From Oscillospiraceae bacterium (lineage in GTDB: Bacteria; Bacillota; Clostridia; Oscillospirales; Oscillospiraceae), in the NCBI GenBank assembly GCA_017448455.1, contig JAFSLL010000132.1:84839-148838 (forward strand): a stretch of 64,000 nt of DNA, written 5' to 3'. Below, piece after piece: positions 1 through 64,000 of this stretch; position 1 is the first letter of the stretch, and each line of letters opens with the position of its first letter. A model generated the notes under the pieces. That model did not search any database. It saw nothing but the letters and a program-made list of their open reading frames with translations, and was not told the DNA's origin. Made by a program: the position numbers and the translations under genes.

Positions 1-1350
1 GGGTTTGCCGGTCTGATTGACCATTTTGGGGATCCGGCGGGTTTCTTTATTCAGGTCGTGGTCGGCAATGAAGCGCTTGACCTCATCAATGGCGACTGCC
101 TCGTCCACACCGCCGCGGGTGCATTCGGATTCGCACTTTTTGTTGCAGATACGGCCGCAGACAGCGGGCAGGGGGTTCTCGGTGCGGATCAGATCCAGCG
201 CGTCCTCATAACGGCCCTGGGCGGCGAGCTTCAGATAACCCTGCACGGGGATGTGCGCGGGACATGCGACCTTGCAGGGGGCAGTGCCGCTGGGGAGAAC
301 ATCCTCGCGGTTTTCGCGGTAGTTCGGATTCCAGGCGTCCTTGGAGACAATGTGTTCGGACAGTTTGGTGTACTTCTCCGGTTTGATTTCCACTTTGGAG
401 CTGAGCTTCTGCCCGAGGCGGAGAGCATTCGCGGGACATACTTCCACACACTGGGCACAGGCGACGCATTTGGCCTCGTCGACTTCCGCGACAAAGTTGG
501 AGCGGATGGCATCGCGCGCACCGAACATGAGACCGACACGAAGCCCGAAGCAGGCGCAGGAGCAGCAGTTGCAGATCGCAGCGCTTTCCCCGGCTTCTTC
601 GATGTTGGGGATGTCGTGCATCAGGCCGTTGTCCTCTGCGCGCTGGATGATTTCAAGCGCTTCCTCCCGGGTGATCTCACGGGCACGGCCGGTGCGGATG
701 TAGTGTTCTGCGCCTTTGCCCATCTGCAGGCACATCTCTTCCGCCAGGTGACCGCAGCCGTCGTTGATGCTGGTGCGGGACGCGCGGCAGGAGCAGGGGG
801 AAACACAGAACTTATCATACTTGTTCAGATAATAGCTCAGCTTCTCGTAGTCATGGACATTCGGAATATCCTTGATGGCGCTCTCAACGGGAATGACACG
901 CATCAGGCCGTAGCCCTCGGGAATCAGCGGAGACATGGTCTGCATGCGGATGCGGGTGTACTCCTCAAACGCCTTGCCGACTTCCGGATGGGTGTCAAGC
1001 AGCTCCTGGTTGTTGACGAGCATTTCCATAATGCCGGGGGCGAAGATCTGCATGAAGTAGACGTCTTCGCCGAGCTCCTCGTCATAGGTGCAGCGGAAAA
1101 CACCGATCCAGGCGAGGTGCTTGGCCAGCTTTTCCACCTCTTCCACGGGTTTGCCGACTTTTTTGGCCAGATAGCCTGCCGTGCGGTTCTTCCGCAGACC
1201 GGCGGCGATGGCGACATCAGCCTCGTCATCCGTGACGATGCTTGCCAGGCTGTAGTATTCCGGCGCGTTTTCGTCAATCTTGTTGACAACACCGGTCAGA
1301 CCGCCGACGATATGACATAGCTTCACGATTTTCGGTCTCAGTTCTGCCAT
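1..1350 (-). CDS. 4Fe-4S/FAD-dependent oxidoreductase with GltD-like module (C-terminal part beyond window)
   Basis: The reading frame opens at an ATG preceded by GGAGAGAG and is still open at base 1, so only the first 450 residues are visible. In order it shows a helical N-terminal region, cysteine clusters near residues 181-187 (CVSPCSC) and about 262 (CNCCSC), a ferredoxin-type CxxCxxCxxxCP motif near 294-305, and from about residue 350 the cysteine-rich start of the glutamate-synthase small-subunit fold (PCKVACPAHIPVQGY). That fold normally carries FAD and NAD(P)H sites in the part not seen here. Proteins of this layout move electrons from NAD(P)H through flavin and iron-sulfur centres in anaerobes. 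The electron acceptor cannot be read from sequence. A good sigma-A promoter lies just upstream, so it is probably transcribed independently of the genes to its right. Confidence 0.85.
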   Translation of the reverse strand, partial: MAELRPKIVKLCHIVGGLTGVVNKIDENAPEYYSLASIVTDDEADVAIAAGLRKNRTAGYLAKKVGKPVEEVEKLAKHLAWIGVFRCTYDEELGEDVYFMQIFAPGIMEMLVNNQELLDTHPEVGKAFEEYTRIRMQTMSPLIPEGYGLMRVIPVESAIKDIPNVHDYEKLSYYLNKYDKFCVSPCSCRASRTSINDGCGHLAEEMCLQMGKGAEHYIRTGRAREITREEALEIIQRAEDNGLMHDIPNIEEAGESAAICNCCSCACFGLRVGLMFGARDAIRSNFVAEVDEAKCVACAQCVEVCPANALRLGQKLSSKVEIKPEKYTKLSEHIVSKDAWNPNYRENREDVLPSGTAPCKVACPAHIPVQGYLKLAAQGRYEDALDLIRTENPLPAVCGRICNKKCESECTRGGVDEAVAIDEVKRFIADHDLNKETRRIPKMVNQTGKP

Positions 1351-1414
1351 AAATCTCTCTCCTTCGATATTGATTATTTGGTTCATGAAATTGTGAAATT
1401 ACCCTCAATTTCTC

Positions 1415-1443
1415 ATTTTATCGCAGGTTTTCCCGTTTGACAA
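1415..1443 (-). promoter_or_regulatory. Sigma-A promoter of the oxidoreductase
   Basis: On the minus strand TTGTCA is separated by 17 bases from TAAAAT. Transcription would start near 1408 and give a leader of about 55 bases before the ATG at 1350. Confidence 0.6.
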
Positions 1444-1720
1444 GCATCGATTGGAAGCCGACCGAAAAACGAACAGATTGAAACTGCCGTCTATACAGAT
1501 GCGTTTAATATGGATAAGCAGGCACAAAGGACAAACGACAAAACGACGTAAAAAGTTGATTTCTGAGTATGGAAAAGGAATTGCAGGCAGCTCTTCGTTG
1601 ATCACTGTTCAGCCCAGGGATCGCCTTTCAAAGGAACAAACTGCTCTTCTATCGAGAAGCCGCAGATCATCCTCCGGCGGTTCCACGCCAAGCGAGCGTC
1701 CCAGCATCTCCCGGCTGCGA

Positions 1721-2260
1721 TTCTTCGGACAGATGACGCTGCCGCGGGAGCTCTCCCTGCGAAACGGAAGACTCTGCCAGAACCCTGTTCGGGAACTGGA
1801 AAACTACCGCGGAGTCAGAATCGATTATCACAATGTTCTGATCAATGGGGAAACCAGCCTGCATGGAATCAGCGGCAGGGCTCTGGACATGACGATAACG
1901 CTGCGGCCGGGAAATGAAAACAGCCTGTACAAGTGGTTTCGCCTGTATCTGGCAAAGGATGGAGAACATTTCACATTCATCCGGTATAAACCAGAGACGG
2001 GAACAATCAAAGCAGACCGCACACAGAGCGGTTTTCCGCACGACATTGTAAATGTTCGTGAGTTTCCGGTTCATGTCAACGACGGCACGCTGAAAATGCG
2101 GGTGATCATGGACCGCTACAGTCTGGAGCTGTTCATCAACGACGGGGAGCGGGCGGCATCTTTCGTGCTCTATACGCCGCTGGAAGGAAGCGCCATCAGC
2201 TTTGCGTCGGACGGCAGTGTTTTGATCGACATAGAAAAATATGAACTGCTGTTTGGATAA
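1721..2260 (+). pseudogene. GH32 sucrose-6-phosphate hydrolase, C-terminal remnant
   Basis: The final 180 codons encode the beta-sandwich end of a family GH32 fructosidase: GQMTLPREL, then NPVRELENYR, a MRVIMDRYSLELFIND stretch and a normal stop. The five-blade propeller with the catalytic Asp/Glu residues, about 300 residues, is missing. The frame continues upstream to 1451, but those residues are arginine- and serine-rich and unlike GH32, and no alternative frame restores the missing part. The remnant sits immediately before an intact fructokinase, the normal partner for sucrose-6-phosphate hydrolysis, so it is probably the decayed end of a sucrose or fructan utilisation operon. Confidence 0.75.
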
Positions 2261-2322
2261 TCCTGTGTGGTAATATCCAGATTCCTGTGATAGAATACAG
2301 GCCAAAGAGGGGGAATAAAAAG

Positions 2323-3291
2323 ATGAAGAATGCTTTTGATGTCATTGCCCTTGGCGAGCTTTTGATCGATTTTACCGAAAACGGTTTCAGCGGGCAGGGG
2401 AATCCTCTGCTGGAGGCAAACCCCGGAGGCGCGCCGTGCAACGTGCTCGCCATGCTGCAGAAGCTGGGGAAGCGTACGGCGTTTATCGGCAAAGTCGGGA
2501 AAGACATGTTTGGCGCACAGCTCCGTCAGGTGACAGAGGAAGCGGGGATCTGTATGGACTTCCTGCTGGAAGATGAGCAGGTTCATACTACGCTGGCTTT
2601 CGTCAAGACCTTCCCGAACGGAGACCGGGACTTCTCCTTCTACCGGGAACCCGGCGCGGACATGATGCTGACCGCCGAGGAGCTTCCGACGGAAGAGCTG
2701 AAAAACACCCGTATCTTCCATTTCGGCACCCTCTCCATGACGCACCCCGAGGTACGTCTGGCTACGAGGAAAGCGGTCACGATGGCAAAAGAAGCGGGCG
2801 CGCTGATCTCTTTCGATCCCAATCTCCGCCCGCCGCTGTGGTTCAGCCTGGAGGAGGCGCGAGAGCAGATCGCCTGGGGCCTCAGCCGCTGCGACATCCT
2901 GAAGATCGCCGACAATGAGATTGCGTTTATGACGGGGGAAACAGATTTTGACCGGGCGGCTGCTCTGCTCCAGGCTCAGTTTCCCAACATCCGCGTACTG
3001 AATGTGACGGCCGGCGCGGACGGAAGCTACAGTTATTACGGCGGGAAGCGGGTATTCGTTCCGTCTTTCCGGCTTGGCGGCACCATTGAGACCACCGGCG
3101 CGGGAGATACCTTCTGCGCCTGTGTGTTGAACTATGTGCTGGAACACGGGATCGAGGATCTTAAGGAGAAGAATTTGAAGGAGATGCTCCGCTTCGCGAA
3201 TGCGGCAGCGTACCTGGTTACGACGAAAAAAGGCGCGATTTGCTCCATGCCGGATCCGAACGAGATTGAAAAAGTTCTCCTGACCGCGTAA
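2323..3291 (+). CDS. scrK: Fructokinase, PfkB family
   Basis: This 322-residue ribokinase-fold sugar kinase is most like bacterial fructokinases, which phosphorylate fructose to fructose-6-phosphate with ATP in the cytoplasm. The N-terminal VIALGELLIDF, the PfkB signature GGAPCNVLAMLQKLG near residues 35-49, the substrate-side FDPNLRPPLW, and the catalytic TTGAGDTF near 257-264 are all present. The ATG at 2323 is chosen because AGAGGGGG lies at the right distance; an in-frame ATG at 2287 has no ribosome site and would add a basic tail. It follows the GH32 remnant by about 60 bases, so it probably once received fructose from sucrose. Length and motifs look intact. Confidence 0.9.
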   Translation: MKNAFDVIALGELLIDFTENGFSGQGNPLLEANPGGAPCNVLAMLQKLGKRTAFIGKVGKDMFGAQLRQVTEEAGICMDFLLEDEQVHTTLAFVKTFPNGDRDFSFYREPGADMMLTAEELPTEELKNTRIFHFGTLSMTHPEVRLATRKAVTMAKEAGALISFDPNLRPPLWFSLEEAREQIAWGLSRCDILKIADNEIAFMTGETDFDRAAALLQAQFPNIRVLNVTAGADGSYSYYGGKRVFVPSFRLGGTIETTGAGDTFCACVLNYVLEHGIEDLKEKNLKEMLRFANAAAYLVTTKKGAICSMPDPNEIEKVLLTA

Positions 3292-3353
3292 ACAGGAAAA
3301 GAGGGATCAGGAACCGCTCAAAAGGGAGACTCCCTGGAGGAACAGAACAGCAG

Positions 3354-3404
3354 GCGGGGCTGCGGTGATCAAATCAATCATCGCGGCCCCGCTTCTTGGT
3401 TTTA
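3354..3404. terminator. Bidirectional terminator between fructokinase and folD-like gene
   Basis: A 16-bp near-perfect stem (GCGGGGCTGCGGTGAT and its complement, loop CAAATCA) is followed by TTCTTGGTTTT. It lies between two convergent genes. Confidence 0.7.
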
Positions 3405-3428
3405 TGATCCGATTGGAAAGAAAACGAA

Positions 3429-4292
3429 TTATTTCTTAACGCTTGCCGCGTTTTCCGCAGCCTCGATAACATGCTTGCACAATACCGCGGTGGTAACGGA
3501 TCCGACACCGGAGGGAACCGGCGTGATTGCGGCAACCAATGGTTCAACCCGCTCATAGTCCACATCGCCGACCAGCTTCTGTTTTGCCTCAGACCAGTTG
3601 ATGCCGATGTCGACAACCGTCTGTCCGGAAGTAAAATACGCAGGCCCGATGGCTTCGGCATGGCCGATCGCGACAACGACAATTTCCGCCTCGCGGACAA
3701 TCCAGGGCAGGTCCTGTGTTTTTGTATGGCAGACCGTAACGGTACCGTCTGCCGCCATGAGGAGCATGGCGGCAGGTCGGCCGATCACAAGACTCCGGCC
3801 GAGTACGGCAACGCGTTTTCCGGACACTTCTATTCCATAATAGCGCAGCAGTTCCATACAGGACTGCGCCGTGCAGGGAGAATAGCCCGAGCCGGTTCCC
3901 GAATAGATTTTTGCCATCGATCCCGCCGTGATGCCGTCGACGTCTTTTTCCGGAGAGAGCGCGGCACATATGGCGTGCTCATCCAGGTGGGCAGGAAGAG
4001 GACGGAACATCAGACAGCCGTGGATGTCGTCATCCCTGTTGATGGTACCGATGGTTTCAAGCAGGGTTTCCTGTGAGACATCTGCGGGGAGAAGGAATTG
4101 CCGAACGGCAATTCCGACTTTTTCACAGCGCTTGAGGGCCCCACGCTCATAGGCAAGGTCGTCCGCACGCTCGCCGACTCTCAGAATGGCGAGACAGGGA
4201 ACAATGCCGCGTAATTGCAGGGCTTTCACGCGGGGGAGCAGCGCTTCCGTAATTGCGGAAGCGACAGGTGCGCCTTTCATGGTTAAGGCCAT
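3429..4292 (-). CDS. folD: FolD-family methylenetetrahydrofolate dehydrogenase lacking cyclohydrolase residues
   Basis: This 287-residue protein has the FolD two-domain layout. FolD normally oxidises 5,10-methylene-THF with NADP and hydrolyses the product to 10-formyl-THF. The cofactor site GRSLVIGRP (about 166-173) and KDVDG (116-120) are conserved. However, where E. coli FolD has Tyr50-x3-Lys54 this protein reads YERGALK, giving Ala52 at the catalytic lysine position, and where VQLPLP carries Gln98 it reads MFRPLP with Phe96. Both residues matter for the cyclohydrolase step, so it may be dehydrogenase-only or act on a different folate reaction. The start at 4292 has AGAGAGGAAA upstream. It lies 34 bases after panB, whose substrate is methylene-THF. 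Confidence 0.8.
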   Translation of the reverse strand: MALTMKGAPVASAITEALLPRVKALQLRGIVPCLAILRVGERADDLAYERGALKRCEKVGIAVRQFLLPADVSQETLLETIGTINRDDDIHGCLMFRPLPAHLDEHAICAALSPEKDVDGITAGSMAKIYSGTGSGYSPCTAQSCMELLRYYGIEVSGKRVAVLGRSLVIGRPAAMLLMAADGTVTVCHTKTQDLPWIVREAEIVVVAIGHAEAIGPAYFTSGQTVVDIGINWSEAKQKLVGDVDYERVEPLVAAITPVPSGVGSVTTAVLCKHVIEAAENAASVKK

Positions 4293-4326
4293 GTTGGTTT
4301 CCTCTCTGAATTTGATTTTCTGATCT

Positions 4327-5193
4327 TCAAAGATCCAGCGTCTTCTCGTATTCCGCAAGAAAGGCGGCAAACTCCTCCCGGTCGCCGGTAAACTTGTATT
4401 TATGCTCCGGAGCGGGGAAGGAACCGGCCTTTACCTCGGCGATATAGTCCTTCATTCCCTGGGTTGCGATTTCGCCCAGGTTGCAGTATCTTTTGGCGAA
4501 CTTCGGAGTAAAGTTTTTATATACGCCGAGGGCGTCCGCGGCAAGAATGACCTGACCGTCACAGTCAGCACCGGCACCGATCCCGTAAACCGGAATGGGC
4601 AGAATCTTATGGATGAAGGATGCCGTCTCTTCCGGCACGCTTTCCAGAAGCAGGGTGCGGGCGCCGGCTTTGTAGACGGCAATGGCGTCTTCAATAACGG
4701 CTTTCGCAGCGGCGGTGTTCTTGCCCTGAACCTTGAACCCGCCCAGAGCCGCGCTGCTCTGCGGTGTCAGACCGATGTGACCGAAGACCACGATGCCCGC
4801 ATTGGCGATCGCGCGGATTTTATCCGCAACCGCGACGCCGCCTTCCAGTTTGATGGCATCCACGCCGCCTTCTTTCATAAAACGCACAGCGTTGTTCACG
4901 GCGTCCTCACAGCTGGCGTGGTAGGCGCCGAAAGGCATGTCACCGATGAGATAGGTGTTCGGCGCGCCGCGGCGGACACCCTGGCAGTGCGCAATGGACA
5001 TGTCCATGGTGACGGGAACGGTCCCCTCATAGCCATAGATGATCATCCCCATGGAGTCGCCGACGAGGATCATGTCCATTCCCGCTTCTTCCGCGAAGGA
5101 AGCCAGGCAGGCGTCATAGATGACCATCCAGGCGGCCTGTTCGCCGTTTTCCTTCATCTGCTGCAGATCCAGTATTGTTTTTTTCTTTGCCAT
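4327..5193 (-). CDS. panB: 3-methyl-2-oxobutanoate hydroxymethyltransferase
   Basis: PanB transfers a hydroxymethyl group from methylene-THF to 2-oxoisovalerate, giving ketopantoate for pantothenate and CoA. The 288-residue sequence follows the TIM-barrel family throughout: VGDSMGM with the metal-binding Asp, RRGAPN, GDMPF, IKLEGG with the substrate lysine, GHIGLTPQS, LLLESVP with the catalytic glutamate, and GIGAGADCDGQ. The start at 5193 follows ACAGGGGGA. It is first in a two-gene operon with the FolD-like gene, which could manage its one-carbon donor. No panC, panD or panE is in the window, so pantothenate synthesis cannot be confirmed. The family assignment is firm; the operon logic is inferred. 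Confidence 0.9.
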   Translation of the reverse strand: MAKKKTILDLQQMKENGEQAAWMVIYDACLASFAEEAGMDMILVGDSMGMIIYGYEGTVPVTMDMSIAHCQGVRRGAPNTYLIGDMPFGAYHASCEDAVNNAVRFMKEGGVDAIKLEGGVAVADKIRAIANAGIVVFGHIGLTPQSSAALGGFKVQGKNTAAAKAVIEDAIAVYKAGARTLLLESVPEETASFIHKILPIPVYGIGAGADCDGQVILAADALGVYKNFTPKFAKRYCNLGEIATQGMKDYIAEVKAGSFPAPEHKYKFTGDREEFAAFLAEYEKTLDL

Positions 5194-5288
5194 GTTTGTC
5201 TTCCCCCTGTTTTTGTATGAAGGTTGCATCTGCTTTCCGTCTGATTAAACTATATCATAGGATCGGGCAAAGTAAAGCAGGAAATTTC

Positions 5289-5317
5289 TTGACAACAAAA
5301 GGGCTTTCTGTCATGAT
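5289..5317 (+). promoter_or_regulatory. Probable promoter of the lipoprotein pair
   Basis: A perfect TTGACA is followed 17 bases later by CATGAT, which matches four of six positions of the -10 box. It lies between divergent panB and the lipoprotein gene at 5350. Confidence 0.45.
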
Positions 5318-5349
5318 GACAAATTGAAATATCAGCTTGGGAGCGGCAT

Positions 5350-7380
5350 ATGAGACGCAGATACATAACCATGATCATCGCAGTCACCGTTCTGTGCGCA
5401 CTGTTGTCCCTGACAGGGTGCGCAGCCTCTTATACGGCTGACCGGGACTATCAGACGGGCCTGGAACTTCTGGCGTACGAAAACTACAGAGAAGCGGCCA
5501 CCGTGTTTGAGAAACTGGGCAGCTACGAAGATGCCAGCATTTTGCTGATGTACTGCCGCGCGGTGCTTGCGGCGGAGAACGGGGAATACGCGGCTGCCCG
5601 CGAAGCCTTCGCAACGCTCGACGGGTTTCGGGATACGAAAGAAATGCGGGACTATTATGAAGGACGTGAAACCGAAACCAAGGGACGGGAAGCGCTGGAG
5701 ACAGGGGATTTCGATGCTGCCGCCGAACTGCTGATGAGCGCTGCGGGCCGATATGAAGCACTCTCCGATTTCCGGGATGCTTCCCAGCGCGCGACAGGCT
5801 GCCTCGATACCCTTTATGATCAGGGGTGTACCCTGCTGCGTGATTCCGACTATGCTGCGGCGAGCGATCTGTTTGCGGTGCTGGATTCCTATAAGGACAG
5901 TTCAGAGATGCAGGAATACTGCGAAGCTTCCCGTCTGGAAGAAACCGGGGCCTGCCTGGAGGCGGCGGCACGGTTCGAACAGATCCCGACGATTCTGGAC
6001 GCGGCGGCAAGAGCGGAGGCGGCAAGGGAAGCGGTTTATCAGCAGGCGCTTGCATTGGCGGAATCGGGAGAGGAGGAAGCCGCGCTTTCTCTTTTTGCCG
6101 ATCTCGGCAGTTATCGGGACGCGGAGGAGCAGCGAAGCAGTCTGGTCCGGGAACTTGTCTATGACCGGCTGAAAAGCAGAGATTACGAGGGCGCGCTTTT
6201 TGCCATGGATGCCGCGCCGGACGCGGTGCCGCTGCAGCAGGCGGACGAAGCGGAGATTCAGCGCGTGGAAGCGTTCCTGGACGGCTTTGTTTCCTCCTAT
6301 CTTCACTTCAGCTCAGGCAGCATCGATTCTTATTCCGGTTACTCCGAAGTGCTGCCATACATTGAGCGAAACGGCGCTTTGGATAAACGCTTTCGCCAGG
6401 TCCTGATGATCGGCAGTTACAGCCACAGTTCCAATTTTATCTATTATGGAAGCACACTTCTGGACCTCTTCCGGGTCGAGGAAAACTATTATCTCGCATA
6501 TCTCCGCGCAACCGCGTCGGTGAGCCAGCCGGTCGGACCGGTTGAAGTGGCGCGGACATTCCGGATTCTTGTTCACGATACGGAAAGCGGCATGATTGCG
6601 GGGTCCATCGACGACTGCCTGTATAACGAACCGAATCCATCCGGCCGGCCGGTTGTTACCGGCCCGCTCCCCGGAGGAGAACTTCCGCCGGACGAGGACG
6701 GAGACGGAATCATTATCGTAGACGTCAAGAAAAAAGGATTCAACGGCACCATGATTATCGTCCTGGATCCTTCCAGGGTTTTTGCGGGAGGACCGGGCTT
6801 TTACGGCGGAAACGGGATGCTTCTGGAGGATCTGGTTCGCAGATATGACGCGCTGGGCGGCATCAACGGCGGCGGTTTCATCGATGAGGATGGCGGCGGT
6901 TCCGGCGGGTTCCCGGAGGGCCTCACCATTGTGGACGGACAGACATATCTTTGGGCGGATTCCGGCGCTTCCGCGGCTTTTGACGAGAACAACATCCTGC
7001 ATGTCGGCTATTTTACGAAAGAAAGCGCTGCCGCAGCCGGCATCCGGGACTGTGTCAGTTTTGGCCCTGCCCTGGTTGTGGACGGTGTCGGAGAATACGG
7101 TTCTCATATGGAGAGCGGCATTAATCCCCGCACTGCCATCGGCCAGCGGGCGGACGGCGCTGTGCTGATGCTCTGCGTAGACGGACGGCAGCTGCACAGC
7201 ATCGGAGCCAGTTTCGGAGATATCCGGGATGTGATGCTGGACTTCTGCGCCGTCAACGCCTGCAGTCTGGATGGAGGCTCTTCGACGGTGATGTATTATA
7301 ACGGCGTATACCTGAACAGCCCCTCCTCCGCCAGCGGGACCTCACGCTATCTGCCAAACGCGTTCCTGATCAGAAAGTGA
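5350..7380 (+). CDS. Repeat-containing lipoprotein with C-terminal phosphodiester glycosidase (NAGPA) domain
   Basis: This 676-residue protein begins with a lipoprotein signal ending LSLTGC, so the mature protein should be anchored outside the membrane. Residues about 30-300 hold tandem helical repeats with the pattern A-x-F-x-x-LGSY-x-DA, resembling degenerate TPR units. A middle region of unclear fold follows, then from about 455 to the end a phosphodiester glycosidase domain of the NAGPA type (INGGGFIDEDGGGSGGFPEG, RTAIGQRADG, SLDGGSSTVMYYNG). Such domains cleave sugar-1-phosphodiester bonds, as in mannose-6-phosphate uncovering enzyme, and in bacteria are thought to act on envelope polymers or exopolysaccharide. 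A paralogue without the enzyme domain follows 12 bases later, so the two probably act together at the surface. Confidence 0.75.
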   Translation: MRRRYITMIIAVTVLCALLSLTGCAASYTADRDYQTGLELLAYENYREAATVFEKLGSYEDASILLMYCRAVLAAENGEYAAAREAFATLDGFRDTKEMRDYYEGRETETKGREALETGDFDAAAELLMSAAGRYEALSDFRDASQRATGCLDTLYDQGCTLLRDSDYAAASDLFAVLDSYKDSSEMQEYCEASRLEETGACLEAAARFEQIPTILDAAARAEAAREAVYQQALALAESGEEEAALSLFADLGSYRDAEEQRSSLVRELVYDRLKSRDYEGALFAMDAAPDAVPLQQADEAEIQRVEAFLDGFVSSYLHFSSGSIDSYSGYSEVLPYIERNGALDKRFRQVLMIGSYSHSSNFIYYGSTLLDLFRVEENYYLAYLRATASVSQPVGPVEVARTFRILVHDTESGMIAGSIDDCLYNEPNPSGRPVVTGPLPGGELPPDEDGDGIIIVDVKKKGFNGTMIIVLDPSRVFAGGPGFYGGNGMLLEDLVRRYDALGGINGGGFIDEDGGGSGGFPEGLTIVDGQTYLWADSGASAAFDENNILHVGYFTKESAAAAGIRDCVSFGPALVVDGVGEYGSHMESGINPRTAIGQRADGAVLMLCVDGRQLHSIGASFGDIRDVMLDFCAVNACSLDGGSSTVMYYNGVYLNSPSSASGTSRYLPNAFLIRK

Positions 7381-7392
7381 AGGAGGCGGAAG

Positions 7393-8643
7393 ATGAAAAA
7401 AACAACTGCAATTGTTATACTGCTCGCTCTTCTGCTCAGCGGATGCGCGGAATCGGAAGAGAGCAGCTGGCAGGCCGGCCAGGAAGCACTGATGAAAGAA
7501 GACTATCCTGCGGCGGTTGCTGCCTTTGAAAAAGCAGGAGATTATGAGAATGCGGGGGATCTGCTGCTGTACGCGAAGGCCTGGCAGGCGCTGGAGAATG
7601 GGGAATATGAAGAAGCAGGCGCCGGCTTCCGTGCGCTGGGCACGCTGAAGGACAGTAGCCTGATGGTCTCATACTGCAGCGCCAGAGAAAGAGATGCGGC
7701 AACGCAGGCGGCATACCTCGCAGAAGACTGGAATCAGGCTGTCGAGGCCGTGCGGGAAGCCGTGGAGCGCTACGCGGCGCTTTCGTTCTTCCGCGACTGT
7801 GACACGAGAGTGGAGAGCCTGCGGGAGACACTCTATGCGAAAGCGTCGGAATGGATGAGCCACGGTGACTATGAGGCCGCCGCTTCCGGCTTTGAAGCGC
7901 TTGGAGACTGGGGAGAGAGCCTTCTGCTGCAAAAATACTGTCAGGCGGCAGCACTGGAGGAGCAGACTTCCTATGTAGAAGCGGCAGAATGCTACGATGA
8001 GATTCCGGAATTCAGGGATTCTGCTGCGCGGGCGGAATCTGCACGCGCGCAGGCCTATCAGGCAGCCTCGGATCTGAGAGATCACGGAGACTATGAAGCC
8101 GCATCAGAGGCTTTTGCCGCTCTCGGCAGTTACCGGGATGCCGAAGAACAGCGGGACGGCGTTTTGGCAATGGGGGTCCGTACGTTCCTGCAGTCCGGAG
8201 AGTACAGCGCGGCGCTTCAGCGTTTTGCGGGTCTTGCCGATACCCAGCTGTTTCAGAAGACCGATCTGACAGAAGCAGGGATTTCCGAGGCTTTTCTGTC
8301 CGGGTTCTTCCATAGCTGGATGAACGCGCACGCCGGGGTCATGAACGGATTTTTCAGCCGGAACCTGCTGCAGCCTTATTTGGAACCCGGCGGTGAGCTG
8401 GATCTGCTGCTGCAGGCGGAACTGCCGGATGACAGCGTTCCGCAGAACTACAGCTTCGTCTTTTACGGCGCCGAAGTGGGAGAAAGCTATATTCTGGACA
8501 GCGGCTTTACCGTGGCAAAGGTTCATGGCGCATCTTCTCACTTTGAACCTGCAGGATGGACAGAAACAGAAGAAACGCTATGGGTGCTCGTTGACAGCAC
8601 AGGAGGGAACAGCATTGTCTCCGCTGTCCTTCCGGTATCATAA
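7393..8643 (+). CDS. Repeat-containing lipoprotein, paralogue without enzyme domain
   Basis: This 416-residue protein has a lipoprotein signal ending LLLSGC, then six or so helical repeats with the same A-x-F-x-x-LG-x-Y-x-DA theme as its upstream neighbour, so the pair arose by duplication. From about residue 295 it has a tail similar in position to the neighbour's middle region (FHSWMNAHAGVMNGFFS), and it ends where the neighbour's glycosidase domain would begin. AAGGAGGCGG precedes the ATG, and the 12-base gap indicates co-transcription. I do not recognise a function; a scaffold or binding role at the cell surface is plausible from repeats plus anchor. Confidence 0.65.
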   Translation: MKKTTAIVILLALLLSGCAESEESSWQAGQEALMKEDYPAAVAAFEKAGDYENAGDLLLYAKAWQALENGEYEEAGAGFRALGTLKDSSLMVSYCSARERDAATQAAYLAEDWNQAVEAVREAVERYAALSFFRDCDTRVESLRETLYAKASEWMSHGDYEAAASGFEALGDWGESLLLQKYCQAAALEEQTSYVEAAECYDEIPEFRDSAARAESARAQAYQAASDLRDHGDYEAASEAFAALGSYRDAEEQRDGVLAMGVRTFLQSGEYSAALQRFAGLADTQLFQKTDLTEAGISEAFLSGFFHSWMNAHAGVMNGFFSRNLLQPYLEPGGELDLLLQAELPDDSVPQNYSFVFYGAEVGESYILDSGFTVAKVHGASSHFEPAGWTETEETLWVLVDSTGGNSIVSAVLPVS

Positions 8644-8704
8644 AACAGAGATATACCCAGCAGAAAGACGATGTTCGATCGCAGGTGTCCTGCTTTTCTG
8701 GCGC

Positions 8705-9055
8705 TCACAAACGGATTTCCCAGTAATACTTTCTCTTCGCTTCGGGGAAATCGTCCATCACACCGTGCTCCGGATCATAAAAGAGACCCTCACAATACAG
8801 AGACCAATGCCAGCATCGGGGCGTTTCAAGGCTGAGCATACAGAGCGGCGGAAGCTCGTCTTTATCCGCAACCGGTATTCGCTCATCGGATACCCACGCT
8901 CCGTGCCGACGCAGAAAGCCTTTCATTTCCTTCAGATCGGTTTCTCTGTCGTTGTGGAGTTCCGAAGTGACTTGGTCTACAGCAAGTCCGGTTATCATGG
9001 CAAGCACAGCCTGCCCGCACTGCAGATTGGTAGGCTCATGAATATATGAAAGCAT
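8705..9055 (-). CDS. Small C39-like papain-fold protein
   Basis: This 116-residue soluble protein has the residue order of C39-type cysteine peptidases: NLQCGQAVLAM with Cys13 preceded by Gln, then HWSLYCEG with His83, and FYDP with Asp94. It lacks a signal peptide and any transporter domain, so it is not a typical bacteriocin-processing ABC exporter. It may be a free-standing peptidase or a catalytically quiet relative. The start at 9055 is preferred over an upstream ATG because AAAGGAAA lies correctly in front of it. Its neighbours are unrelated and decayed, so context gives no help. Confidence 0.55.
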   Translation of the reverse strand: MLSYIHEPTNLQCGQAVLAMITGLAVDQVTSELHNDRETDLKEMKGFLRRHGAWVSDERIPVADKDELPPLCMLSLETPRCWHWSLYCEGLFYDPEHGVMDDFPEAKRKYYWEIRL

Positions 9056-9078
9056 AGGGGGTTTCCTTTCTTTATCCA

Positions 9079-9165
9079 TTATGGAGATCGTTTCCGCCAT
9101 TCGCTTGGCGTGCAGCCAACTACGCGGTTAAAGACGGTGAAAAAATAATGATAAGCGTGGAGAAG
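9079..9165 (-). pseudogene. AraC-family regulator, last helices only
   Basis: The minus strand encodes YHYFFTVFNRVVGCTPSEW followed by RKRSP and a stop. This is the end of the second helix-turn-helix of AraC proteins (YFSRVFKKxxGxTPSEYRK). Nothing recognisable precedes it. The rest of the gene was probably lost with the IS debris beside it. Confidence 0.65.
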
Positions 9166-9221
9166 AATCGGTCTGCCAGGTGATCCATTCCAACATGTTT
9201 CAGGGAATTTAAAGAGATTTG

Positions 9222-9395
9222 CTAGTCTTCTGTGGAATCCTTTTCGTAGTATTTCCGATAGCGGTCTATCACCTGGAGTTTCCTCAACTGTGCTCGAGTC
9301 AATGTGATCCCCCTTTCCATGCGGTTATTCTACTACAGGGAAGTGACATTTTCTCAAGCTATTTATAGGGTGACATTATCACTTGTTAACAACAA
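9222..9395 (-). mobile_element. IS remnant, ISNCY-like end with truncated transposase start
   Basis: The outer part carries two direct copies of GTGACATT (9343-9350 and 9370-9377) separated by 19 bases, the style of ends seen in IS1202/ISNCY-type elements as I recall them. Inward, the minus strand reads a 32-residue ORF (9222-9320) beginning MERGITLTRAQLRKLQVIDR, similar in type to the start of such transposases, and then stops. The rest of the element is missing. Family placement is tentative. Confidence 0.4.
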
Positions 9396-9412
9396 ATACG
9401 GTCAGTTCCCGC

Positions 9413-9441
9413 TTGCATCTGTGTTCTCTCCGTGCTATACT
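9413..9441 (+). promoter_or_regulatory. Promoter of the cobalamin-riboswitch transcript
   Basis: TTGCAT is followed after 17 bases by TATACT, with TGC directly before the -10 box (extended -10). Transcription would start near 9448, just before the riboswitch. Confidence 0.6.
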
Positions 9442-9449
9442 GCACGCGC

Positions 9450-9600
9450 AAGCAATCGAACCGGGATCTGCCCGCTGCGGCAGTCAACAGGGGAATGGGG
9501 GTGCAAATCCCCCGCGAGGCCGTCACTGTGAAGCGGTACGTTTTCAGCGTGCCCAAAGTCAGAAAACCTGCCCGGACGGAAGCTGGTCTTCCGTATCGTA
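9450..9600 (+). promoter_or_regulatory. Cobalamin (adenosylcobalamin) riboswitch
   Basis: The conserved core is readable: GGGGAATGGGGGTGCAAAT with its C-rich partner, the CCGTCACTGTGAAGC segment, and the B12 box AGTCAGAAAACCTGCC at 9557-9572. This aptamer binds B12 and turns off downstream genes when the vitamin is abundant. Its targets here are a membrane-anchored DUF4430 protein and an ECF S component. Confidence 0.9.
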
Positions 9601-9656
9601 CAAAGTGCCGCGGTACCCGGCCAAATCAGAAGCTTGCGCGGATTTCTGCGCCTGTT

Positions 9657-9711
9657 CTCTCTTTTGCTTTGTGCGATTTTCGATGGTGAAAACCGAACAA
9701 AGAAAGGAGAG
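9657..9711 (+). promoter_or_regulatory. Possible expression platform hiding the ribosome site
   Basis: CTCTCTTTTGCTTTGT (9657-9672) can pair with ACAAAGAAAGGAGAG (9697-9711). This would bury the Shine-Dalgarno GGAG of the gene at 9719. It suggests control of translation initiation rather than termination. No U-tract terminator is evident in the leader. Confidence 0.5.
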
Positions 9712-9718
9712 GATTTTT

Positions 9719-10117
9719 ATGTCCAAAAAAACGAGAAATATTGTCATTGCCGTGGCCGTTTTGCTTGTACTGGTCATTGGCGCGCTGCTGATCTACAATT
9801 CAGCGAAACCGGACGCAGTTGCCGGGGATAAGAATCTGCTGATTGTGGTCGTCCATGGGGACGAGAGCAGGAAGGAATTTCCGATCAACACCTCTGCGGA
9901 AACCCTGCGCGGGGCCCTGGAGCAGGAGTCGCTGATTGAAGGAACAGAGAGTGAGTACGGGATTTACATCACATCCGTCGATGGTGAGGCAGCAGATGAG
10001 AGCCTGCAGCAGTGGTGGTGCATCACCAAAAACGGCGAGATGCTGATGACCGGTGCCGACGACACGATGATTGCGGACGGTGAGCAGTATGAACTCACCC
10101 TCACAACAGGCTGGTAA
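9719..10117 (+). CDS. Membrane-anchored DUF4430 (transcobalamin-like C-terminal) protein
   Basis: The 132-residue protein has a cytoplasmic stub, one transmembrane segment (about residues 8-26) and an external domain of about 95 residues. That domain has the DUF4430 pattern, including GIYITSVDGEAA and QWWCITKNGEMLMTG, and this fold resembles the beta domain of vertebrate transcobalamin and intrinsic factor. The family knowledge plus the B12 riboswitch directly upstream suggest an external cobalamin- or corrinoid-capturing protein that hands its ligand to the ECF S component encoded next. AAAGGAGAGG precedes the ATG, and its end overlaps the next gene by 29 bases. Binding of B12 is inferred, not visible. 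Confidence 0.75.
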   Translation: MSKKTRNIVIAVAVLLVLVIGALLIYNSAKPDAVAGDKNLLIVVVHGDESRKEFPINTSAETLRGALEQESLIEGTESEYGIYITSVDGEAADESLQQWWCITKNGEMLMTGADDTMIADGEQYELTLTTGW

Positions 10118-10619
10118 ACTCAGCACACGGGAGCTGTGCATCCTTGCCCTGATGGGCGCGCTGATTTTCGCCTCCAAAGTTGCGTTGGCATCCCTGCCGA
10201 ATATCAACATCAACAGTGTCCTGATTATCCTGACGGTCATCTTTTTCGGCTGGCGCAGCCTGTATGCGGTTTACCTGTATGTCATGCTGGAAGGGTTGGT
10301 CTTTGGCTTCAGCGTCTGGTGGGTCGGGTACCTCTATGTGTGGGCGATCCTGGTCGTGGTTGCCATGCTGCTGCGGAGGAACGATTCCGCTGTGATCTGG
10401 GCGGTTGTGGCGGCCATATACGGTCTGGTGTTTGGCCTTCTGATGTACCTGGAATATTTTGCCATCAATGGCGGATGGGAAATGTTTTTTGCCATGTGGG
10501 TCGCAGGTATCCCCTATGACCTGACCCATTGTATCGGCAATTTCGTCTTCACACTGGTCCTGTATAAGCCGCTCTACAGGGTGCTTGCCTACTTCCTCGG
10601 CCCTCCGAAATTTACATAG
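10089..10619 (+). CDS. ECF transporter S component, probably for cobalamin
   Basis: This 176-residue integral membrane protein has about five or six hydrophobic segments starting with the ALMGALIFASK motif typical of ECF substrate-binding (S) components. S components capture a vitamin and work with a shared EcfA/A'/T energising module, which is not in this window. Location behind a B12 riboswitch argues for cobalamin or a corrinoid precursor, as known for CbrT-type S components. The ATG at 10089 lies inside the end of the upstream gene, so translation is probably coupled. It ends in front of a strong terminator, making a two-gene unit. Confidence 0.75.
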   Translation: MNSPSQQAGKLSTRELCILALMGALIFASKVALASLPNININSVLIILTVIFFGWRSLYAVYLYVMLEGLVFGFSVWWVGYLYVWAILVVVAMLLRRNDSAVIWAVVAAIYGLVFGLLMYLEYFAINGGWEMFFAMWVAGIPYDLTHCIGNFVFTLVLYKPLYRVLAYFLGPPKFT

Positions 10620-10627
10620 CTGCCTAA

Positions 10628-10662
10628 ACCACCGGTTTGCTTTTGCAAACCGGTGGTTTTTC
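10628..10662 (+). terminator. Terminator of the cobalamin uptake unit
   Basis: A perfect 13-bp stem (ACCACCGGTTTGC, loop TTTT) is followed by a T run. The bases from 10663 to 10787 hold nothing I can recognise. Confidence 0.85.
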
Positions 10663-10787
10663 ATGGGCGTACCGGGCATGGCACAGTTCTTGCGTGTGAA
10701 AGTCTCAAACGCGACCGGCAGCGGGAAGCGTTAGCCAAAGGCAGGGATCATCCGGAACTGCTTACCGTCTAAGGCAGATGCAATCTT

Positions 10788-11744
10788 TCAGCAGCCTTGT
10801 TCTTCAAGAAACTGCAGTACCTGCCCGCGGCTTTGGAGTGCCGTTCCGGCCCCGACAGCCGTTGTGCAGATCGCCCCGCAGGCATTGGCAAAGCGCAAAG
10901 CATCGGCATGAGATGCGCCGCACAGGATCTCTGACGCGAATCCCGCAACGAAGTTATCGCCCGCGCCGGTGGCGTCGACTGCCTGAATCCCGCAGGCGGG
11001 CAGACGGATCGTCTCTTCTTTATTTTTGAAGATGCAGCCCTTTCCGCCCAGCTTGATGATGACATTTTTCACGCCGTATCCGAGGAAGACATCCGCCATC
11101 TCTTCCGGAAGATCCTTTCCGGAATAATAGCGCGCCTCATCTTCATTCGGTGTCATATAGTCGATCAGCGGAAGAGAGTCCTGCAGATCATCCAGCGTCA
11201 GAAAGCGGAAGTTCGGCAATTTGGTATCAGCAAATACGAGTTCGCCGGATGCCTTTGCCGAAGTCAAAACAGCGTGGATGATTTCCGGGTCATCAAAGGG
11301 GGCGCGGAACAGGGAACCGAGAACCAGCGCGCGGGCGTCGCGGAAGCGGGCGGAATACGCTTCCGGATGGAAGTTGTAGCGATGCGATCCGTTGGTGATG
11401 GATTTGCGGTTTCCGTCCTCGTGAACAAACATGGTGGTCACCGGCGTCGGATGCTCCTTGGAGCGGATGATTTGGCTGCAGTCCACCCCACAGCGCGACA
11501 GCGCACTGACGATAAGGTCTCCGGCCTCATCTTCTCCGAGGGAACAAAGAATGCCGGTTTTCGTACCGAGCTTTGCTGCGGCCATTGCCTCATTGACAGC
11601 CTCACCGCCCACGTTCAGCGAACCGGCCGCGGCCCGATAGCCGGAAGCGGAAACCGGCACGGGATCAAAACCCCGGATAATGGAATCCACCAGGGCCATG
11701 CCGATACAGATCAAATCCAAGGGTTTATCCTCCATGCGAATCAT
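10788..11744 (-). CDS. PfkB-family carbohydrate kinase
   Basis: This 318-residue ribokinase-family sugar or nucleoside kinase begins DLICIGMALVDSI. It has GGEAVNEAMAAAKLG as first PfkB signature, a TPNEDEARYY substrate segment and the catalytic VDATGAGDNF. The precise substrate is not determined by these motifs. It starts 43 bases after the GH42 beta-galactosidase stop, with GAGGTTGGAG before the ATG at 11744, so both are one operon. The pairing suggests phosphorylation of a sugar released by that enzyme, although galactose itself normally uses a GHMP-type kinase; a keto sugar, ribose or inosine-type substrate is also possible. Confidence 0.8.
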   Translation of the reverse strand: MIRMEDKPLDLICIGMALVDSIIRGFDPVPVSASGYRAAAGSLNVGGEAVNEAMAAAKLGTKTGILCSLGEDEAGDLIVSALSRCGVDCSQIIRSKEHPTPVTTMFVHEDGNRKSITNGSHRYNFHPEAYSARFRDARALVLGSLFRAPFDDPEIIHAVLTSAKASGELVFADTKLPNFRFLTLDDLQDSLPLIDYMTPNEDEARYYSGKDLPEEMADVFLGYGVKNVIIKLGGKGCIFKNKEETIRLPACGIQAVDATGAGDNFVAGFASEILCGASHADALRFANACGAICTTAVGAGTALQSRGQVLQFLEEQGC

Positions 11745-11786
11745 AGCTCCAACCTCAAAAGCAGCCAACCGGATCCGGTTTTCATA

Positions 11787-13856
11787 TCAAACTTCCAAAA
11801 CGAGAACACCGAAAGGCGGCATAGTAAGCTTATCGGAAACGAGTTTGTCTTCCAGCAGTTCATGCATTTGCCGATGAAGCACAACAGTCTGCGCCTCCGG
11901 CAGATAGTTGAGCAGCATGAGAAAGCGCAGCCCGTCCTTCTGCCTCTCCGCAATCTCCACGGTTTCCGGCACATCCAGCAGATCGTTAAAGCGTCCGGTC
12001 AGCCCCAGGTAAGTAAACAGCCTGCTGAGGACGGGCCGTGAGAAGGTGCTGCCCCAGTGAAGGCAGCGACCGGACCCGAGCGGATGCTCGATGAGTGCCG
12101 GCATTCCTGCAAACCAGGAGCTGTCGTAGCGGGCGAGTACTGTGGCGCCGCCCTCTGCCTCAAGCTGATCCTGAAACACGGAGGCTTCAAAGCGCTCGCC
12201 GTTCCAATCAACCGTGACGGTGGGTTCTGCCGGGTGCTGAAAGCCGGATTCCCGCACCGTGCTGCCGGTGAGCTCCCGCAGCATTCCCGGCGGCGGCAGC
12301 ATGACAGCCTGTCCGTTTTCCTGCTTATAGCCCGTGCGGCAGCCCAGAATCAGCGTGCCGCCCTGCTCCACATAGGCCTTGAGCAGCGCCGCTCTTGCCT
12401 CGGTCATGATGGCCGGGTGGGCGTAGATCAGCACCGGGTAACGGCAGAGGTCTTCGAGCTCAGAATCATCCGCCAGGTGGAGATAGTCGCAGGGAACATG
12501 ACTCAGCTGTGCCTGCTGGTAGATTGCGGATTCATCCGGGAAGCTCAGCCGCCCGTGCCAGACGTCGATCTCCGCGTCGCAGGCGTTGTCATAGTCCTTG
12601 ACGATCGCCAGCGGCGCCACATATGCCGAGCCGCAGAGCGGAGCGATCTTCTTCAGATCAGATGCGAATTCCGTCACTTCCCGCAGGCGGCGGTTGTCCC
12701 GGTTGTCGTAGTCGAGGATGCCGTGCCAGTACATCTCCGTGCCGAAGGTGCAGCTGCGCCAGCGGAAGAAGGAGACAAAGTCCGCCCCATGGGCCACGCT
12801 CTGCATGGCCCAGAGCCTGATCTGGCCCGGGCGCGGATGAGGCCCTTCCATACGGCTGACCCAGCCTCCCGCGCCGGACTGCTGTTCCAGAATGGAGAAA
12901 TGGGGGCAGATGCCGCGCACCTCGCTGAGTTGTTTTCCGCTGAGCCGGTCGTTCAGATCTCCGCCCGATCCATAGCCGGTCTTCTCCAGCGGCTCCGAAC
13001 GGTTGAGGCCGAAGGCAAAGTTGGGATAGGTGTCGTAGCCGAAGATATCCAGACTCTCCTCATTCATCTTCGGATTGTCGATATGGCCGAAGAGTGCGTT
13101 GGTGGTAATGAAGTCGCCGGGTTTTTTATACCGACGCAGGATATTCGCCTGCAGCTGGCAGAAGCTGCGGGCACTCTCGGAGACAAAGCGGAGGTAATCC
13201 AGCCGCTGATGGGGGTTCCAGCCCTCGTTGAGCACATGGCCGGGCAGACGGATCTGCGCCCAGTCGGTATAGGTCTGGTTCCAGAAGCGCGTGCCCCAGG
13301 CGGCGTTGAGGGCGTCCAGACTGCCGTAGCTTTCCCGGAGGAAGACACGGAAGGCTGCCTGGTCCGCCTCCGAATAAAACTCACAGGTCTCGCAGTTCAT
13401 CTCGTTGTCAATCTGCCAGCCGCAGATGGCGGGATGCCTGCCGTAGTGCTCCGCCAGGGCTGTGACGATGGTTTTGACCTTCTCCCGATAAATTGGTGCG
13501 TTGTAGTTATAGTGCCGTCTGGCGCCGTGCTCATAGGGAAGACCGTTCTGGTCGGCATTGAGCACCTCCGGGTACTTTTTCGTCAGCCAGGCAGGCGGCG
13601 TAGCGGTGGGTGTGCCGAAAATGACCTTCATGCCCTTCTTTGCGCACAGATTCAGGAATCGGTCGAAGAAATCAAAGCAAAAGACGCCTTCTTCCGGCTC
13701 CGTAAGGTTCCAGGCAAACTCCGCGATGCGCACCACCCGGATCCCTGCGGCAAGCATCCGATCCAGATCACTCGCCCACAGGCTCTCATCCCAGTGCTCG
13801 GGATAATAACACACACCGACGGTGTATTCCGGCCATTGATAATTCTGTTTTTTCAC
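11787..13856 (-). CDS. GH42 beta-galactosidase
   Basis: This 689-residue enzyme covers the three GH42 domains: a TIM barrel with the acid/base glutamate in WQIDNEMN (Glu152), the nucleophile region SILEQQSG near residue 320, then a trimerisation domain (about 390-600) and a C-terminal beta domain. No signal peptide is seen, so it acts in the cytoplasm on imported beta-galactosides. The start is GTG at 13856 with ACAGGATATC upstream. A clear promoter lies about 190 bases upstream, and a PfkB kinase follows. Length is normal for the family. Confidence 0.9.
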   Translation of the reverse strand: MKKQNYQWPEYTVGVCYYPEHWDESLWASDLDRMLAAGIRVVRIAEFAWNLTEPEEGVFCFDFFDRFLNLCAKKGMKVIFGTPTATPPAWLTKKYPEVLNADQNGLPYEHGARRHYNYNAPIYREKVKTIVTALAEHYGRHPAICGWQIDNEMNCETCEFYSEADQAAFRVFLRESYGSLDALNAAWGTRFWNQTYTDWAQIRLPGHVLNEGWNPHQRLDYLRFVSESARSFCQLQANILRRYKKPGDFITTNALFGHIDNPKMNEESLDIFGYDTYPNFAFGLNRSEPLEKTGYGSGGDLNDRLSGKQLSEVRGICPHFSILEQQSGAGGWVSRMEGPHPRPGQIRLWAMQSVAHGADFVSFFRWRSCTFGTEMYWHGILDYDNRDNRRLREVTEFASDLKKIAPLCGSAYVAPLAIVKDYDNACDAEIDVWHGRLSFPDESAIYQQAQLSHVPCDYLHLADDSELEDLCRYPVLIYAHPAIMTEARAALLKAYVEQGGTLILGCRTGYKQENGQAVMLPPPGMLRELTGSTVRESGFQHPAEPTVTVDWNGERFEASVFQDQLEAEGGATVLARYDSSWFAGMPALIEHPLGSGRCLHWGSTFSRPVLSRLFTYLGLTGRFNDLLDVPETVEIAERQKDGLRFLMLLNYLPEAQTVVLHRQMHELLEDKLVSDKLTMPPFGVLVLEV

Positions 13857-14018
13857 TTTGATATCCTGTCTTTATCCATGTGATTATGTGACGAACTCTG
13901 CGTTTAGAGTTCAAAAAAGAAAGCTTTCAGTCCTCCTCATGTTGGGAAAAACAAAGCTGAAATTTAGCCCTCTTGCGATGTCGTTACGAATAAAGATCCT
14001 CCGAGACAGAACCGGTTT

Positions 14019-14028
14019 GTTCCGGAAC
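14019..14028. promoter_or_regulatory. Short palindrome in the beta-galactosidase leader
   Basis: GTTCCGGAAC is a perfect 10-base palindrome about 25 bases downstream of the GH42 -10 box, a position suited to a repressor site. No regulator is encoded next to it. Confidence 0.3.
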
Positions 14029-14052
14029 GATTTTGATTATTCCTGAAACGGT

Positions 14053-14081
14053 ATTATAGCAGAACAGCACCAGTCCTACAA
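14053..14081 (-). promoter_or_regulatory. Promoter of the GH42/PfkB operon
   Basis: On the minus strand TTGTAG, 17 bases, then a perfect TATAAT. The rest of the 460-base gap between 13857 and 14316 holds the palindrome at 14019, the C-S lyase promoter and its operator, and otherwise nothing I recognise. Confidence 0.6.
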
Positions 14082-14200
14082 TCGAAATTTTCTGACAGAA
14101 CTGCTGCTGAGGCTCAAAGTCTCAGCATTTGTATCTCTGTTCAGTGGCTTTATGATCCCTGTCAACAACACATGTTTTGAAACAATTCTTTATAAAAATC

Positions 14201-14237
14201 TTTCACGGAAAACTTTCCGCCTATTGTCTCCGTGAAA
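14201..14237. promoter_or_regulatory. Nested palindromic operator overlapping the C-S lyase promoter
   Basis: TTTCACGGA at 14201-14209 is mirrored by TCCGTGAAA at 14229-14237. The first arm also opens a second palindrome, CGGAAAACTTTCCG (14206-14219). The right arm overlaps the -35 box of the promoter, so bound protein would block transcription. Confidence 0.5.
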
Positions 14238-14252
14238 ATTCTGTTTTATAGT
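14224..14252 (+). promoter_or_regulatory. Promoter of the MalY/PatB gene
   Basis: TTGTCT, exactly 17 bases, then TATAGT. The transcript would start near 14259, leaving a short leader before the ATG at 14317. Confidence 0.6.
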
Positions 14253-14316
14253 ATAGACATGCCTGAGAGGAGTCGGTTCGCGGGCTCCGAAAACAAGAAA
14301 AGAGGAGGCTCTAAGC

Positions 14317-15537
14317 ATGGCGACCAACTTTGACGAAATCATCGACAGACGGGGCACCAATGCCCTGAACACGGACGGTTTCCGCGGCTACATCTTTCAC
14401 GCGGGTCCGGAAAAAGTCTTCCCCTACAAGGATGAGGAATTCGTCCGCATGTGGGTGGCCGATATGGAATTCGGCGTCGCGCCGGAGATCATCGACGCCA
14501 TGCGCACGCGGCTTGACCGCCGCATCTTCGGTTACACCGGCGTCTTTGACAACGGGTATTATGAGTCCTTCAGCAAATGGTGCCGGGATCATTATGACTG
14601 GGACTTCCCCCAGGAGCAGCTCTGCTTTACACCGGGCATCATCCCGGCGCTGTATCAGCTGGCGGAAACCCTGTGCACGAAGGAAGAAAAAGTCCTCATC
14701 AACACCCCGGCCTACGGCTATTTTCTCCATGCGGCGGAGTATTCCGGCCTGGGCGTACTCTGTTCTCCGCTGAAAAAGAACGAGCGGGGCGAATTTCTTC
14801 TCGACTATGCGGATTTTGAAGCAAAGTGTGCCGATCCCCACTGCAAGCTGGTCTTCTGGTGCAATCCGCAGAATCCCACCGGACGGGTCTGGACGGAAGA
14901 GGAGCTGCGCCGCATTGCGCAGATCGTGGAGAAGTACAATCTCTGGATTGTCTCCGACGAAATTCACTGCGACCTGCTGCGTGTCGGAAAACAGCACATT
15001 CCCATGGCAAAGGTCATGCCGGATTACCCGAAGCTTGTTACCTGCATGGCGCCGACCAAGACTTTCAACATGGCGGGCTTGGCTTTTTCCAATGTCATCA
15101 TCCGCGATGAGGAGCTGCGTAAAACCTTCAAGGATCGGGACAAACTTTTCGGCATGGTCAATCCGCTTTCTCTTACGGCGGCAAAAGCGGCCTACGACCT
15201 TGGCGATCCCTGGCTTCAGGAACTGCGGGTGTACCTGGACGGCAATTTTGCCTTCGTCAAGGAGTTCCTGACCGAGCATCTGCCGGAGGCGGTGCTGAAC
15301 ATCCCCGAGGCGACCTATCTCGCCTGGGTGAATCTGGGCCCCTGCGTGCCGGACATCGAGGACCTCCCCGACTTTTTCGCTAACAATGCAGGTGTTCTGC
15401 TTGAGGGCGGAAACGCGCTGTTCGTTGACAACGCGGAGGGATACATCCGCCTGAATCTGGCCATGCCGCGTTCCATCATTCAGACTGGGCTGGAATGGAT
15501 GCGCGACGCGATTGCGGCGCATAAAGCGCAGGGCTGA
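14317..15537 (+). CDS. MalY/PatB-type pyridoxal-phosphate C-S lyase
   Basis: This 406-residue type I aminotransferase-fold enzyme matches the MalY/PatB branch (cystathionine beta-lyase type), which splits cystathionine or S-conjugated cysteines to pyruvate, ammonia and a thiol. Landmarks are VADMEFGVAPEI, GYTGVFDNGYY, NPQNPTGRVW with the substrate-binding Asn, SDEIHCDL with Asp214, and the PLP lysine in APTKTFN (Lys248). GAGGAGG stands before the ATG. It is monocistronic, with an operator-like palindrome over its promoter. A role in methionine metabolism or in releasing volatile thiols is possible; MalY of E. coli also has a regulatory role, so function cannot be fixed. The 200 bases after it hold nothing I recognise. 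Confidence 0.85.
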   Translation: MATNFDEIIDRRGTNALNTDGFRGYIFHAGPEKVFPYKDEEFVRMWVADMEFGVAPEIIDAMRTRLDRRIFGYTGVFDNGYYESFSKWCRDHYDWDFPQEQLCFTPGIIPALYQLAETLCTKEEKVLINTPAYGYFLHAAEYSGLGVLCSPLKKNERGEFLLDYADFEAKCADPHCKLVFWCNPQNPTGRVWTEEELRRIAQIVEKYNLWIVSDEIHCDLLRVGKQHIPMAKVMPDYPKLVTCMAPTKTFNMAGLAFSNVIIRDEELRKTFKDRDKLFGMVNPLSLTAAKAAYDLGDPWLQELRVYLDGNFAFVKEFLTEHLPEAVLNIPEATYLAWVNLGPCVPDIEDLPDFFANNAGVLLEGGNALFVDNAEGYIRLNLAMPRSIIQTGLEWMRDAIAAHKAQG

Positions 15538-15739
15538 GGAAACAGAGCGAGAGCGGTTTCAATCTCTGCAAGAACCACAATAAGAAGCTGAAAATGCAGA
15601 CGGCTGCTTGATTCGGCGTTGAATGGGATACCTGGCTATGAACTCTGATGTGCCAATGGACAGCAGACTTGATGGTATAACCCGATTTAGCGGCTGTAAC
15701 CCATTTTGACATGCCTTTGCAACGAAGGACCAAGATCCC

Positions 15740-16057
15740 TTAGCGACGATCCGGGTTCAACGTCAGCGCGTCAAGCACACACATCTGCCTGAAATCGCTG
15801 TCGCTGCCGAGAGTCTGGCAATAGTCTAACAGTTTGGGGAGCGTCTGCTCCCCCTGGAACACAGCGCTGGCCTTGGCCAGACCTGTTGCCTCCTCCGTGA
15901 ATAACGCACATTTGCTCACCAGCTTACCGTGATACAGTTCCAGATCATACTGAACGGCGTTCGGGCAGATGCGCTGCGCCAGCTGCGATACCAGAAACTC
16001 TGATACCGGCTCGATCACATGCAGTCCGCTGCCGCTCTTGTTTCCGGACGGTACGGA
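15740..16057 (-). pseudogene. HipA/CtkA-like kinase fragment
   Basis: Reading leftwards, the frame gives GNKSGSGLHVIEPVSEFLVS, a middle part, and CVLDALTLNPDRR followed at once by a stop. The NPDRH-type motif is the catalytic loop of HipA-like and CtkA-like protein kinases, normally followed by another 100 or more residues including the metal-binding Asp. Here the reading frame ends at that point, and the 5' side is also cut by a stop. A GTG at 16018 could start a 92-residue peptide, but no ribosome site supports it. It is most likely debris of a larger gene. Confidence 0.45.
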
Positions 16058-16106
16058 TTATGATTGACGTTCTGACATGCTGAACGATGAGAGAAAGAGG
16101 AAGTTG

Positions 16107-16205
16107 CTAATCAGGAAGGGGACGCAGGAGATATACGCCGTAAATCATTCCACTTAAGAAATACGGGTACTGGCTGCACTGCTGTATCAATTGGTAAGGC
16201 GCATA
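16107..16205 (-). other. Orphan C-terminal coding fragment
   Basis: The minus strand contains an open stretch ending YFLSGMIYGVYLLRPLPD and a stop, without start codon or ribosome site. Its composition looks like real protein, but I cannot name the family. It is flanked by other gene debris, and the rest of 16058-16343 shows only a hairpin. Confidence 0.25.
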
Positions 16206-16248
16206 CGAACTGAAGCGCCGGTTTTTTGCAGGAACCATACGCAAAGAC

Positions 16249-16286
16249 CCCGCTTGTCTGGCAGCAGAACACTGCCGACAGGCGGG
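16249..16286. terminator. Terminator-like hairpin in a debris region
   Basis: CCCGCTTGTCTGGCAG pairs with CTGCCGACAGGCGGG around a seven-base loop with one bulge. Only three T residues follow, so termination is uncertain. Confidence 0.4.
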
Positions 16287-16342
16287 TTTCAGTATGAAAA
16301 GAATTGGGAGTTTTATGCCTTAAGTTTCGTTGGTATTTTTTC

Positions 16343-16518
16343 TTAAGTACCGTTCTTATTATACGAAATCGGCTGTGTTAGCTCTCTGAATACCGATGCG
16401 TAACTTTTATCATACTGAATATAAAGCTGAACGGCCTTTAATCGCTCTTCATAGGAATACATGTGCGTAACCTCCTCCTGTTAATGACCTCATTTGGTCC
16501 AGTATTTCGTCCGCACCC
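16343..16518 (-). mobile_element. IS3-family remnant with start of orfA
   Basis: An ATG at 16462 behind a very strong GGAGGAGG opens a 39-residue ORF beginning MYSYEERLKAVQLYIQYDKS, typical for the helix-turn-helix orfA of IS3/IS150-group elements, and then stops early. Upstream, the sequence GCGGACGAAATACTGGACC resembles the terminal repeat of such elements, and it is where the neighbouring hydrolase gene loses its homology. Only the leading end of the element survives. Confidence 0.6.
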
Positions 16519-16915
16519 CCATCGGAAACGACTCCGTATAGTTGGACACGCAGGCAAAGCCTCCGCCAGCACAGAGCAGCACAAACGGCCTGTCCGGGTG
16601 CCCGGGAAAATGAAAGAGCTTCACATCCGAAAGTGCTTTGTTTCTGCGAATCTCCTCCGGGGAATACACCGTATGGAGATAGCCGGGATCCTTCCCGGCC
16701 ACATTCAGCAAGTGCCGCAGGCCAATCACAAGGCTTTCCGGATTGGAAGACGGGCTTACTCTGTGAAGCTCTTCGGGGGTAGTGAGCGAAACGATCGCTT
16801 TCAGGAGAAAACCCGCACCGCCGGAAAAATAAGGGGCGGCCGGACGAAGCTCCGGGATGCGCATGACGGAGCCGATGCGTGTGTTTTCCGTGATTGGGAC
16901 GGGCTTGGCTTTCAC
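16490..16915 (-). pseudogene. Alpha/beta hydrolase truncated by an IS3-type insertion
   Basis: A GTG at 16915 directly follows the GH39 stop (translational coupling). The frame runs 141 residues: a helical N-terminal region and the first core strands, DRPFVLLCAGGGFACVSNYT, where GGG is the oxyanion-hole segment of acetyl-esterase-like hydrolases. Right after ESFPMG the sequence turns into IS3-type DNA and ends with RTKYWTK. The nucleophile elbow, acid and histidine, about 180 residues, are missing, so the product cannot be an active esterase. It was the last gene of the glycan operon. Confidence 0.7.
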
Positions 16916-18481
16916 TTACTTCACCTTCACAACATAGCAATGCACGTCGTTGGCCTCCAGCACACCGCTGAGGGTCAATGTCTTTCCCTCAATTTCCGGT
17001 TCAACAGTCTCCGCAACCAGGGCGGATTTGGCTTTGATCTCTTCGATCTGCGCCGGAGACATGTCTTCCGGAGAACCCATCTCCTCCCAGACGCGTTTGG
17101 GATTGCAGTGGTCCTTGTCGATGCGATAAAGCGTCACGCTCTCGGCTCCCTCGGGAAGCTCAAGCTTCAGTTCATAGGGCACGGCGGGCTCGTCTACGTT
17201 CTTCATACGCTGCCGATAGACAAAAACGCGCTTTTCCGTGTCCGATTCATAGACCGCGGCCTCCACCTCGTCGTTGGTGTAGGGCAGATCGTATTTGCGC
17301 TCACCGGTTCCGGCCATCAGCTTCAGCGCGTGGAACTGGGGCTTGGGGATGCCGTTGATGGTCAGAAGGCCAAAGCCGCCGGAAAACTCGTCCGGGATCA
17401 TCAGAAACTCGTCGAAGATATCACTGAAGCACCAGATAGAACTGCCGGTGGTAAACTCATCCATTTCGTCGATGGTCTTGATCTGGAAGCAGGCCACTTT
17501 CTTGTCGTCATTGCTGGGGGACATGAGGATCGCGTTGCAGTTCCACTCGGTCATGTACAGAGGATACTGTCCGCGGATCTGGTTGCGCAGCATCTGACCC
17601 ATCTGGCGCATCTGCCCCTTTGGCATCTCGCTTTGCTCGGACTTGTCCTCCATCACGGTCTGACAGCCATCCAGCGTGCGGCCGGACTTTTTCGCAGCCA
17701 GGCGCTTGGTGCCGCCCACGATGGCGTTGAACATGATCTTGCCAAGAAACACCTCGCCGATCCCGTCTCCGGGATAGTTGTGAGTGGAGATGAAATCGCA
17801 GGGGAGATTGTTCTCCTTTACGAAGCGGATGAAATCTTCGATCCAGGCCCCGGTGGCCGAGGCAGGGCCACCCACCTGCAGCTTTTCATCTACCTCCTTA
17901 ACGGCCTTTGCCGTGATCTCATAGAGGTGGAAATAATCCTGCTGAGTGCCGGAGAAGAAGGTGGACATGTTCGGCTCGTTCCAGACCTCGAAGTTCCAGC
18001 TTTCGACCTCCTCCTTTCCGTAGCGCTTGATCAGAAAGCGGAGGAAGGCACGGATCAGATCCTGCCACTCGGCATCGTTCTTCGGGAGCGTGGAGCGCCC
18101 CTCGGCATTGACCGTGACCTTCTTCTGCTTCTTTGCCAGACGAGAGGGCATAAAGGACAGCTCCACCCACGGCTTCATTCCTGCGGCGAGCACATTGTCA
18201 TAGGCCACGGCAATGTTGTGGAAGTTGTAGTTCCAGAAGTTTTTGCTCCCCGGCAAGGGCATAAAGTCACTCAGGCTCATGACAGCCTGCATGCTGTCGT
18301 CGAAAATCCCGTGGAAGCGCACCCGCTGAATGCCCAGTTCATCATGGACATATTTGAGCTGCCGCGCGTAATCGGAGCGCAGGGCGAGCTTTGCCTGCCC
18401 GGAGCCGACGCAGTATTGCCAAGCCTTTCGATTTTCCTTTCGCGCTGCGCTGTCCTTGATGTCAAAACGATAGGTTTTCAT
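16916..18481 (-). CDS. GH39-type glycosidase (beta-xylosidase-like)
   Basis: This 521-residue cytoplasmic clan GH-A enzyme is most like GH39. The acid/base glutamate is in EVWNEPN (Glu169), and the nucleophile is probably the Glu in YMTEWN near residue 312. The C-terminal beta-sandwich follows from about 430. GH39 members hydrolyse beta-xylosides, alpha-L-iduronides or related bonds; which applies here is not visible. It lies in the leftward operon, 19 bases after the esterase gene, with GGAAAGGCGG ahead of the ATG. No signal peptide is present, in keeping with import of oligosaccharides by the operon's symporter. Confidence 0.75.
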   Translation of the reverse strand: MKTYRFDIKDSAARKENRKAWQYCVGSGQAKLALRSDYARQLKYVHDELGIQRVRFHGIFDDSMQAVMSLSDFMPLPGSKNFWNYNFHNIAVAYDNVLAAGMKPWVELSFMPSRLAKKQKKVTVNAEGRSTLPKNDAEWQDLIRAFLRFLIKRYGKEEVESWNFEVWNEPNMSTFFSGTQQDYFHLYEITAKAVKEVDEKLQVGGPASATGAWIEDFIRFVKENNLPCDFISTHNYPGDGIGEVFLGKIMFNAIVGGTKRLAAKKSGRTLDGCQTVMEDKSEQSEMPKGQMRQMGQMLRNQIRGQYPLYMTEWNCNAILMSPSNDDKKVACFQIKTIDEMDEFTTGSSIWCFSDIFDEFLMIPDEFSGGFGLLTINGIPKPQFHALKLMAGTGERKYDLPYTNDEVEAAVYESDTEKRVFVYRQRMKNVDEPAVPYELKLELPEGAESVTLYRIDKDHCNPKRVWEEMGSPEDMSPAQIEEIKAKSALVAETVEPEIEGKTLTLSGVLEANDVHCYVVKVK

Positions 18482-18500
18482 TCTGTTCTTCCGCCTTTCC

Positions 18501-19502
18501 TTATTTCACTGGGATTTCCGCGAGCTTACGGTCGAGTTCGTTCAGTTTTTCTTCCGTCAGCATTTCCGGCATATAGGTCGCCATCATTCTTGCGGAGATA
18601 CTGAGAATCGTGTCTGCCATTGCTCCAGTCGCAGCCTGTTCCAGCTCAGGAACAGAAGCTGCCAGCAATTCCCGGCAAGCTTCATTATTCCAAAGCTCCC
18701 TCAGCGCGATATCCACGCTGTAACGTTCGAATGTCGCAGGAAGATTGAATGTAGATGAAGGCTCTTCCAGCGGGAAGTTATCCAGCACCTCGTTGAGCCA
18801 CTCAACGCTCAGGCCAAACCAGCTTCCCACGCGGGGACGCGCGGCTCCCATATTGCCATGGGCGGTGTGCGCTTTTCCGAGAGAAAAGCCATGTCCGCCG
18901 CGGTGAAAGATATGCATCTCAAAGAGCTTTCCGTGATCGTTTAGCGCTTTGGCGAAAGGGAGCGCGTCTACGGGGACGATGGGATCATCACTGGCTGCGA
19001 AGAGAAACGCAGGCGGCGTCAGATCATCTACCTGTGAGTCTACATCCGGCAGATCGAAAGGACAAAGCCCCGGCACATGAGGGTCCTGGATACAGGGATA
19101 GCCCAGCACGAGCGCCGCCGGTCTGCGCTGACCGCGTGTTCCCAGCATGGCTGCCAAGTGCCCGCCTGCGGAGAAACCGATAACGGATATCCTGTCCGAA
19201 TCCAGACCCCAGGCCGCTGCGCTTTCCGCGATGGTCTCCATCGCCCAGTTTGCGTCATCCAGGACAGCCTCCAGGCCGCCTTCACCGCCGACGGTGTAGT
19301 TCAGAACAAAAGCCTGATAACCCTCGGAGAGATAGGCCAGCGCTATAGGTTCAGCTTCATCTTCCGAGCACATGCGGTAAGCGCCGCCGGGCAGCACGAG
19401 CATCGCCGGACGCAAGCCGTCATGGCCAACGCCATCCTCATTGAGATAATAGCGCAGCGTCACCTGCTCTTTTCTGTCTCTCGTGATTTTTCCGTATTTC
19501 AT
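18501..19502 (-). CDS. Alpha/beta hydrolase, acetyl-esterase type
   Basis: The 333-residue protein has an oxyanion-hole strand VLPGGAYRMCS, nucleophile elbow GFSAGGH (Ser111), acid in ASDDPIVP, and catalytic histidine in GGHGFSLG, so the triad is complete. It resembles esterases that remove acetyl groups from xylan or other plant oligosaccharides. A roughly 60-residue helical extension after the hydrolase core (from about 270) is not part of the usual fold and has no function I can assign. AAAGGGAGG precedes the ATG, and it sits 15 bases after the GH2 stop. It differs from the truncated hydrolase at the operon's end, so one working copy remains. Confidence 0.8.
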   Translation of the reverse strand: MKYGKITRDRKEQVTLRYYLNEDGVGHDGLRPAMLVLPGGAYRMCSEDEAEPIALAYLSEGYQAFVLNYTVGGEGGLEAVLDDANWAMETIAESAAAWGLDSDRISVIGFSAGGHLAAMLGTRGQRRPAALVLGYPCIQDPHVPGLCPFDLPDVDSQVDDLTPPAFLFAASDDPIVPVDALPFAKALNDHGKLFEMHIFHRGGHGFSLGKAHTAHGNMGAARPRVGSWFGLSVEWLNEVLDNFPLEEPSSTFNLPATFERYSVDIALRELWNNEACRELLAASVPELEQAATGAMADTILSISARMMATYMPEMLTEEKLNELDRKLAEIPVK

Positions 19503-19517
19503 TTGTTTCGCCTCCCT

Positions 19518-21902
19518 TTATTTACAAATGATGAGTTGCTCCACTGGATCTGCGCCTGTGGCTGATACTTTGATCTTGACCTCGCCCGGGTTTCCTTTGC
19601 TGCGCACATAAAAACCCATGCGGCCCTTCCAGCTGGTGTAGCTGCTGCCGGTAAAGCTCTCCTCAGTGACAGGATTGCCGCTGCCAATGGCGGCGAGTTC
19701 TCCCGCACCGGTTACTTTCACTTTGACAAGCCGATCTTCCAGAACCTTGACGATGCCCTTGCTGTCGGTAAGCTCTACAGAAACAAAGCTTAAATCTTCT
19801 CCGTCGGCCTTGAGCACAGGGGAGTCGGCCTTAACGGTCAGGACTGTCTCTCCGCCTGCCGTTATCAGCACGTCCTCGGCGAGTGCGTTGCCGTTTTCAT
19901 CGTAGCTCACCGCCCTCAGCTCGCCGGGACGGTAAGCGGTCGTATACTCGGCTTTCATCTCAAGGAGCGGCTTTCTGCCGAGGGACTGTCCATCCTGCAG
20001 AAGCTCCACAGAAGCGCCGGCGCTGTAGACCTCGATCTCCGCTGTCTTTCCTTCACAGCCTTTCCAGCTCCAGCTGTGTTCGGCGTCGGTTGCGCGCCAC
20101 ATGCCAAAGAAGTGCTTCTCCCCGCTGTGATTCACCGGGCGCACTGCAATATAAGGCTTGTCATACTGCCCCCAGGCGATGGCCGCCGCCACGCCCTCGG
20201 TCTCCCGATGGCCGATCAGGTCGATGGCTCCGCAGCCACCGCTGACGCAGGGGTAAGGTCGGTTGAATCCGCCCTTACTTGTGCCGTAGATGGGCACGCC
20301 GACCCCTGCTTCGCCCAGATAATCCAAGGCCGTCCACATAAAATCGCCGATCACATAGGGGTGCTGCTCCACCAGCTTCCAGCGCCGGGTCATGGAATGA
20401 GGGTAGGTCTCTGAGCCCAACATGATTCGCTTGGGATCGCAGCCGTGATGCGGCTCATAGCAGTTTTCCGCGTAGTTCAGACCAACAATGTCTACCGCGT
20501 CAAAGCAGGGCTTCAGGAGTTTTTCCACCTTTTCCGGCTTGCCCATAATCTTTTTGATAAAAGGAACGACCGTCACAATGATGTTGGCCAGCAGGCTTGC
20601 CGTAGCAGCAGAGTTTTTGGTCTCCATATAAGGATCGACCGCATCGGCGGGCGTTCCCTTCGAGCGCTTGCCGCCCATATTAGAGACCACGGGATTGATG
20701 CAGTTGATTACCGGGCGGCTGGGATCCAGCTCGTGGCAGACCGCCGTGAGCTTTCGGCTGATTTCCGCGCCTTCCGGTTTCCCGGTGTCACCGATCTCGT
20801 TTCCGATGGAGTACATCACCACGGAGGGGTGGCTCCAGTCCTTGCGCAGCATGGCGCGAAGATCCTTTTCCCAGTTATCGTCGAAATAGATGGAGTAGTC
20901 GTAATCCACCTTCATGAGCTGCCAGCAGTCAAAGGCTTCATCCATCACATACATGCCAAGCTTGTCACAGGCAGCCAGCAGCGCCTTGCTGCAGGGATTG
21001 TGAGCTGAGCGGATTGCGTTAAAACCAGCTTCCTTCAAGAGACGCACCTTGCGCTCCTCCGCCTTGGCTGGGGCACGGCTGCCCAGAATACCGTTGTCGT
21101 GATGGATGCAGCCGCCCCGCAGCTTGACTGTCTCGCTGTTTACCTGCAGACCCTTTTCCGCACTCCACGCAAGAGAGCGGATACCGGTGACACATTCCTG
21201 CTCATCAACAACTGTGTCGCCGCTTAGTACTCTCGCCACAAGTCGATAGAGATGAGGCGTCTCCGCACTCCAGAGCTTTGGGGTGGGGACTGTAATCCGA
21301 CAATCGGCGCCTCGCCCACAGGCAACCGTTTTTTCCCCTTCGTATACAGCAATCTCGACTTCGCAGCCTTCCGCGTTCTCCGCTTCCGCTGTCACATGGA
21401 GCACAGCCGGGTCGATGCTCTCTGTGGTGACCTTGATCCCATCCACTGCAATGTGCCTCTTATCGCCCACATAGAGATTCACATCCCGGTAGATACCGCT
21501 GCCGGTATACCAGCGGCTGTTGGGAGTACGGCTGTTGTCCGCTATCACGCGAATCTCATTCTCTTCGCCGATGCGCAGATGATCTGTCAGATCCACCGTA
21601 AAGCCGGTATAGCCGTAGACCCAGCCACCGATCTGCACATCATTGCAAAAGACGGAAGAATTCTGATAGATCCCCTCAAATTCCAGGATAACGCTCTGAC
21701 CGTGCCAATCCTCGGGAGCTGTAAAACACTTTCGGTACTGATAGCGCCCACCTGGGAAGAAGCCCGCCGCCGCGCCGTTTTTCATGTTGGGAAGACGTTT
21801 TTCCGTCTGCATGGCGTCGTGGGGCAGGGTGACCTCGCGTTCCGACTCCTGATGCAGAAGATTGCAGAAAAGCCAGTTTTTATTCCAACGGATCTTGTTC
21901 AT
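19518..21902 (-). CDS. GH2 glycosidase (beta-galactosidase/glucuronidase superfamily)
   Basis: This 794-residue enzyme has the GH2 order: jelly-roll sugar-binding domain (about 30-165), Ig-like domain (170-270), TIM barrel with LRGGCIHHDNG and the acid/base glutamate in GNEIGDTG near residue 370, nucleophile in LGSETYPHS near 497, then two C-terminal Ig-like domains. The family splits beta-galactosides, mannosides, glucuronides or alpha-arabinosides, and the sequence alone does not choose. No signal peptide is seen. GGAGG precedes the ATG. It lies mid-operon between GH43 and an acetyl esterase, so a substituted plant hemicellulose or pectin side chain is a sensible target. Confidence 0.85.
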   Translation of the reverse strand: MNKIRWNKNWLFCNLLHQESEREVTLPHDAMQTEKRLPNMKNGAAAGFFPGGRYQYRKCFTAPEDWHGQSVILEFEGIYQNSSVFCNDVQIGGWVYGYTGFTVDLTDHLRIGEENEIRVIADNSRTPNSRWYTGSGIYRDVNLYVGDKRHIAVDGIKVTTESIDPAVLHVTAEAENAEGCEVEIAVYEGEKTVACGRGADCRITVPTPKLWSAETPHLYRLVARVLSGDTVVDEQECVTGIRSLAWSAEKGLQVNSETVKLRGGCIHHDNGILGSRAPAKAEERKVRLLKEAGFNAIRSAHNPCSKALLAACDKLGMYVMDEAFDCWQLMKVDYDYSIYFDDNWEKDLRAMLRKDWSHPSVVMYSIGNEIGDTGKPEGAEISRKLTAVCHELDPSRPVINCINPVVSNMGGKRSKGTPADAVDPYMETKNSAATASLLANIIVTVVPFIKKIMGKPEKVEKLLKPCFDAVDIVGLNYAENCYEPHHGCDPKRIMLGSETYPHSMTRRWKLVEQHPYVIGDFMWTALDYLGEAGVGVPIYGTSKGGFNRPYPCVSGGCGAIDLIGHRETEGVAAAIAWGQYDKPYIAVRPVNHSGEKHFFGMWRATDAEHSWSWKGCEGKTAEIEVYSAGASVELLQDGQSLGRKPLLEMKAEYTTAYRPGELRAVSYDENGNALAEDVLITAGGETVLTVKADSPVLKADGEDLSFVSVELTDSKGIVKVLEDRLVKVKVTGAGELAAIGSGNPVTEESFTGSSYTSWKGRMGFYVRSKGNPGEVKIKVSATGADPVEQLIICK

Positions 21903-21966
21903 GGTGGAATCCTCCGTATAGCACTTCTATGTTGTGTTCATTGTAAAGCCTGAACAAGACAAATAG

Positions 21967-21995
21967 AATGCCTCCGGTATTTTCCCGGAGGCATT
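21967..21995. other. Intra-operon hairpin between GH43 and GH2
   Basis: AATGCCTCCGG is mirrored by CCGGAGGCATT around a seven-base loop. A weak TATTTG follows on the transcribed strand. It could be a partial terminator or protect an mRNA end. Confidence 0.5.
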
Positions 21996-22028
21996 GGATG
22001 AACCTGTTTTCAGTTTTCTTGTCCGTGG

Positions 22029-23435
22029 TTAAACAAAGGCGATCTCTCTCAGGTCTATGCCGCCCTTGCCTTTGAAACGCAGGTACAGGGCATGGTCGCC
22101 GGAGAGTATGAAGCTCCCCTCCGTCGTTTCCCAGTCTCCGGTATGGCCGGGGATCAGAATACTGCCAAGGACTTCGCCGTCCGGAGCGGAGAGGATCTCC
22201 AGCTTGCCGGGCGTTTTCATCCAGGCGGGGTTCATGGCCTTCATCATGCCGACACCGGACATGGACGCGCGCCAAGTCACGCACAGCCGGTGTTGACCGG
22301 TGAAGGCAAAGGTTTTCCAGCCCACGGTGTCGCCGCTGTGAAGCCCCTGCACAAAGCTAATTTTCTCGCCGCTTTCTTCTTCCTCCTGTACGACAGGCTT
22401 GCTCTTGCCTGTCAGATGGCAGCAAATAGCGGCGGGATAGCTCCCCACGGCCTCGAGCTGCTTTCCACTCAGACCGCAGGACGTGATCGCCACCTGCGGG
22501 ATCGTCCCATCCGGCAGGATCGAGACGCGCTCGGCACAGCCCTGGCGGGAGAAAGCCGTGCCCTGCGTTTGGCGGTTGTAGAACACATACCACTGTCCAC
22601 CGATCTCTACAAGGCTGCCGTGGTTATTCCCTGTGGGATAGACCGGCATTTTATTCCCGTTCAGCCCGATATCTCCGTTGGAGATGATCGTCCCGCCGTA
22701 AGTGAAGGGACCGTCAGGCCGGTCAGCGACGGCATAGCACAGCTCATGGCTGAGCATGCTGGAGTAAATGAAATAGTATTTCCCTTTGATCTTCCGCATG
22801 GAGGAGGCTTCGAAGAAGGCGTGCCCCTCAAAGCCGGTGCCTTTCTGATGACTCACGTTGGGAACGGTCAGCTTCGGCTCGGAAATCGGAGTCAGCATAT
22901 CCGGTGCAAGCTCCACCACCGCGCCGCCCTGAACGGTGAGCATGTCCTGCGGTCCCTGGAAGGCAGAACCGTAGTAGAGCCACACGCGCTGATCCTCGTC
23001 CACGTAGACGGCAGGGTCAAAGAACAGAAAACGCTTGTCCCGTTTGAGCTTGACCTCACCGTAAAAGGTGTACTTTCCCGCCGGGGTATCACAGACCGCC
23101 ATGCGGATCGTGGGCTTGCGCTTTTTGCTGCCGGTGAAGAAATAATACAGATAATAGCGTCCGTCCGGCCCTTGTGCCACGTCCGGAGCATAGAGATAAC
23201 CGACGGGATCGTGGTTGTCCGGATCGTCTCTCTTGCGCCAGATCACGCCTTCGCAGCGCCAGTCGCCCAGATCCTCCACCGGGGCCGACCAGCAGACATA
23301 GTCCTCCATGCAGAAGGTCGCGCCGTGGCTGCGGTCATGGGAGCCGTAGACATATATGCGGTCGCCAAAAACGTGTGGCTCGCCGTCTGGGACATGCTCC
23401 CACAGAGGGAGATAGGGGTTATAAACCTGTTTCAT
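22029..23435 (-). CDS. GH43 glycosidase with C-terminal carbohydrate-binding domain
   Basis: The first 320 residues form a five-blade propeller of GH43 type. It opens with NPYLPLWEHVPDGEPHVFGD, has the conserved YAPDV and FFDPAVY segments, and contains the acid residue region GFEGHAFFEASSM. Family members are arabinofuranosidases, xylosidases or galactosidases. From about residue 340 an extra beta domain resembling CBM6 follows. Cytoplasmic, 468 residues, AGGAGC before the ATG. It is the fifth gene of the leftward operon. Confidence 0.85.
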   Translation of the reverse strand: MKQVYNPYLPLWEHVPDGEPHVFGDRIYVYGSHDRSHGATFCMEDYVCWSAPVEDLGDWRCEGVIWRKRDDPDNHDPVGYLYAPDVAQGPDGRYYLYYFFTGSKKRKPTIRMAVCDTPAGKYTFYGEVKLKRDKRFLFFDPAVYVDEDQRVWLYYGSAFQGPQDMLTVQGGAVVELAPDMLTPISEPKLTVPNVSHQKGTGFEGHAFFEASSMRKIKGKYYFIYSSMLSHELCYAVADRPDGPFTYGGTIISNGDIGLNGNKMPVYPTGNNHGSLVEIGGQWYVFYNRQTQGTAFSRQGCAERVSILPDGTIPQVAITSCGLSGKQLEAVGSYPAAICCHLTGKSKPVVQEEEESGEKISFVQGLHSGDTVGWKTFAFTGQHRLCVTWRASMSGVGMMKAMNPAWMKTPGKLEILSAPDGEVLGSILIPGHTGDWETTEGSFILSGDHALYLRFKGKGGIDLREIAFV

Positions 23436-23451
23436 GACTGCTCCTTAAACG

Positions 23452-23479
23452 CATGGACACAGCTGCCGCTGTGTCCATG
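23452..23479. other. Intra-operon hairpin between symporter and GH43
   Basis: A perfect 12-bp stem (CATGGACACAGC, loop TGCC) lies just after the symporter stop. No U tract follows, so it is more likely an mRNA-stabilising or processing element than a full terminator. Confidence 0.5.
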
Positions 23480-23495
23480 GTTCATGATGAATGTT

Positions 23496-25007
23496 TTATT
23501 CCGCGGTGTTTTCCTGTTTTGCCAGCGTGCCGTCCTCATTGAAGCCGTTTTCCACACGCAGTTTCTTCAGATCCCGCTCCAGATGGAAGAAGAAAAACAT
23601 TACCACACAAATGCCGATGAAGAGCAGGGGCACCCAGTTGAAGGCGATATTGATGCCACTCAGCGCATTCTTCACGGTCGCCGTTCCGCCAGTCACATAT
23701 TGCTCATATCCGGCCTCCCCAAGTGCGGACAGCTCGGCCCAGTCCTGAAATCCGTTCTCTGTTACAGCTTTGGTCAGGTAATCAAAACCTGTGGCGCTGA
23801 GGATCACGCCGACAATGACGGAAGTAAGGCTCGTAGCCATCTTCTGGGCGAAGCTGACAAAAGCGGAATACATACCCTCGACCACGATGCCGCTTTTGTA
23901 GCGGCCGTACTCCATCAGCTCATAGTTCACCTGCGAGCCGACGCAGGCCACAAAAATATTGGGCAAGCTGACGCAGAGATAGCCGAGCATCTGTGTGACC
24001 AGTGTACCGGGGAAGAGGATACGAATCACCAGACCGACGACAGCGATGATCAGAGATACCTGGATGACCTTGGCCACGCCGAACTTGTTGCAAAGCTTGG
24101 GAATGAAAATATAGATCGGCATCATCACGGCGGAGACAGCCATAACCAGCGAAAAGGCGCTGAGGTTGCCGAATACGTACTGGAAGTAGAACTGGCCAAC
24201 GGTAAAGCTGCTCATCATGACCATCATATACAGGAAGTTGATGATCGTGTACTGGATCAGATATTTGTTTTTACCAATGCTCTTGAGAAACTCGCCGATA
24301 GAGACCTTTTCCTGCTGCTTTTCAGCCTCATAGCCTTCGAAAGCAGCCAATTCGGCATCTGTATACTCCGGGCACAGGAAAAACGCGATCACGCAGGCGG
24401 CCACACCGATCACCGCAGTAATTGCAACCAGAATGATGAAACCGCTCTGGGAGCCATGGAATGCGTCGATCAGCGCGGGCAAGGCAATCTGAAGTCCAAG
24501 AGAACCGATCGCAAACACAACACCGATCACCGTCAGCGCTTTGACCCGATTTTGGTTATTGACAATACTGCGCTTGATGTGAGTCTCATAAGCGATATTC
24601 GCCATGGTTCCGAAAATCGCAGTGCCCAACGTAGAGAGAACTGTGAGATAAATGACCAGACCCGCATCGCTCATGACGGACTTCGGAGCCATGAAAATAA
24701 GAAGCGTCAGGATCCACATGGGGATTCCCGCCAGAGCCCAGGGGCGCGCTTTGCCGAACTTCGTATGGGTGGCGTCTACAATCGCTCCCATAAACAGGTC
24801 CGTGACCGCGTCAACAGCCGTTTTGACCGCCATACCTGCGGATACCGCAGCAGCGGCAAGACCGAGACTGTTGGTGGCAAAATAGGTGATTTCGCCGATC
24901 AGAAGTCCCTGAAGAATGTTTCCCAGTCGAACCAGAGAAAAGCCTAGGACTTTCTTCCCGGAGAATTTTTCATTTGCAATGTCCAGACGTTTGATTTGTT
25001 CGCTCAT
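23496..25007 (-). CDS. GPH-family sugar:cation symporter
   Basis: This 503-residue membrane protein has twelve hydrophobic segments of the glycoside-pentoside-hexuronide (MelB/MFS_2) family, which bring in oligosaccharides or glycosides with Na+ or H+. It starts near KVLGFSLVRLGN, followed by the family region in which helices 2-4 carry acidic residues (AVDAVTDLFMGAIVD). A soluble central loop of about 20 residues (EYTDAELAAFEGYEAEKQQE) precedes the second half. GGGAGGAAAG precedes the ATG. It is the only transporter in the operon and explains why its glycosidases lack signal peptides. The substrate is probably a rhamnose-containing oligosaccharide. Confidence 0.85.
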   Translation of the reverse strand: MSEQIKRLDIANEKFSGKKVLGFSLVRLGNILQGLLIGEITYFATNSLGLAAAAVSAGMAVKTAVDAVTDLFMGAIVDATHTKFGKARPWALAGIPMWILTLLIFMAPKSVMSDAGLVIYLTVLSTLGTAIFGTMANIAYETHIKRSIVNNQNRVKALTVIGVVFAIGSLGLQIALPALIDAFHGSQSGFIILVAITAVIGVAACVIAFFLCPEYTDAELAAFEGYEAEKQQEKVSIGEFLKSIGKNKYLIQYTIINFLYMMVMMSSFTVGQFYFQYVFGNLSAFSLVMAVSAVMMPIYIFIPKLCNKFGVAKVIQVSLIIAVVGLVIRILFPGTLVTQMLGYLCVSLPNIFVACVGSQVNYELMEYGRYKSGIVVEGMYSAFVSFAQKMATSLTSVIVGVILSATGFDYLTKAVTENGFQDWAELSALGEAGYEQYVTGGTATVKNALSGINIAFNWVPLLFIGICVVMFFFFHLERDLKKLRVENGFNEDGTLAKQENTAE

Positions 25008-25137
25008 ATTCTTTCCTCCCTGCGTTTATCTCGCCCAGTGTGATTCCAGTATACCGTGTGCTTGCAGTATTCGGAATTTCCGTGCTATTCCTTTATCCGT
25101 CAAATTTGAACCAAAAACGTGCGGATTTGTCTGAGAT

Positions 25138-25857
25138 TCACTTTTCAGACGGTTGGATTGCTTCCCAGACTGCCTCGGCCAGCTTCTGTGCCCCGATGGC
25201 GTTGGGGTGGATCCCATCGTCCACAAACCAGTCCGGATGCTTTTCCGTCAGAGCAAAAATGTCGACCGTGGCAAGTCCATACTCCAATGCGAGCTCCCGA
25301 ATAACCTCGCCAGCCTCCAGCACCTTGGAGCGCTGAATATCAAAGGTATAGACGTCGCCCTCCTCGCCGTGCAGGTGATGCGGTGCGGCGGGCTGCAGCA
25401 GGATCACGCGCGGCTTGCTGCTCAGATTCAGATAACTCTCCAGCAGTTTGCGATACTGCTTTTTGAATTCCTCCCGGCCCAGCCAGTTCTGAGGCTTGGA
25501 ATCGTTTGTACCGAACTTCAGCAGGACGATGTCCGGTTGGAAGGCTTTGCTCCTTAAATAGCGCGGCTCACGGACGTAGGGGTGATCTCCGGTGTGCATG
25601 GCGGTTCTCCCGCTCATGCCGTAGTTATGGACACAGTAGCCGGAGCCCGCCAGCTTTTGCAGGACATGCGGGTAGTTATAGCGGTACCAGTTGGGGATCA
25701 TTGCGCCATAGGTGATGCTGTCGCCCACGCAGGCGACCTTGATTTGTCCCTCTTTCGCCGGCGCGCCGATGGGGATCCAGGTCCAGCCCTTATAGCCCAT
25801 CACGCCCCAGGCCGCGGCCAGGGCGGCCCCGCCAAGAATCGCAAGCAGTTTTTTCAT
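25138..25857 (-). CDS. SGNH/GDSL esterase
   Basis: This 239-residue protein has an N-terminal hydrophobic segment (about residues 3-20) that may be a signal anchor, so it could act outside or at the membrane, unlike its neighbours. The SGNH blocks are clear: VGDSITYG with the nucleophile serine, NYGMSGRT with the glycine, GTNDS with the asparagine, and DGIHPN with the Asp-x-x-His pair. Such enzymes deacetylate pectin, rhamnogalacturonan or xylan. The ATG overlaps the GH78 stop as ATGA, so translation is coupled. Acetylated plant glycan is the likely substrate. Confidence 0.8.
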   Translation of the reverse strand: MKKLLAILGGAALAAAWGVMGYKGWTWIPIGAPAKEGQIKVACVGDSITYGAMIPNWYRYNYPHVLQKLAGSGYCVHNYGMSGRTAMHTGDHPYVREPRYLRSKAFQPDIVLLKFGTNDSKPQNWLGREEFKKQYRKLLESYLNLSSKPRVILLQPAAPHHLHGEEGDVYTFDIQRSKVLEAGEVIRELALEYGLATVDIFALTEKHPDWFVDDGIHPNAIGAQKLAEAVWEAIQPSEK

Positions 25858-28421
25858 GTTCCGCTTCTCCCTTCCTGCGTAAAGCTGTATGTTCCGGCGG
25901 AAATCTCTTCCGCCTCTTTGCCCGGCAAGCACAGCGTTGCCGAGCAGTTGGCCGGGATCGTGATGTTATATGTCACAGCTTCGCCTTCCCGACTCCATCC
26001 GCTTTCTACGGCGCCGTATACCGAATCATAGGCCAGGGAAATCCGCTCCAGCTGACCGACCGTGTGCAGCTCGATCACGAAGTGATTCTCTCGCCCGTCC
26101 AGTTTGACGCCGCAGAGCGTATCAAACAGCCACTGACAGCAGGCCCCCTTGGAGTAATGGTTCAGAGAGGCGTCCGGCGTCCAGTTCTCCCATACGGTGG
26201 TAGCTCCTTCCCGGATCTGCTGCATCCAGCCGATTTCGGGATTGGTCAGTGTGCGGAAAGCGTCGTCGCTCTCGCCCGCCTCGGTGAGCAGGCCAAAGAT
26301 GAAGGGCGTGGTCAAGAACCCCGTACCGATGCGATAGTTGCGCGCTCTGTTGAGCTTCACGATTTTGTCGAGCAGGTTCCGGCGCGCATCACCCTCGGCT
26401 AGGCCCAGACCGCAGGGGCGGGCGTATTTGCACATGCGGTCAGACTCGATCTCGCCGCCCTGCACAAAGTAATGGTTGTAGGCCTCTCGGGACTTCTCCG
26501 CAAGAAACGCGTAATCCGCCGCTTTCCCGTCTTTTAGATGTGCCGCCATCTCGGCCATCAACCGGGCGGAGTAGGAAAAATAGGCCGTGGCCTCCTCCGT
26601 CATGGGGAATAACAAGGCGGATTGAGGCGGTGCGCAGTCGTCCGGCTCCGTCCACTCGCCGAAGTGCTTGCCGCAGGCGACGATGTATTGATCGTATTTG
26701 CTGCGCTTTGGATTATTCAACGACAGAAGGTTCCGCTTGCCCAGCCGGGAACGGAAGAAAGCAAAGCACTTTTCCATGTTTGGCCAGAATTCCCGGATCA
26801 GGCAGTCGTCCCCGTAGCGCTTCCAGAAATACCAGGGGATTGTGATCATCGCGTCGCCCCAGCCTGCGCTGCCCTCCATGGAGATCCATTCGATGAAAGC
26901 GGATTTCCCGGGAGCAGAGGGGTTGATGTTGTATACCAGACCGTTTTCCTTCTGACAGTCGGCCACATCCCGCAGCCATTTGCGGAAGAAGGAACGCTGG
27001 TCCATCATGGTATTACCGGTATTGAAAAAGAGCTGCGCGTCGCCGGTCCAGCCCGCCCGCTCCCGGGTGGGGCAGTCGGTGGGCACGTCCAGGAAATTGC
27101 CCTTCACGCTCCAGAAAGTGTTCTGTACGATCTGATTGATCCCCGCGTCGGAGGATTCAAAGCGGAAGGTCGTGTCCATGTCGCTGTAGACAGCAATGGC
27201 AGTAAAGTTCTCTTTCCTGATTTCCTCCGGCCAGTCACGCAGCAGCACATAGCGAAAGCCCATCACCGTGAACTTCGGCTTGTACACATGGCGTTCGCCG
27301 TCGCAGGTCAGATCGTTGGTCTGAAAATGGCACCGGTCATATTCACTCTTCCAGGCGATGTTGGCCACGGTAAAATTGCCGTTCGCGTCCAGCTTCTCGC
27401 CGAAGGTCATCCTGCAGGTATGTCCGGCGGGACCGCAGACGGAGGTCTCCATATAACCGGCAATGTTCTGGCCGAAGTCCAGCACGGTTTGCCCGTCCGG
27501 GCAGTGCAGGATCTTAGGGCTTGAAAAGCGCTTCTGCTCCCGGACAGGCACGTTGTTTGAGGCGCAGACAATGCCGTCATAGCCTGTTTCCTGAGCATAT
27601 CCTCTGTAGGAGGGGCGACAGCGCAGGTCGACCACCTCGCCGTCTTTCATGTCCGCCAGGCGGATCGGGCCGTCGTTGGACCAGCGAAAATTTGCGTCTG
27701 TTCCGATGGTCTCCCGCTCGCCGTTTGCATAGGTGACTTCCAGCTGCGCAAGTGCCTTCGGCTCATGTCCGTATGTTTTGGCGTTTCCGAAAACTCCGGT
27801 TTTGCCGGCATACCAGCCATCAGCCAGCTCGATGGTCCACTCGTTCTCTATGTCCAGCAACTCGGTTATGTCATATGTCTGGTAGTGGACGCGTTTCTGA
27901 AAAGCCGTGGAGCCGGGCGTCAGAACCTGATCGCCCACGCGTCTGCCGTTGATATGGGTCTCATACAATCCGCAGGCCGTAGCATACAGCCGTGCCCGGA
28001 CGATTTCACCCTTAAGCTTGAAGCAACGCTTGAAATAATCCACCGGGTAACGCATATCCGGCTTTTTGTTGTGGCGATACGCGCCCATGATCCACTTGCC
28101 CTTCCAGTCGGAAGGGTGCAGAAGACCGATCTCGCAGGATGCCGTCTCGCTCCATTCGCCAGGCTCCCCGTTTTCGTCCCACAGCCGCAGCTGCCAGCGA
28201 ACCCGATCACGGCTTTGAAGCGTGAGCGGAAGCGAGGCGTGCATGGACGAGCTTTGCTCCATCGGGAATTCTCTCCATTCGTTCTCGTTGATGGAGCCGC
28301 GGAGCTGGTACGCACTTTGACAAGCAGCGCCTTTCACCTTCCAGGACACGCGGGGAGTCACAATATCGATCCCCATGGGGTTTGTCAAATATTCGGTCTT
28401 TAGCTGAATGGCTTTGATCAT
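25854..28421 (-). CDS. GH78 alpha-L-rhamnosidase
   Basis: This 855-residue protein has the full GH78 arrangement: an N-terminal domain opening EYLTNPMGIDIVTPRVSWKV, beta-sandwich domains with the YFKRCF and ATACGLYETHINGRRVGD segments, an (alpha/alpha)6 barrel with TDCPTRERAGWTGDAQ carrying conserved acid residues, and a C-terminal beta domain. It removes terminal alpha-L-rhamnose from polysaccharides or plant glycosides such as flavonoids. No signal peptide is seen. AGGAGGAG precedes the ATG. It overlaps the HPr-like gene before it and the SGNH esterase after it by ATGA junctions, giving a tight three-gene head to the operon. Confidence 0.9.
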   Translation of the reverse strand: MIKAIQLKTEYLTNPMGIDIVTPRVSWKVKGAACQSAYQLRGSINENEWREFPMEQSSSMHASLPLTLQSRDRVRWQLRLWDENGEPGEWSETASCEIGLLHPSDWKGKWIMGAYRHNKKPDMRYPVDYFKRCFKLKGEIVRARLYATACGLYETHINGRRVGDQVLTPGSTAFQKRVHYQTYDITELLDIENEWTIELADGWYAGKTGVFGNAKTYGHEPKALAQLEVTYANGERETIGTDANFRWSNDGPIRLADMKDGEVVDLRCRPSYRGYAQETGYDGIVCASNNVPVREQKRFSSPKILHCPDGQTVLDFGQNIAGYMETSVCGPAGHTCRMTFGEKLDANGNFTVANIAWKSEYDRCHFQTNDLTCDGERHVYKPKFTVMGFRYVLLRDWPEEIRKENFTAIAVYSDMDTTFRFESSDAGINQIVQNTFWSVKGNFLDVPTDCPTRERAGWTGDAQLFFNTGNTMMDQRSFFRKWLRDVADCQKENGLVYNINPSAPGKSAFIEWISMEGSAGWGDAMITIPWYFWKRYGDDCLIREFWPNMEKCFAFFRSRLGKRNLLSLNNPKRSKYDQYIVACGKHFGEWTEPDDCAPPQSALLFPMTEEATAYFSYSARLMAEMAAHLKDGKAADYAFLAEKSREAYNHYFVQGGEIESDRMCKYARPCGLGLAEGDARRNLLDKIVKLNRARNYRIGTGFLTTPFIFGLLTEAGESDDAFRTLTNPEIGWMQQIREGATTVWENWTPDASLNHYSKGACCQWLFDTLCGVKLDGRENHFVIELHTVGQLERISLAYDSVYGAVESGWSREGEAVTYNITIPANCSATLCLPGKEAEEISAGTYSFTQEGRSGT

Positions 28422-28672
28422 GACAGCTCCTCCTTATCCCGTCCTTCAATGAAACTACCCAGTGCCTGGCAGATCTCCCTGCCCCGCTCTTCGTCGGCGT
28501 CGATCTGGAGCAGGATGGGTTTTGCCAGGTCAAAACAGAAAAGCCCCATGATGGATTTGGCATCCACCATCGTCTCATCGCCGCAGAGCTGCATCTTTTC
28601 CGGAAATTGAGATACGAGCGCCACAAAGTCCTTAGCCTCGGTGATGCTGCGTAGTTTGATCGTTCTTTTCAT
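28418..28672 (-). CDS. HPr-like protein lacking the phosphorylatable histidine
   Basis: The 84-residue protein follows HPr in its central and last thirds, including DAKSIMGLFCFDL, where the serine corresponds to Ser46, the HPr-kinase site. The first loop, normally GxHARPA with His15, reads SITEAKDFVALV, so the residue used by the phosphotransferase system is absent. Bacillus Crh is the known precedent: it lacks His15, keeps Ser46, and works only in catabolite control through CcpA. A comparable regulatory role for this operon's own enzymes is an inference. It is the first gene of the leftward operon, overlapping GH78 by ATGA. Confidence 0.7.
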   Translation of the reverse strand: MKRTIKLRSITEAKDFVALVSQFPEKMQLCGDETMVDAKSIMGLFCFDLAKPILLQIDADEERGREICQALGSFIEGRDKEELS

Positions 28673-28788
28673 GGCACAGTCCTTTTCCAGCTTTTGATGT
28701 GTTCATGATACACGGAAGGCTCAGCAAAAAACATCTCCCCGGTAGCTAAAGACCGTTCTTTTCTTCGCCAGTCATAAAATCATTTGTC

Positions 28789-28805
28789 TGAGATAAACTA
28801 TCTCA
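28789..28805. promoter_or_regulatory. Palindromic operator between AraC gene and glycan operon
   Basis: TGAGATAAACTATCTCA is a perfect 7-3-7 inverted repeat, adjoining the -35 box of the AraC promoter and about 115 bases upstream of the HPr-like start. It is a good candidate site for the AraC regulator or a catabolite regulator. Confidence 0.55.
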
Positions 28806-28834
28806 TTGCTTTTCACCGGTTTTTCCGGTATGAT
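28806..28834 (+). promoter_or_regulatory. Promoter of the AraC regulator
   Basis: TTGCTT, 17 bases, TATGAT, with the start expected near 28841, about 23 bases before the ATG. Confidence 0.55.
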
Positions 28835-28863
28835 AAACATACAAAACAGGGGGAGATGAGCTC

Positions 28864-29940
28864 ATGGAACACGTCACACGCGAGCAGATCTATCACATTC
28901 TGCAAAACCTGAGCAATGTGGAGATCTCCTATACCGAGTACTCCCGGACGAAGCTGGACTATGAGGAGTACCAGACCTACTTTGACTATTTCAATAACCA
29001 TGTTTTACGCAGCCACAATCTCAGTCGTTTCTATTTTCCGATCCCTCTGAGTCGGGATGCAAAGATCCCGAAGAATGTGACTGACTGGGGTGTCATTTCC
29101 GAAAAAATGACCATCCTGCCCGGCTTCGACATGGCTGTTTCCAAGATGTTCAACTTCCCGGATTCCACCAGCCATTGCTGCGATTATTACACGATGATCT
29201 ATCTGATGGAGGGCAGCGGCAGGCTGGAGCTGGATGAAGGCAGTTTCACCTTAAACCCGGGCGACTTTTACCTGATCCCCGCCGGGGTCTATTACGGAGC
29301 GACTTGCGTCCCGGAAAGCATCTGTGTCTATTTCGATATGCGCCGCAGCTTTCTCAGCGCAGAGTACAAGGCGATTTTTCAAGACGACGCTCGGCTCAGC
29401 GACTTCTTTGTGGAGAGCTTAAAAAGCGAATCGACCATGACCTATCTGGCCATTCATACGGACAATTCCCAGATCATCCGCAATCGTGTGCTGGATGTGT
29501 TTGCCGAATACATCAACCAGTACAAGTTCTGCAACGCAGCCATGAAGAATTATCTGGCCCTGCTGATGACCAGCGTCCTCCGAAATCCCAACACCGCTAT
29601 CGACTCTTCCGTTGCGATCAGCCACCTGGAGCAGCAGTACCGCCAGGTGCTGGATTACCTGAAGCAGAATTATCAGACCGCCAGCCTGGACGAGATTGCG
29701 GAGCAGCTGCATTTCAGCAAGCAATATATCTGCAAGATCGTCAAGAGCGCCTCAGGAAAAACCTTCCAGACACTCTTGATGGAGATTCGGCTGCAGATGG
29801 TGGCGGACTATCTTCGTGAGACCGCACTGCCCATGGAGAGCATCGCCGAGCTCTGCGGCTTCAGCACCGCCGCCCACCTCAGCCGCAGCTTCAAAAACGC
29901 CTACGGGATGCCGCCGTCCGCGTATCGGGCCTGCCAGTGA
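28864..29940 (+). CDS. AraC-family regulator of the glycan operon
   Basis: The 358-residue protein has an N-terminal region of about 90 residues, a cupin sensor (about 95-175, with LNPGDFYLIPAGVYYGA), a linker, and a C-terminal double helix-turn-helix (about 255-355: LDEIAEQLHFSKQYICKIVK and ESIAELCGFSTAAHLSRSFK). AraC proteins with sugar-binding cupins usually activate neighbouring catabolic genes when their inducer is present. It is divergent from the nine-gene operon, with a palindrome in between, so it most likely controls that operon. AGGGGGAGATG stands before the ATG. A strong terminator closes the gene. Confidence 0.85.
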   Translation: MEHVTREQIYHILQNLSNVEISYTEYSRTKLDYEEYQTYFDYFNNHVLRSHNLSRFYFPIPLSRDAKIPKNVTDWGVISEKMTILPGFDMAVSKMFNFPDSTSHCCDYYTMIYLMEGSGRLELDEGSFTLNPGDFYLIPAGVYYGATCVPESICVYFDMRRSFLSAEYKAIFQDDARLSDFFVESLKSESTMTYLAIHTDNSQIIRNRVLDVFAEYINQYKFCNAAMKNYLALLMTSVLRNPNTAIDSSVAISHLEQQYRQVLDYLKQNYQTASLDEIAEQLHFSKQYICKIVKSASGKTFQTLLMEIRLQMVADYLRETALPMESIAELCGFSTAAHLSRSFKNAYGMPPSAYRACQ

Positions 29941-29969
29941 GCTAACATAAAGAAACGTAAAACCAGTGC

Positions 29970-30019
29970 TGACAGGAAGAAACACCTTGCTCAGAAAAGC
30001 GAGGTGTTTCTTCCTGTCA
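29970..30019. terminator. Bidirectional terminator after the AraC gene
   Basis: A stem of about 20 bp (TGACAGGAAGAAACACCT and its complement) with a short A-rich loop. It lies between convergent genes and includes the last bases of the epimerase gene. Confidence 0.75.
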
Positions 30020-31540
30020 TTCTACATCAAGCTCTGAGACGATTTTGGGATATTCTCTCATTTCATCACTCTCATGGAGCGGATCCCAGACCTGGGCAAA
30101 AAACTTGTCAACCTTAGCTCTCTGTCCGTAGTTCCAGCTCTTTCTCTCACACAAATCGCACCAATGGCCACCTTGAAGAATCAGACGTGGACTTGCATCA
30201 AACTCATGGCCGAAGGCGCAGCGGAAGCGCAGCTTCGTCCTCCAGTCGCCAGTCTCCATGGAATCGGATATGCATTCGCCTCCACGAAATATTGCCGCGC
30301 CTTTCACATCATCCAACGACAGCGCACTCTCCGGCTTGCTCTCATCGTAGCCATGATCAATGTGGACAACATTTTTCCAATATGGGAAGTGGGTCAGTTC
30401 CCGGTATTTCTTCGGCATCTTCTCCCACGCCTTGCGGCTGCCCCAGAAAGCGTCGATATGATCCTCCACGTTGTCGGTGATAAACCGTTCCGTACCGTCT
30501 TCTTCTCTGGCAAGCTTGCCGAAAGTACCGCTGATGATTTTTCCCATTAAGAGCTGTCCACCAGGTATTTTGCAGATTTTCTTAGCAAGCGGGGCAATTA
30601 TACCGAGGTTTTTCAAATACTCCTTATAGAAATACTCCATGGAATCGTTTTGAAAATGCAGATAATTTTCCAACTTATCGGAATCCAGATAATACTGTCC
30701 GTGGAAATTACGGGTAGCCTGCATTTTCGGTTTGAGAATATAAGAAAGATCCCGGAAGCCAAGTTCTCCATACAGTCGATTGTACATCTCTGCAGTAGAC
30801 ACACGGCAGCTTTCGCCTCCGCCGATGTTATAGATATGCTCCCAAAAGTCCCCGTTCAGTTTCCCCTCGGCCTCATATCTGGCCAAATGCTCCAGCAGGA
30901 TGCCGGAGTCGCGGTCAGAGACATATTCCAGAACATTATCAAAGCAGTTGTGAAACATGACTGGATCGGCAACCTTTGCCATCGTCGGGCCAATAATGCC
31001 AGTCTGACGTAAAACTGCCCAGTATTTGAGCTCGGATTCCACGACCAGGCGTTCTGCTGCTACCTTGGATACTGCATAATAGTCAAACATACTGGGTTTG
31101 ATCGGATCTCCCACGCGGCCCCAGTGAATTGGCGGCATGCGGTCTCCTGTTTCGGCAACAGTTCCGATGTAAACAAATTTGCAGGACCTCTCTCGCCCCT
31201 GCTCGACAATGGCTCGGAGAAGATTTTTGGTGGAACCGTAGTTGATCCTCATAGCCTTCGCCGGATCGAAGTTCGGCTGAGGATAGATATAGACTGCCGC
31301 GTGAAGGATCAGATCTGCCTTGGCAACACACTTTGCGACCGTCTCATAGTCACAGAGATCACCCCAACAAATCTCAATTCCTGACTTGTTTTTATATGGC
31401 TCCAGCTTCTTGCGATTCTTCTTGCTGTCTCTGACTAACACTATGGTGTGGTAGCAGTCGGTATGGCAGGCCATGCGTTCCAGAGCCTGAGACCCCATTA
31501 CACCTGTGGCACCAGTCAGGAAGACGATCGGTTTTGCCAT
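30017..31540 (-). CDS. NAD(P)-dependent epimerase/dehydratase-type SDR with zinc-finger-like tail
   Basis: The first 330 residues of this 507-residue protein form an extended SDR: FLTGATGVMGSQALERM binds the dinucleotide, GTVAETGD carries the serine/threonine region, and YYAVSKVAAERLV gives the Tyr-x3-Lys catalytic pair. Beyond a helical linker, the last 90 residues contain FRCAFGHEFDASPRLILQ and GGHWCDLCER, a Cys/His pattern suggesting a treble-clef zinc knuckle. I know no characterised SDR with this tail. It is the last gene of the redox operon. The ATG at 31540 with GAAGGGTG upstream is favoured over the GTG at 31549, which overlaps the previous stop. Substrate unknown; steroid, terpenoid or aromatic alcohols are possible. 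Confidence 0.7.
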   Translation of the reverse strand: MAKPIVFLTGATGVMGSQALERMACHTDCYHTIVLVRDSKKNRKKLEPYKNKSGIEICWGDLCDYETVAKCVAKADLILHAAVYIYPQPNFDPAKAMRINYGSTKNLLRAIVEQGRERSCKFVYIGTVAETGDRMPPIHWGRVGDPIKPSMFDYYAVSKVAAERLVVESELKYWAVLRQTGIIGPTMAKVADPVMFHNCFDNVLEYVSDRDSGILLEHLARYEAEGKLNGDFWEHIYNIGGGESCRVSTAEMYNRLYGELGFRDLSYILKPKMQATRNFHGQYYLDSDKLENYLHFQNDSMEYFYKEYLKNLGIIAPLAKKICKIPGGQLLMGKIISGTFGKLAREEDGTERFITDNVEDHIDAFWGSRKAWEKMPKKYRELTHFPYWKNVVHIDHGYDESKPESALSLDDVKGAAIFRGGECISDSMETGDWRTKLRFRCAFGHEFDASPRLILQGGHWCDLCERKSWNYGQRAKVDKFFAQVWDPLHESDEMREYPKIVSELDVE

Positions 31541-31541
31541 A

Positions 31542-32558
31542 TCAATCACCCTTCATAGCCTTGACGTCTTTGGCCTTCCCATCCAGAATATCCACACTCA
31601 GGCGAACGGACTGGCCAATGGCAGCGTCGATGTCGTCCTCGGTCACACCCAAGGGCACGCAGCCCAGATTTTTATCCATGAATTGATTGGAGCACTGCAG
31701 CTTCGTGTACTTGACCATGTCCAGACCACCCTCGATCCCGCGCTTTTTCTGATCGCGCTTGATCTTCATACCAGCCATGGCGTACATCCAGTCGGGAATC
31801 GTGATGATCTTTTTGTTCGGGCAGCCAAGGTGCTTATGAAAGATCTTCAGCATTTCTTTCCAGGTCATGTTAAACCAGCCGATGGGATAGCAGTTGCCGC
31901 CCCTGTTTCGTTCCAGCGCACCTGCGATCGCCTGGCCTACTTGTCGGATCGTGACCATAGCGGTGCCGCCTTTGGGCCACATGGTTGCTCCCTTCATGGA
32001 GCGGATGCTCTCCACCATGTAGACCCACACAGGGCGTCTGCCGGGTTGTGCGCCGAAGATGTAGGACAGCTCCAGAACAGCCACATCAAAGTTTTCATCC
32101 GCGTACTTCATGGCGACTGTCTCCTGATCGCGGCGGGAGCGAATATATGGATGCGTCTCATACAGCTTCATTTCCGGGCATGTCCGGTCAGAATACGCGA
32201 AGCAGGATCCACAGATGACACTGTGTTTTACACCGCATTCTTTTGCCAGACGGAGAAGTCGGTCTGTGGGGTCGATGTTGAACTTTTTAAACATATCGTA
32301 TACAGGCGCAGGGCCTTCAACGCGCTCATCGATACCTGCGGCAAACACGAATCCCTCGCAGCCTTTGAACAGCTCACGAATCTCATCGTCGCTCATGTTC
32401 ATAAAGTTCCCGGGAATAATCTCCATTTCTTCCGGGATTCCTGCGTCCTTGGACGGAGTACGCCGTGCCAGTGTCTTTACATGATGCCCCCGTGCGATCA
32501 GTTCTCTGGCTCCTTCGCTGCCGAGGAGTCCTGTTCCGCCTAAAATCAATACGTTCAT
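31542..32558 (-). CDS. NAD-dependent epimerase/dehydratase-type SDR
   Basis: This 338-residue protein opens with the nucleotide-binding ILGGTGLLGSEGARELIARG. It continues as an atypical extended SDR: VICGSCFAYSDR in the active-site region, then IRSRRDQE, where the usual YxxxK is not preserved in its normal form. It ends with a small helical substrate domain. A redox or isomerase role towards the operon's substrate is likely, but the weak catalytic motif means binding or regulation cannot be excluded. GGAGG precedes the ATG; its stop is one base from the next ATG. Similar pairs of epimerase-like proteins are not part of the classical bile-acid operon. Confidence 0.65.
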   Translation of the reverse strand: MNVLILGGTGLLGSEGARELIARGHHVKTLARRTPSKDAGIPEEMEIIPGNFMNMSDDEIRELFKGCEGFVFAAGIDERVEGPAPVYDMFKKFNIDPTDRLLRLAKECGVKHSVICGSCFAYSDRTCPEMKLYETHPYIRSRRDQETVAMKYADENFDVAVLELSYIFGAQPGRRPVWVYMVESIRSMKGATMWPKGGTAMVTIRQVGQAIAGALERNRGGNCYPIGWFNMTWKEMLKIFHKHLGCPNKKIITIPDWMYAMAGMKIKRDQKKRGIEGGLDMVKYTKLQCSNQFMDKNLGCVPLGVTEDDIDAAIGQSVRLSVDILDGKAKDVKAMKGD

Positions 32559-32633
32559 AGTAACCTCCGATTTTTTTCAATCATAATACATAGCTCGGGA
32601 GACCGAATGATACAGTCTCCCGAGCACCTGTGT

Positions 32634-32846
32634 TTACGCCAGAGTCTTCAGGTCTTCTTCCAGAGCCTTGACCTGCTCTTTTGTCATCTTGGCCTGGGGG
32701 AATTTCACGCACATGCCGAGTTTCATGCCCAGGGCCATCTTGAGCTGGGGATTCTTGGAGAAGCCGGGAGAATACTTCTCAATGAGGGCAACGGCTTCAG
32801 GGCTTTCCAGAACTTCTTTCAGGGTGCTGTCATAAGAGATTGCCAT
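32634..32846 (-). CDS. Small 70-residue conserved-looking protein
   Basis: The protein starts MAISYDSTLKEVLESPEAVA and contains LIEKYSPGF, KMALGMKLG and a lysine/glutamate-rich helical end, with AGGAGG before the ATG. It is soluble, probably all-helical and has no cysteines apart from one (GMCVKF). I recall related short modules at the ends of larger bacterial enzymes, but cannot name a family or role. It lies between the OYE reductase and the epimerase genes with spacing of 36 and 75 bases, so it is transcribed with them, and may be an accessory or stabilising subunit. Confidence 0.65.
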   Translation of the reverse strand: MAISYDSTLKEVLESPEAVALIEKYSPGFSKNPQLKMALGMKLGMCVKFPQAKMTKEQVKALEEDLKTLA

Positions 32847-32882
32847 TTTGTTTCCTCCTGTTTTTCTGTTTTTATGATTGAC

Positions 32883-34802
32883 TTAGAGTTTGCTTACCGC
32901 TTCATACGCCTCGCGTGTGGCGTTCATAATATCCCGGCACTTAACGCTGTCACCGATAGGAATCACCGGGCAGATATCTGTGTAGGCCTCACTGTCTAAG
33001 CTGTCGGGAATATAGCCCATGGCCAGCAGAACAGTGTCGCAAGGAATGACCTGTTTCCCACCGGCGTTCTCTACAACCACGCCTTCCGGTGTGATTTCCA
33101 CCACCTTCGCGTTTGTCAGGTAACTGGCTCGACTATTGGCCATCATCTCTCGCAGGATGTTCTCATTCTGCTGGAATGGAGGATCCGGCATCATTTGATC
33201 GGCCATCTCCACCACAGTTACGTCATGGCCGTTGTGATCAAAATGCAGCGATGCTTCAATGCCCACCTGACCACCGCCCGCAATGACGACGCGTTTACCG
33301 ACAGGAACCAGATTCTTCAGGGCCTTTTCGCAGGAATAGACATTGTCCCCGTCGATCCCGGGAATAGACTTCGGAGCCAGAATCCGTCCTCCGGTCGCCC
33401 AGATGATTATGTCCGGTGCAAAGTCCGCCACCGCACCATGGCTTGCCTCTGTGTATAGCCTCAGCGTCACATCGGATTTAAGCAGCTGGGTGTTGTAGTA
33501 GTTACAGAGCCGAATCATGTCCCGCTTCATGTACGGTGCCGCGGCGGCGATTGCCTTGCCGCCAACGCGAGAAGTCTTTTCCCACAGCTCAACCTGATGC
33601 CCAATCTTTGCTGCCATCAGCGCTGCGGCACAGCCGGCAGGCCCCCCGCCGACAACGAGCACTTTCTTAGGAGTGGTCGTCGGCTGGAGTTTCCGTTCCG
33701 ATTCGAAGCCCGTAAAGGGATTGAGTGCGCATTTAACGTGTTCAAAGCGCATGATACTGCCGATGCATCCTTCGTTGCAGGAAATGCAGGGGCGAATATC
33801 TTCAGGCCGCTTTTCCGCAATCTTATTAGGAAGCTCCGGATCGGCAAGCAAGCCGCGACCAATGACCGCAATGTCACAGACACCGCTTTCCAGAGCTGCC
33901 TCTGCTTTTTCTACATCGCCCAGACGACCATGAGTCAGAACCGGGATACTAACCGCTTCCTTTACAGCTTTGGCACTATGGGTCTGCATAGTCATTTCCT
34001 GATAGAAGACCGCAGGCATAGCGAGCTGCCACCTCTCATAACAACCTGCGTCCACATGCAGCGCATCAAAGCCTGCTTCCTCAAGAATCTTCGCGAGTTC
34101 AATACCTTCTTCCAGCTGACGGAAGCCAGGATAAGGAACGCCGTGGTCGGGACAGAACTTGATGAGCACCGGGAAATCCTTTCCGGCCACTTCTTTGGCG
34201 ATGTTCAGCAGCTCAATCGGGAAGGTGGCGCGGCCGCGGACGTCGCCGCCGTACTTGTCCGTACGGGTGTTCCAGGCAGCGGTCAGGAACTGGTCGCCCA
34301 GATAACCGCCGTAGAAGTGCAGCTCGATACAGTCAGCGCCTGCCTGAACCGCCATTTCCACATCCTTGCGGAAATAATCTTCCATGATGCTGATCTCTTC
34401 CAGCGTCATCTCATGGCAAGGAAGATCCGGAATATACAGCCAGCCGCAGGCGGACGCACTGATGGGCACATCGTAGGCCTTGGCGTTGGCACCCATGCGG
34501 CCGCAGCCGGGCATGAACTGAAACCCCACCGTGCAGCCTTTTTCATGGGCGCGACGGCAGATCTCCGTCAGTCCCGGCAGGGACGCCTCGTTGAGCACCA
34601 TCGACGAGGGAATGTCCTCAAAGTAATCGGTGATCAGCATATTGATCAGAAGCATGCCCACGCCGCCGTCAATGCGGGCGCTGTAGTATTCCACCGTTGC
34701 AGGATTCGCATCCTGGCCGAGATCCACGCCCATCGGCGCCATGACAATCCTGTTTTTCAGTTCCATAGACCCGATCCGGGTTTTTTCCATCAACTTCTGC
34801 AT
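32883..34802 (-). CDS. Old-yellow-enzyme-type reductase with 4Fe-4S and FAD domain (BaiCD/FadH-like)
   Basis: This 639-residue protein has the layout of 2,4-dienoyl-CoA reductase and of bile-acid reductases BaiCD/BaiH. It has an FMN TIM barrel (1-335, ending VIGRGLLADPELPNK), a 4Fe-4S motif Cys339-x2-Cys342-x3-Cys346-x11-Cys358, an FAD site VLVVGGGPAGCAA (381-393) and an NAD(P)H site VVIAGGGQVGIEA near 495. These enzymes reduce activated C=C bonds using NAD(P)H. The FMN-site motif HxxHGY or HxxNGY is here H162-FYGGY167: the first His and the Tyr remain, the middle His/Asn is glycine, so substrate contacts differ from classical members. GGAGG precedes the ATG. Central enzyme of the redox operon. 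Confidence 0.85.
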   Translation of the reverse strand: MQKLMEKTRIGSMELKNRIVMAPMGVDLGQDANPATVEYYSARIDGGVGMLLINMLITDYFEDIPSSMVLNEASLPGLTEICRRAHEKGCTVGFQFMPGCGRMGANAKAYDVPISASACGWLYIPDLPCHEMTLEEISIMEDYFRKDVEMAVQAGADCIELHFYGGYLGDQFLTAAWNTRTDKYGGDVRGRATFPIELLNIAKEVAGKDFPVLIKFCPDHGVPYPGFRQLEEGIELAKILEEAGFDALHVDAGCYERWQLAMPAVFYQEMTMQTHSAKAVKEAVSIPVLTHGRLGDVEKAEAALESGVCDIAVIGRGLLADPELPNKIAEKRPEDIRPCISCNEGCIGSIMRFEHVKCALNPFTGFESERKLQPTTTPKKVLVVGGGPAGCAAALMAAKIGHQVELWEKTSRVGGKAIAAAAPYMKRDMIRLCNYYNTQLLKSDVTLRLYTEASHGAVADFAPDIIIWATGGRILAPKSIPGIDGDNVYSCEKALKNLVPVGKRVVIAGGGQVGIEASLHFDHNGHDVTVVEMADQMMPDPPFQQNENILREMMANSRASYLTNAKVVEITPEGVVVENAGGKQVIPCDTVLLAMGYIPDSLDSEAYTDICPVIPIGDSVKCRDIMNATREAYEAVSKL

Positions 34803-34822
34803 GATGAAAGACCTCCTATTCG

Positions 34823-35575
34823 TTAATGACAGGTGGACCAGCCGCCGTCAATGGGGAGGCAGACGCCGCTCACATACTTCGCCTCATCGGAGGCCAGATA
34901 GACCATTGCCCAGGCGGCGTCTTCCGGCTCGCCCAGGAAACCAAGAGGCGTGCTGTCCAGGAAAAACTCCCGACAGGCCTCAAAGATGGCGTCCTGCTTG
35001 GGTGTCCAAACATAGTTGGGCGCCAGGCAGTTAAAGCGGACCCCGCTCCCCTTGGTAGCTGCGACCATATCCTTTGTGGCCAGCAGAATGCCGGCTTTTG
35101 TGATCGGATAGGACGCGCAGCCATAGCCTAGGAAGGAAAGGCCGGTGGAAGAAGAAAAGTTGATAAAATTCCCCTTGATCCAATTGTCCAGCATGTACTG
35201 GAGAACGGACTGATAGGAAAACATCATACTCTTCAGATTGGTCTCGATGACTCTGTCCCATTCGTCCATATCCAGGCAGTCCCAGTCGCTGTAGCAGAAT
35301 TCTGCGGCGCCGTTTACACAGCAGTCCACTCTGCCGTAGGTATCCAGCGTCAGTTTCAGGATCTCATCCCAGGATTCCCGTTTGCTCACATCGGCGACCA
35401 GCGCGACGGCGTCTCCGCCGTTGGCTTTAATCTGTTCACAGCGTTCGGTCACATCCTCGTGACGTCCCACCATGACGCATTTCGCACCCTCCCGGCAGAA
35501 CAGTTCACTGGCTTTCCCGCAGATCCCGCCGGCTGCGCCGGTCAGGATCGCGACTTTATCTTTCAACCGATCCAT
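34823..35575 (-). CDS. Classical short-chain dehydrogenase/reductase
   Basis: The 250-residue protein has the complete classical SDR set: TGAAGGICGKAS for NAD(P) binding, VADVS, VNGAAEF, the serine in NFSSSTG, Tyr-Pro-Ile-Thr-Lys as catalytic YxxxK, and the C-terminal VSGVCLPIDGG. Related enzymes are hydroxysteroid dehydrogenases and BaiA-type alcohol dehydrogenases as well as ketoacyl reductases. It would oxidise or reduce a hydroxyl/keto group on the operon's substrate. The ATG at 35575 with AAGAGG upstream is favoured over an in-frame TTG two codons earlier. It starts 11 bases after the SnoaL-like gene. Confidence 0.8.
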   Translation of the reverse strand: MDRLKDKVAILTGAAGGICGKASELFCREGAKCVMVGRHEDVTERCEQIKANGGDAVALVADVSKRESWDEILKLTLDTYGRVDCCVNGAAEFCYSDWDCLDMDEWDRVIETNLKSMMFSYQSVLQYMLDNWIKGNFINFSSSTGLSFLGYGCASYPITKAGILLATKDMVAATKGSGVRFNCLAPNYVWTPKQDAIFEACREFFLDSTPLGFLGEPEDAAWAMVYLASDEAKYVSGVCLPIDGGWSTCH

Positions 35576-35586
35576 ACGCAAGCCTC

Positions 35587-36090
35587 TTATTCAAAGCGAA
35601 GAGAGCCGAGCACGACGCCGTAGTCCAGACGAAGGATCTGGATGCGCCACTTCCCGTCCTCACATTTCACCAGATCATCCACGTACAGGCCAAAGCCGGA
35701 ATAGTTGTAATCATCCGCGCAATAGGTGTGGTAGTCGTTCATCCTCGTTACCAGCTGGACGTGGGTGTCATCCACAAAATTGACCACCTGATTATGGCCG
35801 AAATGCATGGGGACCATTTTGGCATTGTCGCAAAGGAAAAGATTCTGGGCTATTTGATCGTCCGGGTCGGTATAGCCCTGTCCGCCGCCCCAATAGGTGT
35901 CAAAGCCTTCTGCGACGAACACGTCCTTGAGAAGCTCCCGGTCGTTCAGGTCCACGCCGTAAAAATAGGACGCTTTGGTTGCCAGAATAGCGGGGATCTC
36001 TGCCAACTGCTCCGGAGTGTAGGGTTTACGTGCACCCATCAAAGCTTCGTGCGCCAGCTTCCTCAGGCTTTCTGAATATTCGAGTACCAT
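35587..36090 (-). CDS. SnoaL-like (NTF2-fold) protein resembling bile-acid 7-dehydratase BaiE
   Basis: The 167-residue protein has the SnoaL_4 pattern: helix, then YFYGVD with Tyr42 and Asp47 five apart, a strand pair with HFGHN (His96 and His99), TRMNDYHTY and the end GKWRIQILRLDYG. BaiE (166 residues), the 7-alpha-dehydratase of bile acids, has the same size and, as I recall its structure, a catalytic Tyr-x4-Asp pair with a histidine and an arginine in equivalent order. Other family members are isomerases, hydroxylases or limonene-type hydrolases, so dehydratase activity is only a good guess. It is first in the operon, behind AAGGAGACGG and a palindrome-rich region. Confidence 0.7.
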   Translation of the reverse strand: MVLEYSESLRKLAHEALMGARKPYTPEQLAEIPAILATKASYFYGVDLNDRELLKDVFVAEGFDTYWGGGQGYTDPDDQIAQNLFLCDNAKMVPMHFGHNQVVNFVDDTHVQLVTRMNDYHTYCADDYNYSGFGLYVDDLVKCEDGKWRIQILRLDYGVVLGSLRFE

Positions 36091-36117
36091 AGTTAACCGT
36101 CTCCTTTTATTGTATAG

Positions 36118-36220
36118 TTGAATCAAGCGTTTGCCTGTTTTGAAAATAACATAGAAAAAACGCTTGCCGCAAAAGAATCAAATTGATTCTTTTTGCGGCA
36201 AGTTGAATAGATTGATTCAA
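36118..36220. promoter_or_regulatory. Cluster of TTGATTC/GAATCAA sites
   Basis: The intergenic region holds TTGAATCAA (36118-36126), the palindrome GAATCAAATTGATTC inside a larger hairpin (36175-36189), and TTGATTCAA (36212-36220). The first lies just upstream of a possible -10 box for the SnoaL-like operon. The three share one half-site, as expected for cooperative binding by a single dimeric regulator, most likely the divergent XRE protein. Confidence 0.6.
36163..36202. repeat. 40-base inverted repeat in the regulatory region
   Basis: CTTGCCGCAAAAGAATCAA is mirrored almost perfectly, one extra A in the right arm, around a single base. It could act as a DNA operator or as a terminator for upstream readthrough. 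Confidence 0.7.
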
Positions 36221-36253
36221 TTTCGATGCAAGATGTCAACGCTTGAACAAGGC

Positions 36254-36282
36254 TTGTTTTTGAGCTATTCCTGTGTTATCTT
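36254..36282 (+). promoter_or_regulatory. Promoter of the XRE regulator
   Basis: TTGTTT, 17 bases, TATCTT, ending about 50 bases before the start codon. Confidence 0.45.
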
Positions 36283-36334
36283 TATCATATCTCTTAGAAA
36301 AAAGAAGCTGTTTCCATAAAGGAGGCGATTCATT

Positions 36335-37783
36335 ATGACATTTGGTCAAACCTTGAAGCAAGTTTTGGCGATCAGTGGACTGCGCGCGAGCTATCTGGCC
36401 AATGACCTCGGCTATGATGACTCTTATATCAGTCGCTGGTTAAGCGGGCAGAAGCTGCCGTCCTTGAAATACAACGATGACTTGTTTGCCAAGATTTCCT
36501 CTATCGTCATCAAAAACTGTACGGAAGAGAGCCGACAGGCTTTGGTAAGTGAGATGATGCCGCAACTTCGTGACTCCGCCTCTGCAAAAATAGTGGAAAG
36601 TGAATTATCCAGGCTTCTTTCGAATGCCTTTTATGCCAGCGGTTCTTCTCTTTCTTCCGGAAAGTTTATGTCCCGTACGGAAAACTGCAACGCAAACATT
36701 TCTGTACTCCCGGCGAAAACCGTATATCAGATTTTCTATGATGCAATGGAATATGTCTCCCGAACCGGTTCTGCCCCATTTATTAATGTAATTGTCAATT
36801 CTCCTCTGCACTTTCATGCCAACGAAGAGTTTTCCATTATCACCAACGTACCGACTGACAGCGGCATCAAGCCGCTCTGCATGCACCAGACCGTCAACTT
36901 GAAAGATTTCAAGGAAAATGTCGATTTGTATTGTGCCCGGATTTGTCAGTTTTTTGGAGGCGCTCCTAGAGCATACTACCACCTGTATCAGACGGATGAC
37001 CGCCCGTCAACAGACGACTTGTTTATTGTCATGGAAGGCGGCTTCCTATACTTTTTCTTAAAAAACCCCTACGGTGGTCAGGCTTATTCTCTGATCTCCT
37101 ATGACAAAGATCTTGTGTTCGAATACTTCACTTCTACGGAAGCGAACCTGAATCTTCGTCCTCGCTTAACCAGCTACTTTGATTATGCGTGGCTTCTGGA
37201 GCGCAAGCTTGTTTACCGACTCTTGATGGGCGGTAAATTATCGCTTTTGCTGAAGAGCATGTTTCCTCTCTTTATGACATCCGAGATGTTTTCTGAGCTA
37301 TGCAGCAGTTTCACGGCAAAGGAAATGGAGCCTCAAATGCTTGTCTCCCATTATGAGAAGCTGTGGCAGGCCCCTAAGCGTGCGATCATTTTCAAATCCG
37401 CTCTTGTAAATTATATCTGCGACGGAAAAATCGAACTGTTCGGACAGATCGTTCACCTTGACGATCAGATAAGGAAAGCACATTTACAGTATTTGCTGAG
37501 CCTTCTACGCAATTCCGAGGAAAACAGTATAGCCATTTTGAATGATGACAATCCGCTGCTTAGTTATAACGAGTGTGGAATCTCCTTGTTTCTCAGCGAC
37601 GGCATCGCGTTCGCAGAAAACCTCGATGCCGACCCCGAGCACCGCTTTATCCGCCTCCGCTCCATGGAGATTATTGAATACTTTTTCAGCTTCTTTGACC
37701 ATCTTCAAAGCTTGGACGAAAAATATATCCTGCTTGGCGACGAAGCCTTGGATTTTATAGAGCGCGGCCTTGAAATGATATAA
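36335..37783 (+). CDS. Large XRE-type regulator of the redox operon
   Basis: The 482-residue protein has an N-terminal helix-turn-helix (about 1-65: LAISGLRASYLANDLGYDDS, then YISRWLSGQKLPS). The other 400 residues are a large region without any family I recognise, containing alternating helical and beta stretches, perhaps a ligand-sensing domain. It has no membrane segment. AGGAGGCG precedes the ATG. It is divergent from the SnoaL-like/SDR/OYE operon with shared TTGATTC palindromes, and so most likely senses that operon's substrate. Base composition is more A+T-rich than the genes on both sides, hinting at a separate origin. Confidence 0.75.
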   Translation: MTFGQTLKQVLAISGLRASYLANDLGYDDSYISRWLSGQKLPSLKYNDDLFAKISSIVIKNCTEESRQALVSEMMPQLRDSASAKIVESELSRLLSNAFYASGSSLSSGKFMSRTENCNANISVLPAKTVYQIFYDAMEYVSRTGSAPFINVIVNSPLHFHANEEFSIITNVPTDSGIKPLCMHQTVNLKDFKENVDLYCARICQFFGGAPRAYYHLYQTDDRPSTDDLFIVMEGGFLYFFLKNPYGGQAYSLISYDKDLVFEYFTSTEANLNLRPRLTSYFDYAWLLERKLVYRLLMGGKLSLLLKSMFPLFMTSEMFSELCSSFTAKEMEPQMLVSHYEKLWQAPKRAIIFKSALVNYICDGKIELFGQIVHLDDQIRKAHLQYLLSLLRNSEENSIAILNDDNPLLSYNECGISLFLSDGIAFAENLDADPEHRFIRLRSMEIIEYFFSFFDHLQSLDEKYILLGDEALDFIERGLEMI

Positions 37784-37792
37784 TAAAGGTCT

Positions 37793-38197
37793 TCAAGAAT
37801 TTGCCTCTTCGGCATCCTCGTTGTAAACCAGCTCCTTCAGCACAATCTCTTCTGAACGGCTGCGGATGCTGTTCATGCGACGAACCCATTCCATCTGATT
37901 GGCAACTTTGAGCGCTTCGGTCACACCTTCGCGCTTGGCCATTTGGTAAACAAGCAGTTCCATTCGCTCTACACAGGCTTCGTCGATCTCCAGAAGGTGC
38001 GAATACAATTTTCCGGACAGCAACAACTCTGAATAAAGTACGGGATGCTGCTCTTTCAGATAGCATTTCCGCATCCGCCCATGTTTACCGATAGGCCTCT
38101 CTTCTACCTCTCCGATGGATAGGTCTGGAAGGACCACGTCGCCAACCTGCGTATAAGTGCCGCCTTTTAGTTCAAAAAAGGATTTCTGCGTTTTCAT
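37793..38197 (-). CDS. tnpV: TnpV family transposon protein
   Basis: The 134-residue protein reads KTQKSFFELKGGTYTQVGD, LPDLSIGEVEERPIGKHGRM, and NQMEWVRRMNSIRSRSEEIV, the characteristic blocks of TnpV proteins carried by Clostridial mobilisable transposons of the Tn4451 type. Function in the element is not well defined. GGAGG precedes the ATG at 38197. No integrase or mobilisation gene is attached, so it is probably a leftover of an element that once sat here. It converges on the XRE regulator, whose stop lies nine bases away. Confidence 0.8.
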   Translation of the reverse strand: MKTQKSFFELKGGTYTQVGDVVLPDLSIGEVEERPIGKHGRMRKCYLKEQHPVLYSELLLSGKLYSHLLEIDEACVERMELLVYQMAKREGVTEALKVANQMEWVRRMNSIRSRSEEIVLKELVYNEDAEEANS

Positions 38198-38278
38198 GGG
38201 ATATACCTCCAAATCAATATTTGGAAGCATCGTAAGCGTGAGGGTTACTTCTTCATTTTATAGCTTTAACTTGTATAA

Positions 38279-38356
38279 ACCTTTATCTACGCTTTTCGCT
38301 TGGCAGCCAAGATCATGATCGATGTGCTGACAGAAGGACAAATGCGGGAAATCTGA
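38279..38356 (+). pseudogene. Tail of a transposon-type small protein
   Basis: The plus strand reads TFIYAFRLAAKIMIDVLTEG and a stop without a start. The FxYxFRLxxKxMI pattern resembles the end of small proteins common in Clostridial mobile elements. It is a fragment only. Confidence 0.35.
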
Positions 38357-38372
38357 TGTTTTGAAAAACGAG

Positions 38373-38410
38373 GCCCAGAGGAGGTGATGGAACCACTCCT
38401 CTGGGCTTTT
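38373..38410 (+). terminator. Terminator in mobile-element debris
   Basis: GCCCAGAGGAG is mirrored by CTCCTCTGGGC, followed by TTTT. Between here and 38527 nothing else is recognisable. Confidence 0.6.
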
Positions 38411-38527
38411 GCAATTTATAGAAAAGATATCTCTGTTTTCCCTTCTCAGTCGACTGAAGGATAACGTTTCCTTGCGTGGAGTCGGTGCCAAGGATGTGTA
38501 CCTCACTCTTCATGGAACCGATGTGCA

Positions 38528-39185
38528 TTACCCAGCTGAACAGATAGCGCCAGCCTTCCGGCGCGCCGGAGCTGTGAAGCGCTGCCGCTCGAAATGGCCG
38601 GGCAGATTTTTCTCCTTTACAGCCAAATGAAAATGGCAGGCAGCGATCCCGGTATCGACCCGCTGGATGGCAGGCGGGTTTTCTGCCAGCGCTTCCTTGC
38701 CCATCACGGCGTAGAAGTGAAAGGCCGAATGATCCATCACCACGCGCCAGGGCTGCGCTTTTCGGCTGGATAGCCGACGGGGCTGATGGCGGGCATCCAC
38801 TCGTCATCCCGGACCTGCATCTCCTGCGTAAAAGCCTCGCGGTTCAGCGTCGCCGCCAGCCAGCAGGTACCAAGACCCAGATGAGCGGCATAGAGCACCA
38901 GTTCCTCCATGGCGTACCCGGCCGCCTCCAAGCCCAGCGGCGCCTGCGGCACGACCACGCCCAGAAAGCTGCCTGCGCCTTTGATGACGCCGTAAGTGCC
39001 CAGCTTCTTCGGCTGCTCGGAGCTTTCGGTCTCGATCAGATGGATCGTCACAGGGATTCCGAAGGGATTGGTGATGCCGTCCCGATAGCGGAGCAGCTTT
39101 TCCTTGTCTTCCGCGCTCAACGGCCACGCTCATAGGTGCGGACGCTGTGCCGCTTTTCAATCGTTTCACGAATGGGAAAATCCAT
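38528..39185 (-). pseudogene. Nitroreductase-family gene, frameshifted and internally deleted
   Basis: Three pieces in order form a nitroreductase-like FMN protein. The start MDFPIRETIEKRHSVRTYE (ATG at 39185, GGGAGGG ahead) breaks by a one-base frameshift near 39125. The core (LSAEDKEKLLRYRDGI to SPVGYPAEKRS) follows. The end (QPWRVVMDHSAFHFYAVMGK to LPGHFE) lies in another frame. About 50 residues expected between PAEKR and the SxxKQPWR motif are missing. Two independent lesions mean no active product. In the intact family such proteins reduce nitro groups, quinones or flavins. Confidence 0.75.
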
Positions 39186-39239
39186 ATTGCATGTTACCCT
39201 CCCTGTATTTCTGATATTTCTTCTATCATCATGACGCCT

Positions 39240-39407
39240 TCATGGCATGGGTCTGCGTTCGATCCGGTCGTAGATCGGTTCCAGCTTCGGCTGGATCCAG
39301 GCAATCAGCTTCATATCGAAGTTTCCGAGATACACGACGATGCTGGCCGCAAACAGGCCGAGCACTGTCAGACAGAGCGTCAGCAGCGTTTTCTTGAGCT
39401 TTTCCAT
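39240..39407 (-). CDS. Small single-pass membrane peptide in the dehydratase-like operon
   Basis: A 55-residue ORF starts with AGGAGAGAAA in front of its ATG, 14 bases after the dehydratase-like gene. It has a basic start (MEKLKKT), one hydrophobic segment (about residues 8-27), and a tail rich in proline and charged residues (WIQPKLEPIYDRIERRPMP). The excellent ribosome site and close spacing support a real gene. No family is recognised; an accessory subunit or membrane tether is conceivable. Confidence 0.6.
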   Translation of the reverse strand: MEKLKKTLLTLCLTVLGLFAASIVVYLGNFDMKLIAWIQPKLEPIYDRIERRPMP

Positions 39408-39421
39408 TTTCTCTCCTTATC

Positions 39422-40975
39422 TCACCAGGCGTTCTGATCTTCGATCTCTTCCAGGGCGGGATCCAGCGGCTCCTCGTTCAAGACCGTGCGCATGTAGCGG
39501 TTGACCTCGTCGCGCATATTCTGGCGGGAGGCTTTGCGCGGATCCAGCAGCGAGTGCGTGACCCAGACCAGATGCAGGCCGCGTTTCATGGCCTCTTCCT
39601 CATAGATGCCGTGGTAGCCCGTCAGAGCCTTGCACGCGATCTGCTCATAGAGGATGATCATGTCGCAGTGAAATTCCTCGCAGAAGCGCCACACGTCGTC
39701 CACTCCGTAGCGGAAGCCGCCCTCGGAGCGGTTGCGCATGACCATGTTCATCATGAGATGGGCCAGATCGTAATAGGCCTGTTCCCGGTTTTCGGGGGTA
39801 TCGGTGTCGGCGTAGATCTCTGTGGAGGTAAGGTTCATGAAATGGGTGATCGGGACGATGCCCCAGCAGGCCATGAGCCAGTTGGGGAAGTTGGTGTAAA
39901 ACTCCGCCTGCACGCCCCACATGAGGGCGCGGTGGCGAGGCTCCCTGCACATGAGCTCCCGGCGCTCGTAGCCTTTCATCATCAGTTTCCGGAGCTTGTC
40001 GTCCACCGCCAGATACTCCGCGCTCTGCGCGTTCATCATGCGGGTGTAGTACACGTCCCGGTGCAGGGCGTAGTTGTTCTCCGGCACCTGGGGGTAGGCC
40101 GCTTTCTGCATCTCGAGGATCTCCAGGAAGCGCCGGGTCTGCTCGTTGAAAAGCCGCATGTTGGCAAAGTAGGCGTCCCAGTCCCATTTCTCACCGGTCT
40201 GCTCCTCCACGAAGCGGATGGCGGCCTTGACCTCATCCGCACCGTATTCCCGAATCAGATCGTCCTCCAGATATTCCGGCGCGGCCACGGCAAATGCGGG
40301 TTTTTGGTAACGGCGGTCCTCGATGGAGTTGCCCATAAGAGAGGTGTCGCAGGAGGTGTTGCAGTGCAGCATGCACTTGCCTACCTCGGGGTTGTCGTCC
40401 TCGATGGCGATGCCCAGCTCTGCCTTCGGCATGGTGCAGGCGTCACCGGTAATGCCGTATTCCTCGGCCTTGTCAATGTAGAAGGGCGCGGAGTGCTGCG
40501 CCACAGCGGAGCGGGCAAACACGCCGCAGAGCTGCGGGCAGATATCCACCAGGTTCGGGAAGCCGAAAAGCAGCTCCTCCATCATGTTCTCGTCGAAGAC
40601 TACCATCTTGTCGCTCTTGCCCTTGCTGCCGCCGATACGCTGGTCGGCCTCAAACAGCAGAGTCAGCGTACGGATCAGCTGGGCGAGGATGAAGTCATAC
40701 TGGGTGTGAGCGATGCGCAGCTGATTGCCGCGGGTCCCCTCCGTGCAGCGGTCGATAAAGTCAATGGCGGCCAGGTAGTCCAGCATCCAGCGGTAGCGGA
40801 AGAAGCCCTTGAAGCACTGGGGATTGGTGATGAACTTTACGAGCCTGCCCCAGTTTTTGGCCCAGCAGCGATAGTCGTACCAGGAATCGGAGAGCCCGCG
40901 CCATTCGCGCTGGGTCTTGGTCCTGCCGCCGTCATAGAGCTTTCCGGACGAAACGATGCCGATCTTGGTCCTCAT
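39422..40975 (-). CDS. 2-hydroxyacyl-CoA dehydratase/benzoyl-CoA reductase-like subunit
   Basis: The 517-residue protein opens KIGIVSSGKLYDGGRT. It carries cysteine groups of the HgdB/BcrC superfamily (DICPQLCGVFARS; CMLHCNTSCDTSLMG), a central helical part, and a final third with LIILYEQIACKALTGYHGIY typical for the family's iron-sulfur site. Members remove water from 2-hydroxyacyl-CoA or reduce aromatic CoA esters by one-electron chemistry and need a partner subunit and an ATP-driven activator. The ATG at 40975 (GGGGGCGGGAG ahead) overlaps the stop of a preceding gene by ATGA, but only the tail of that gene survives. Without partner or activator nearby it may be orphaned or work with proteins encoded elsewhere. 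Confidence 0.75.
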   Translation of the reverse strand: MRTKIGIVSSGKLYDGGRTKTQREWRGLSDSWYDYRCWAKNWGRLVKFITNPQCFKGFFRYRWMLDYLAAIDFIDRCTEGTRGNQLRIAHTQYDFILAQLIRTLTLLFEADQRIGGSKGKSDKMVVFDENMMEELLFGFPNLVDICPQLCGVFARSAVAQHSAPFYIDKAEEYGITGDACTMPKAELGIAIEDDNPEVGKCMLHCNTSCDTSLMGNSIEDRRYQKPAFAVAAPEYLEDDLIREYGADEVKAAIRFVEEQTGEKWDWDAYFANMRLFNEQTRRFLEILEMQKAAYPQVPENNYALHRDVYYTRMMNAQSAEYLAVDDKLRKLMMKGYERRELMCREPRHRALMWGVQAEFYTNFPNWLMACWGIVPITHFMNLTSTEIYADTDTPENREQAYYDLAHLMMNMVMRNRSEGGFRYGVDDVWRFCEEFHCDMIILYEQIACKALTGYHGIYEEEAMKRGLHLVWVTHSLLDPRKASRQNMRDEVNRYMRTVLNEEPLDPALEEIEDQNAW

Positions 40976-41025
40976 GCTCCCGCCCCCTTCTGCAGCTTCT
41001 TGATCTCGATGCTCTCCATGAAAGC
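40972..41025 (-). pseudogene. Last codons of an upstream partner subunit
   Basis: The minus strand reads AFMESIEIKKLQKGAGA and a stop that overlaps the next ATG. Such an ending is expected for a second HgdB/BcrB-type subunit. Beyond 41025 the homology stops abruptly and coding sense switches to the other strand, so a rearrangement removed the gene. Confidence 0.45.
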
Positions 41026-41029
41026 CTGG

Positions 41030-41209
41030 ATGTATCAGCTCAGCGATAACAGCATTTTCACCATGATGTACAAAACCACCATGGAGGCCCAAAAGGGCAT
41101 GTATGCGCTCTATTTCAAAAAGAACGGCCTGAAGGATGCCAGGGAATTCATGACTGCAGCAGCTGCGGCGACTGGCAAACTGCCGGCAGGCTTTTGCTTT
41201 CATCCATGG
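41030..41209 (+). other. Orphan coding fragment joined at the breakpoint
   Basis: The plus strand reads MYQLSDNSIFTMMYKTTMEA, then QKGMYALYFKKNGLKDAREF and ends in a run of alanines and LPAGFCF. Composition is that of a real soluble protein, but there is no ribosome site and I do not recognise the family. It begins within a few bases of the dehydratase remnant, so it probably comes from the DNA fused there. From 41210 to 41482 I see nothing. Confidence 0.3.
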
Positions 41210-41482
41210 AAAGCGTCATCTCCGGCCCGACATCGCTGCTTTCATAAGAGACCGTATCGTTTACCTAAAAAGCACTTGGGAATATGCTGTGATAAGCTGC
41301 GCCCATGTGCTTTTTCTCTGCTTTTCCGGCTGGATTCCCCAGCAACTGTATAGAATGGATTGACATCCCAAGCGTGCTCATGCTGCGGTCCCTCTAATCT
41401 TTCGAAGTATCAGTGTGCCCTTTTTCTTCATCCAACCTTAAATGAAACTAAAAATGATAATGATATCCCGCACATCGACCCG

Positions 41483-41520
41483 GAAAAAATGGCTGAATGA
41501 GGCGTTTGCCCCATTCAGCC
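41483..41520 (-). terminator. Terminator of the GntR gene
   Basis: GGCTGAATG and its complement form a stem with GGC/GCC near a T-rich loop. A run of six T on the minus strand follows. Confidence 0.75.
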
Positions 41521-41561
41521 GTAACGCTTTGCCTGCGTCTGCGGTAATGGTCATTCCGGAC

Positions 41562-42302
41562 TTATGAAACCCCGGGCGTGAAGGTACCGGCGGCGCTGAG
41601 CCCGGTCAGAAGTTCTTCATTGTACCGGTGAACGATGCCGATTGCCTTTGACGCGTTGCCTTCCTTTAAGGCAAGCGCGGTCTGCTCCAGATAATCTGCG
41701 GCCGAATCAGCGCCGATGGACCGGATCCATTCTTCCCACAGACGAAGGGTGAAAGGCTTAAAGGAGTTCAGCACGAGCGTGGAAAACATATTACCGGAGT
41801 GAAGAAAAATGTAATGGGTAAACCGGAAGGCCAGCTCGGCCTGGTCCTCCAGTTTTAACGGGGGATTCCTGTGGGCGCCGTTGCGGAGATCAAGCGCCAG
41901 CGACCTGAGCTGCAGAATGTCTTTGGTCGAATGCTTCCGGGCGAAGACCCTCATTGCCTCGTTCTCAAGCGCCTCCCTCATAAGAATCAGGGAACGGATA
42001 TCCTGGGGATCCAGTTTGAGCACGTTTGTCTTCAACAGTGCGGTCAGGGTCTCAAGATTGCCGAATTCCTCCCAGTTTGCCACATAGGCGCCCTGGCGGG
42101 GGTCAATCCGGATAAAGCCGTTTTTTGCCAGATTGCTCATGCCGAGATGAACGGCGCTTTTGCTGATGCCCATCTCTTCCGCAAGCATCCTTTCGGAGGG
42201 AAGGCGCTCTCCGACCTGCAGTTCGCCGGAAAGGATGGAATTCTGCATCCGCGTTTCAAAGATCTCGGTAACGGTCGGCGCGATAATTTTTTCGTATTTC
42301 AT
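41562..42302 (-). CDS. GntR/FadR-type regulator
   Basis: The 246-residue protein has a winged helix-turn-helix (about 10-75: GERLPSERMLAEEMGISKSA, then DPRQGAYV) and an all-helical FCD-like sensor domain (about 95-240). Family members usually repress neighbouring catabolic or redox operons until a carboxylic-acid-type ligand binds. It is divergent from the flavin dehydrogenase/reductase pair, and an inverted repeat TGGTC-N7-GACCA lies at its own transcription start. AGAGGTGAT precedes the ATG. It is expected to control both directions. Confidence 0.85.
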   Translation of the reverse strand: MKYEKIIAPTVTEIFETRMQNSILSGELQVGERLPSERMLAEEMGISKSAVHLGMSNLAKNGFIRIDPRQGAYVANWEEFGNLETLTALLKTNVLKLDPQDIRSLILMREALENEAMRVFARKHSTKDILQLRSLALDLRNGAHRNPPLKLEDQAELAFRFTHYIFLHSGNMFSTLVLNSFKPFTLRLWEEWIRSIGADSAADYLEQTALALKEGNASKAIGIVHRYNEELLTGLSAAGTFTPGVS

Positions 42303-42313
42303 AAGATCACCTC

Positions 42314-42330
42314 TGGTCTAATCAGGACCA
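42314..42330. promoter_or_regulatory. FadR-like operator at the GntR transcription start
   Basis: TGGTC and GACCA flank seven bases. The TGGT-ACCA theme is typical of FadR-branch operators, and the site sits where transcription of gntR should begin, so autoregulation is likely. Confidence 0.5.
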
Positions 42331-42337
42331 CGGCAAT

Positions 42338-42366
42338 AAAATACAGTAAAGTTCACCTTTTTTCAA
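42338..42366 (-). promoter_or_regulatory. Promoter of the GntR gene
   Basis: On the minus strand TTGAAA, 17 bases, TATTTT. Confidence 0.5.
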
Positions 42367-42374
42367 GAGCGTTC

Positions 42375-42403
42375 TTGCAATTTTTTTGTCAAAGTTGTAC
42401 AGT
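42375..42403 (+). promoter_or_regulatory. Promoter of the flavin dehydrogenase operon
   Basis: TTGCAA, 17 bases, TACAGT, about 45 bases upstream of the start codon. Confidence 0.5.
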
Positions 42404-42451
42404 TTTCAGTGACCTGACACGACAATCTGATCAGAAAGGGTGAAACGGTTT

Positions 42452-44026
42452 ATGAGCAAATTTGACGCTGTCGTAATAGGCTCGGGAACTGGCGGTTTGT
42501 CCGCGGCGCTGAGCCTTGCTACGGCGGGGAAGAAAATCCTTCTTCTCGAGCAGCACAACATGCCGGGAGGGTGTGCGACAAGCTTTGTCCGGGGAAGGTT
42601 TGAATTCGACGCCTCGCTGCACGAATTCTGTTCTCTCGGCTCTCCCGGAAACTGGGCGATGACGGGAAAGCTCCTGATGGAGAAATACAAACTGGACATC
42701 GACTGGTGTCTGGTTCCGGAACTGTACCGGTGCATCGGAACCACAAGAAGCGGAAAACACTTCGACCTCCGCCTCCCGTGCGGGGTGGAGAATGTGATCC
42801 AGGCCATGGAGAAGGCGGTTCCGGGTTCCGAAAAACCGATGCGGACTTTCTTTGAACTGGCGGAGGAATGCAGCGCGGCGTACGACTACTTCAACGACCA
42901 TATGCTGGACGGCCTGGACAAAAAAGGATACACCTTTGTGGATGAAAGCCTGTTCATGAAGAAGTTCCCGAACTTCCTGAGGATGGCGGAGTATCCGTTC
43001 AACAAGGTGCTGCGGAAGATCGGGATGCCGGAAGACGTCATCGACATTCTGGACGTCTACTGGACCTACATCGGGGCGGACTACGAGCGGATGAGCTTTG
43101 TGCATCAGGCGTGGATGTTCCTGATGTACACCAAATACTATCCCGCCATCTGCACGAGAACCTCCCACGAGCTCACCATGGCGGGAATCCGCAGGCTGCA
43201 TGAACTGGGCGCGGAAGTCTGGCTGAATACCAAGGCGCATAAAGTGGTCGCCGATGAAAACGGAAAGATCATCGGGGTGGAAACGGACGCCGGCTTCGTT
43301 GAAACCAACTATGTGATTGCAAACGTGAATCCGCAGACCGCCTACACAAAACTGCTGGACAAGCGCATCAGGGTGCCGGACAGCGAGATTAAGCGCCTCA
43401 ACGCCCAGAAGCACGGCGTCCGCTTCTTCGAAGCCTACGTCGGCCTGAACAAAAGCGTGGAGGAGCTCGGCATCCGGGACTACACGATCTTTATGCCAGG
43501 CGTCCTGGACAACGGGAAGAACTTCGAGTGGTCCAAGAGCATGGACCTGAACACCCACAGCGTGGTCGTGATTTACAATGTCGTGAATCCCGAAGCGAGC
43601 CCGAAGGGCACGACCGCCATGACCTTCACGATCACGTATACGGAGGATGTGTGGGGCACGGTTTCGCAGCGCGACTACGCGAAAAAGAAGACGGAGATTT
43701 TCCAAAAAGTGCTGGCGAATTTTGAGGCGGATACCGGCATCATCATCCACGACTGCATCGAAGAGATCGAGATGGCGAGTCCCTGGACCTTCTGCAACTT
43801 CCTGGGCACGCCGCAGGGGACGGTTTACGGGTTTGAAATCAACGACTGGGATACGATGGTGTCCCGCCTGATGTCGCTGCGGAAAGAACAGCCCATCCAC
43901 GGCTTTAAAACCTGCGGCGCGTCGGGCGCCCGGGGCGACGGCTTCAACCAGACCTATCTCAACGGCAACGACATGGCCATGCTGATTCTGGAAGAGATGG
44001 AACAGGACGCGAAGGAGGGCAAGTAA
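42452..44026 (+). CDS. FAD-dependent oxidoreductase, phytoene-desaturase-like
   Basis: This 524-residue protein has the FAD-binding AVVIGSGTGGLSAALSLATA at the start, then LLEQHNMPGGCATSF typical of the phytoene desaturase/carotenoid isomerase and amine oxidase superfamily, and the end motif GDGFNQTYLNGNDMAML. Such enzymes introduce, move or reduce C=C bonds in lipophilic substrates. The ATG at 42452 places the glycine motif at the usual distance; a GTG four codons earlier lacks a spaced ribosome site. Its stop is followed at once by the ATG of an iron-sulfur flavin reductase, the probable electron partner. No carotenoid genes are present, so the substrate is open. Confidence 0.8.
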   Translation: MSKFDAVVIGSGTGGLSAALSLATAGKKILLLEQHNMPGGCATSFVRGRFEFDASLHEFCSLGSPGNWAMTGKLLMEKYKLDIDWCLVPELYRCIGTTRSGKHFDLRLPCGVENVIQAMEKAVPGSEKPMRTFFELAEECSAAYDYFNDHMLDGLDKKGYTFVDESLFMKKFPNFLRMAEYPFNKVLRKIGMPEDVIDILDVYWTYIGADYERMSFVHQAWMFLMYTKYYPAICTRTSHELTMAGIRRLHELGAEVWLNTKAHKVVADENGKIIGVETDAGFVETNYVIANVNPQTAYTKLLDKRIRVPDSEIKRLNAQKHGVRFFEAYVGLNKSVEELGIRDYTIFMPGVLDNGKNFEWSKSMDLNTHSVVVIYNVVNPEASPKGTTAMTFTITYTEDVWGTVSQRDYAKKKTEIFQKVLANFEADTGIIIHDCIEEIEMASPWTFCNFLGTPQGTVYGFEINDWDTMVSRLMSLRKEQPIHGFKTCGASGARGDGFNQTYLNGNDMAMLILEEMEQDAKEGK

Positions 44027-45232
44027 ATGGCTAATGTGAAAATGAGTTTCATCGGCCTGCTGGACATGCTGCGCTTCAAGAACATGAAAGTCCGGCGGGA
44101 CAAGATCATTGACAGCACGCCGGTTACCGCCCTGGTTGAGAATTACGCCTCAAACCTGAAAGCCGCGGAGCGGCATCCCCTGAGCCAGACCTTCACCATC
44201 GAGGATATCCAGGTCCGCGGAAAAGGGGATGTGAAGACCTACACGCTGCGCAGGACCGACGGGCGGAATCCCGCGTTCTTCCGCGCGGGGCAGTTTGTGG
44301 TGATCCGCCAGATGATCGACGGGAAACTGATCGCTCGCCCGGTTACGCTGTCCTGCGGGCCGGCGATGACGCTGGAAGGGAAAGTACAGCTCACCGTGAA
44401 ACGCGTGGAGGAGGAGGCCTTCCTGAGCGCGTACATCCACGACAACTGGAAGGTCGGGGACACCGTTGAGACCTCCGGACCGCAGGGAACCTTCTTCTAT
44501 GAGCCGCTCCGCGACGCGAAGAAGGTGGTCGCCATTGCGGGCGGCAGCGGAATCACCCCGGTTTACGCGATGGCCAACGCGATTGCCGACGGGGACGAGG
44601 ATTTTGAGATGACGGTCCTCTACGGCAGCAGGACGAAGCAGGACATCCTCTTCCAGGAGGAGTTCGACGCCATTATGGCGCGGACGGACAAGGTGAAGCT
44701 TGTCAACGTCCTCAGCGAAGAGGAAGCGGAAGGCTGCGAGCACGGATTCATTACCGCCGGGCTGATCAAAAAATACGCCGGGGACGGAGTCTACAGCGTG
44801 TTTGCCGCGGGATCCCAGGGGATGTACAAATTCCTGGACGGCGAAGCGGAAAAACTGGGACTGATCAAAAAGTATTACCGGAAAGAGCTTTACGACAACA
44901 TCGGCAAACCCTGGAATTATCCCGGATATCCGATGGAGGCGAAAGACAAGGTCTTCAGCCTGAAAATCAAAATGTGTGACAAGGTCTTTGAGATTCCCTG
45001 CAGCGCCAACGAGAACATCCTTGTCGCACTGGAACGCGCGGGCGTGGCTGGGCCGAACCGCTGCCGCGGAGGAATCTGCGGCTGGTGCCGGAGCAGGCTG
45101 CTCTCCGGAGATGTGTTTATCCCCGAAGACACGGACGGCAGAAGAGCCCAGGACAAGCTTGACGGGTACATTCATCCGTGCGCAACCTTTGCCGTGAGCG
45201 ACCTGTCCATCGAGATGCCGCTGAAGAGATAA
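44027..45232 (+). CDS. NAD(P)H:flavin reductase with C-terminal 2Fe-2S ferredoxin domain
   Basis: The 401-residue protein has an N-terminal extension of about 50 residues, a ferredoxin-NADP-reductase FAD domain (RAGQFVVIRQM, RPVTLSCGP), an NAD(P)H domain (AIAGGSGITPVYAMA, VLYGSRTKQDI), and a plant-type 2Fe-2S domain with CRGGICGWC near residues 345-353 and a fourth Cys about 30 residues later (IHPCATF). It passes electrons from NAD(P)H through FAD to the iron-sulfur centre, as oxygenase and reductase partners do. The TAAATG junction with the previous gene implies matched amounts. In an anaerobe the acceptor is most likely the preceding flavin enzyme. Confidence 0.85.
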   Translation: MANVKMSFIGLLDMLRFKNMKVRRDKIIDSTPVTALVENYASNLKAAERHPLSQTFTIEDIQVRGKGDVKTYTLRRTDGRNPAFFRAGQFVVIRQMIDGKLIARPVTLSCGPAMTLEGKVQLTVKRVEEEAFLSAYIHDNWKVGDTVETSGPQGTFFYEPLRDAKKVVAIAGGSGITPVYAMANAIADGDEDFEMTVLYGSRTKQDILFQEEFDAIMARTDKVKLVNVLSEEEAEGCEHGFITAGLIKKYAGDGVYSVFAAGSQGMYKFLDGEAEKLGLIKKYYRKELYDNIGKPWNYPGYPMEAKDKVFSLKIKMCDKVFEIPCSANENILVALERAGVAGPNRCRGGICGWCRSRLLSGDVFIPEDTDGRRAQDKLDGYIHPCATFAVSDLSIEMPLKR

Positions 45233-45254
45233 GCATCACAGCGGAAACGAAAAG

Positions 45255-45294
45255 GGAGCTGCCTCAAAACCGGAGGCAGCTCCGCTCTTTTTTT
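45255..45294 (+). terminator. Terminator of the flavin dehydrogenase operon
   Basis: GGAGCTGCCTC and its perfect complement, then GCTC and seven T residues. Confidence 0.9.
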
Positions 45295-45443
45295 CTCCCG
45301 CCTGTGCTCCGTCCCCGCAACAGAAAAAGCCGTCAGGAGCTTCCGGACCAAAGCGGCCCTTGACTCTGACGGCGAGATCGGCGCGGATACGTGAACGATG
45401 CCAATAACCGAATAAAGGATCACGCTGTTGCGGCATCGTGTTA

Positions 45444-45492
45444 CCCGCAACTCCTGTACAGCTGCTTTTTTGCAACCGTCCGGAGTTGCGGG
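45444..45492. other. Hairpin in front of the TetR remnant
   Basis: CCCGCAACTCC is matched by GGAGTTGCGGG across a 27-base loop, followed by TTTCATTT. It may have terminated the decayed regulator. The stretch 45295-45443 holds nothing else I recognise. Confidence 0.4.
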
Positions 45493-45510
45493 TTTCATTT
45501 CTGCTTCTAG

Positions 45511-45668
45511 TTATTCAAAACAATCATTAAAAAGGGCGGGCATGCAGTCACAGATCAGATTTGCTAATTCCTCTGGTGGGATGTGCATGGTTTTCAGCCA
45601 TTCCAAGGTGTAACGTGATGTTCCCATCGTATACATACGTAAAGCCTGATAATCATGTTCCGGGATCC
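45511..45668 (-). pseudogene. TetR-family regulator, C-terminal remnant
   Basis: The minus strand reads HDYQALRMYTMGTSRYTLEW, then IPPEELANLICDCMPAL and a stop, the style of TetR ligand-domain ends (GTxxxxxEWLxxGxxxPPEEL). There is no DNA-binding part; upstream the sequence runs into an oxidoreductase remnant on the other strand. Confidence 0.55.
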
Positions 45669-45671
45669 AAT

Positions 45672-45881
45672 GCAGTTGTTGTAGAGACAAACGAGGGTGA
45701 AAAGAAATCGCTCCCGGCGGATACTGCGATTATGGCATTCGGCAGCATTCCTCTGACAAAGCTGGCAGATTCCATTTTCCTGTCTCATAAGAATGTACGG
45801 GTGGTCGGAGATGTGGTATATCCCCGTCTGGTCGGCCATGCAGTCCGTGAAGGCTTTGCGGCAGCCTGGGCTTTGGAATAA
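45672..45881 (+). pseudogene. OYE/FAD reductase, C-terminal remnant
   Basis: The last 60-70 codons encode AVVVETNEGEKKSLPADTA, MAFGSIPLTKLAD and VGDVVYPRLVGHAVREG, the end of the FAD/NAD domain of a FadH/BaiCD-like reductase. No upstream part exists. It shows that a second reductase of the same class once stood beside the MFS carrier that follows. Confidence 0.65.
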
Positions 45882-45923
45882 CAGGAAAACCGAAGAGTTG
45901 AATCCGTTAAGGAAGGGATGGTC

Positions 45924-46991
45924 ATGAGAAAATCAACAACACGCGGCTGGCTGGCGTTGATCAGCTGTATTTTAGCAAATCTGGTGTGCTGCGGTTTTAT
46001 CTATAACCAGATGTCCCTGCTGTTGGAACCGATCAGCACATCTCTCGGAATATCCAGAACGCTCCTGAGTTCACTGCAAAGTCTTACGCCGATTGTAAAC
46101 ACGATCATTACCATGTTCTTTATGAAGTTTCATGATAAGATGGGGCTTCGATTAATGATGCTGGCAGGGTGTGCATGCGTTGTCATATTCTCCATGCTTT
46201 ATTACTTTGCGGGTGTTCTGTCGGGCGCTGCGGTAGTACTAATTGCGCTTGCGCATATTTTAATCGCATTTACGATGTCCTGGTCTACAGCGATGACAGC
46301 TAATATCGTGATCACAAACTGGTTTGCAAAGAATATCGGTTCTTTGATGAGTATTTATGGAACATCAGGCGGAATTGGCGGTGTGATTGCGGCTCCGGTG
46401 GTAAGCAGACTCATATCGTCTTTTGGTTGGCAGTCTACGACGCTGTACTTTGCAGGAGCGGCTGTTGTTGCCCTGATGTTGGCAGTACTTTTCTTTAAAA
46501 CGATGCCTGCTGCTGATGAAACAAAAATCTGGGAAGGCAGGGAAGATGCTGCGGTTTCGGAATCCGTTTTCGGCCTGACATTTGATAAAGCCAGAAAAAC
46601 AAAAAACTATCTGTTCTGTGTCTTCATCTGTCTTGGCCTTGGAGTGTTCCTGTATCCGCCCATGATGGTGCTTGCGCCATATTGTGCAGACTGTGGTGTT
46701 GCCGGTGTCGGAGGAACCGCAATGAGCGTGCTGTTTGCGGTGCAGATACTCGTCACGCTGCCGCTTGGCGGTTTGGTGGAAAAGTATGGCCTGAAAGCGG
46801 CCATCATGCCGGTGTTCCTGCTGGTTCTGGTTGCTTTGTGCTCGCTGGTTGTTTCATCCGCTGTGCCTGCACTGTATTTTGCTGCGGTGGGATTTGGAGC
46901 AGGCATGGCAGTGGTAAATGTTTTGATCGGTCTGCTGACCAGAACGGTGTTTGGAAATCGGGATTTCGCGAGAATTCAGAGCAAACTATAA
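45924..46991 (+). pseudogene. MFS carrier truncated by an IS end
   Basis: The 355-residue product has ten recognisable membrane segments of the major facilitator (oxalate/monocarboxylate-like) type. It starts with RGWLALISCILANLVCCGFI and continues to TRTVFGNRDFARIQSK, where a stop comes at the junction with IS3-like end DNA. The last two helices, about 50 residues, are missing, so transport activity is doubtful. The ATG at 45924 with GGAAGGG ahead is preferred. It follows the OYE remnant by 42 bases, and the intact version probably imported that reductase's substrate. Confidence 0.7.
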
Positions 46992-47106
46992 GGGTTTCAA
47001 AATCTTTGCTTGTCCAGTTTGTGGGATTTGGCTCCTATTTCAAATAGTTGCATATGTCCAATTCTTTGGATTTTGAAAACTTCTGCTGTCCAGTTTCTGG
47101 GGTACA
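46990..47106. mobile_element. IS3/IS150-type terminal fragment
   Basis: About 117 bases with no ORF join the truncated MFS gene to a truncated integrase. The right edge is TGTACCCCAGAAACTGGACA on the minus strand, in the style of IS150-group inverted repeats. A similar copy (CAAACTGGACAAGCAAAGAT) lies at the left edge in the same orientation. Both interrupted genes end exactly here. Confidence 0.5.
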
Positions 47107-47578
47107 TTTTAAGATTGATGATGACCCAATTGCGATACTCTGAAAACTTGCAGTTTCTGAGATTAGGCTTTTTCAGCAGGGCTTCCAGCTCATCGTCAGA
47201 GTATGTCTCTTTGATGGTTTCCTCTGCCTTGAACAGAGGAATGGTCAAATCTGTTATCCCTTCTTCATTGCACCAGGAGAGAAAAGATTTCATGGTGCGC
47301 GTGTAGCTTTTGATGCTGTTGGGGGCAAGCTCTGCGTCGCGCATGCTGACGACCATTTGCTCCAAGCTGTTCGTATTTAGTTTCTCGATGCTTTGTCCCA
47401 AATCAAGATGTTTGCTGATTGCTGAGAAATGCTGCTGATAGGTGGCTAATGTCTTGTCAGCAAGGCCTTTTGCTTTCTTTGCCAGAATGAAACTCTTGAT
47501 TTCTTCCTCTACTGACGCGCTTGATTTTACTGAAATTCGTCTCCTAGCGGCACTCTTGATTCCTCCTTTTTGTGTCAA
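47107..47578 (-). pseudogene. Tyrosine recombinase, N-terminal remnant
   Basis: About 157 codons encode the SAM-like core-binding domain (KKAKGLADKTLATYQQHFSA, SMRDAELAPNSIKSYTRTMK) and the first strand of the catalytic domain (YRNWVIINL), where IS-end DNA takes over. The catalytic Arg-His-Arg-Tyr set is gone. The best ribosome site (AAAGGAGG) leads to a GTG in another frame, so there may also be an early frameshift. It lies 70 bases from tRNA-Pro and reads away from it, as integrases at tRNA sites often do. Confidence 0.7.
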
Positions 47579-47612
47579 AAATCAAGAGTCCCCTGAAAGG
47601 CAAAAAATAAAG

Positions 47613-47644
47613 AAAAAACGCTGAAATCATTGACGATTTCAGCG
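47613..47644 (-). terminator. Terminator of tRNA-Pro
   Basis: CGCTGAAATC and its complement around a six-base loop, followed on the minus strand by six T residues. Confidence 0.85.
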
Positions 47645-47647
47645 TTC

Positions 47648-47723
47648 TGGTCCGAGTGACTGGATTTGAACCAGCGGCCTCTTGAACCCCATTCAAGCGC
47701 GCTACCATCTGCGCTACACCCGG
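47648..47723 (-). tRNA. tRNA-Pro(GGG)
   Basis: The cloverleaf folds fully: acceptor CCGGGTG with CACTCGG, D arm GCGC/GCGC, anticodon stem CTTGA/TCAAG with loop ATGGGGT (anticodon GGG), T arm with TTCAAAT, discriminator A and an encoded CCA. It is 76 bases including CCA. An integrase remnant sits next to its 3' end, a typical attachment position. Confidence 0.95.
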
Positions 47724-47790
47724 ATAGGATACTCCTGCGATCTCTCGACCGCCTGAGTATCTTACCACAATTCATCTTGAAATGCAACAG

Positions 47791-50052
47791 CTATTTTTCC
47801 TGTCTTCGAAGGGGCTGGTTTTCCTGCCGGACAAAGAGGATCTGTACCGCAGGGAAGTCCCCGTACATGGGCGGGAGCGTGATGCCGGCCTGCATCAGGG
47901 AAGCGCCAGACAGCACAGGCAGCGTGAGACCGGGCTGACCGTTCCGGCATCCGGAAAACTCCGCCCACGCGACCCGGTAGCCTGCATCCGGCTGAAGTCC
48001 TTTGAGCCGGAGATGAAGGGGAAGCGGGTTCGCCTCTGGCTGTGTCAGGATAAGACTGAGCAGGGCACTGCCCCGGTCAGGAGAGACAAGAGACCAGGCC
48101 GTATAGCGGCATGGGCTGTCACCGGGCAGCCGGTAGTACAGTCCGTCCTGCAGCAGGGGACTCAGTTCGCGGAAACGGGCAATCTGAGAACGAACTGCGG
48201 ATTTCTCTTCCTCGGACAGGAGGGCCGGGTTCAGCTCGTACCCGAATGCTCCGGTCATTGCCGTGACGGCGCGGGTTCCGATCGGTGTGGAACGTCCGGT
48301 CTGATGGTTGGGACTGGCGGAAACATGAGCGGCAATCGATGAGAGCGAATAGCCAAAGGAAGTGCCTTCCTGAATACGCAGACGGGCAATCGGGTCAGTG
48401 TTGTCGCTGCACCAGATCTGCGGGAACCAGGCGAGCATCCCGGCGTCGAAGCGTCCGCCGCCGCCGGAGCAGCCCTCAAAGAGAACCTCGGGGAACTCCG
48501 ATGTGATGCGGTCAACGATTTTGTACAGGTTGAGAACATATCGGTGGGCCACTTCTCCCTGCCGGTCGGCGGGAAGCTGTGCACTGTACAGGTCTGCCAG
48601 AACCCGGTTCATGTCCCATTTGATATAGCGGATGTTGTTCTCCCGCAGCAGGGAGGAGAAGGTTTCATACATCCAGTCTGCAACCTCCTGCCGGGAGAGA
48701 TCCAGAACCAGCTGGTCACGGCCGAGGACTGGCTTTCTGCCGGGGACCTGCAGCGCCCAGTCGGGGTGAGTGCGGTAAAGCGCGGAGTCTTCACTGACCA
48801 TTTCGGGTTCAATCCAGAGACCAAACTGCAGCCCAAGGCGATTCACCTCATCAATCAGGTGACCGAGGCCATTCGGGAAACGCTCCGGATTGGGAACCCA
48901 GTCGCCCAGGGCACGCCGGTCGTCCGTGCGGGTGCCGAACCAGCCGTCGTCCAGGACAAAGAGTTCCACGCCGAGCTCGGAAGCCTCCCGCGCGAGGCGG
49001 AGCAGTGTTTCTTCATCAAAATCGAAGTAGGAGGCCTCCCAACTGTTGAGCAGTACCGGCCTGGGGCGGTTGTTCCAGCGGCTGCGGCAGAGATTCCGCC
49101 GGAGAAAGCGGTGGAAGTGGTGCGAAAGCCCGGTCAGACCTGCAGCGGAGAAGCTCAGGAAGACCTCCGGGGTATCGAACATACTGCCGGGGTCCAGCTT
49201 CCAGCAGAAATAGCGCTCTCCGATGCCGGACAAAAGACGGACGGAACCGTTCGGGCTGCGCTCGATCTCTTCCTGATGATTTCCGGAATAGCAGAGCATG
49301 GCGCCGTAACAGAATCCGGCGTCTTCTGTTGCCCCCTGTTCGCAGAGAATCACAAATGGATTCTGCTGGTGGCTGCTGATGCCCCGTTCGGAGGATAGCG
49401 TCTGAATGCCGGTGAGAACAGGAGCCCGCTCCGGCAGCCGCTCCATCGCGTGACGACCTTGAAAATGCAGCAGTTCCCAGCTGCCGAAGGGGAGATCCAG
49501 ACAGGCAGAGGAAAGTTTATCCAGAAACACAGCCTGACTTCCGGTGTTTCGAATCCGTACGCTGCGGGTAATTATATCCGTTGCTTCGAACACCGCGTAG
49601 AGAAGCTCAATCTCTATGCCGGTTGCTTCATCAGCGAGCGTAACGGAAAGGGTGCTTGTGCTTCCGTCGGCGTCAAAGGCAGAGGGAAGGCCGTTCAGAG
49701 AATACTTTCCCTCCCGGATCTCGTGCCTGCGGTACCGCAGGTCGACCCCACAGATTCCGGATTCGGTGTGAAGCAGGATGGATGGCAGACGGGAATCGCC
49801 GCAGGCGGAGCAGCTGAACTCCTGCGGCAGCGCGTCAAGAGAGAAGCCGCGGCCTTCCGCGAGGTCATACGGATTGGGGGTGAATCCACGGTCCTGTGGC
49901 AGGTGCAGATAATCGTAGAATTCACCGGATGAGCAGCGCGGACCATAGTAGAGATGAAGGAGATAGCCGAGCGGCCCGATCTTCATCTGGTAGCAGCTGT
50001 TCGCTGTTTCAAGGCTCAGGATGTGCTTTTCGGGATAAAAGGAAATACCCAT
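47791..50052 (-). CDS. GH36 alpha-galactosidase
   Basis: This 753-residue cytoplasmic enzyme has an N-terminal beta-supersandwich (about 1-325), a TIM barrel with NSWEASYFDFDEETL, LDDGWFGTRTDDRRALGDW, the nucleophile in IKWDMNR and the acid/base aspartate in CSDNTDPIAR, and a C-terminal beta domain. It releases alpha-1,6-galactose from raffinose, stachyose or melibiose. It has GGAGG twelve bases before the ATG. No transporter or regulator is adjacent, so it is probably served by carriers elsewhere. Length and motifs are normal for the bacterial tetrameric group. Confidence 0.9.
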   Translation of the reverse strand: MGISFYPEKHILSLETANSCYQMKIGPLGYLLHLYYGPRCSSGEFYDYLHLPQDRGFTPNPYDLAEGRGFSLDALPQEFSCSACGDSRLPSILLHTESGICGVDLRYRRHEIREGKYSLNGLPSAFDADGSTSTLSVTLADEATGIEIELLYAVFEATDIITRSVRIRNTGSQAVFLDKLSSACLDLPFGSWELLHFQGRHAMERLPERAPVLTGIQTLSSERGISSHQQNPFVILCEQGATEDAGFCYGAMLCYSGNHQEEIERSPNGSVRLLSGIGERYFCWKLDPGSMFDTPEVFLSFSAAGLTGLSHHFHRFLRRNLCRSRWNNRPRPVLLNSWEASYFDFDEETLLRLAREASELGVELFVLDDGWFGTRTDDRRALGDWVPNPERFPNGLGHLIDEVNRLGLQFGLWIEPEMVSEDSALYRTHPDWALQVPGRKPVLGRDQLVLDLSRQEVADWMYETFSSLLRENNIRYIKWDMNRVLADLYSAQLPADRQGEVAHRYVLNLYKIVDRITSEFPEVLFEGCSGGGGRFDAGMLAWFPQIWCSDNTDPIARLRIQEGTSFGYSLSSIAAHVSASPNHQTGRSTPIGTRAVTAMTGAFGYELNPALLSEEEKSAVRSQIARFRELSPLLQDGLYYRLPGDSPCRYTAWSLVSPDRGSALLSLILTQPEANPLPLHLRLKGLQPDAGYRVAWAEFSGCRNGQPGLTLPVLSGASLMQAGITLPPMYGDFPAVQILFVRQENQPLRRQEK

Positions 50053-50105
50053 AGGGATTGGAAACCTCCGTCAAGTAAGATCAGCGTCCGGGAAAGGCTG
50101 CGGAC

Positions 50106-50987
50106 TCAGGGAGAAGAGAGAGGATAGTCCTGCGGAAGCGGGATAAAGCGCATATTGAGGTCCGCCTCACCGCTGACGCCTGGGACCGAAGCGGTAAAGG
50201 TATACTGCCAGAATTCGGCGGCATAGTAGAAGTCCGGATACGGTCCGGGAACAGACAGCCAGAAGGCATAGTCCGTCAGACGGGAGAGATCCAGACCGTG
50301 GTAACCGATGTTTCGGTTGAAATAGACGCCCGCTTCGTAGCCGGCATTTTCGATGGTGCGGCAGAAAGCCAGCGCACAGTCGGTCATGGTCTGCTCACTG
50401 AGCACATCCGTTCTGGCACCGCCGCCATCCACCTTCTCCCAGTCATACATGACAGGCAGATCCACTTCGTGACCGGCGAGATGCGCAATGACATATTCCG
50501 CCTCTTCAATGGCTTCTCCGACATTGACAGCCTGTGAGAAAAAATAAACTCCTGTATCCAGTCCCGCGGCGGATGCGCCGCTGATGTTCCGCTCGTACCA
50601 GGGGTCCTGAAAGATCCCGCCTTCCGTATAGCCGCGGTAGCCGATGCGGATATAGGCAAAGTCCAGAACTTCGGCGGCAGCAGTCCAGTTGATGTCGAGC
50701 TGGTGCTCGGATACGTCGATCCCGATCTCAGTCTGGTATTCACGTCCGACGTAAGTGGGGGAACCGTTGATGCTTTTAAAGTCTTCCTCGTAGATAGTAC
50801 TGGTGGCGACATTTTCAAAAGGTGTCATCCAGATCCAGTCGTAGCCGTCGAACACGGATACCTGCCCGGCATGTTCGTTGACGACCGTTTTCTCCGGCAA
50901 AAGCAGCCGGATAATGGCGGCCATGGCAAGGATCAGCAGTGCGGCGATCAAATAATATTTCAGCTTTCCGCCGGGAGAGCGACTCAT
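50106..50987 (-). CDS. Membrane-anchored GH25 lysozyme-like protein
   Basis: The 293-residue protein has a basic start, one transmembrane segment (about 12-30) and an external GH25 domain from about 95: GIDVSEHQLDINW with the first Asp, YIRIGYRGYTEGG, YFFSQAVN, VMYDWEKV with the catalytic Glu, and FWQYTF. GH25 muramidases cut peptidoglycan between MurNAc and GlcNAc, here probably for wall remodelling because the enzyme stays attached. The ATG at 50987 has GGAGGAAAC upstream. It is divergent from the small NTPase and follows no clear operon with GH36. Confidence 0.8.
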   Translation of the reverse strand: MSRSPGGKLKYYLIAALLILAMAAIIRLLLPEKTVVNEHAGQVSVFDGYDWIWMTPFENVATSTIYEEDFKSINGSPTYVGREYQTEIGIDVSEHQLDINWTAAAEVLDFAYIRIGYRGYTEGGIFQDPWYERNISGASAAGLDTGVYFFSQAVNVGEAIEEAEYVIAHLAGHEVDLPVMYDWEKVDGGGARTDVLSEQTMTDCALAFCRTIENAGYEAGVYFNRNIGYHGLDLSRLTDYAFWLSVPGPYPDFYYAAEFWQYTFTASVPGVSGEADLNMRFIPLPQDYPLSSP

Positions 50988-51024
50988 ACTGTTTCCTCCG
51001 GGACTGGTTTGATCATCAAAAAAT

Positions 51025-51053
51025 TTGACGAATCGGATTTTGCCTATTATAAT
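51025..51053 (+). promoter_or_regulatory. Promoter of the NTPase/CsoR pair
   Basis: TTGACG, 17 bases, a perfect TATAAT. The start would be near 51060 with a leader of about 38 bases. Confidence 0.75.
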
Positions 51054-51097
51054 ACAGGACAACGACTCTTCGCAAGTGTCCCCGGAGGGATTGCCAG

Positions 51098-51694
51098 ATG
51101 AAAAGACACCTGTTTTTGTGCGGCCCGGCGTTCTGCGGGAAAAGCGGCCTGATCCGGACCTGCCTCGGCACGGCGCTCAGCGCCGCAGGAGGCTTCGCTA
51201 CAGGGCTGAGTGCGTCGGAGGACGGAGGCCTGCTTGGCTGCACGCTGTTTCCGGCGGCTGCCGCCGGCGGCGTGGAGGGCTTCGAGAAAGCGCTGTTTCT
51301 CGACCTCCGCAGTATGCCGCCAAAGCATGACAGCGAGGTCTTTCGCGGGGTGGGAACACAGCTGCTGGAGGAGGCGGCGTATTATCCTTTCGCGGTCCTT
51401 GATGAGATCGGGGGAATGGATCTGATCATTCCCCAGTTTCGGGTCGCACTGGATCGTCTGCTGGACTCGGAACTGCCGATTCTCGGCGTGCTGAAATCTG
51501 CAGAGGCGGCAGAAGATCTGCGGCGGCTTCTGGGACCGGGAGAGCGCTTCCGGGCATTTTCAGACCGGCTTCACAGCAGGCTGAGCGGGGATCCAAAGGC
51601 TGAGATCCTGAATATCGAAGAGAACGCGGAACAGGAAGCCAAAGAAGCGGTTTCTGCCTGGGTCTGTGAGTACGCCTCACTGAACGGCTTTTAA
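51098..51694 (+). CDS. P-loop nucleotide-binding protein, THEP1-like NTPase
   Basis: The 198-residue protein has a Walker A motif GPAFCGKSG at residues 9-17, a hydrophobic strand with FAVLDEIGGMD (about 93-103) as Walker B, and the IIPQFRVALDRLLDSELPIL segment typical of the nucleoside-triphosphatase THEP1 family (PF03266). The biological substrate of these enzymes is unknown. CGGAGGG precedes the ATG. It lies 14 bases before a metal-sensing regulator gene, sharing a strong promoter. The sequence is alanine-rich in the middle, where the family's second domain is shortened. Confidence 0.65.
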   Translation: MKRHLFLCGPAFCGKSGLIRTCLGTALSAAGGFATGLSASEDGGLLGCTLFPAAAAGGVEGFEKALFLDLRSMPPKHDSEVFRGVGTQLLEEAAYYPFAVLDEIGGMDLIIPQFRVALDRLLDSELPILGVLKSAEAAEDLRRLLGPGERFRAFSDRLHSRLSGDPKAEILNIEENAEQEAKEAVSAWVCEYASLNGF

Positions 51695-51708
51695 ACAGGA
51701 GCGGAATC

Positions 51709-52110
51709 ATGAACGACGAACAAAACCTGAATACGTCCAATCCGGTGACGGAGGAACTGCCGGAAGGATGGCACCGGCACGAGGACGGCAGTATCCACTG
51801 CCATTCTCACCACATGGATTACGATACGCCGGGACATTCACATTCTCACGGGCATACGCATACCCAGACAAAAGCCGTAATCAACCGGCTTGCCCGCGCC
51901 ATCGGACACCTGGAGTCGGTCAAGAGCATGGTAGAGAACGGGCGGGACTGCACGGAGGTTCTGGTTCAGCTGGCGGCAGTGCGAAGCGCGCTGAACAGCA
52001 CGGCAAAAGTAATCCTGAAGGACCATCTGGAGCACTGCATCACCGAAGATGCGGAGGATGTGGAAGAACAGCTCCGGGCGCTGAACGATGCCATTGACAA
52101 GTTCATGTAA
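51709..52110 (+). CDS. CsoR/FrmR-type metal-sensing repressor with histidine-rich N-terminus
   Basis: The C-terminal 85 of 133 residues form the helical CsoR fold: KAVINRLARAIGHLESVKSM, then Cys81, and KDHLEHC with His106 and Cys110. The Cys-x24-His-x3-Cys spacing equals the Cu(I)-binding set of Mycobacterium CsoR. Ahead of it lies an unusual 52-residue extension with eleven histidines between residues 22 and 51 (HCHSHH, HSHSHGHTH), likely to bind Ni, Zn, Co or Cu. The family represses metal exporters, but none is adjacent; the target could be elsewhere or be this operon. AGGAGCGG precedes the ATG. Confidence 0.8.
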   Translation: MNDEQNLNTSNPVTEELPEGWHRHEDGSIHCHSHHMDYDTPGHSHSHGHTHTQTKAVINRLARAIGHLESVKSMVENGRDCTEVLVQLAAVRSALNSTAKVILKDHLEHCITEDAEDVEEQLRALNDAIDKFM

Positions 52111-52112
52111 AG

Positions 52113-52144
52113 AAAAAACGCAGCCCCGGTTTCCCGGGGCTGCG
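52113..52144 (-). terminator. Terminator of the 6S-like RNA
   Basis: CGCAGCCCCGG and its perfect complement around TTT, followed on the minus strand by six T residues. Confidence 0.85.
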
Positions 52145-52152
52145 CCTGCTTA

Positions 52153-52333
52153 TGCCGTGCCGGCCCAGTAATAACCTGCACACAAGAGCAGGTGGGTCGC
52201 CTAAGTTCTGTTTCGCTGCTTCCAACTTCCGGGATTGACCCGGGAGGCCTGCAATCCGCAGATTCAAATCGGCATCCCTTATAAGAGATGTGGGTTTCAT
52301 GGGCCGTGATGTCCATCAGGACTACACGGGCAC
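52153..52333 (-). ncRNA. ssrS: Probable 6S RNA
   Basis: A 180-base stretch without a credible ORF carries an extended rod-like fold: ends TGCCCGTG and GCACGGCA pair. The interior contains AAACCCACATCTCTTATAAG, CCTCCCGGGTCAATCCCGGA, AGTTGGAAGCAGCG and GGCGACCCACCTGC, blocks I associate with Clostridial 6S RNA. A canonical terminator follows. 6S RNA mimics an open promoter and sequesters sigma-A RNA polymerase in slow growth. A covariance-model search would settle it; another structured RNA is possible. Confidence 0.6.
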
Positions 52334-52348
52334 AGCAGAAAAAATGGA

Positions 52349-52651
52349 TTATTCGTCCTCTTCTTCGTCTTCGTCTTCATAGAGGAGTGCCATGAAGTGC
52401 TCGTACACGTCCTGGAGTTCCTCCTCATCATCGATAGATTCAAACAGATCTTCGCCGTCCGGACCGTCCACGACACGCAGCAGAATAAAACCGTAGTCCG
52501 GGTCATTCTCGTCCATGCTGTCGATGTTCGGAGGGAGAAAAGCCATATAGCTTTTCCGGTTATAATCCATCGAACCGACTATTTCCAACTCAAACTCTTC
52601 GCCGTTTTCGTCGACAATGGTGATGAAATCTGAACCGTATTCTTCACTCAT
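52349..52651 (-). CDS. DUF1292 family acidic protein
   Basis: The 100-residue protein has the DUF1292 core: DFITIVDENGEEFELEIVGS, YMAFLPPNIDS, FILLRVVDGPDGED, and a strongly acidic C-terminus (EDEDEEEDE). Members are widespread, often essential-looking, small Firmicute proteins without a known role. GGAGGACAG precedes the ATG at 52651. It is the only protein gene between the 6S-like RNA and a terminator, so it is monocistronic. Confidence 0.8.
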   Translation of the reverse strand: MSEEYGSDFITIVDENGEEFELEIVGSMDYNRKSYMAFLPPNIDSMDENDPDYGFILLRVVDGPDGEDLFESIDDEEELQDVYEHFMALLYEDEDEEEDE

Positions 52652-52727
52652 GTTTCTGTCCTCCTGCCTGCTGCTAACTTTATTGTATCTCATCCGACGG
52701 AAGAAATCAATAGTCAAGCGTAAAAAG

Positions 52728-52761
52728 TCCCCGAAGTGCCGCACAGTCGGCACTTCGGGGA
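52728..52761. terminator. Terminator of the solute-binding lipoprotein gene
   Basis: TCCCCGAAGTGCC is perfectly mirrored by GGCACTTCGGGGA around an eight-base loop; five T residues follow on the minus strand. Confidence 0.8.
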
Positions 52762-52779
52762 TTTTCAAAACGGGAAGAG

Positions 52780-55188
52780 TCAGCGCTGTTCGTTAACGTA
52801 GATGTTCGCTTTGCTCTGGATCAGACGGACGACATCGTCGATGCTCTTCTGGTCGGCAAAGAAGGCCTGCGCCTGCTCATTGACAATATCAAAGATGCTG
52901 GTGTCGTAGTTGGCGACTTTGGTGCAGGTTTCGATGACGGAGAGAATCTGGTCCGCCTGCTCCTGCGTCATGCAGTAGATGTTCTGCAGTTCGCCGTTGT
53001 TATCGATATACTGTCCCCGGGCCTGCTGGACCCGTTCGCCGTTTTCGTCCAGGACATAGCTTCCGTCAGCATTTGTAAAGTACTTCGGCGTCATCAGATC
53101 CTTGAGTTTGGCGTCAAAAACATTGCGGTTGCTCGGGATCATGTAGACATCCGCCTGCCCCTCTTCAGTGAGCATTCCGCGGAGGAACTCCCAGGCAGCC
53201 TCTTTGTTGCTGCACTTGCTGCTCATGGCGTACCCCGTGTCAATGCGCATGATGCTGCCGACGCCCCGGGATGTAGGCCAGCCGATATACGTGCTGGACC
53301 CGCCGAAGGTCATGTTGTTATACAGCAGGGAATCCAGACTGTATAGATAGCTCTGCATCAGCATCTGCTTGCCCTGCATGACACGCTCTTCCGTACTCTC
53401 GGTCTCCTCGTAGCCGTCCCAGGCGAAGTCCGCGGGGAATTCCTTAGCGAACTGGAGCAGCTGCTTGAAGTCATCGCTGTCGAAGCGGACCTGACCGGTG
53501 GACCAGTCCACATAGCTGTCCATATCGGCATAGAGCAGGGAACTCAGCACGGTATCCCGCGTGATATAGGGCTCGAGCGGCGTGCAGCCCTCCGGCATCT
53601 TCTGAAGCGCTTCGTTGAACTCCTCATAGGTCCAGCCCGGCGTATCGCCGACGATGCTGCTGGCGCCTACCAGCGTTTCAACCGAGAAGGCGGGGGTAAC
53701 CTGATACAGTCCGCCGCCGACCTCAAGAGCGGCGAGCAGATTGGGGAAGAAGTCCTCGCGTTTCAGATCCCTGTCGGCATCGATGTAGGGGTAGAGATCT
53801 TCCAGTACGCCCTTGGCGGCGAGCTGTTTGTAAGAGAGGGAACTCATCGGGATGATGTCCGGAATATTGCCGGCTGTAACTTCCGTCATGAACTTGGTCA
53901 TGCCGATGGAGTAGTCTTCTTCGGTGTTATACAGGGAATAGTCCTTGATCTCCAGACGGACATCGTCATGACTCCGGTTGAAGCGGATGATCCGGTTGTT
54001 GAGCTCATAATTGGAGTACTCGATCTGTGCGACGGTCAGAATTTCTTTTTTGGGGAGGGAATCCGCGGGAACCCGGCTGATGGTGAAGATCTGGTTCTCC
54101 GTAGTCTCGGCGTAGTACTCACTGATTACGCCGACAATGGAGCCGTCCTCCCGGACGCTGACGGAGTTTCCGTTCATGCTGTCGCCGTTGATGTCGCAGT
54201 CCATCCAGTTCAGGATCCGTACGGGCTCTTCCTCGCCCAGTTTGAAGCCGTAGAGATAGAGACCGCTGGTATAGTAGAAGTCATAACCGGCACTGCCGGG
54301 GATCAGGGACCAGGCTTCGTTGGGGATCGTATAGGCCGAGCCGAGAGACCGGGTTTCCAGGTCAACGGGGCAGAGTTCGGGCCCCATGTTGCCGTAAGTC
54401 ATAACAGCGACGGTACCATCCTGGGTCCGAATCAGATTATCTACATAATTCTGGCAGTCGATCATATAGGCGATCTCGCCGTCCGGCGCGATGGCGAGGA
54501 TCTTCTGGTCAGAGGTGACCAGGAGGTTGTCATTCGCGTCACAGATAGCGCTGTAGCTGTTGATATAGGCGTTGCTCGTGTCATAATTGACGGGGTGACG
54601 GCTGAGCTCTGTACCGTCCGTATCCAGCGTCAGAATGGAGTACTCTTCCCGATACTGGTAGTAGTTCCAGCTCTCATCCGATCCGTAAGCGTCGTCCGGT
54701 CCGTCATACCAGCCGGTATAACTGTCCTCCAGCGCGACAAGCTTCCCCTCTGAGTTTACGGCAGGCTTGCCAAAGTTGTGATAGGAATTGAAATCGCGAT
54801 AACCTTCGGTGTTTTCTTCCGGAGGGGTGGGGACAAAATTGGGTAGGCGCTCCGCTTTGCCGTCATAAGAGACAAAGTAGAGAACAGAACCGTAGATATC
54901 GTACTGGCCCTCATATTCTTCCGTCTGGCCATCGGGAACTTCCATCCTGCCGACCTTTTCCATACCGGTGGCAAAGAAGCCGTCATCGGTAAAGACAGCG
55001 GGGGTGATGCCCCATTCGGCAGAAGTCGAGATTTTTGTAAACTCACTCTTGTACGCGTACTCGCTCTCAGCCTGTGGCTCAGGTGTGAGATCCGCCTCAT
55101 CATTTGCACCGCCGCAGGCGGCCAGAGAGAACATCATCACAAGGCACAGAACCAGAGCGATCATGCGCAGGTGGGATTGTTTCAGCAT
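52780..55188 (-). CDS. Two-module extracellular solute-binding lipoprotein
   Basis: The 802-residue protein has a lipoprotein signal ending SLAAC. The next roughly 350 residues are rich in short beta segments with Asp/Gly turns (DGFFATGMEKVGRM, LDTDGTELSRHPV, APDGEIAYMID), resembling a propeller. From about 375 an ABC-type family 1 solute-binding fold follows (ILTVAQIEYSNYELN, VTAGNIPDIIPMSS, GYAMSSKCSNKEAAWEFLRG). Such fusions occur in Clostridia, but the first module's role is unknown; it may sense or bind a ligand. No permease or ATPase genes are near, so uptake may not be its task. AAAGGAG precedes the ATG. It is divergent from a two-component system that could respond to it. Confidence 0.75.
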   Translation of the reverse strand: MLKQSHLRMIALVLCLVMMFSLAACGGANDEADLTPEPQAESEYAYKSEFTKISTSAEWGITPAVFTDDGFFATGMEKVGRMEVPDGQTEEYEGQYDIYGSVLYFVSYDGKAERLPNFVPTPPEENTEGYRDFNSYHNFGKPAVNSEGKLVALEDSYTGWYDGPDDAYGSDESWNYYQYREEYSILTLDTDGTELSRHPVNYDTSNAYINSYSAICDANDNLLVTSDQKILAIAPDGEIAYMIDCQNYVDNLIRTQDGTVAVMTYGNMGPELCPVDLETRSLGSAYTIPNEAWSLIPGSAGYDFYYTSGLYLYGFKLGEEEPVRILNWMDCDINGDSMNGNSVSVREDGSIVGVISEYYAETTENQIFTISRVPADSLPKKEILTVAQIEYSNYELNNRIIRFNRSHDDVRLEIKDYSLYNTEEDYSIGMTKFMTEVTAGNIPDIIPMSSLSYKQLAAKGVLEDLYPYIDADRDLKREDFFPNLLAALEVGGGLYQVTPAFSVETLVGASSIVGDTPGWTYEEFNEALQKMPEGCTPLEPYITRDTVLSSLLYADMDSYVDWSTGQVRFDSDDFKQLLQFAKEFPADFAWDGYEETESTEERVMQGKQMLMQSYLYSLDSLLYNNMTFGGSSTYIGWPTSRGVGSIMRIDTGYAMSSKCSNKEAAWEFLRGMLTEEGQADVYMIPSNRNVFDAKLKDLMTPKYFTNADGSYVLDENGERVQQARGQYIDNNGELQNIYCMTQEQADQILSVIETCTKVANYDTSIFDIVNEQAQAFFADQKSIDDVVRLIQSKANIYVNEQR

Positions 55189-55248
55189 TTCATTTCTCCT
55201 TTGAATCATCAGAAAATAACTCAAATTACGGCCTTTTGACCGGGGCTT

Positions 55249-55254
55249 ATTGTA
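55249..55254 (-). promoter_or_regulatory. Extended -10 box for the solute-binding gene
   Basis: On the minus strand TGC precedes TACAAT; the -35 box is poor. About 60 bases separate it from the start codon. Confidence 0.35.
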
Positions 55255-55327
55255 GCATATTCCTTTGCAGTTGTGTCTGAAGAATTTATTAAAGTTACAG
55301 GAAGCCATAGAAAACAGGGCTCACTTG

Positions 55328-55336
55328 TGCTATACT
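55328..55336 (+). promoter_or_regulatory. Extended -10 box for the two-component operon
   Basis: TGCTATACT, an extended -10 element without a good -35, about 43 bases before the response-regulator ATG. Confidence 0.4.
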
Positions 55337-55378
55337 TCCCAATGGGGCTACCCCGAATGGAGGAAGGATTTGATAGAA

Positions 55379-56071
55379 ATGAGTGATGTTACGAAGATTC
55401 TGATCGTTGATGATGACCCGGATATCCGCAATGTGCTGACCCTGCTGCTGCGCAGCAAGTATGAGGTAACGGAAGCCGCCAATGGCTTCGACGCTGTTGC
55501 CCGCATGCAGGAAGCCCCGGATACGGATCTGGTGATTCTGGATGTGATGATGCCGGGAATGGACGGTATTGAAACCTGCGAGAAGATCCGCGCCTTCTCC
55601 AATGCGCCGATTCTGTTTCTGACGGCCAAGAGCGCCGAACAGGACCGTCTGAAGGCCTACCAGAGCGGCGGTGATGATTTTCTCTCCAAGCCGTTTTCTC
55701 AGCCGGAGCTTCTGGCAAAGGTCGCGTCTCTTCTGCGGCGCTATCAGGAGTACCGCGGCAAGCCTGCCGCCTCTGTATATAATTTCGGAAATCTGGAAGT
55801 GGATCTGAATACGCGTATGGTTCGCAACGGCGGAGAAACCGTTCCGCTGACAGACACGGAGTATTCCATCCTGGAGTGTCTGGTGAAAAACCGCGGGAGA
55901 ACCGTGACCACACAGGAGCTGTATGAGACGGTCTGGAACGAAAAGTTTCTGCCCGGATCCGGCAATACCATCATGGTGCACGTGCTGAATCTCCGGCGCA
56001 AAATAGAGGAGGTCCCCTCATCTCCCAAGATCGTCAGGACGGTCTGGGGCCGGGGATATCAGGTTGACTGA
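55379..56071 (+). CDS. OmpR/PhoB-type response regulator
   Basis: The 230-residue protein has a receiver domain with the acidic pocket (Asp11-13), phospho-acceptor Asp55 in LVILDVMMPGMDG, Thr83 and Lys104 in SKPF, and a C-terminal winged helix (about 130-228: VPLTDTEYSILECLVKNRGR, VHVLNLRRKIE, VRTVWGRGYQVD). Phosphorylation by the histidine kinase encoded next, which overlaps by eight bases, would promote DNA binding. GGAGGAAGG stands ahead of the ATG at 55379. Neighbouring targets may include the divergent lipoprotein gene. Confidence 0.9.
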   Translation: MSDVTKILIVDDDPDIRNVLTLLLRSKYEVTEAANGFDAVARMQEAPDTDLVILDVMMPGMDGIETCEKIRAFSNAPILFLTAKSAEQDRLKAYQSGGDDFLSKPFSQPELLAKVASLLRRYQEYRGKPAASVYNFGNLEVDLNTRMVRNGGETVPLTDTEYSILECLVKNRGRTVTTQELYETVWNEKFLPGSGNTIMVHVLNLRRKIEEVPSSPKIVRTVWGRGYQVD

Positions 56072-57392
56072 TTTCGGTATCCGCGCCACGCGCACCCTGA
56101 GCACGAAGCTGCTGCTGGCGGTGCTGCTGAGTCTGCTCAGTGCGCTCGCAACCTATCTGGCGGTGTTCGGGATCGGCTCCCTGTTTGTAAACCGCTACTA
56201 TATGAGCGCGGACTTCGTCGCGGCGCGCAAGGCATCCATCTATACCGACTTTAACCGCTATGTCAACGAAAACCGCGTGCGGGGGAGCGACGCGGATGCA
56301 CTGAATGCGTTTCTGCAGGTACACGGCTATACCGCCATTACGGTGTATCCGGCGGAAGAGATGGAGTATTCTCTGTTCAGCCGCCCGTCCACGCAGAGCC
56401 CGAGCGTGCAGAGCCTGGTGGCTTCACAGCGTGTGGAGCCCTCCGGAAAGCTCTATCCCATGCGCTTTGACGACGGGATTTACTATATTTCCATTACCGA
56501 CAATTCGCGCGCGCGGGAGGACATGCTCAACCGGGCCATGGCGATGACGGTCGCTGTGATTGTCCTGGTGGCGGTACTGTTCCGTTATACCACCAGACTG
56601 ACACACCGGATCATCCGCCTTTCCCAGGAGGCCTCCACCGTCGGGGCAGGCGACCTGAACGGCGCCATTACCGTGGACGGGGAAGATGAGATTGCCGCCC
56701 TGGCCGAAGACATCGACGGGATGCGCAATGCCATTATCGAACGGATGGGCAACGAGAAGCGCGCCTGGGAGGCCAACAGCGAGCTGATCACCGCCATGAG
56801 CCACGATATCCGTACCCCGATGACGTCCCTGATCGGCTACCTCGGCCTGCTGAACAACTCGGATTCCCTCCCGGATGACGACCGGCGCCGGTATCTGGAA
56901 GCCGCCTACGGAAAGTCCTTGGCGCTGAAAGAACTGACGGACGAGCTCTTCAAGTATTTTCTCGTGTTTGGCCGTTCGGAGCTGGAACTGCAGCGGGAGG
57001 AATTTGACGCGCACCTGCTTCTCATGCAGCTGCTGGGGGAGGCGGAGTTCGATCTTCAGGACTATGGCATGCAGGTGCAGAGCATTGACCGTCTGCAGGA
57101 CGGCAGCATGATCACGACAGATGCGGCCATGCTCAAGCGCGTAATCGATAATCTGGTTTCCAACGTCAAGAAATACGCCGACCGGGAGCGGCCGGTGATT
57201 ATCCTCTCCGAAAACCGGGATGGGCAGATTGCCGTGACCGTATCCAACGGTATTTCCGGTGCCGGCCCAGGCACGGAAAGCACAAAAATCGGCCTGCGGA
57301 CCTGTGAGAAGATCATGCAGGCGCTGGGAGGAACATTTTCCATTGTGCGGGATGAAGATCATTTCGCCGCGGAGTTCTGTCTTCCTGTATAA
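56064..57392 (+). CDS. Membrane sensor histidine kinase
   Basis: The 442-residue protein has two transmembrane segments (about 18-42 and 154-173) enclosing an external sensor of about 110 residues, a HAMP linker, the H-box AMSHDIRTPMTSLIGYLG with the phospho-histidine near 247, the N-box VIDNLVSNVKKYA, and an ATPase domain whose usual DxGxG box is replaced by VSNGISGAGPG, leaving TKIGLRTCEKIM. That variation occurs in related Firmicute kinases. It starts with TTG at 56064, overlapping the regulator's last codons. Signal unknown, perhaps linked to the divergent lipoprotein. Confidence 0.85.
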   Translation: MTDFGIRATRTLSTKLLLAVLLSLLSALATYLAVFGIGSLFVNRYYMSADFVAARKASIYTDFNRYVNENRVRGSDADALNAFLQVHGYTAITVYPAEEMEYSLFSRPSTQSPSVQSLVASQRVEPSGKLYPMRFDDGIYYISITDNSRAREDMLNRAMAMTVAVIVLVAVLFRYTTRLTHRIIRLSQEASTVGAGDLNGAITVDGEDEIAALAEDIDGMRNAIIERMGNEKRAWEANSELITAMSHDIRTPMTSLIGYLGLLNNSDSLPDDDRRRYLEAAYGKSLALKELTDELFKYFLVFGRSELELQREEFDAHLLLMQLLGEAEFDLQDYGMQVQSIDRLQDGSMITTDAAMLKRVIDNLVSNVKKYADRERPVIILSENRDGQIAVTVSNGISGAGPGTESTKIGLRTCEKIMQALGGTFSIVRDEDHFAAEFCLPV

Positions 57393-57399
57393 AAGATGA

Positions 57400-57425
57400 C
57401 ATCCCCTGCCGTTTGGCAGGGGATG
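57400..57425. terminator. Hairpin between kinase and YdcF-type gene
   Basis: CATCCCCTGCC and its perfect complement around GTTT, between convergent genes. Short T-rich runs on both sides make it a modest bidirectional terminator. Confidence 0.55.
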
Positions 57426-57429
57426 TTGC

Positions 57430-58200
57430 TTACCAGCCGAAGACCCAGAGATGGGTGACGCCAAAGGCCTCGCGGATAAAGTAGTTCAGCATGACCATCG
57501 GGTAGCCCCACGGCGCGGCGACGCCGACGGCGTCTACGCCGGCTAGACGCGCCATGCTTTTGGCGCGGAACAGGTGATAGGCGCTGGAAACGATCGCGAC
57601 GTTCCCGTCCGGATCGTCGCCCCTTTCCCGGATGATTTTGAAGGAGAAAGCCAGATTTTCCTGAGTGGAGGTGGCGGCTTCTTCTTTCAGGATGCGTTCC
57701 TCCGGAATCCCGTTCGCCACCAGCCAGTCGGACATCGCCTGACCTTCGGTGACGGTCTCGCCCTTGCCCATTCCGCCGGAGACGATCGCGACGCTGTTCG
57801 GATACTGCAGCAGATAATCGCGGGCGCCTTCCAGGCGGCGAACCAGGGTCAGCGAAGGACGGTCTCCGTAGACAGCGGCGCCAAGCACGATCAGATAGGG
57901 CCGTTCCGGTTCCGCGTCGGTTCTGGCGTTGCGGATGATCGGGACTTCCACTGCGCAGAAGTACAGGAAGCCGACACAGGTCAGCGCCAGAATAATCCGC
58001 CAGAGCACGGCCGGCAGGAAACGGTGGGCAAGAATCAGCGCGACCAAAAAGAAGCAGAGATAGCCCCAGTAGACATAGCCGCGGAGCGCAAAGCGGAAGA
58101 AAAAGCCTAGTCCGGGAAGCAGAACGGAAGGAAAGATCCAGGCATTCCTGTTTTTCTGTTTTTCAGGTGTTTCCCGCAGCGCGGTTTTGTTCTCAACCAT
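57430..58200 (-). CDS. YdcF/SanA/ElyC-family (DUF218) membrane protein
   Basis: The 256-residue protein has three hydrophobic segments in its first 90 residues and then a DUF218 domain: PYLIVLGAAVYGDRPS, NSVAIVSGGMGKGE, TEGQAMSDWLVANGIPE, EEAATSTQENL and VSSAYHLFRAKSMARLAG. Relatives (SanA, ElyC) influence envelope integrity and vancomycin sensitivity; the biochemical role is unsettled. It begins eight bases inside the end of the ABC-F gene and so is cotranslated with it. GGGAGGCGC precedes the ATG. Confidence 0.85.
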   Translation of the reverse strand: MVENKTALRETPEKQKNRNAWIFPSVLLPGLGFFFRFALRGYVYWGYLCFFLVALILAHRFLPAVLWRIILALTCVGFLYFCAVEVPIIRNARTDAEPERPYLIVLGAAVYGDRPSLTLVRRLEGARDYLLQYPNSVAIVSGGMGKGETVTEGQAMSDWLVANGIPEERILKEEAATSTQENLAFSFKIIRERGDDPDGNVAIVSSAYHLFRAKSMARLAGVDAVGVAAPWGYPMVMLNYFIREAFGVTHLWVFGW

Positions 58201-60073
58201 CGCTCAGCGCCTCCCATCGTTCATACTGCTCCAGAAGCGCCGCGTTGAGCGCTTCTTTCTGTTCATCCAGTTCCATCAGTTTCTGATAATCGCTTGCATA
58301 CAGGGCCGCTTCTTCCTCCAGCGCATTGAGCTGCGCCTCCAGCCGGGCGATTTCCTTCTCAACTCGCTGCAGCTGCTTTTCGGGGCTGGCAGCCCGGACG
58401 CGGGGATCCTGCTGCCGGCGGGCAGGTTTGTCGGCGGCTTTTTTCTCGGCGGCGGCAAAGACGGTCTGCCGTTCCCGCCAGGCAGCGTAGTCTGCATATC
58501 CGCCGCGGTAGTCCGTCAGCTTCCCGTCCTCAAAAGCCCAGATGCGGGTTGCGAACTTCTCGATGAAGTAGCGGTCATGCGAAACAAACAGCAGAGTCTC
58601 GCCGTAATCGGACAGAGCGTCCTCCATCCATTCGCGGCTCACAATGTCCAGATGGTTGGTCGGCTCGTCCAGGATCAGGAGATTGATGTCGCTTCCCATG
58701 AGCATGCAGAGCTTCAGCCTGCTCCGCTCACCTCCGGAAAGGGTGGAAACGGGCTTAAAAACATCCTCTCCGCGAAAGCCGAACGCGGCGAGCCGGTCCC
58801 GTGCCTCCTGCGGGCTGCAGCGGCATTCCCAGAGCATGGTGTCATAGGCGGTGCGGCTGTCGTCCTGAAATCGGACAATCTGAGGCAGACAGGCGCTTCG
58901 TACGGCGGGTCCGAGACCGATCCAGCCGCTGTCCGGCGCTTCTTCTCCCGTGATGAGTTTAACCAGGGTGGACTTCCCGCTGCCGTTATCGCCAATGATG
59001 GCGATCCGTTCCTTCCCCTCTACCAGGAAGGAGAGGTCCGAGAAGAGCACGCGGTCGCCAAAGCCTTTCCGCAGCCCCTCTGCGGCGACAACCTCGTCTC
59101 CGGAGAAACTTCGCTCTTTAAAGCGAACGGAGAGCTTTTTCTGTTCCTTCGGTTTCTCGCTCCGAGACAGCTTTTCGATTCGCTTCTCCATGGAAAAGGC
59201 GCGCTTATGCAGCTTGTCATTGCCCATAAAGGCCCACAGGTGCATCTGTTCCGCAGCGCGCGTGAGCTGTTCGATCTTGGCCTGATCTTTTTCAAACTGT
59301 TTCCGCTTTTCCTCAAAGCGCCGCTGGCGTTCTTCGAGGAAAAAGCTGTAGTTGCCGCTGTAGAACTCCGCCTTTCCGTCTGTCAGCTCGATGCAGCGCT
59401 GCGCCACAACGTCCAGAAAATAGCGGTCGTGGCTGATCGCGAGGACGGTACCTTTGAAATGAAGGAGGTAGTTCTCCAGCCACTCTACAGCGCGAAGATC
59501 CAGATGGTTGGTCGGCTCGTCCAGCAGGAGGATCTCGGTGTCTTCCAGTATCAGCCGGGCGAGGTTCAGGCGGGTTTTCTCTCCGCCGGAGAGACTTTCA
59601 AAACTCTGCGCGCGCATGGCAGGACCGATCTGAAGGCCGTTTGCGACCCGGTTCACCGCGACATCGGTCTCATAACCGCCAAGCCGCTCATAGTCCGCCG
59701 TCAGCCGGTCGTACTCGTTCAGCAGCTGGGGAGAAGCATCCTCGGCCATCCGCGCTTCCAGCTCTTCCATCCGTCTGCGGATGGCGTCGACATGCCGGAA
59801 GGCGTTCTGCAGCACATCTTCCGCGGTCCAGCCTTCGGGGTATACCGGCAGCTGTGAAATCAGTCCGATCCGCTTTCCCGGGGCAATACTGACCTGGCCT
59901 TCGTCATAGTCCAGCGCACCGGTCAGAATGCGGAACAGGGTCGTCTTTCCGCAGCCGTTCGGGCCGAGAATGCCGACACGCTCCCCGGCTTCGACCTGAA
60001 AGCTGAGGCCGTCGAGAATATTGGTCCCGATTTCAAAAGACTTCACGAGGGAAGTCACGGTAATATCGATCAT
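58193..60073 (-). CDS. ABC-F ATPase
   Basis: The 626-residue soluble protein has two ABC modules: Walker A GPNGCGKTT and GDNGSGKST, signature LSGGEKTR and LSGGERSR, and Walker B LLLDEPTNHLD and LILDEPTNHLD, joined by a charged linker (about 240-310) and followed by a basic then coiled-coil C-terminus (about 540-620). ABC-F proteins act on the ribosome to relieve stalling or protect against antibiotics; the C-terminal coil resembles Uup/YdiF types rather than dedicated resistance factors. It starts three bases after the PBP stop, so it is in the same operon. A resistance role cannot be inferred. Confidence 0.9.
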   Translation of the reverse strand: MIDITVTSLVKSFEIGTNILDGLSFQVEAGERVGILGPNGCGKTTLFRILTGALDYDEGQVSIAPGKRIGLISQLPVYPEGWTAEDVLQNAFRHVDAIRRRMEELEARMAEDASPQLLNEYDRLTADYERLGGYETDVAVNRVANGLQIGPAMRAQSFESLSGGEKTRLNLARLILEDTEILLLDEPTNHLDLRAVEWLENYLLHFKGTVLAISHDRYFLDVVAQRCIELTDGKAEFYSGNYSFFLEERQRRFEEKRKQFEKDQAKIEQLTRAAEQMHLWAFMGNDKLHKRAFSMEKRIEKLSRSEKPKEQKKLSVRFKERSFSGDEVVAAEGLRKGFGDRVLFSDLSFLVEGKERIAIIGDNGSGKSTLVKLITGEEAPDSGWIGLGPAVRSACLPQIVRFQDDSRTAYDTMLWECRCSPQEARDRLAAFGFRGEDVFKPVSTLSGGERSRLKLCMLMGSDINLLILDEPTNHLDIVSREWMEDALSDYGETLLFVSHDRYFIEKFATRIWAFEDGKLTDYRGGYADYAAWRERQTVFAAAEKKAADKPARRQQDPRVRAASPEKQLQRVEKEIARLEAQLNALEEEAALYASDYQKLMELDEQKEALNAALLEQYERWEALSDG

Positions 60074-60076
60074 GCC

Positions 60077-61387
60077 TTAATACTCCATGTCCGTTCCGCG
60101 GCGGAGTGCCGCCTGCAGGACGGTGTTGGCGATCGGCGAAGCAACCGAAAGTCCGCCGCCGCCGTTTTCCACAAATACCACGAAGGCATAGGGGTGTTCG
60201 TCATCTTTCAGGAATCCGGTAAACCAGGCGTGTGAAGTCCCGTCGCCGACCTCGGCGGTGCCGGTTTTCGCGCAGATATTCAGCCCCGGGAAACGCTCTT
60301 CCCCGTAGACCGTGACGACGTTGTTGCGCATCAGGTCCTGCATGATCTTCGCGGTCTCCGGTTCTACGAGGATGGACTTTTCGGCGGGCTGTCCGTCGTC
60401 GATGAGCTTCGGCTCGCACAGGATGCCGTCGTTGGCAATGGCGGAGACATAACGAAGCATGGAATAGGGGCAGATCAGGTCTGTGGACTGTCCGATGCCG
60501 GACCAGCCCAGTTCCGGATCGCCGACAAACTCCTGCGGATAGGTGCCTGCCGCTGTCGGGATGCCGTCCAGGTTATGGGAATCCAGAAAACCGTAGGCGC
60601 GCACATGCCTGACCATCTCGGTCTGGCCGACGGAGATGGCGATCTGCGCGAATGCGTAGTTACAGGACCAGGCCAGGGCTCCCCGGAAATCCTGGGTGTA
60701 ATGCTCAAAGGGGCAGGTGATGACGACACCGGCAATCTCGCCTTCGCCATCACAGAAAAAGCTGCGCTGCCAGATGCTGGGAACCGTCTCAATCGCGGCA
60801 GCGGCAGTGACAAGCTTGAAAATGGAGCCGGGTACAAAGGAGGCAGAGATCAGGCGGTTGATGTACACACCCTCCGGCGCGACAGGGTCATTGTCGGTCG
60901 GGTCAATCGCCGGTGAAGATACCATGCAGATCAGTTCTCCTGTTTTGTAGTTCACGACGCCGACAGCCCCCTTTCGGTCGGCAAGGGCGGCATAGGCCTT
61001 TTTGTTCAGTTCCGCATCCACATTCAGCTTCATCGAGATCCGCCGGGTAGTGGTCATACCCGTGATGGGATTGAAGCCGTGCAGTTCACCTGCGAAGTTT
61101 GTCAGAATGCCGGTGCCGGTACGGTCCCAGAAGTCACCGGTGACATGGTAGTTGGCAATCCGGGTGGCACGGTCATCGTTAAAGTGGTTGTCGTTGGCGT
61201 TGAAAGAAGCGAGCAGGACCCCGTAGCGGTCGGTGACGGTGCCCTCAGAGAGGGAATTCAGCCGTGAGAAGTAGCTTGCCCAGCTCTCGCCGTACTGCAG
61301 ATAGCGCTGCAGGTAGCTGAAGAGCCCGACTACGATCAGGAAGGCGAGAAGCAGAACGGAAAGAGCCCTGCGGTTCATTTTTTTCAT
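60077..61387 (-). CDS. Class B penicillin-binding protein (PBP2/FtsI type)
   Basis: The 436-residue protein has one transmembrane segment (8-25), a short non-catalytic stretch, and a transpeptidase domain with Ser188-x-x-Lys191, Ser241-Cys-Asn243 and Lys374-Thr-Gly376. It is short for a class B PBP because the pedestal is reduced, like the PbpA type of Actinobacteria and some Clostridia. It crosslinks peptidoglycan strands made by the SEDS polymerase encoded directly before it; the ATGA overlap indicates equal production. Confidence 0.9.
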   Translation of the reverse strand: MKKMNRRALSVLLLAFLIVVGLFSYLQRYLQYGESWASYFSRLNSLSEGTVTDRYGVLLASFNANDNHFNDDRATRIANYHVTGDFWDRTGTGILTNFAGELHGFNPITGMTTTRRISMKLNVDAELNKKAYAALADRKGAVGVVNYKTGELICMVSSPAIDPTDNDPVAPEGVYINRLISASFVPGSIFKLVTAAAAIETVPSIWQRSFFCDGEGEIAGVVITCPFEHYTQDFRGALAWSCNYAFAQIAISVGQTEMVRHVRAYGFLDSHNLDGIPTAAGTYPQEFVGDPELGWSGIGQSTDLICPYSMLRYVSAIANDGILCEPKLIDDGQPAEKSILVEPETAKIMQDLMRNNVVTVYGEERFPGLNICAKTGTAEVGDGTSHAWFTGFLKDDEHPYAFVVFVENGGGGLSVASPIANTVLQAALRRGTDMEY

Positions 61388-63147
61388 TTCCTGTCGGACC
61401 TCCCTTCCTTCCGTACCGTGCGCCGGTTGCGCCGCTCCATGCGCTTCTCCTCAATATCTCCTGCGGAGAGGATGGTCTCGCCGGGACGGACGGCAAAGCT
61501 CGCCTCCCTGCGGGTGTCCGCGCTCTTCAGAAAGGACATCATCATCCAGCAGGAGAGCAGCGAGGAACCGCCGCGGGACACAAAGGGGAAGGTAACGCCC
61601 GTAAACGGCAGAATGTCCATGGAGCCGAATACGTTCAGCCCAAGCTGGGTCAGCAGCATGGTCATGGCCGCGCAGGAGGCGATGCCGTAATAGGCGCTGC
61701 GGCTGTTGCGCGCGCTGCGGACGGCAAAGCAGGCCAGCAGGAGCACGGCAAAGACCATGCAGAAGGCGACAAGAAGACCCTGCTCTTCACAGACGACGCC
61801 GAATACCAGGTCCGTGTTGGCGGCAAAGATGTCTTTCAGCCAGCCGTTGCCGGCACCCTTGCCGAAGAGGCCCCCGGCTGCCGCCGCGCTCATCGCGCGC
61901 GTCTGCTGGAAGCCTTTGTCATAGATATCCTCCCAGACATGCCCCCAGGAGGCAAAACGCTGGGCAATATACGGCCGCGCGCTGACTGCCAGGAAGCCGG
62001 CGAGCACGGCGCCGGTGATCGCGAGCATGGAGGTCGCGATGGATCCGGACCGGAGATAGGAGATGATCAGGAAGCAGACAAAAAAGACCAGCGCGGTCCC
62101 GAAGTCTCCGATCAGCGCCAGTGCCATCACGCAGACCGCGGAAAATCCGATGAAGACATACAGGTTGTTTCGACGGAAAAGCCGCTCAAGCGTGGAGGCG
62201 CCGACATAGACATAGGCGACTTTGACGAGCTCCGAGGGCTGGAAGGAATAGCCGCCGAATTCCAGCCAGTTTCTGGCGCCGAGCACGACGTCGCTCGCCA
62301 CCACATTGATGCCCAGCAGCAGGAGCGCGCCGATGGCAACGGGAATTCTGGCAGCCGCGGTGCGGGAGAGGGAGCGCTGCCACCAGCCCGCGAACAGAAA
62401 CAGCAGAAGTCCCGCAAGTGTCAGTAGCATCTGCTTGTAGAGGTCATCCGGCGTGGAAGAAGCGGCGACCGACATCCCCAGTGACGAGAGATAAAAAGCC
62501 AGCGTTTCGATCTCAAAACCGCTTCGGTTAATGATCCGCATGGCGTTGTAGCAGCTCCACTCCATCACAATCAGGCTGAAAAAGCCGAGTGCGATGGTCG
62601 GGAGCAGAGAAGAATCCGCAAAGAAAGAATGCTGAAGCAGCAGAAAGAGCTGGAATGCCGTCACCATCAGCAGCGTCAGGGAAGGCGAGTCGCGCAGGGT
62701 GACACCCGTGCGCCGGGCTTCCAGCTTCTCGCGCTTTTCCATGCTCAGATCCTGAAACTTCAGATAAATACCGTTCAGGTTGATGGTGTCTCCGTCCTGA
62801 ACCTCCAGTCCGCTGTCATCCAGGGACATGTTGTTGACCCAGACACCGCCGCGGGCGAAGACATCGTAAATCCGCCACTCTCCGCTGTCGGTTCGGCGCA
62901 GAATGGCGTGAACCTGACTGATCTCCCGCTCCGGGATATAGACATCAGCGTCCTGAGAACGGCCAATGATGACCTCCCAGTGCTGTATGGGAAGCCGTTC
63001 CTTGCCATATTTCAGATAGGCCCAGGTTTCCGGATCGTACTCTTCGCGCAGCATGGAGCGCAGACAGCGGAACAGGATCCCGAAAGAGAGCAGGATCAGA
63101 ATGGCCTTGGACGCCGCCAGGGTATAGGTGAAAAACTCTCCCTGCAC
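61384..63147 (-). CDS. FHA-domain SEDS peptidoglycan polymerase (FtsW/RodA type)
   Basis: The 587-residue protein has a first membrane segment (about 8-30), a cytoplasmic FHA domain (about 55-130: IIGRSQDADVYI, ISQVHAILRR, GGVWVNN), then ten or so membrane segments of the FtsW/RodA family with GARNWLEFGGYSFQPSELVK, GDFGTALVFF, VCEEQGLLVA and GVTFPFVSRGGSSL. SEDS proteins polymerise glycan strands from lipid II. The FHA domain recognises phosphothreonine, so activity may depend on a Ser/Thr kinase such as PrkC. The GTG at 63147 is chosen because AAAGGAGG lies eight bases before it; an upstream GTG would overlap that ribosome site. Overlaps the PBP gene. Confidence 0.9.
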   Translation of the reverse strand: MQGEFFTYTLAASKAILILLSFGILFRCLRSMLREEYDPETWAYLKYGKERLPIQHWEVIIGRSQDADVYIPEREISQVHAILRRTDSGEWRIYDVFARGGVWVNNMSLDDSGLEVQDGDTINLNGIYLKFQDLSMEKREKLEARRTGVTLRDSPSLTLLMVTAFQLFLLLQHSFFADSSLLPTIALGFFSLIVMEWSCYNAMRIINRSGFEIETLAFYLSSLGMSVAASSTPDDLYKQMLLTLAGLLLFLFAGWWQRSLSRTAAARIPVAIGALLLLGINVVASDVVLGARNWLEFGGYSFQPSELVKVAYVYVGASTLERLFRRNNLYVFIGFSAVCVMALALIGDFGTALVFFVCFLIISYLRSGSIATSMLAITGAVLAGFLAVSARPYIAQRFASWGHVWEDIYDKGFQQTRAMSAAAAGGLFGKGAGNGWLKDIFAANTDLVFGVVCEEQGLLVAFCMVFAVLLLACFAVRSARNSRSAYYGIASCAAMTMLLTQLGLNVFGSMDILPFTGVTFPFVSRGGSSLLSCWMMMSFLKSADTRREASFAVRPGETILSAGDIEEKRMERRNRRTVRKEGRSDRK

Positions 63148-63189
63148 GTTGAGCACCTCCTTTCCGGGCACAGATCAGGGGAATCCTTT

Positions 63190-63741
63190 TCAGCCGACGA
63201 GCAGGTAGATGCTGCCGTTGACCGAGGTGACCGTGAAGTTGCGCAGCGCGATAATATAGGTCGTGCTGATGGTACCGTAGGGATAGCTGACAGTGCGGTT
63301 TCCCTGCGGCCAGAAAGTCAGCGTGTCGGTGACGGTCTCGCGCTCTTCACTGACCGGGATGCCGCTGTAGTGCAGCGTCTGGAAATCAATCGCAAACTCC
63401 CCGTAGGACGCCACGCCTTCCGCTGTGAAGCTGACCTGCAGGGTGTCCTTATGTTCCGGGTCGTTGGCGGCAACATAGCCGTCGCGCAGCGAGAAGCCGT
63501 AGCTGAGGTTGACGGCGTTGACATTCCCATCCTCGTCGGTGGCATAGCTCGGGTATTCCTTATAGTCAAAGTAATCATAAAAGTTTGTGCCGGTAATCTT
63601 CACTTCGACGATCTTCGGCCCGGAGGCCTCCTGATCGGGAACAGGACCGCCCTCCTGCTGTTTTCCGCAGCCCGTCAGCAGCAGACTGAGCACAAGAACA
63701 GGGATCAGGGACAGGATGTATATGGAAAGATGTTTCTTCAT
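63190..63741 (-). CDS. Lipoprotein of unknown function
   Basis: The 183-residue protein has a lipoprotein signal (MKKHLSIYILSLIPVLVLSL to LLTGC) and then about 145 residues of predicted beta structure (IVEVKITGTNFYDYFDYKEY, VSFTAEGVASYGEF, FTVTSVNGSIYLLVG). I do not recognise the fold by name; similar small lipoproteins occur widely in Clostridia. It stands 42 bases upstream of the SEDS gene and probably belongs to that operon, so an envelope role is plausible. Confidence 0.65.
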   Translation of the reverse strand: MKKHLSIYILSLIPVLVLSLLLTGCGKQQEGGPVPDQEASGPKIVEVKITGTNFYDYFDYKEYPSYATDEDGNVNAVNLSYGFSLRDGYVAANDPEHKDTLQVSFTAEGVASYGEFAIDFQTLHYSGIPVSEERETVTDTLTFWPQGNRTVSYPYGTISTTYIIALRNFTVTSVNGSIYLLVG

Positions 63742-63761
63742 GCAATCTTTTCTCCTTGCGA

Positions 63762-63791
63762 ATGGGCCAGAGGAATCTTCCTCTGGCCCAT
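63762..63791. terminator. Hairpin between ABC permease and lipoprotein genes
   Basis: ATGGGCCAGAGGA is mirrored by TCCTCTGGCCCAT around four bases. No long T tract follows on the minus strand, so readthrough into the lipoprotein operon is possible. Confidence 0.5.
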
Positions 63792-63861
63792 CTTTGTTCC
63801 GGATTCTGAATCAAATTATGATACCACAATCCCTGTGAAAATTCAATGAAGATGCGGAAAA

Positions 63862-64000
63862 CTACCGTTCCTCGCGGAAATAGGGGAGGCCGAGTGAGGC
63901 GGGCGGCTGGTTTTCCCGCTTGTTGCGCATGCTGGAGAGAACAAGTACGACAATCGTCACAACGTAGGGGATCATCTTGTACAGTTCCTTAACGGCGAGG
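63862..64000 (-). CDS. Nucleoside-type ABC transporter permease, C-terminal end
   Basis: The last 45 codons read LAVKELYKMIPYVVTIVVLV, a membrane segment, then SSMRNKRENQPPASLGLPYF and REER before the stop. This ending is characteristic of one permease of BmpA-type nucleoside ABC importers (YufQ/NupQ-like). The rest lies beyond the window. Confidence 0.75.
   Translation of the reverse strand, partial: LAVKELYKMIPYVVTIVVLVLSSMRNKRENQPPASLGLPYFREER

Follow-up and report, generated by a model that had tools for sequence, protein, structure and literature searches.

A leftward group of six genes in the window (the whole stretch of 64,000 nucleotides analysed here, from an uncultured Oscillospiraceae bacterium) is composed of a core, i.e., a SnoaL-like protein, a classical SDR and an OYE/4Fe-4S/FAD enzyme (OYE), and a second set, i.e., a 70-residue protein (P70) and two extended SDRs (E338 and E510). 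The grouping is not due to chance, because the core recurs in another genus of the same family and homologues of P70, E338 and E510 co-recur on sphingomonad plasmids. The six genes could quite possibly, if short of probably, form a CoA-free oxidation/dehydration/ene-reduction module that acts on plant (rhamno)glycoside aglycones.

Organization of the locus

All six ORFs were open on the minus strand at the positions given in Table 1, and their Pfam families confirmed the protein types named in an earlier, sequence-only reading, including the joint presence of dehydratase-, alcohol-dehydrogenase- and ene-reductase-type proteins. Each ORF is preceded by a Shine-Dalgarno-like sequence, the weakest being those of the SDR and E510; the most likely starts of these two were revised to ATG 35575 and ATG 31540, respectively.

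Table 1. Features of the six-gene group and its surroundings
Feature	Position	Strand	Remarks
GH78 alpha-L-rhamnosidase, neighbour	25854..28421	-	Pfam Bac_rhamnosid6H 7.8e-73
AraC-type regulator between E510 and rhamnosidase, convergent with E510	28864..29940	+	Pfam HTH_18 9.2e-19
E510, extended SDR, YxxxK kept	30017..31540	-	Pfam Epimerase 2e-19, Rossmann domain
E338, extended SDR, Y138xxxR142	31542..32558	-	Pfam Epimerase 1.7e-16
13-pair hairpin between P70 and E338	32593..32625	-	terminator- or attenuator-like; folding z -4.5
P70, 70 aa, without assigned family	32634..32846	-	relatives in two genomes and 18 plasmid records
OYE/4Fe-4S/FAD, ene-reductase type, 639 aa	32883..34802	-	Pfam Oxidored_FMN 1.1e-48 and Pyr_redox_2
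Classical SDR, 250 aa, Y156xxxK motif	34823..35575	-	Pfam adh_short_C2 1.1e-40
SnoaL_4-family protein, 167 aa, dehydratase-type	35587..36090	-	Pfam SnoaL_4 8.1e-12
Near-perfect 40-base palindrome, divergent promoter region	36163..36202	.	z -6.4
Divergent regulator, 482 aa	36335..37783	+	weak N-terminal HTH, below Pfam cut-off

A single operon had been proposed. The gaps measure 11, 20, 36, 75 and 1 bases in the order SnoaL, SDR, OYE, P70, E338 and E510; the 75-base gap holds a strong 13-pair hairpin and the transcription of all six genes as one unit is therefore uncertain. The 82-base stretch with the hairpin folds at -30.1 kcal/mol, which none of 200 shuffled sequences equalled, and its T-run is weak (5 T among the first 8 bases); the hairpin may end or attenuate transcription. 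E338 and E510 lie beyond it, and P70 lies on the core side.

The conserved core

As far as can be judged from its sequence, the SnoaL protein is BaiE-like at the family level only. Its Y42-x4-D47 and H96 are kept in the orthologue of genome G967, and Y-x4-D plus H are presumably residues of BaiE. Among its five PDB matches (E<=1) no chain was named BaiE, and its single-sequence structure prediction was unusable (mean pLDDT 34). The best solved relatives of the SDR are R-specific alcohol dehydrogenases, FabG-type reductases and 3-alpha(20-beta)-HSD. Against two 7-alpha-HSDH models it scored 128.8 and 119 bits (cut-offs 450 and 350), and no BaiA model was among the matches listed (25 of 200 families).

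The OYE carries the motif HFYGGYL at residue 162 and four clustered cysteines (339, 342, 346 and 358; CISCNEGC...C). It fell into its own clade of 12 rows, two of them identical, with support of 100/99; HxYGGY was present in all 12 and in none of the 20 other rows, and the clade is named here the HxYGGY OYE. No SDR relative was found in seven of the 11 neighbourhoods of this clade that were examined. The best NCBIfam matches were BilR-long and BaiCD, neither of which could be accepted: BaiCD (NF041087) gave 365.1 bits against a cut-off of 825, and BilR (NF045599) gave 389.5 against 750, with HFYG instead of HGDR. The cut-off of the mycofactocin OYE was also missed. Steroid 5-beta-reductase and the BilR and BilV OYEs, as described in the accessible parts of PMC12238238 and PMC13252198, share the long architecture (about 640 aa) with the OYE of the window but differ in their motifs (HGDR in BilR, AHAH in BilV, N-Y...S in 5-beta-reductase and HFYGGYL...Q here).

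In G967, which belongs to another genus of the same family, the orthologues of SnoaL, SDR and OYE showed identities of 53%, 52% and 50%; a second SnoaL_4 gene stands between SDR and OYE, and the divergent regulator is a full-length relative (26%) of that of the window. Within 55 kb around this core (tblastn, E<=1e-3), no relatives of E338, E510, P70 or the window's rhamnosidase were detected. Another genome (G072) has an SDR-OYE pair with a divergent SnoaL_4 gene 385 bases upstream. Viral contigs contained no relative of OYE or P70 and one weak relative of SnoaL. No SnoaL/ene-reductase cluster outside bai was recognised in the literature covered, which includes few subscription journals, and absence from print is thus unproven. 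Riboflavin degradation was considered as a known match and rejected, its gene set being different in the accessible part of PMC12934955.

The second gene set and its plasmid relatives

P70 had no PDB match (E<=1) and no Pfam family; with the limit relaxed to E<=10, it matched a single weak model and stayed far below the cut-off of that model. Among 79 genomes searched, two others contain a relative, one of them adjoining an SDR. E338 has YxxxR where GalE has YxxxK, and this was also the case in all 10 relatives examined. YxxxR was present in seven of seven aligned rows and in four of four plasmid relatives. Because the catalytic YxxxK is replaced throughout, E338 may, by its sequence, not be an ordinary dehydrogenase. 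At three of four named E338 loci, none of the other five genes was found within 21 kb. The C-terminal domain of E510 has a zinc-finger-like cysteine pattern and no match in Pfam or PDB; searches of phages for E510 (E<=1e-20) found none. E510 was rejected as an operon marker, since relatives of its class sit in other contexts.

Of 72,556 plasmid records, 18 contained homologues of P70 (E<=0.01), 14 of E338 (E<=1e-10) and 20 of E510 (E<=1e-40). Nearly all are from Sphingobium or Novosphingobium; the sphingomonad records are interrelated, and homology to the window proteins is 25-38%. On 12 sphingomonad plasmids, all three homologues are found in a span of 27-42 kb. The E510 place lies 0.4-28 kb from P70 in 17 of the 18 P70 records (AP027316 among them), and E338 and E510 are 15-26 kb apart in every one of the 12 records with both. 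The suggestion that the two epimerases were new in such company was not supported: both have homologues on Sphingobium and Novosphingobium plasmids, and that of E338 adjoins SDR and SnoaL/NTF2 genes, e.g., in the run E338-SDR-NTF2-SDR of pNL2 and ES2-1.

Where examined, rhamnosidase and GH3 genes adjoin these homologues. In TomTYG72 they are placed among GH78, GH106, GH3, SDR and SnoaL_4 genes: E510 and P70 homologues flank a run of GH3-GH106-hydrolase-GH78, and E338-SDR-SDR-SnoaL_4 lies at a distance of 12-27 kb. By family and gene order only, the hydrolase run resembles the Sphingobium plasmid cluster of SpGH3-1, SpGH106-1 and SpGH78-1, which are tested steroidal-saponin hydrolases (PMC10653915). 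A GH78 gene is common to that cluster and the window, in which it is nearby. However, the saponin-hydrolase cluster is aerobic and identity to the window proteins is 27-37%; the sphingomonad hosts are aerobes with dioxygenase and P450 genes, and no OYE of the window's kind was found in their records at E<=1e-60.

In Novosphingobium ES2-1, the three homologues are near annotated rhamnosidase, GH3 and C-glycoside deglycosidase (CGDB, PF19906) genes, the last 5 kb from E338. The genome of the window also has a gene for a C-glycoside deglycosidase beta subunit (130 bits), which adjoins TIM-barrel and Gfo/Idh-like genes (identified by eye) but is located on another contig, outside the operon. The rhamnosidase of the window is possibly linked in function to the six genes; its proximity could also be due to chance, because glycosidases are abundant in the window and the AraC-type regulator and an HPr-like gene intervene.

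Possible function and alternative explanations

The sphingomonad relatives, the nearby rhamnosidase and the C-glycoside deglycosidase gene together favour plant-glycoside aglycones as substrates. After removal of the sugar, the aglycone would enter the core. The SDR would first convert a hydroxyl into a ketone. By removing water from the activated position, the SnoaL protein would then give an enone, the C=C bond of which would be reduced by the flavin/Fe-S OYE with NAD(P)H, and the SDR would finally return the ketone to an alcohol. One hydroxyl would be lost and the compound would take up electrons as an electron sink; it is in this sense that we infer dehydroxylation. E338, E510 and P70 could be an accessory set for the same compound class or its oxidised sugars.

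The bai operon of Clostridium scindens combines the same three core types, and its oxidise-dehydrate-reduce logic is the one proposed here for the core. As the earlier reading had suggested, the window's set is separate from bai: BaiB CoA ligase, CoA transferase, BaiG-type transporter and BaiH are absent from 30017-36090, P70, E338 and E510 are extra, the regulator is another one, and the OYE reaches less than half of the BaiCD cut-off. A divergent bile-acid or steroid-hormone pathway, with this enzyme logic applied to host steroids, seems improbable, even though the enzyme classes match BaiE, BaiA and BaiCD, the OYE has BilR-long and BaiCD as top matches, hydroxysteroid dehydrogenases are among the SDR's solved relatives, and P. 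sordellii has a BaiE homologue near an OYE with other clear bai genes missing (in the accessible part of PMC10382948). The OYE reached roughly half of the family cut-offs, and the assembly, which is 91.85% complete, contained no match to CoA-transferase family III (BaiF family) or to the bile-salt hydrolase family. Moreover, the OYE aligned to FadH shows G-Y...Q, whereas in the accessible part of PMC12238238 steroid 5-beta-reductases have N-Y...S and members of the bile-acid clade have Y/S-Y...E. From the missing families and the low BaiCD score, bile acids are disfavoured and were rejected as the leading reading, while plant aglycones, from the same initial list of substrates, are favoured. 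Steroids as such are still compatible, because steroidal sapogenins, included among these aglycones, are steroids.

The hairpin could also separate two unrelated transcription units, the core reducing a small enone- or quinone-like compound and E338/E510 modifying sugars. This is somewhat unlikely. The absence of E338, E510 and P70 around the G967 core is consistent with it, as is the third-position GC of E510 (0.56, against 0.64-0.71 in the other five genes); in Parabacteroides, a relative of E510 has a gene for a sugar-phosphate isomerase/epimerase in its vicinity. On sphingomonad plasmids, however, E510 is accompanied by P70, which in the window lies on the core side, and E338 sits there with SDR and SnoaL_4/NTF2 genes; this ties both sides of the hairpin together. 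Sphingomonads, to which most of the plasmid relatives belong, have lyases of the NTF2/SnoaL fold for lignin dimers, and the SnoaL protein could then be a C-C or ether-bond lyase in lignan or lignin-dimer conversion rather than a dehydratase. In one genome (G063), a P70 relative and an SDR adjoin a folate protein of the GCV_T type that may be a demethylase, which would fit, but the families identified here include no lignan enzyme and this explanation is quite improbable.

The aglycone module may be part of a wider picture, which as a whole we consider doubtful: a new anaerobic pathway that, without CoA activation, removes or reduces functional groups on the aglycones of plant glycosides, such as steroidal sapogenins or flavonoids. 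It would combine SnoaL, SDR and OYE as a portable core with E338, E510 and P70 as a set shared with aerobic sphingomonads, and E338 would be a new YxxxR type of SDR. If so, gut-type bacteria would apply the logic of bile-acid dehydroxylation, without CoA, to plant compounds; P70, E338 and E510, families without assigned function, would gain a common role; and loose BaiE- or BaiCD-like matches in metagenomes would overcount bile-acid dehydroxylation. The module would also provide a short list of enzymes for assays on defined aglycones. Upstream of the six genes, the palindrome in the divergent promoter region is followed by a T-run on the minus strand and is a candidate operator or leader terminator.

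Gene set and layout in the window

All six minus-strand reading frames grouped together in the sequence-only reading proved to be open; five fall into the Pfam families listed below, and the 70-residue protein P70 has no family. The intergenic gaps, from SnoaL to the second epimerase-type gene (E510), are 11, 20, 36, 75 and 1 bases. Because a 13-pair hairpin (z -4.5) lies within the 75-base gap between P70 and the first epimerase-type gene (E338), the six genes may form units of four and two. The upstream region common to SnoaL and the divergent regulator contains a near-perfect 40-base palindrome plus TTGAATCAA/TTGATTCAA elements. The palindrome in the SnoaL leader could serve as an operator or else as a terminator within the leader.

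Features of the window
Feature	Position	Strand	Description and basis
SnoaL	35587-36090	minus	SnoaL_4; Pfam, open ORF
SDR	34823-35575	minus	adh_short; Pfam, open ORF
OYE	32883-34802	minus	Oxidored_FMN + Pyr_redox_2; Pfam, open ORF
P70	32634-32846	minus	no Pfam family; open ORF
E338	31542-32558	minus	Epimerase; Pfam, open ORF
E510	30017-31540 (alternative GTG start 31549)	minus	Epimerase; Pfam, open ORF
E510 C-terminal domain	30020-30598		no Pfam or PDB match
Regulator	36335-37783	divergent from SnoaL	482 aa
SnoaL leader	36154-36202		near-perfect palindrome, then six T
GH78 rhamnosidase	25854-28421		
TnpV protein	37793-38230		
2-hydroxyacyl-CoA-dehydratase-D-like protein	39422-41203		Pfam
GntR regulator	41562-42302		Pfam
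FAD enzyme and flavin/2Fe-2S reductase	42440-45232		tandem, Pfam; FAD enzyme CrtI-like by eye
Integrase-domain ORF	46997-47723		193 aa, phage-integrase N-terminal domain only, beside tRNA-Pro

Distribution of the core

Among 391 genomes of the class, SnoaL was found at E<=1e-10 in its own genome only; at E<=1e-5 two of the 91 family genomes had a match, its own and G967, which belongs to another genus. G967 carries the regulator (26%), SnoaL (53%), the SDR (52%), a second SnoaL_4 gene and the OYE-type ene-reductase (50%), and P70, E338 and E510 were not found there (tblastn E<=1e-3, 55 kb read). The core is therefore regulator-SnoaL-SDR-OYE, and of the grouping proposed earlier it is SnoaL, SDR and OYE that recur. 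The second SnoaL_4 protein of G967, different from the first and located between SDR and OYE (locus L107, 12166-12678), suggests two SnoaL steps in that genome. Genes for an SDR, a CoA-transferase III and an FAD-binding protein lie about 19-25 kb from the G967 core (locus L108, 1227-6636).

The OYE tree comprised 32 rows (the window, G967, six paralogues from the window's genome, 23 hits in 21 further genomes of the class and E. coli FadH). The window OYE paired with that of G967 (support 100/100) within a clade of 12 rows (100/99), two of them identical, in which HxYGGY occurred in 12/12 rows and in none of the 20 others; no BaiCD or BilR was among the rows, and the motif comparison draws on PMC12238238 and PMC13252198. 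Neighbourhoods of 11 members of this clade were read, namely the window, G967 and nine others (6 to 20 kb). An SDR relative adjoins OYE in 4 of these 11 (the window, G967, G072 and G001), and a SnoaL_4 gene is present as well in at least three (the window, G967 and G072), a lower bound because the window SnoaL query missed the G072 gene, which was found by the Pfam model.

E338 was found at E<=1e-20 in 2/147 order genomes and 3/398 phylum genomes, its own being counted in both. At three of the four named E338 loci the other five genes were not found within 21 kb; the fourth, isolate RUG258, has E338 followed by E510 on a short contig with frame breaks. The order in G553 is E510, a TetR-type regulator (by eye) and E338. 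G063, a member of Clostridia, has a P70 relative (40%) that follows an SDR gene; genes for a marginal SnoaL_2 protein, an OYE and an MFS transporter lie in the vicinity.

Residues of E338 and E510

GalE-type enzymes use YxxxK. When aligned to GalE, E338 has Y138-I-R-S-R142 at this position, and YxxxR was present in 7/7 aligned rows and in all four plasmid relatives read. That such a Lys to Arg replacement is conserved across phyla suggests that the reaction is altered or is not a redox one. E510 retains YxxxK, and its C-terminal pattern C-x2-GH...C-x2-C occurs in 5/7 aligned rows and 2/4 plasmid relatives. The C-terminal domain itself is found in relatives from Sphingobium, Novosphingobium, Parabacteroides and Clostridia, some of which have lost the cysteine pattern.

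Homologues on sphingomonad plasmids

A search of 72,556 plasmid records gave P70 homologues (E<=0.01) in 18, all Sphingobium or Novosphingobium; E338 homologues (E<=1e-10) in 14, namely 13 Sphingobium/Novosphingobium and one Burkholderia; and E510 homologues (E<=1e-40) in 20, namely 17 Sphingobium/Novosphingobium plus Parabacteroides, Mycobacterium and Sphingomonas. These sphingomonad records are interrelated and represent few independent cases. E510 lies 0.4-28 kb from P70 in 17 of the 18 P70 records, AP027316 included, six of which hold a second, more distant copy. The exception is Novosphingobium RL4, for which E510 is not among the matches listed. E338 and E510 are 15-26 kb apart in all 12 records having both, and the three homologues together occupy 27-42 kb.

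In strain TomTYG72 the order is SnoaL_4, E338, SDR, SDR, SnoaL_4, E510, hydrolase, GH78, hydrolase, GH106, GH3, P70, with regulators and other genes interspersed and P70 bearing an apparent signal peptide (by eye). Novosphingobium ES2-1 has CGDB (C-glycoside deglycosidase beta), E338-SDR-NTF2-SDR, E510, an annotated alpha-L-rhamnosidase, GH3 and P70; pNL2 also carries E338-SDR-NTF2-SDR, and in Burkholderia arboris two SnoaL matches lie 5-7 kb from an E338 match. Annotated chalcone synthase and delta(24)-sterol C-methyltransferase genes stand between E338 and E510 homologues on Sphingobium plasmids (locus L116, 12755-16362; same stretch in L125-L130).

Candidate substrates

Bile acids had been among the substrates suggested for this operon. 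Y42-x4-D47 and H96 of SnoaL agree with the BaiE triad; as Y-x4-D is shared by 5 of the 8 SnoaL_4 rows spanning that stretch, these residues would indicate dehydratase capability at most. Among solved chains, SnoaL comes closest to a putative scytalone dehydratase (E 0.0012). The OYE scored below the NCBIfam cut-offs (in brackets) for BilR-long, 389.5 (750), BaiCD, 365.1 (825), and mycofactocin OYE-2, 328.2 (793). According to PMC9426597 and PMC10382948, bai operons contain BaiB, BaiCD, BaiE, BaiA, BaiF, BaiG and BaiH. In the present assembly (91.85% complete, 7.29% contamination), neither the CoA-transferase III family, to which BaiF belongs, nor the bile-salt hydrolase family had a match. Together with the BaiCD score, these results disfavour the bile-acid reading.

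Through P70, E338 and E510 the gene cluster is connected with plant-glycoside catabolism. Steroidal saponins are reported in PMC10653915 to be substrates of SpGH3-1, SpGH106-1 and SpGH78-1 of Sphingobium RC1 (plasmid genes 03247, 03248 and 03250). TomTYG72 shows the same succession, a single gene separating GH106 from GH78, which is a correspondence at the level of enzyme family and gene order. Flavonoids are further candidates, since that paper also cites flavonoid-glycoside activity for a GH106 enzyme. The GH78 rhamnosidase of the window is joined, on a different contig, by a CGDB gene (130 bits), a gene found in 0/14 control genomes. The host therefore seems to have the enzymes to deal with plant glycosides. 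Rhamnosidase proximity by itself is weak evidence, because the window holds several glycosidase genes (GH36 by Pfam, others by eye). The best reading is reductive processing of a plant-glycoside aglycone, a chemistry inferred from the enzyme classes and the conserved three-gene core.

On contig C277 of the same genome (locus L124, 7278-12199), the C-glycoside deglycosidase beta gene is accompanied by TIM-barrel, Gfo/Idh-like and VOC-like genes (by eye). In the window, the FAD enzyme and flavin/2Fe-2S reductase tandem is divergent from the GntR regulator and the dehydratase-D-like protein. The integrase-domain ORF and TnpV could be relics of an island that integrated on the right-hand side of the operon.
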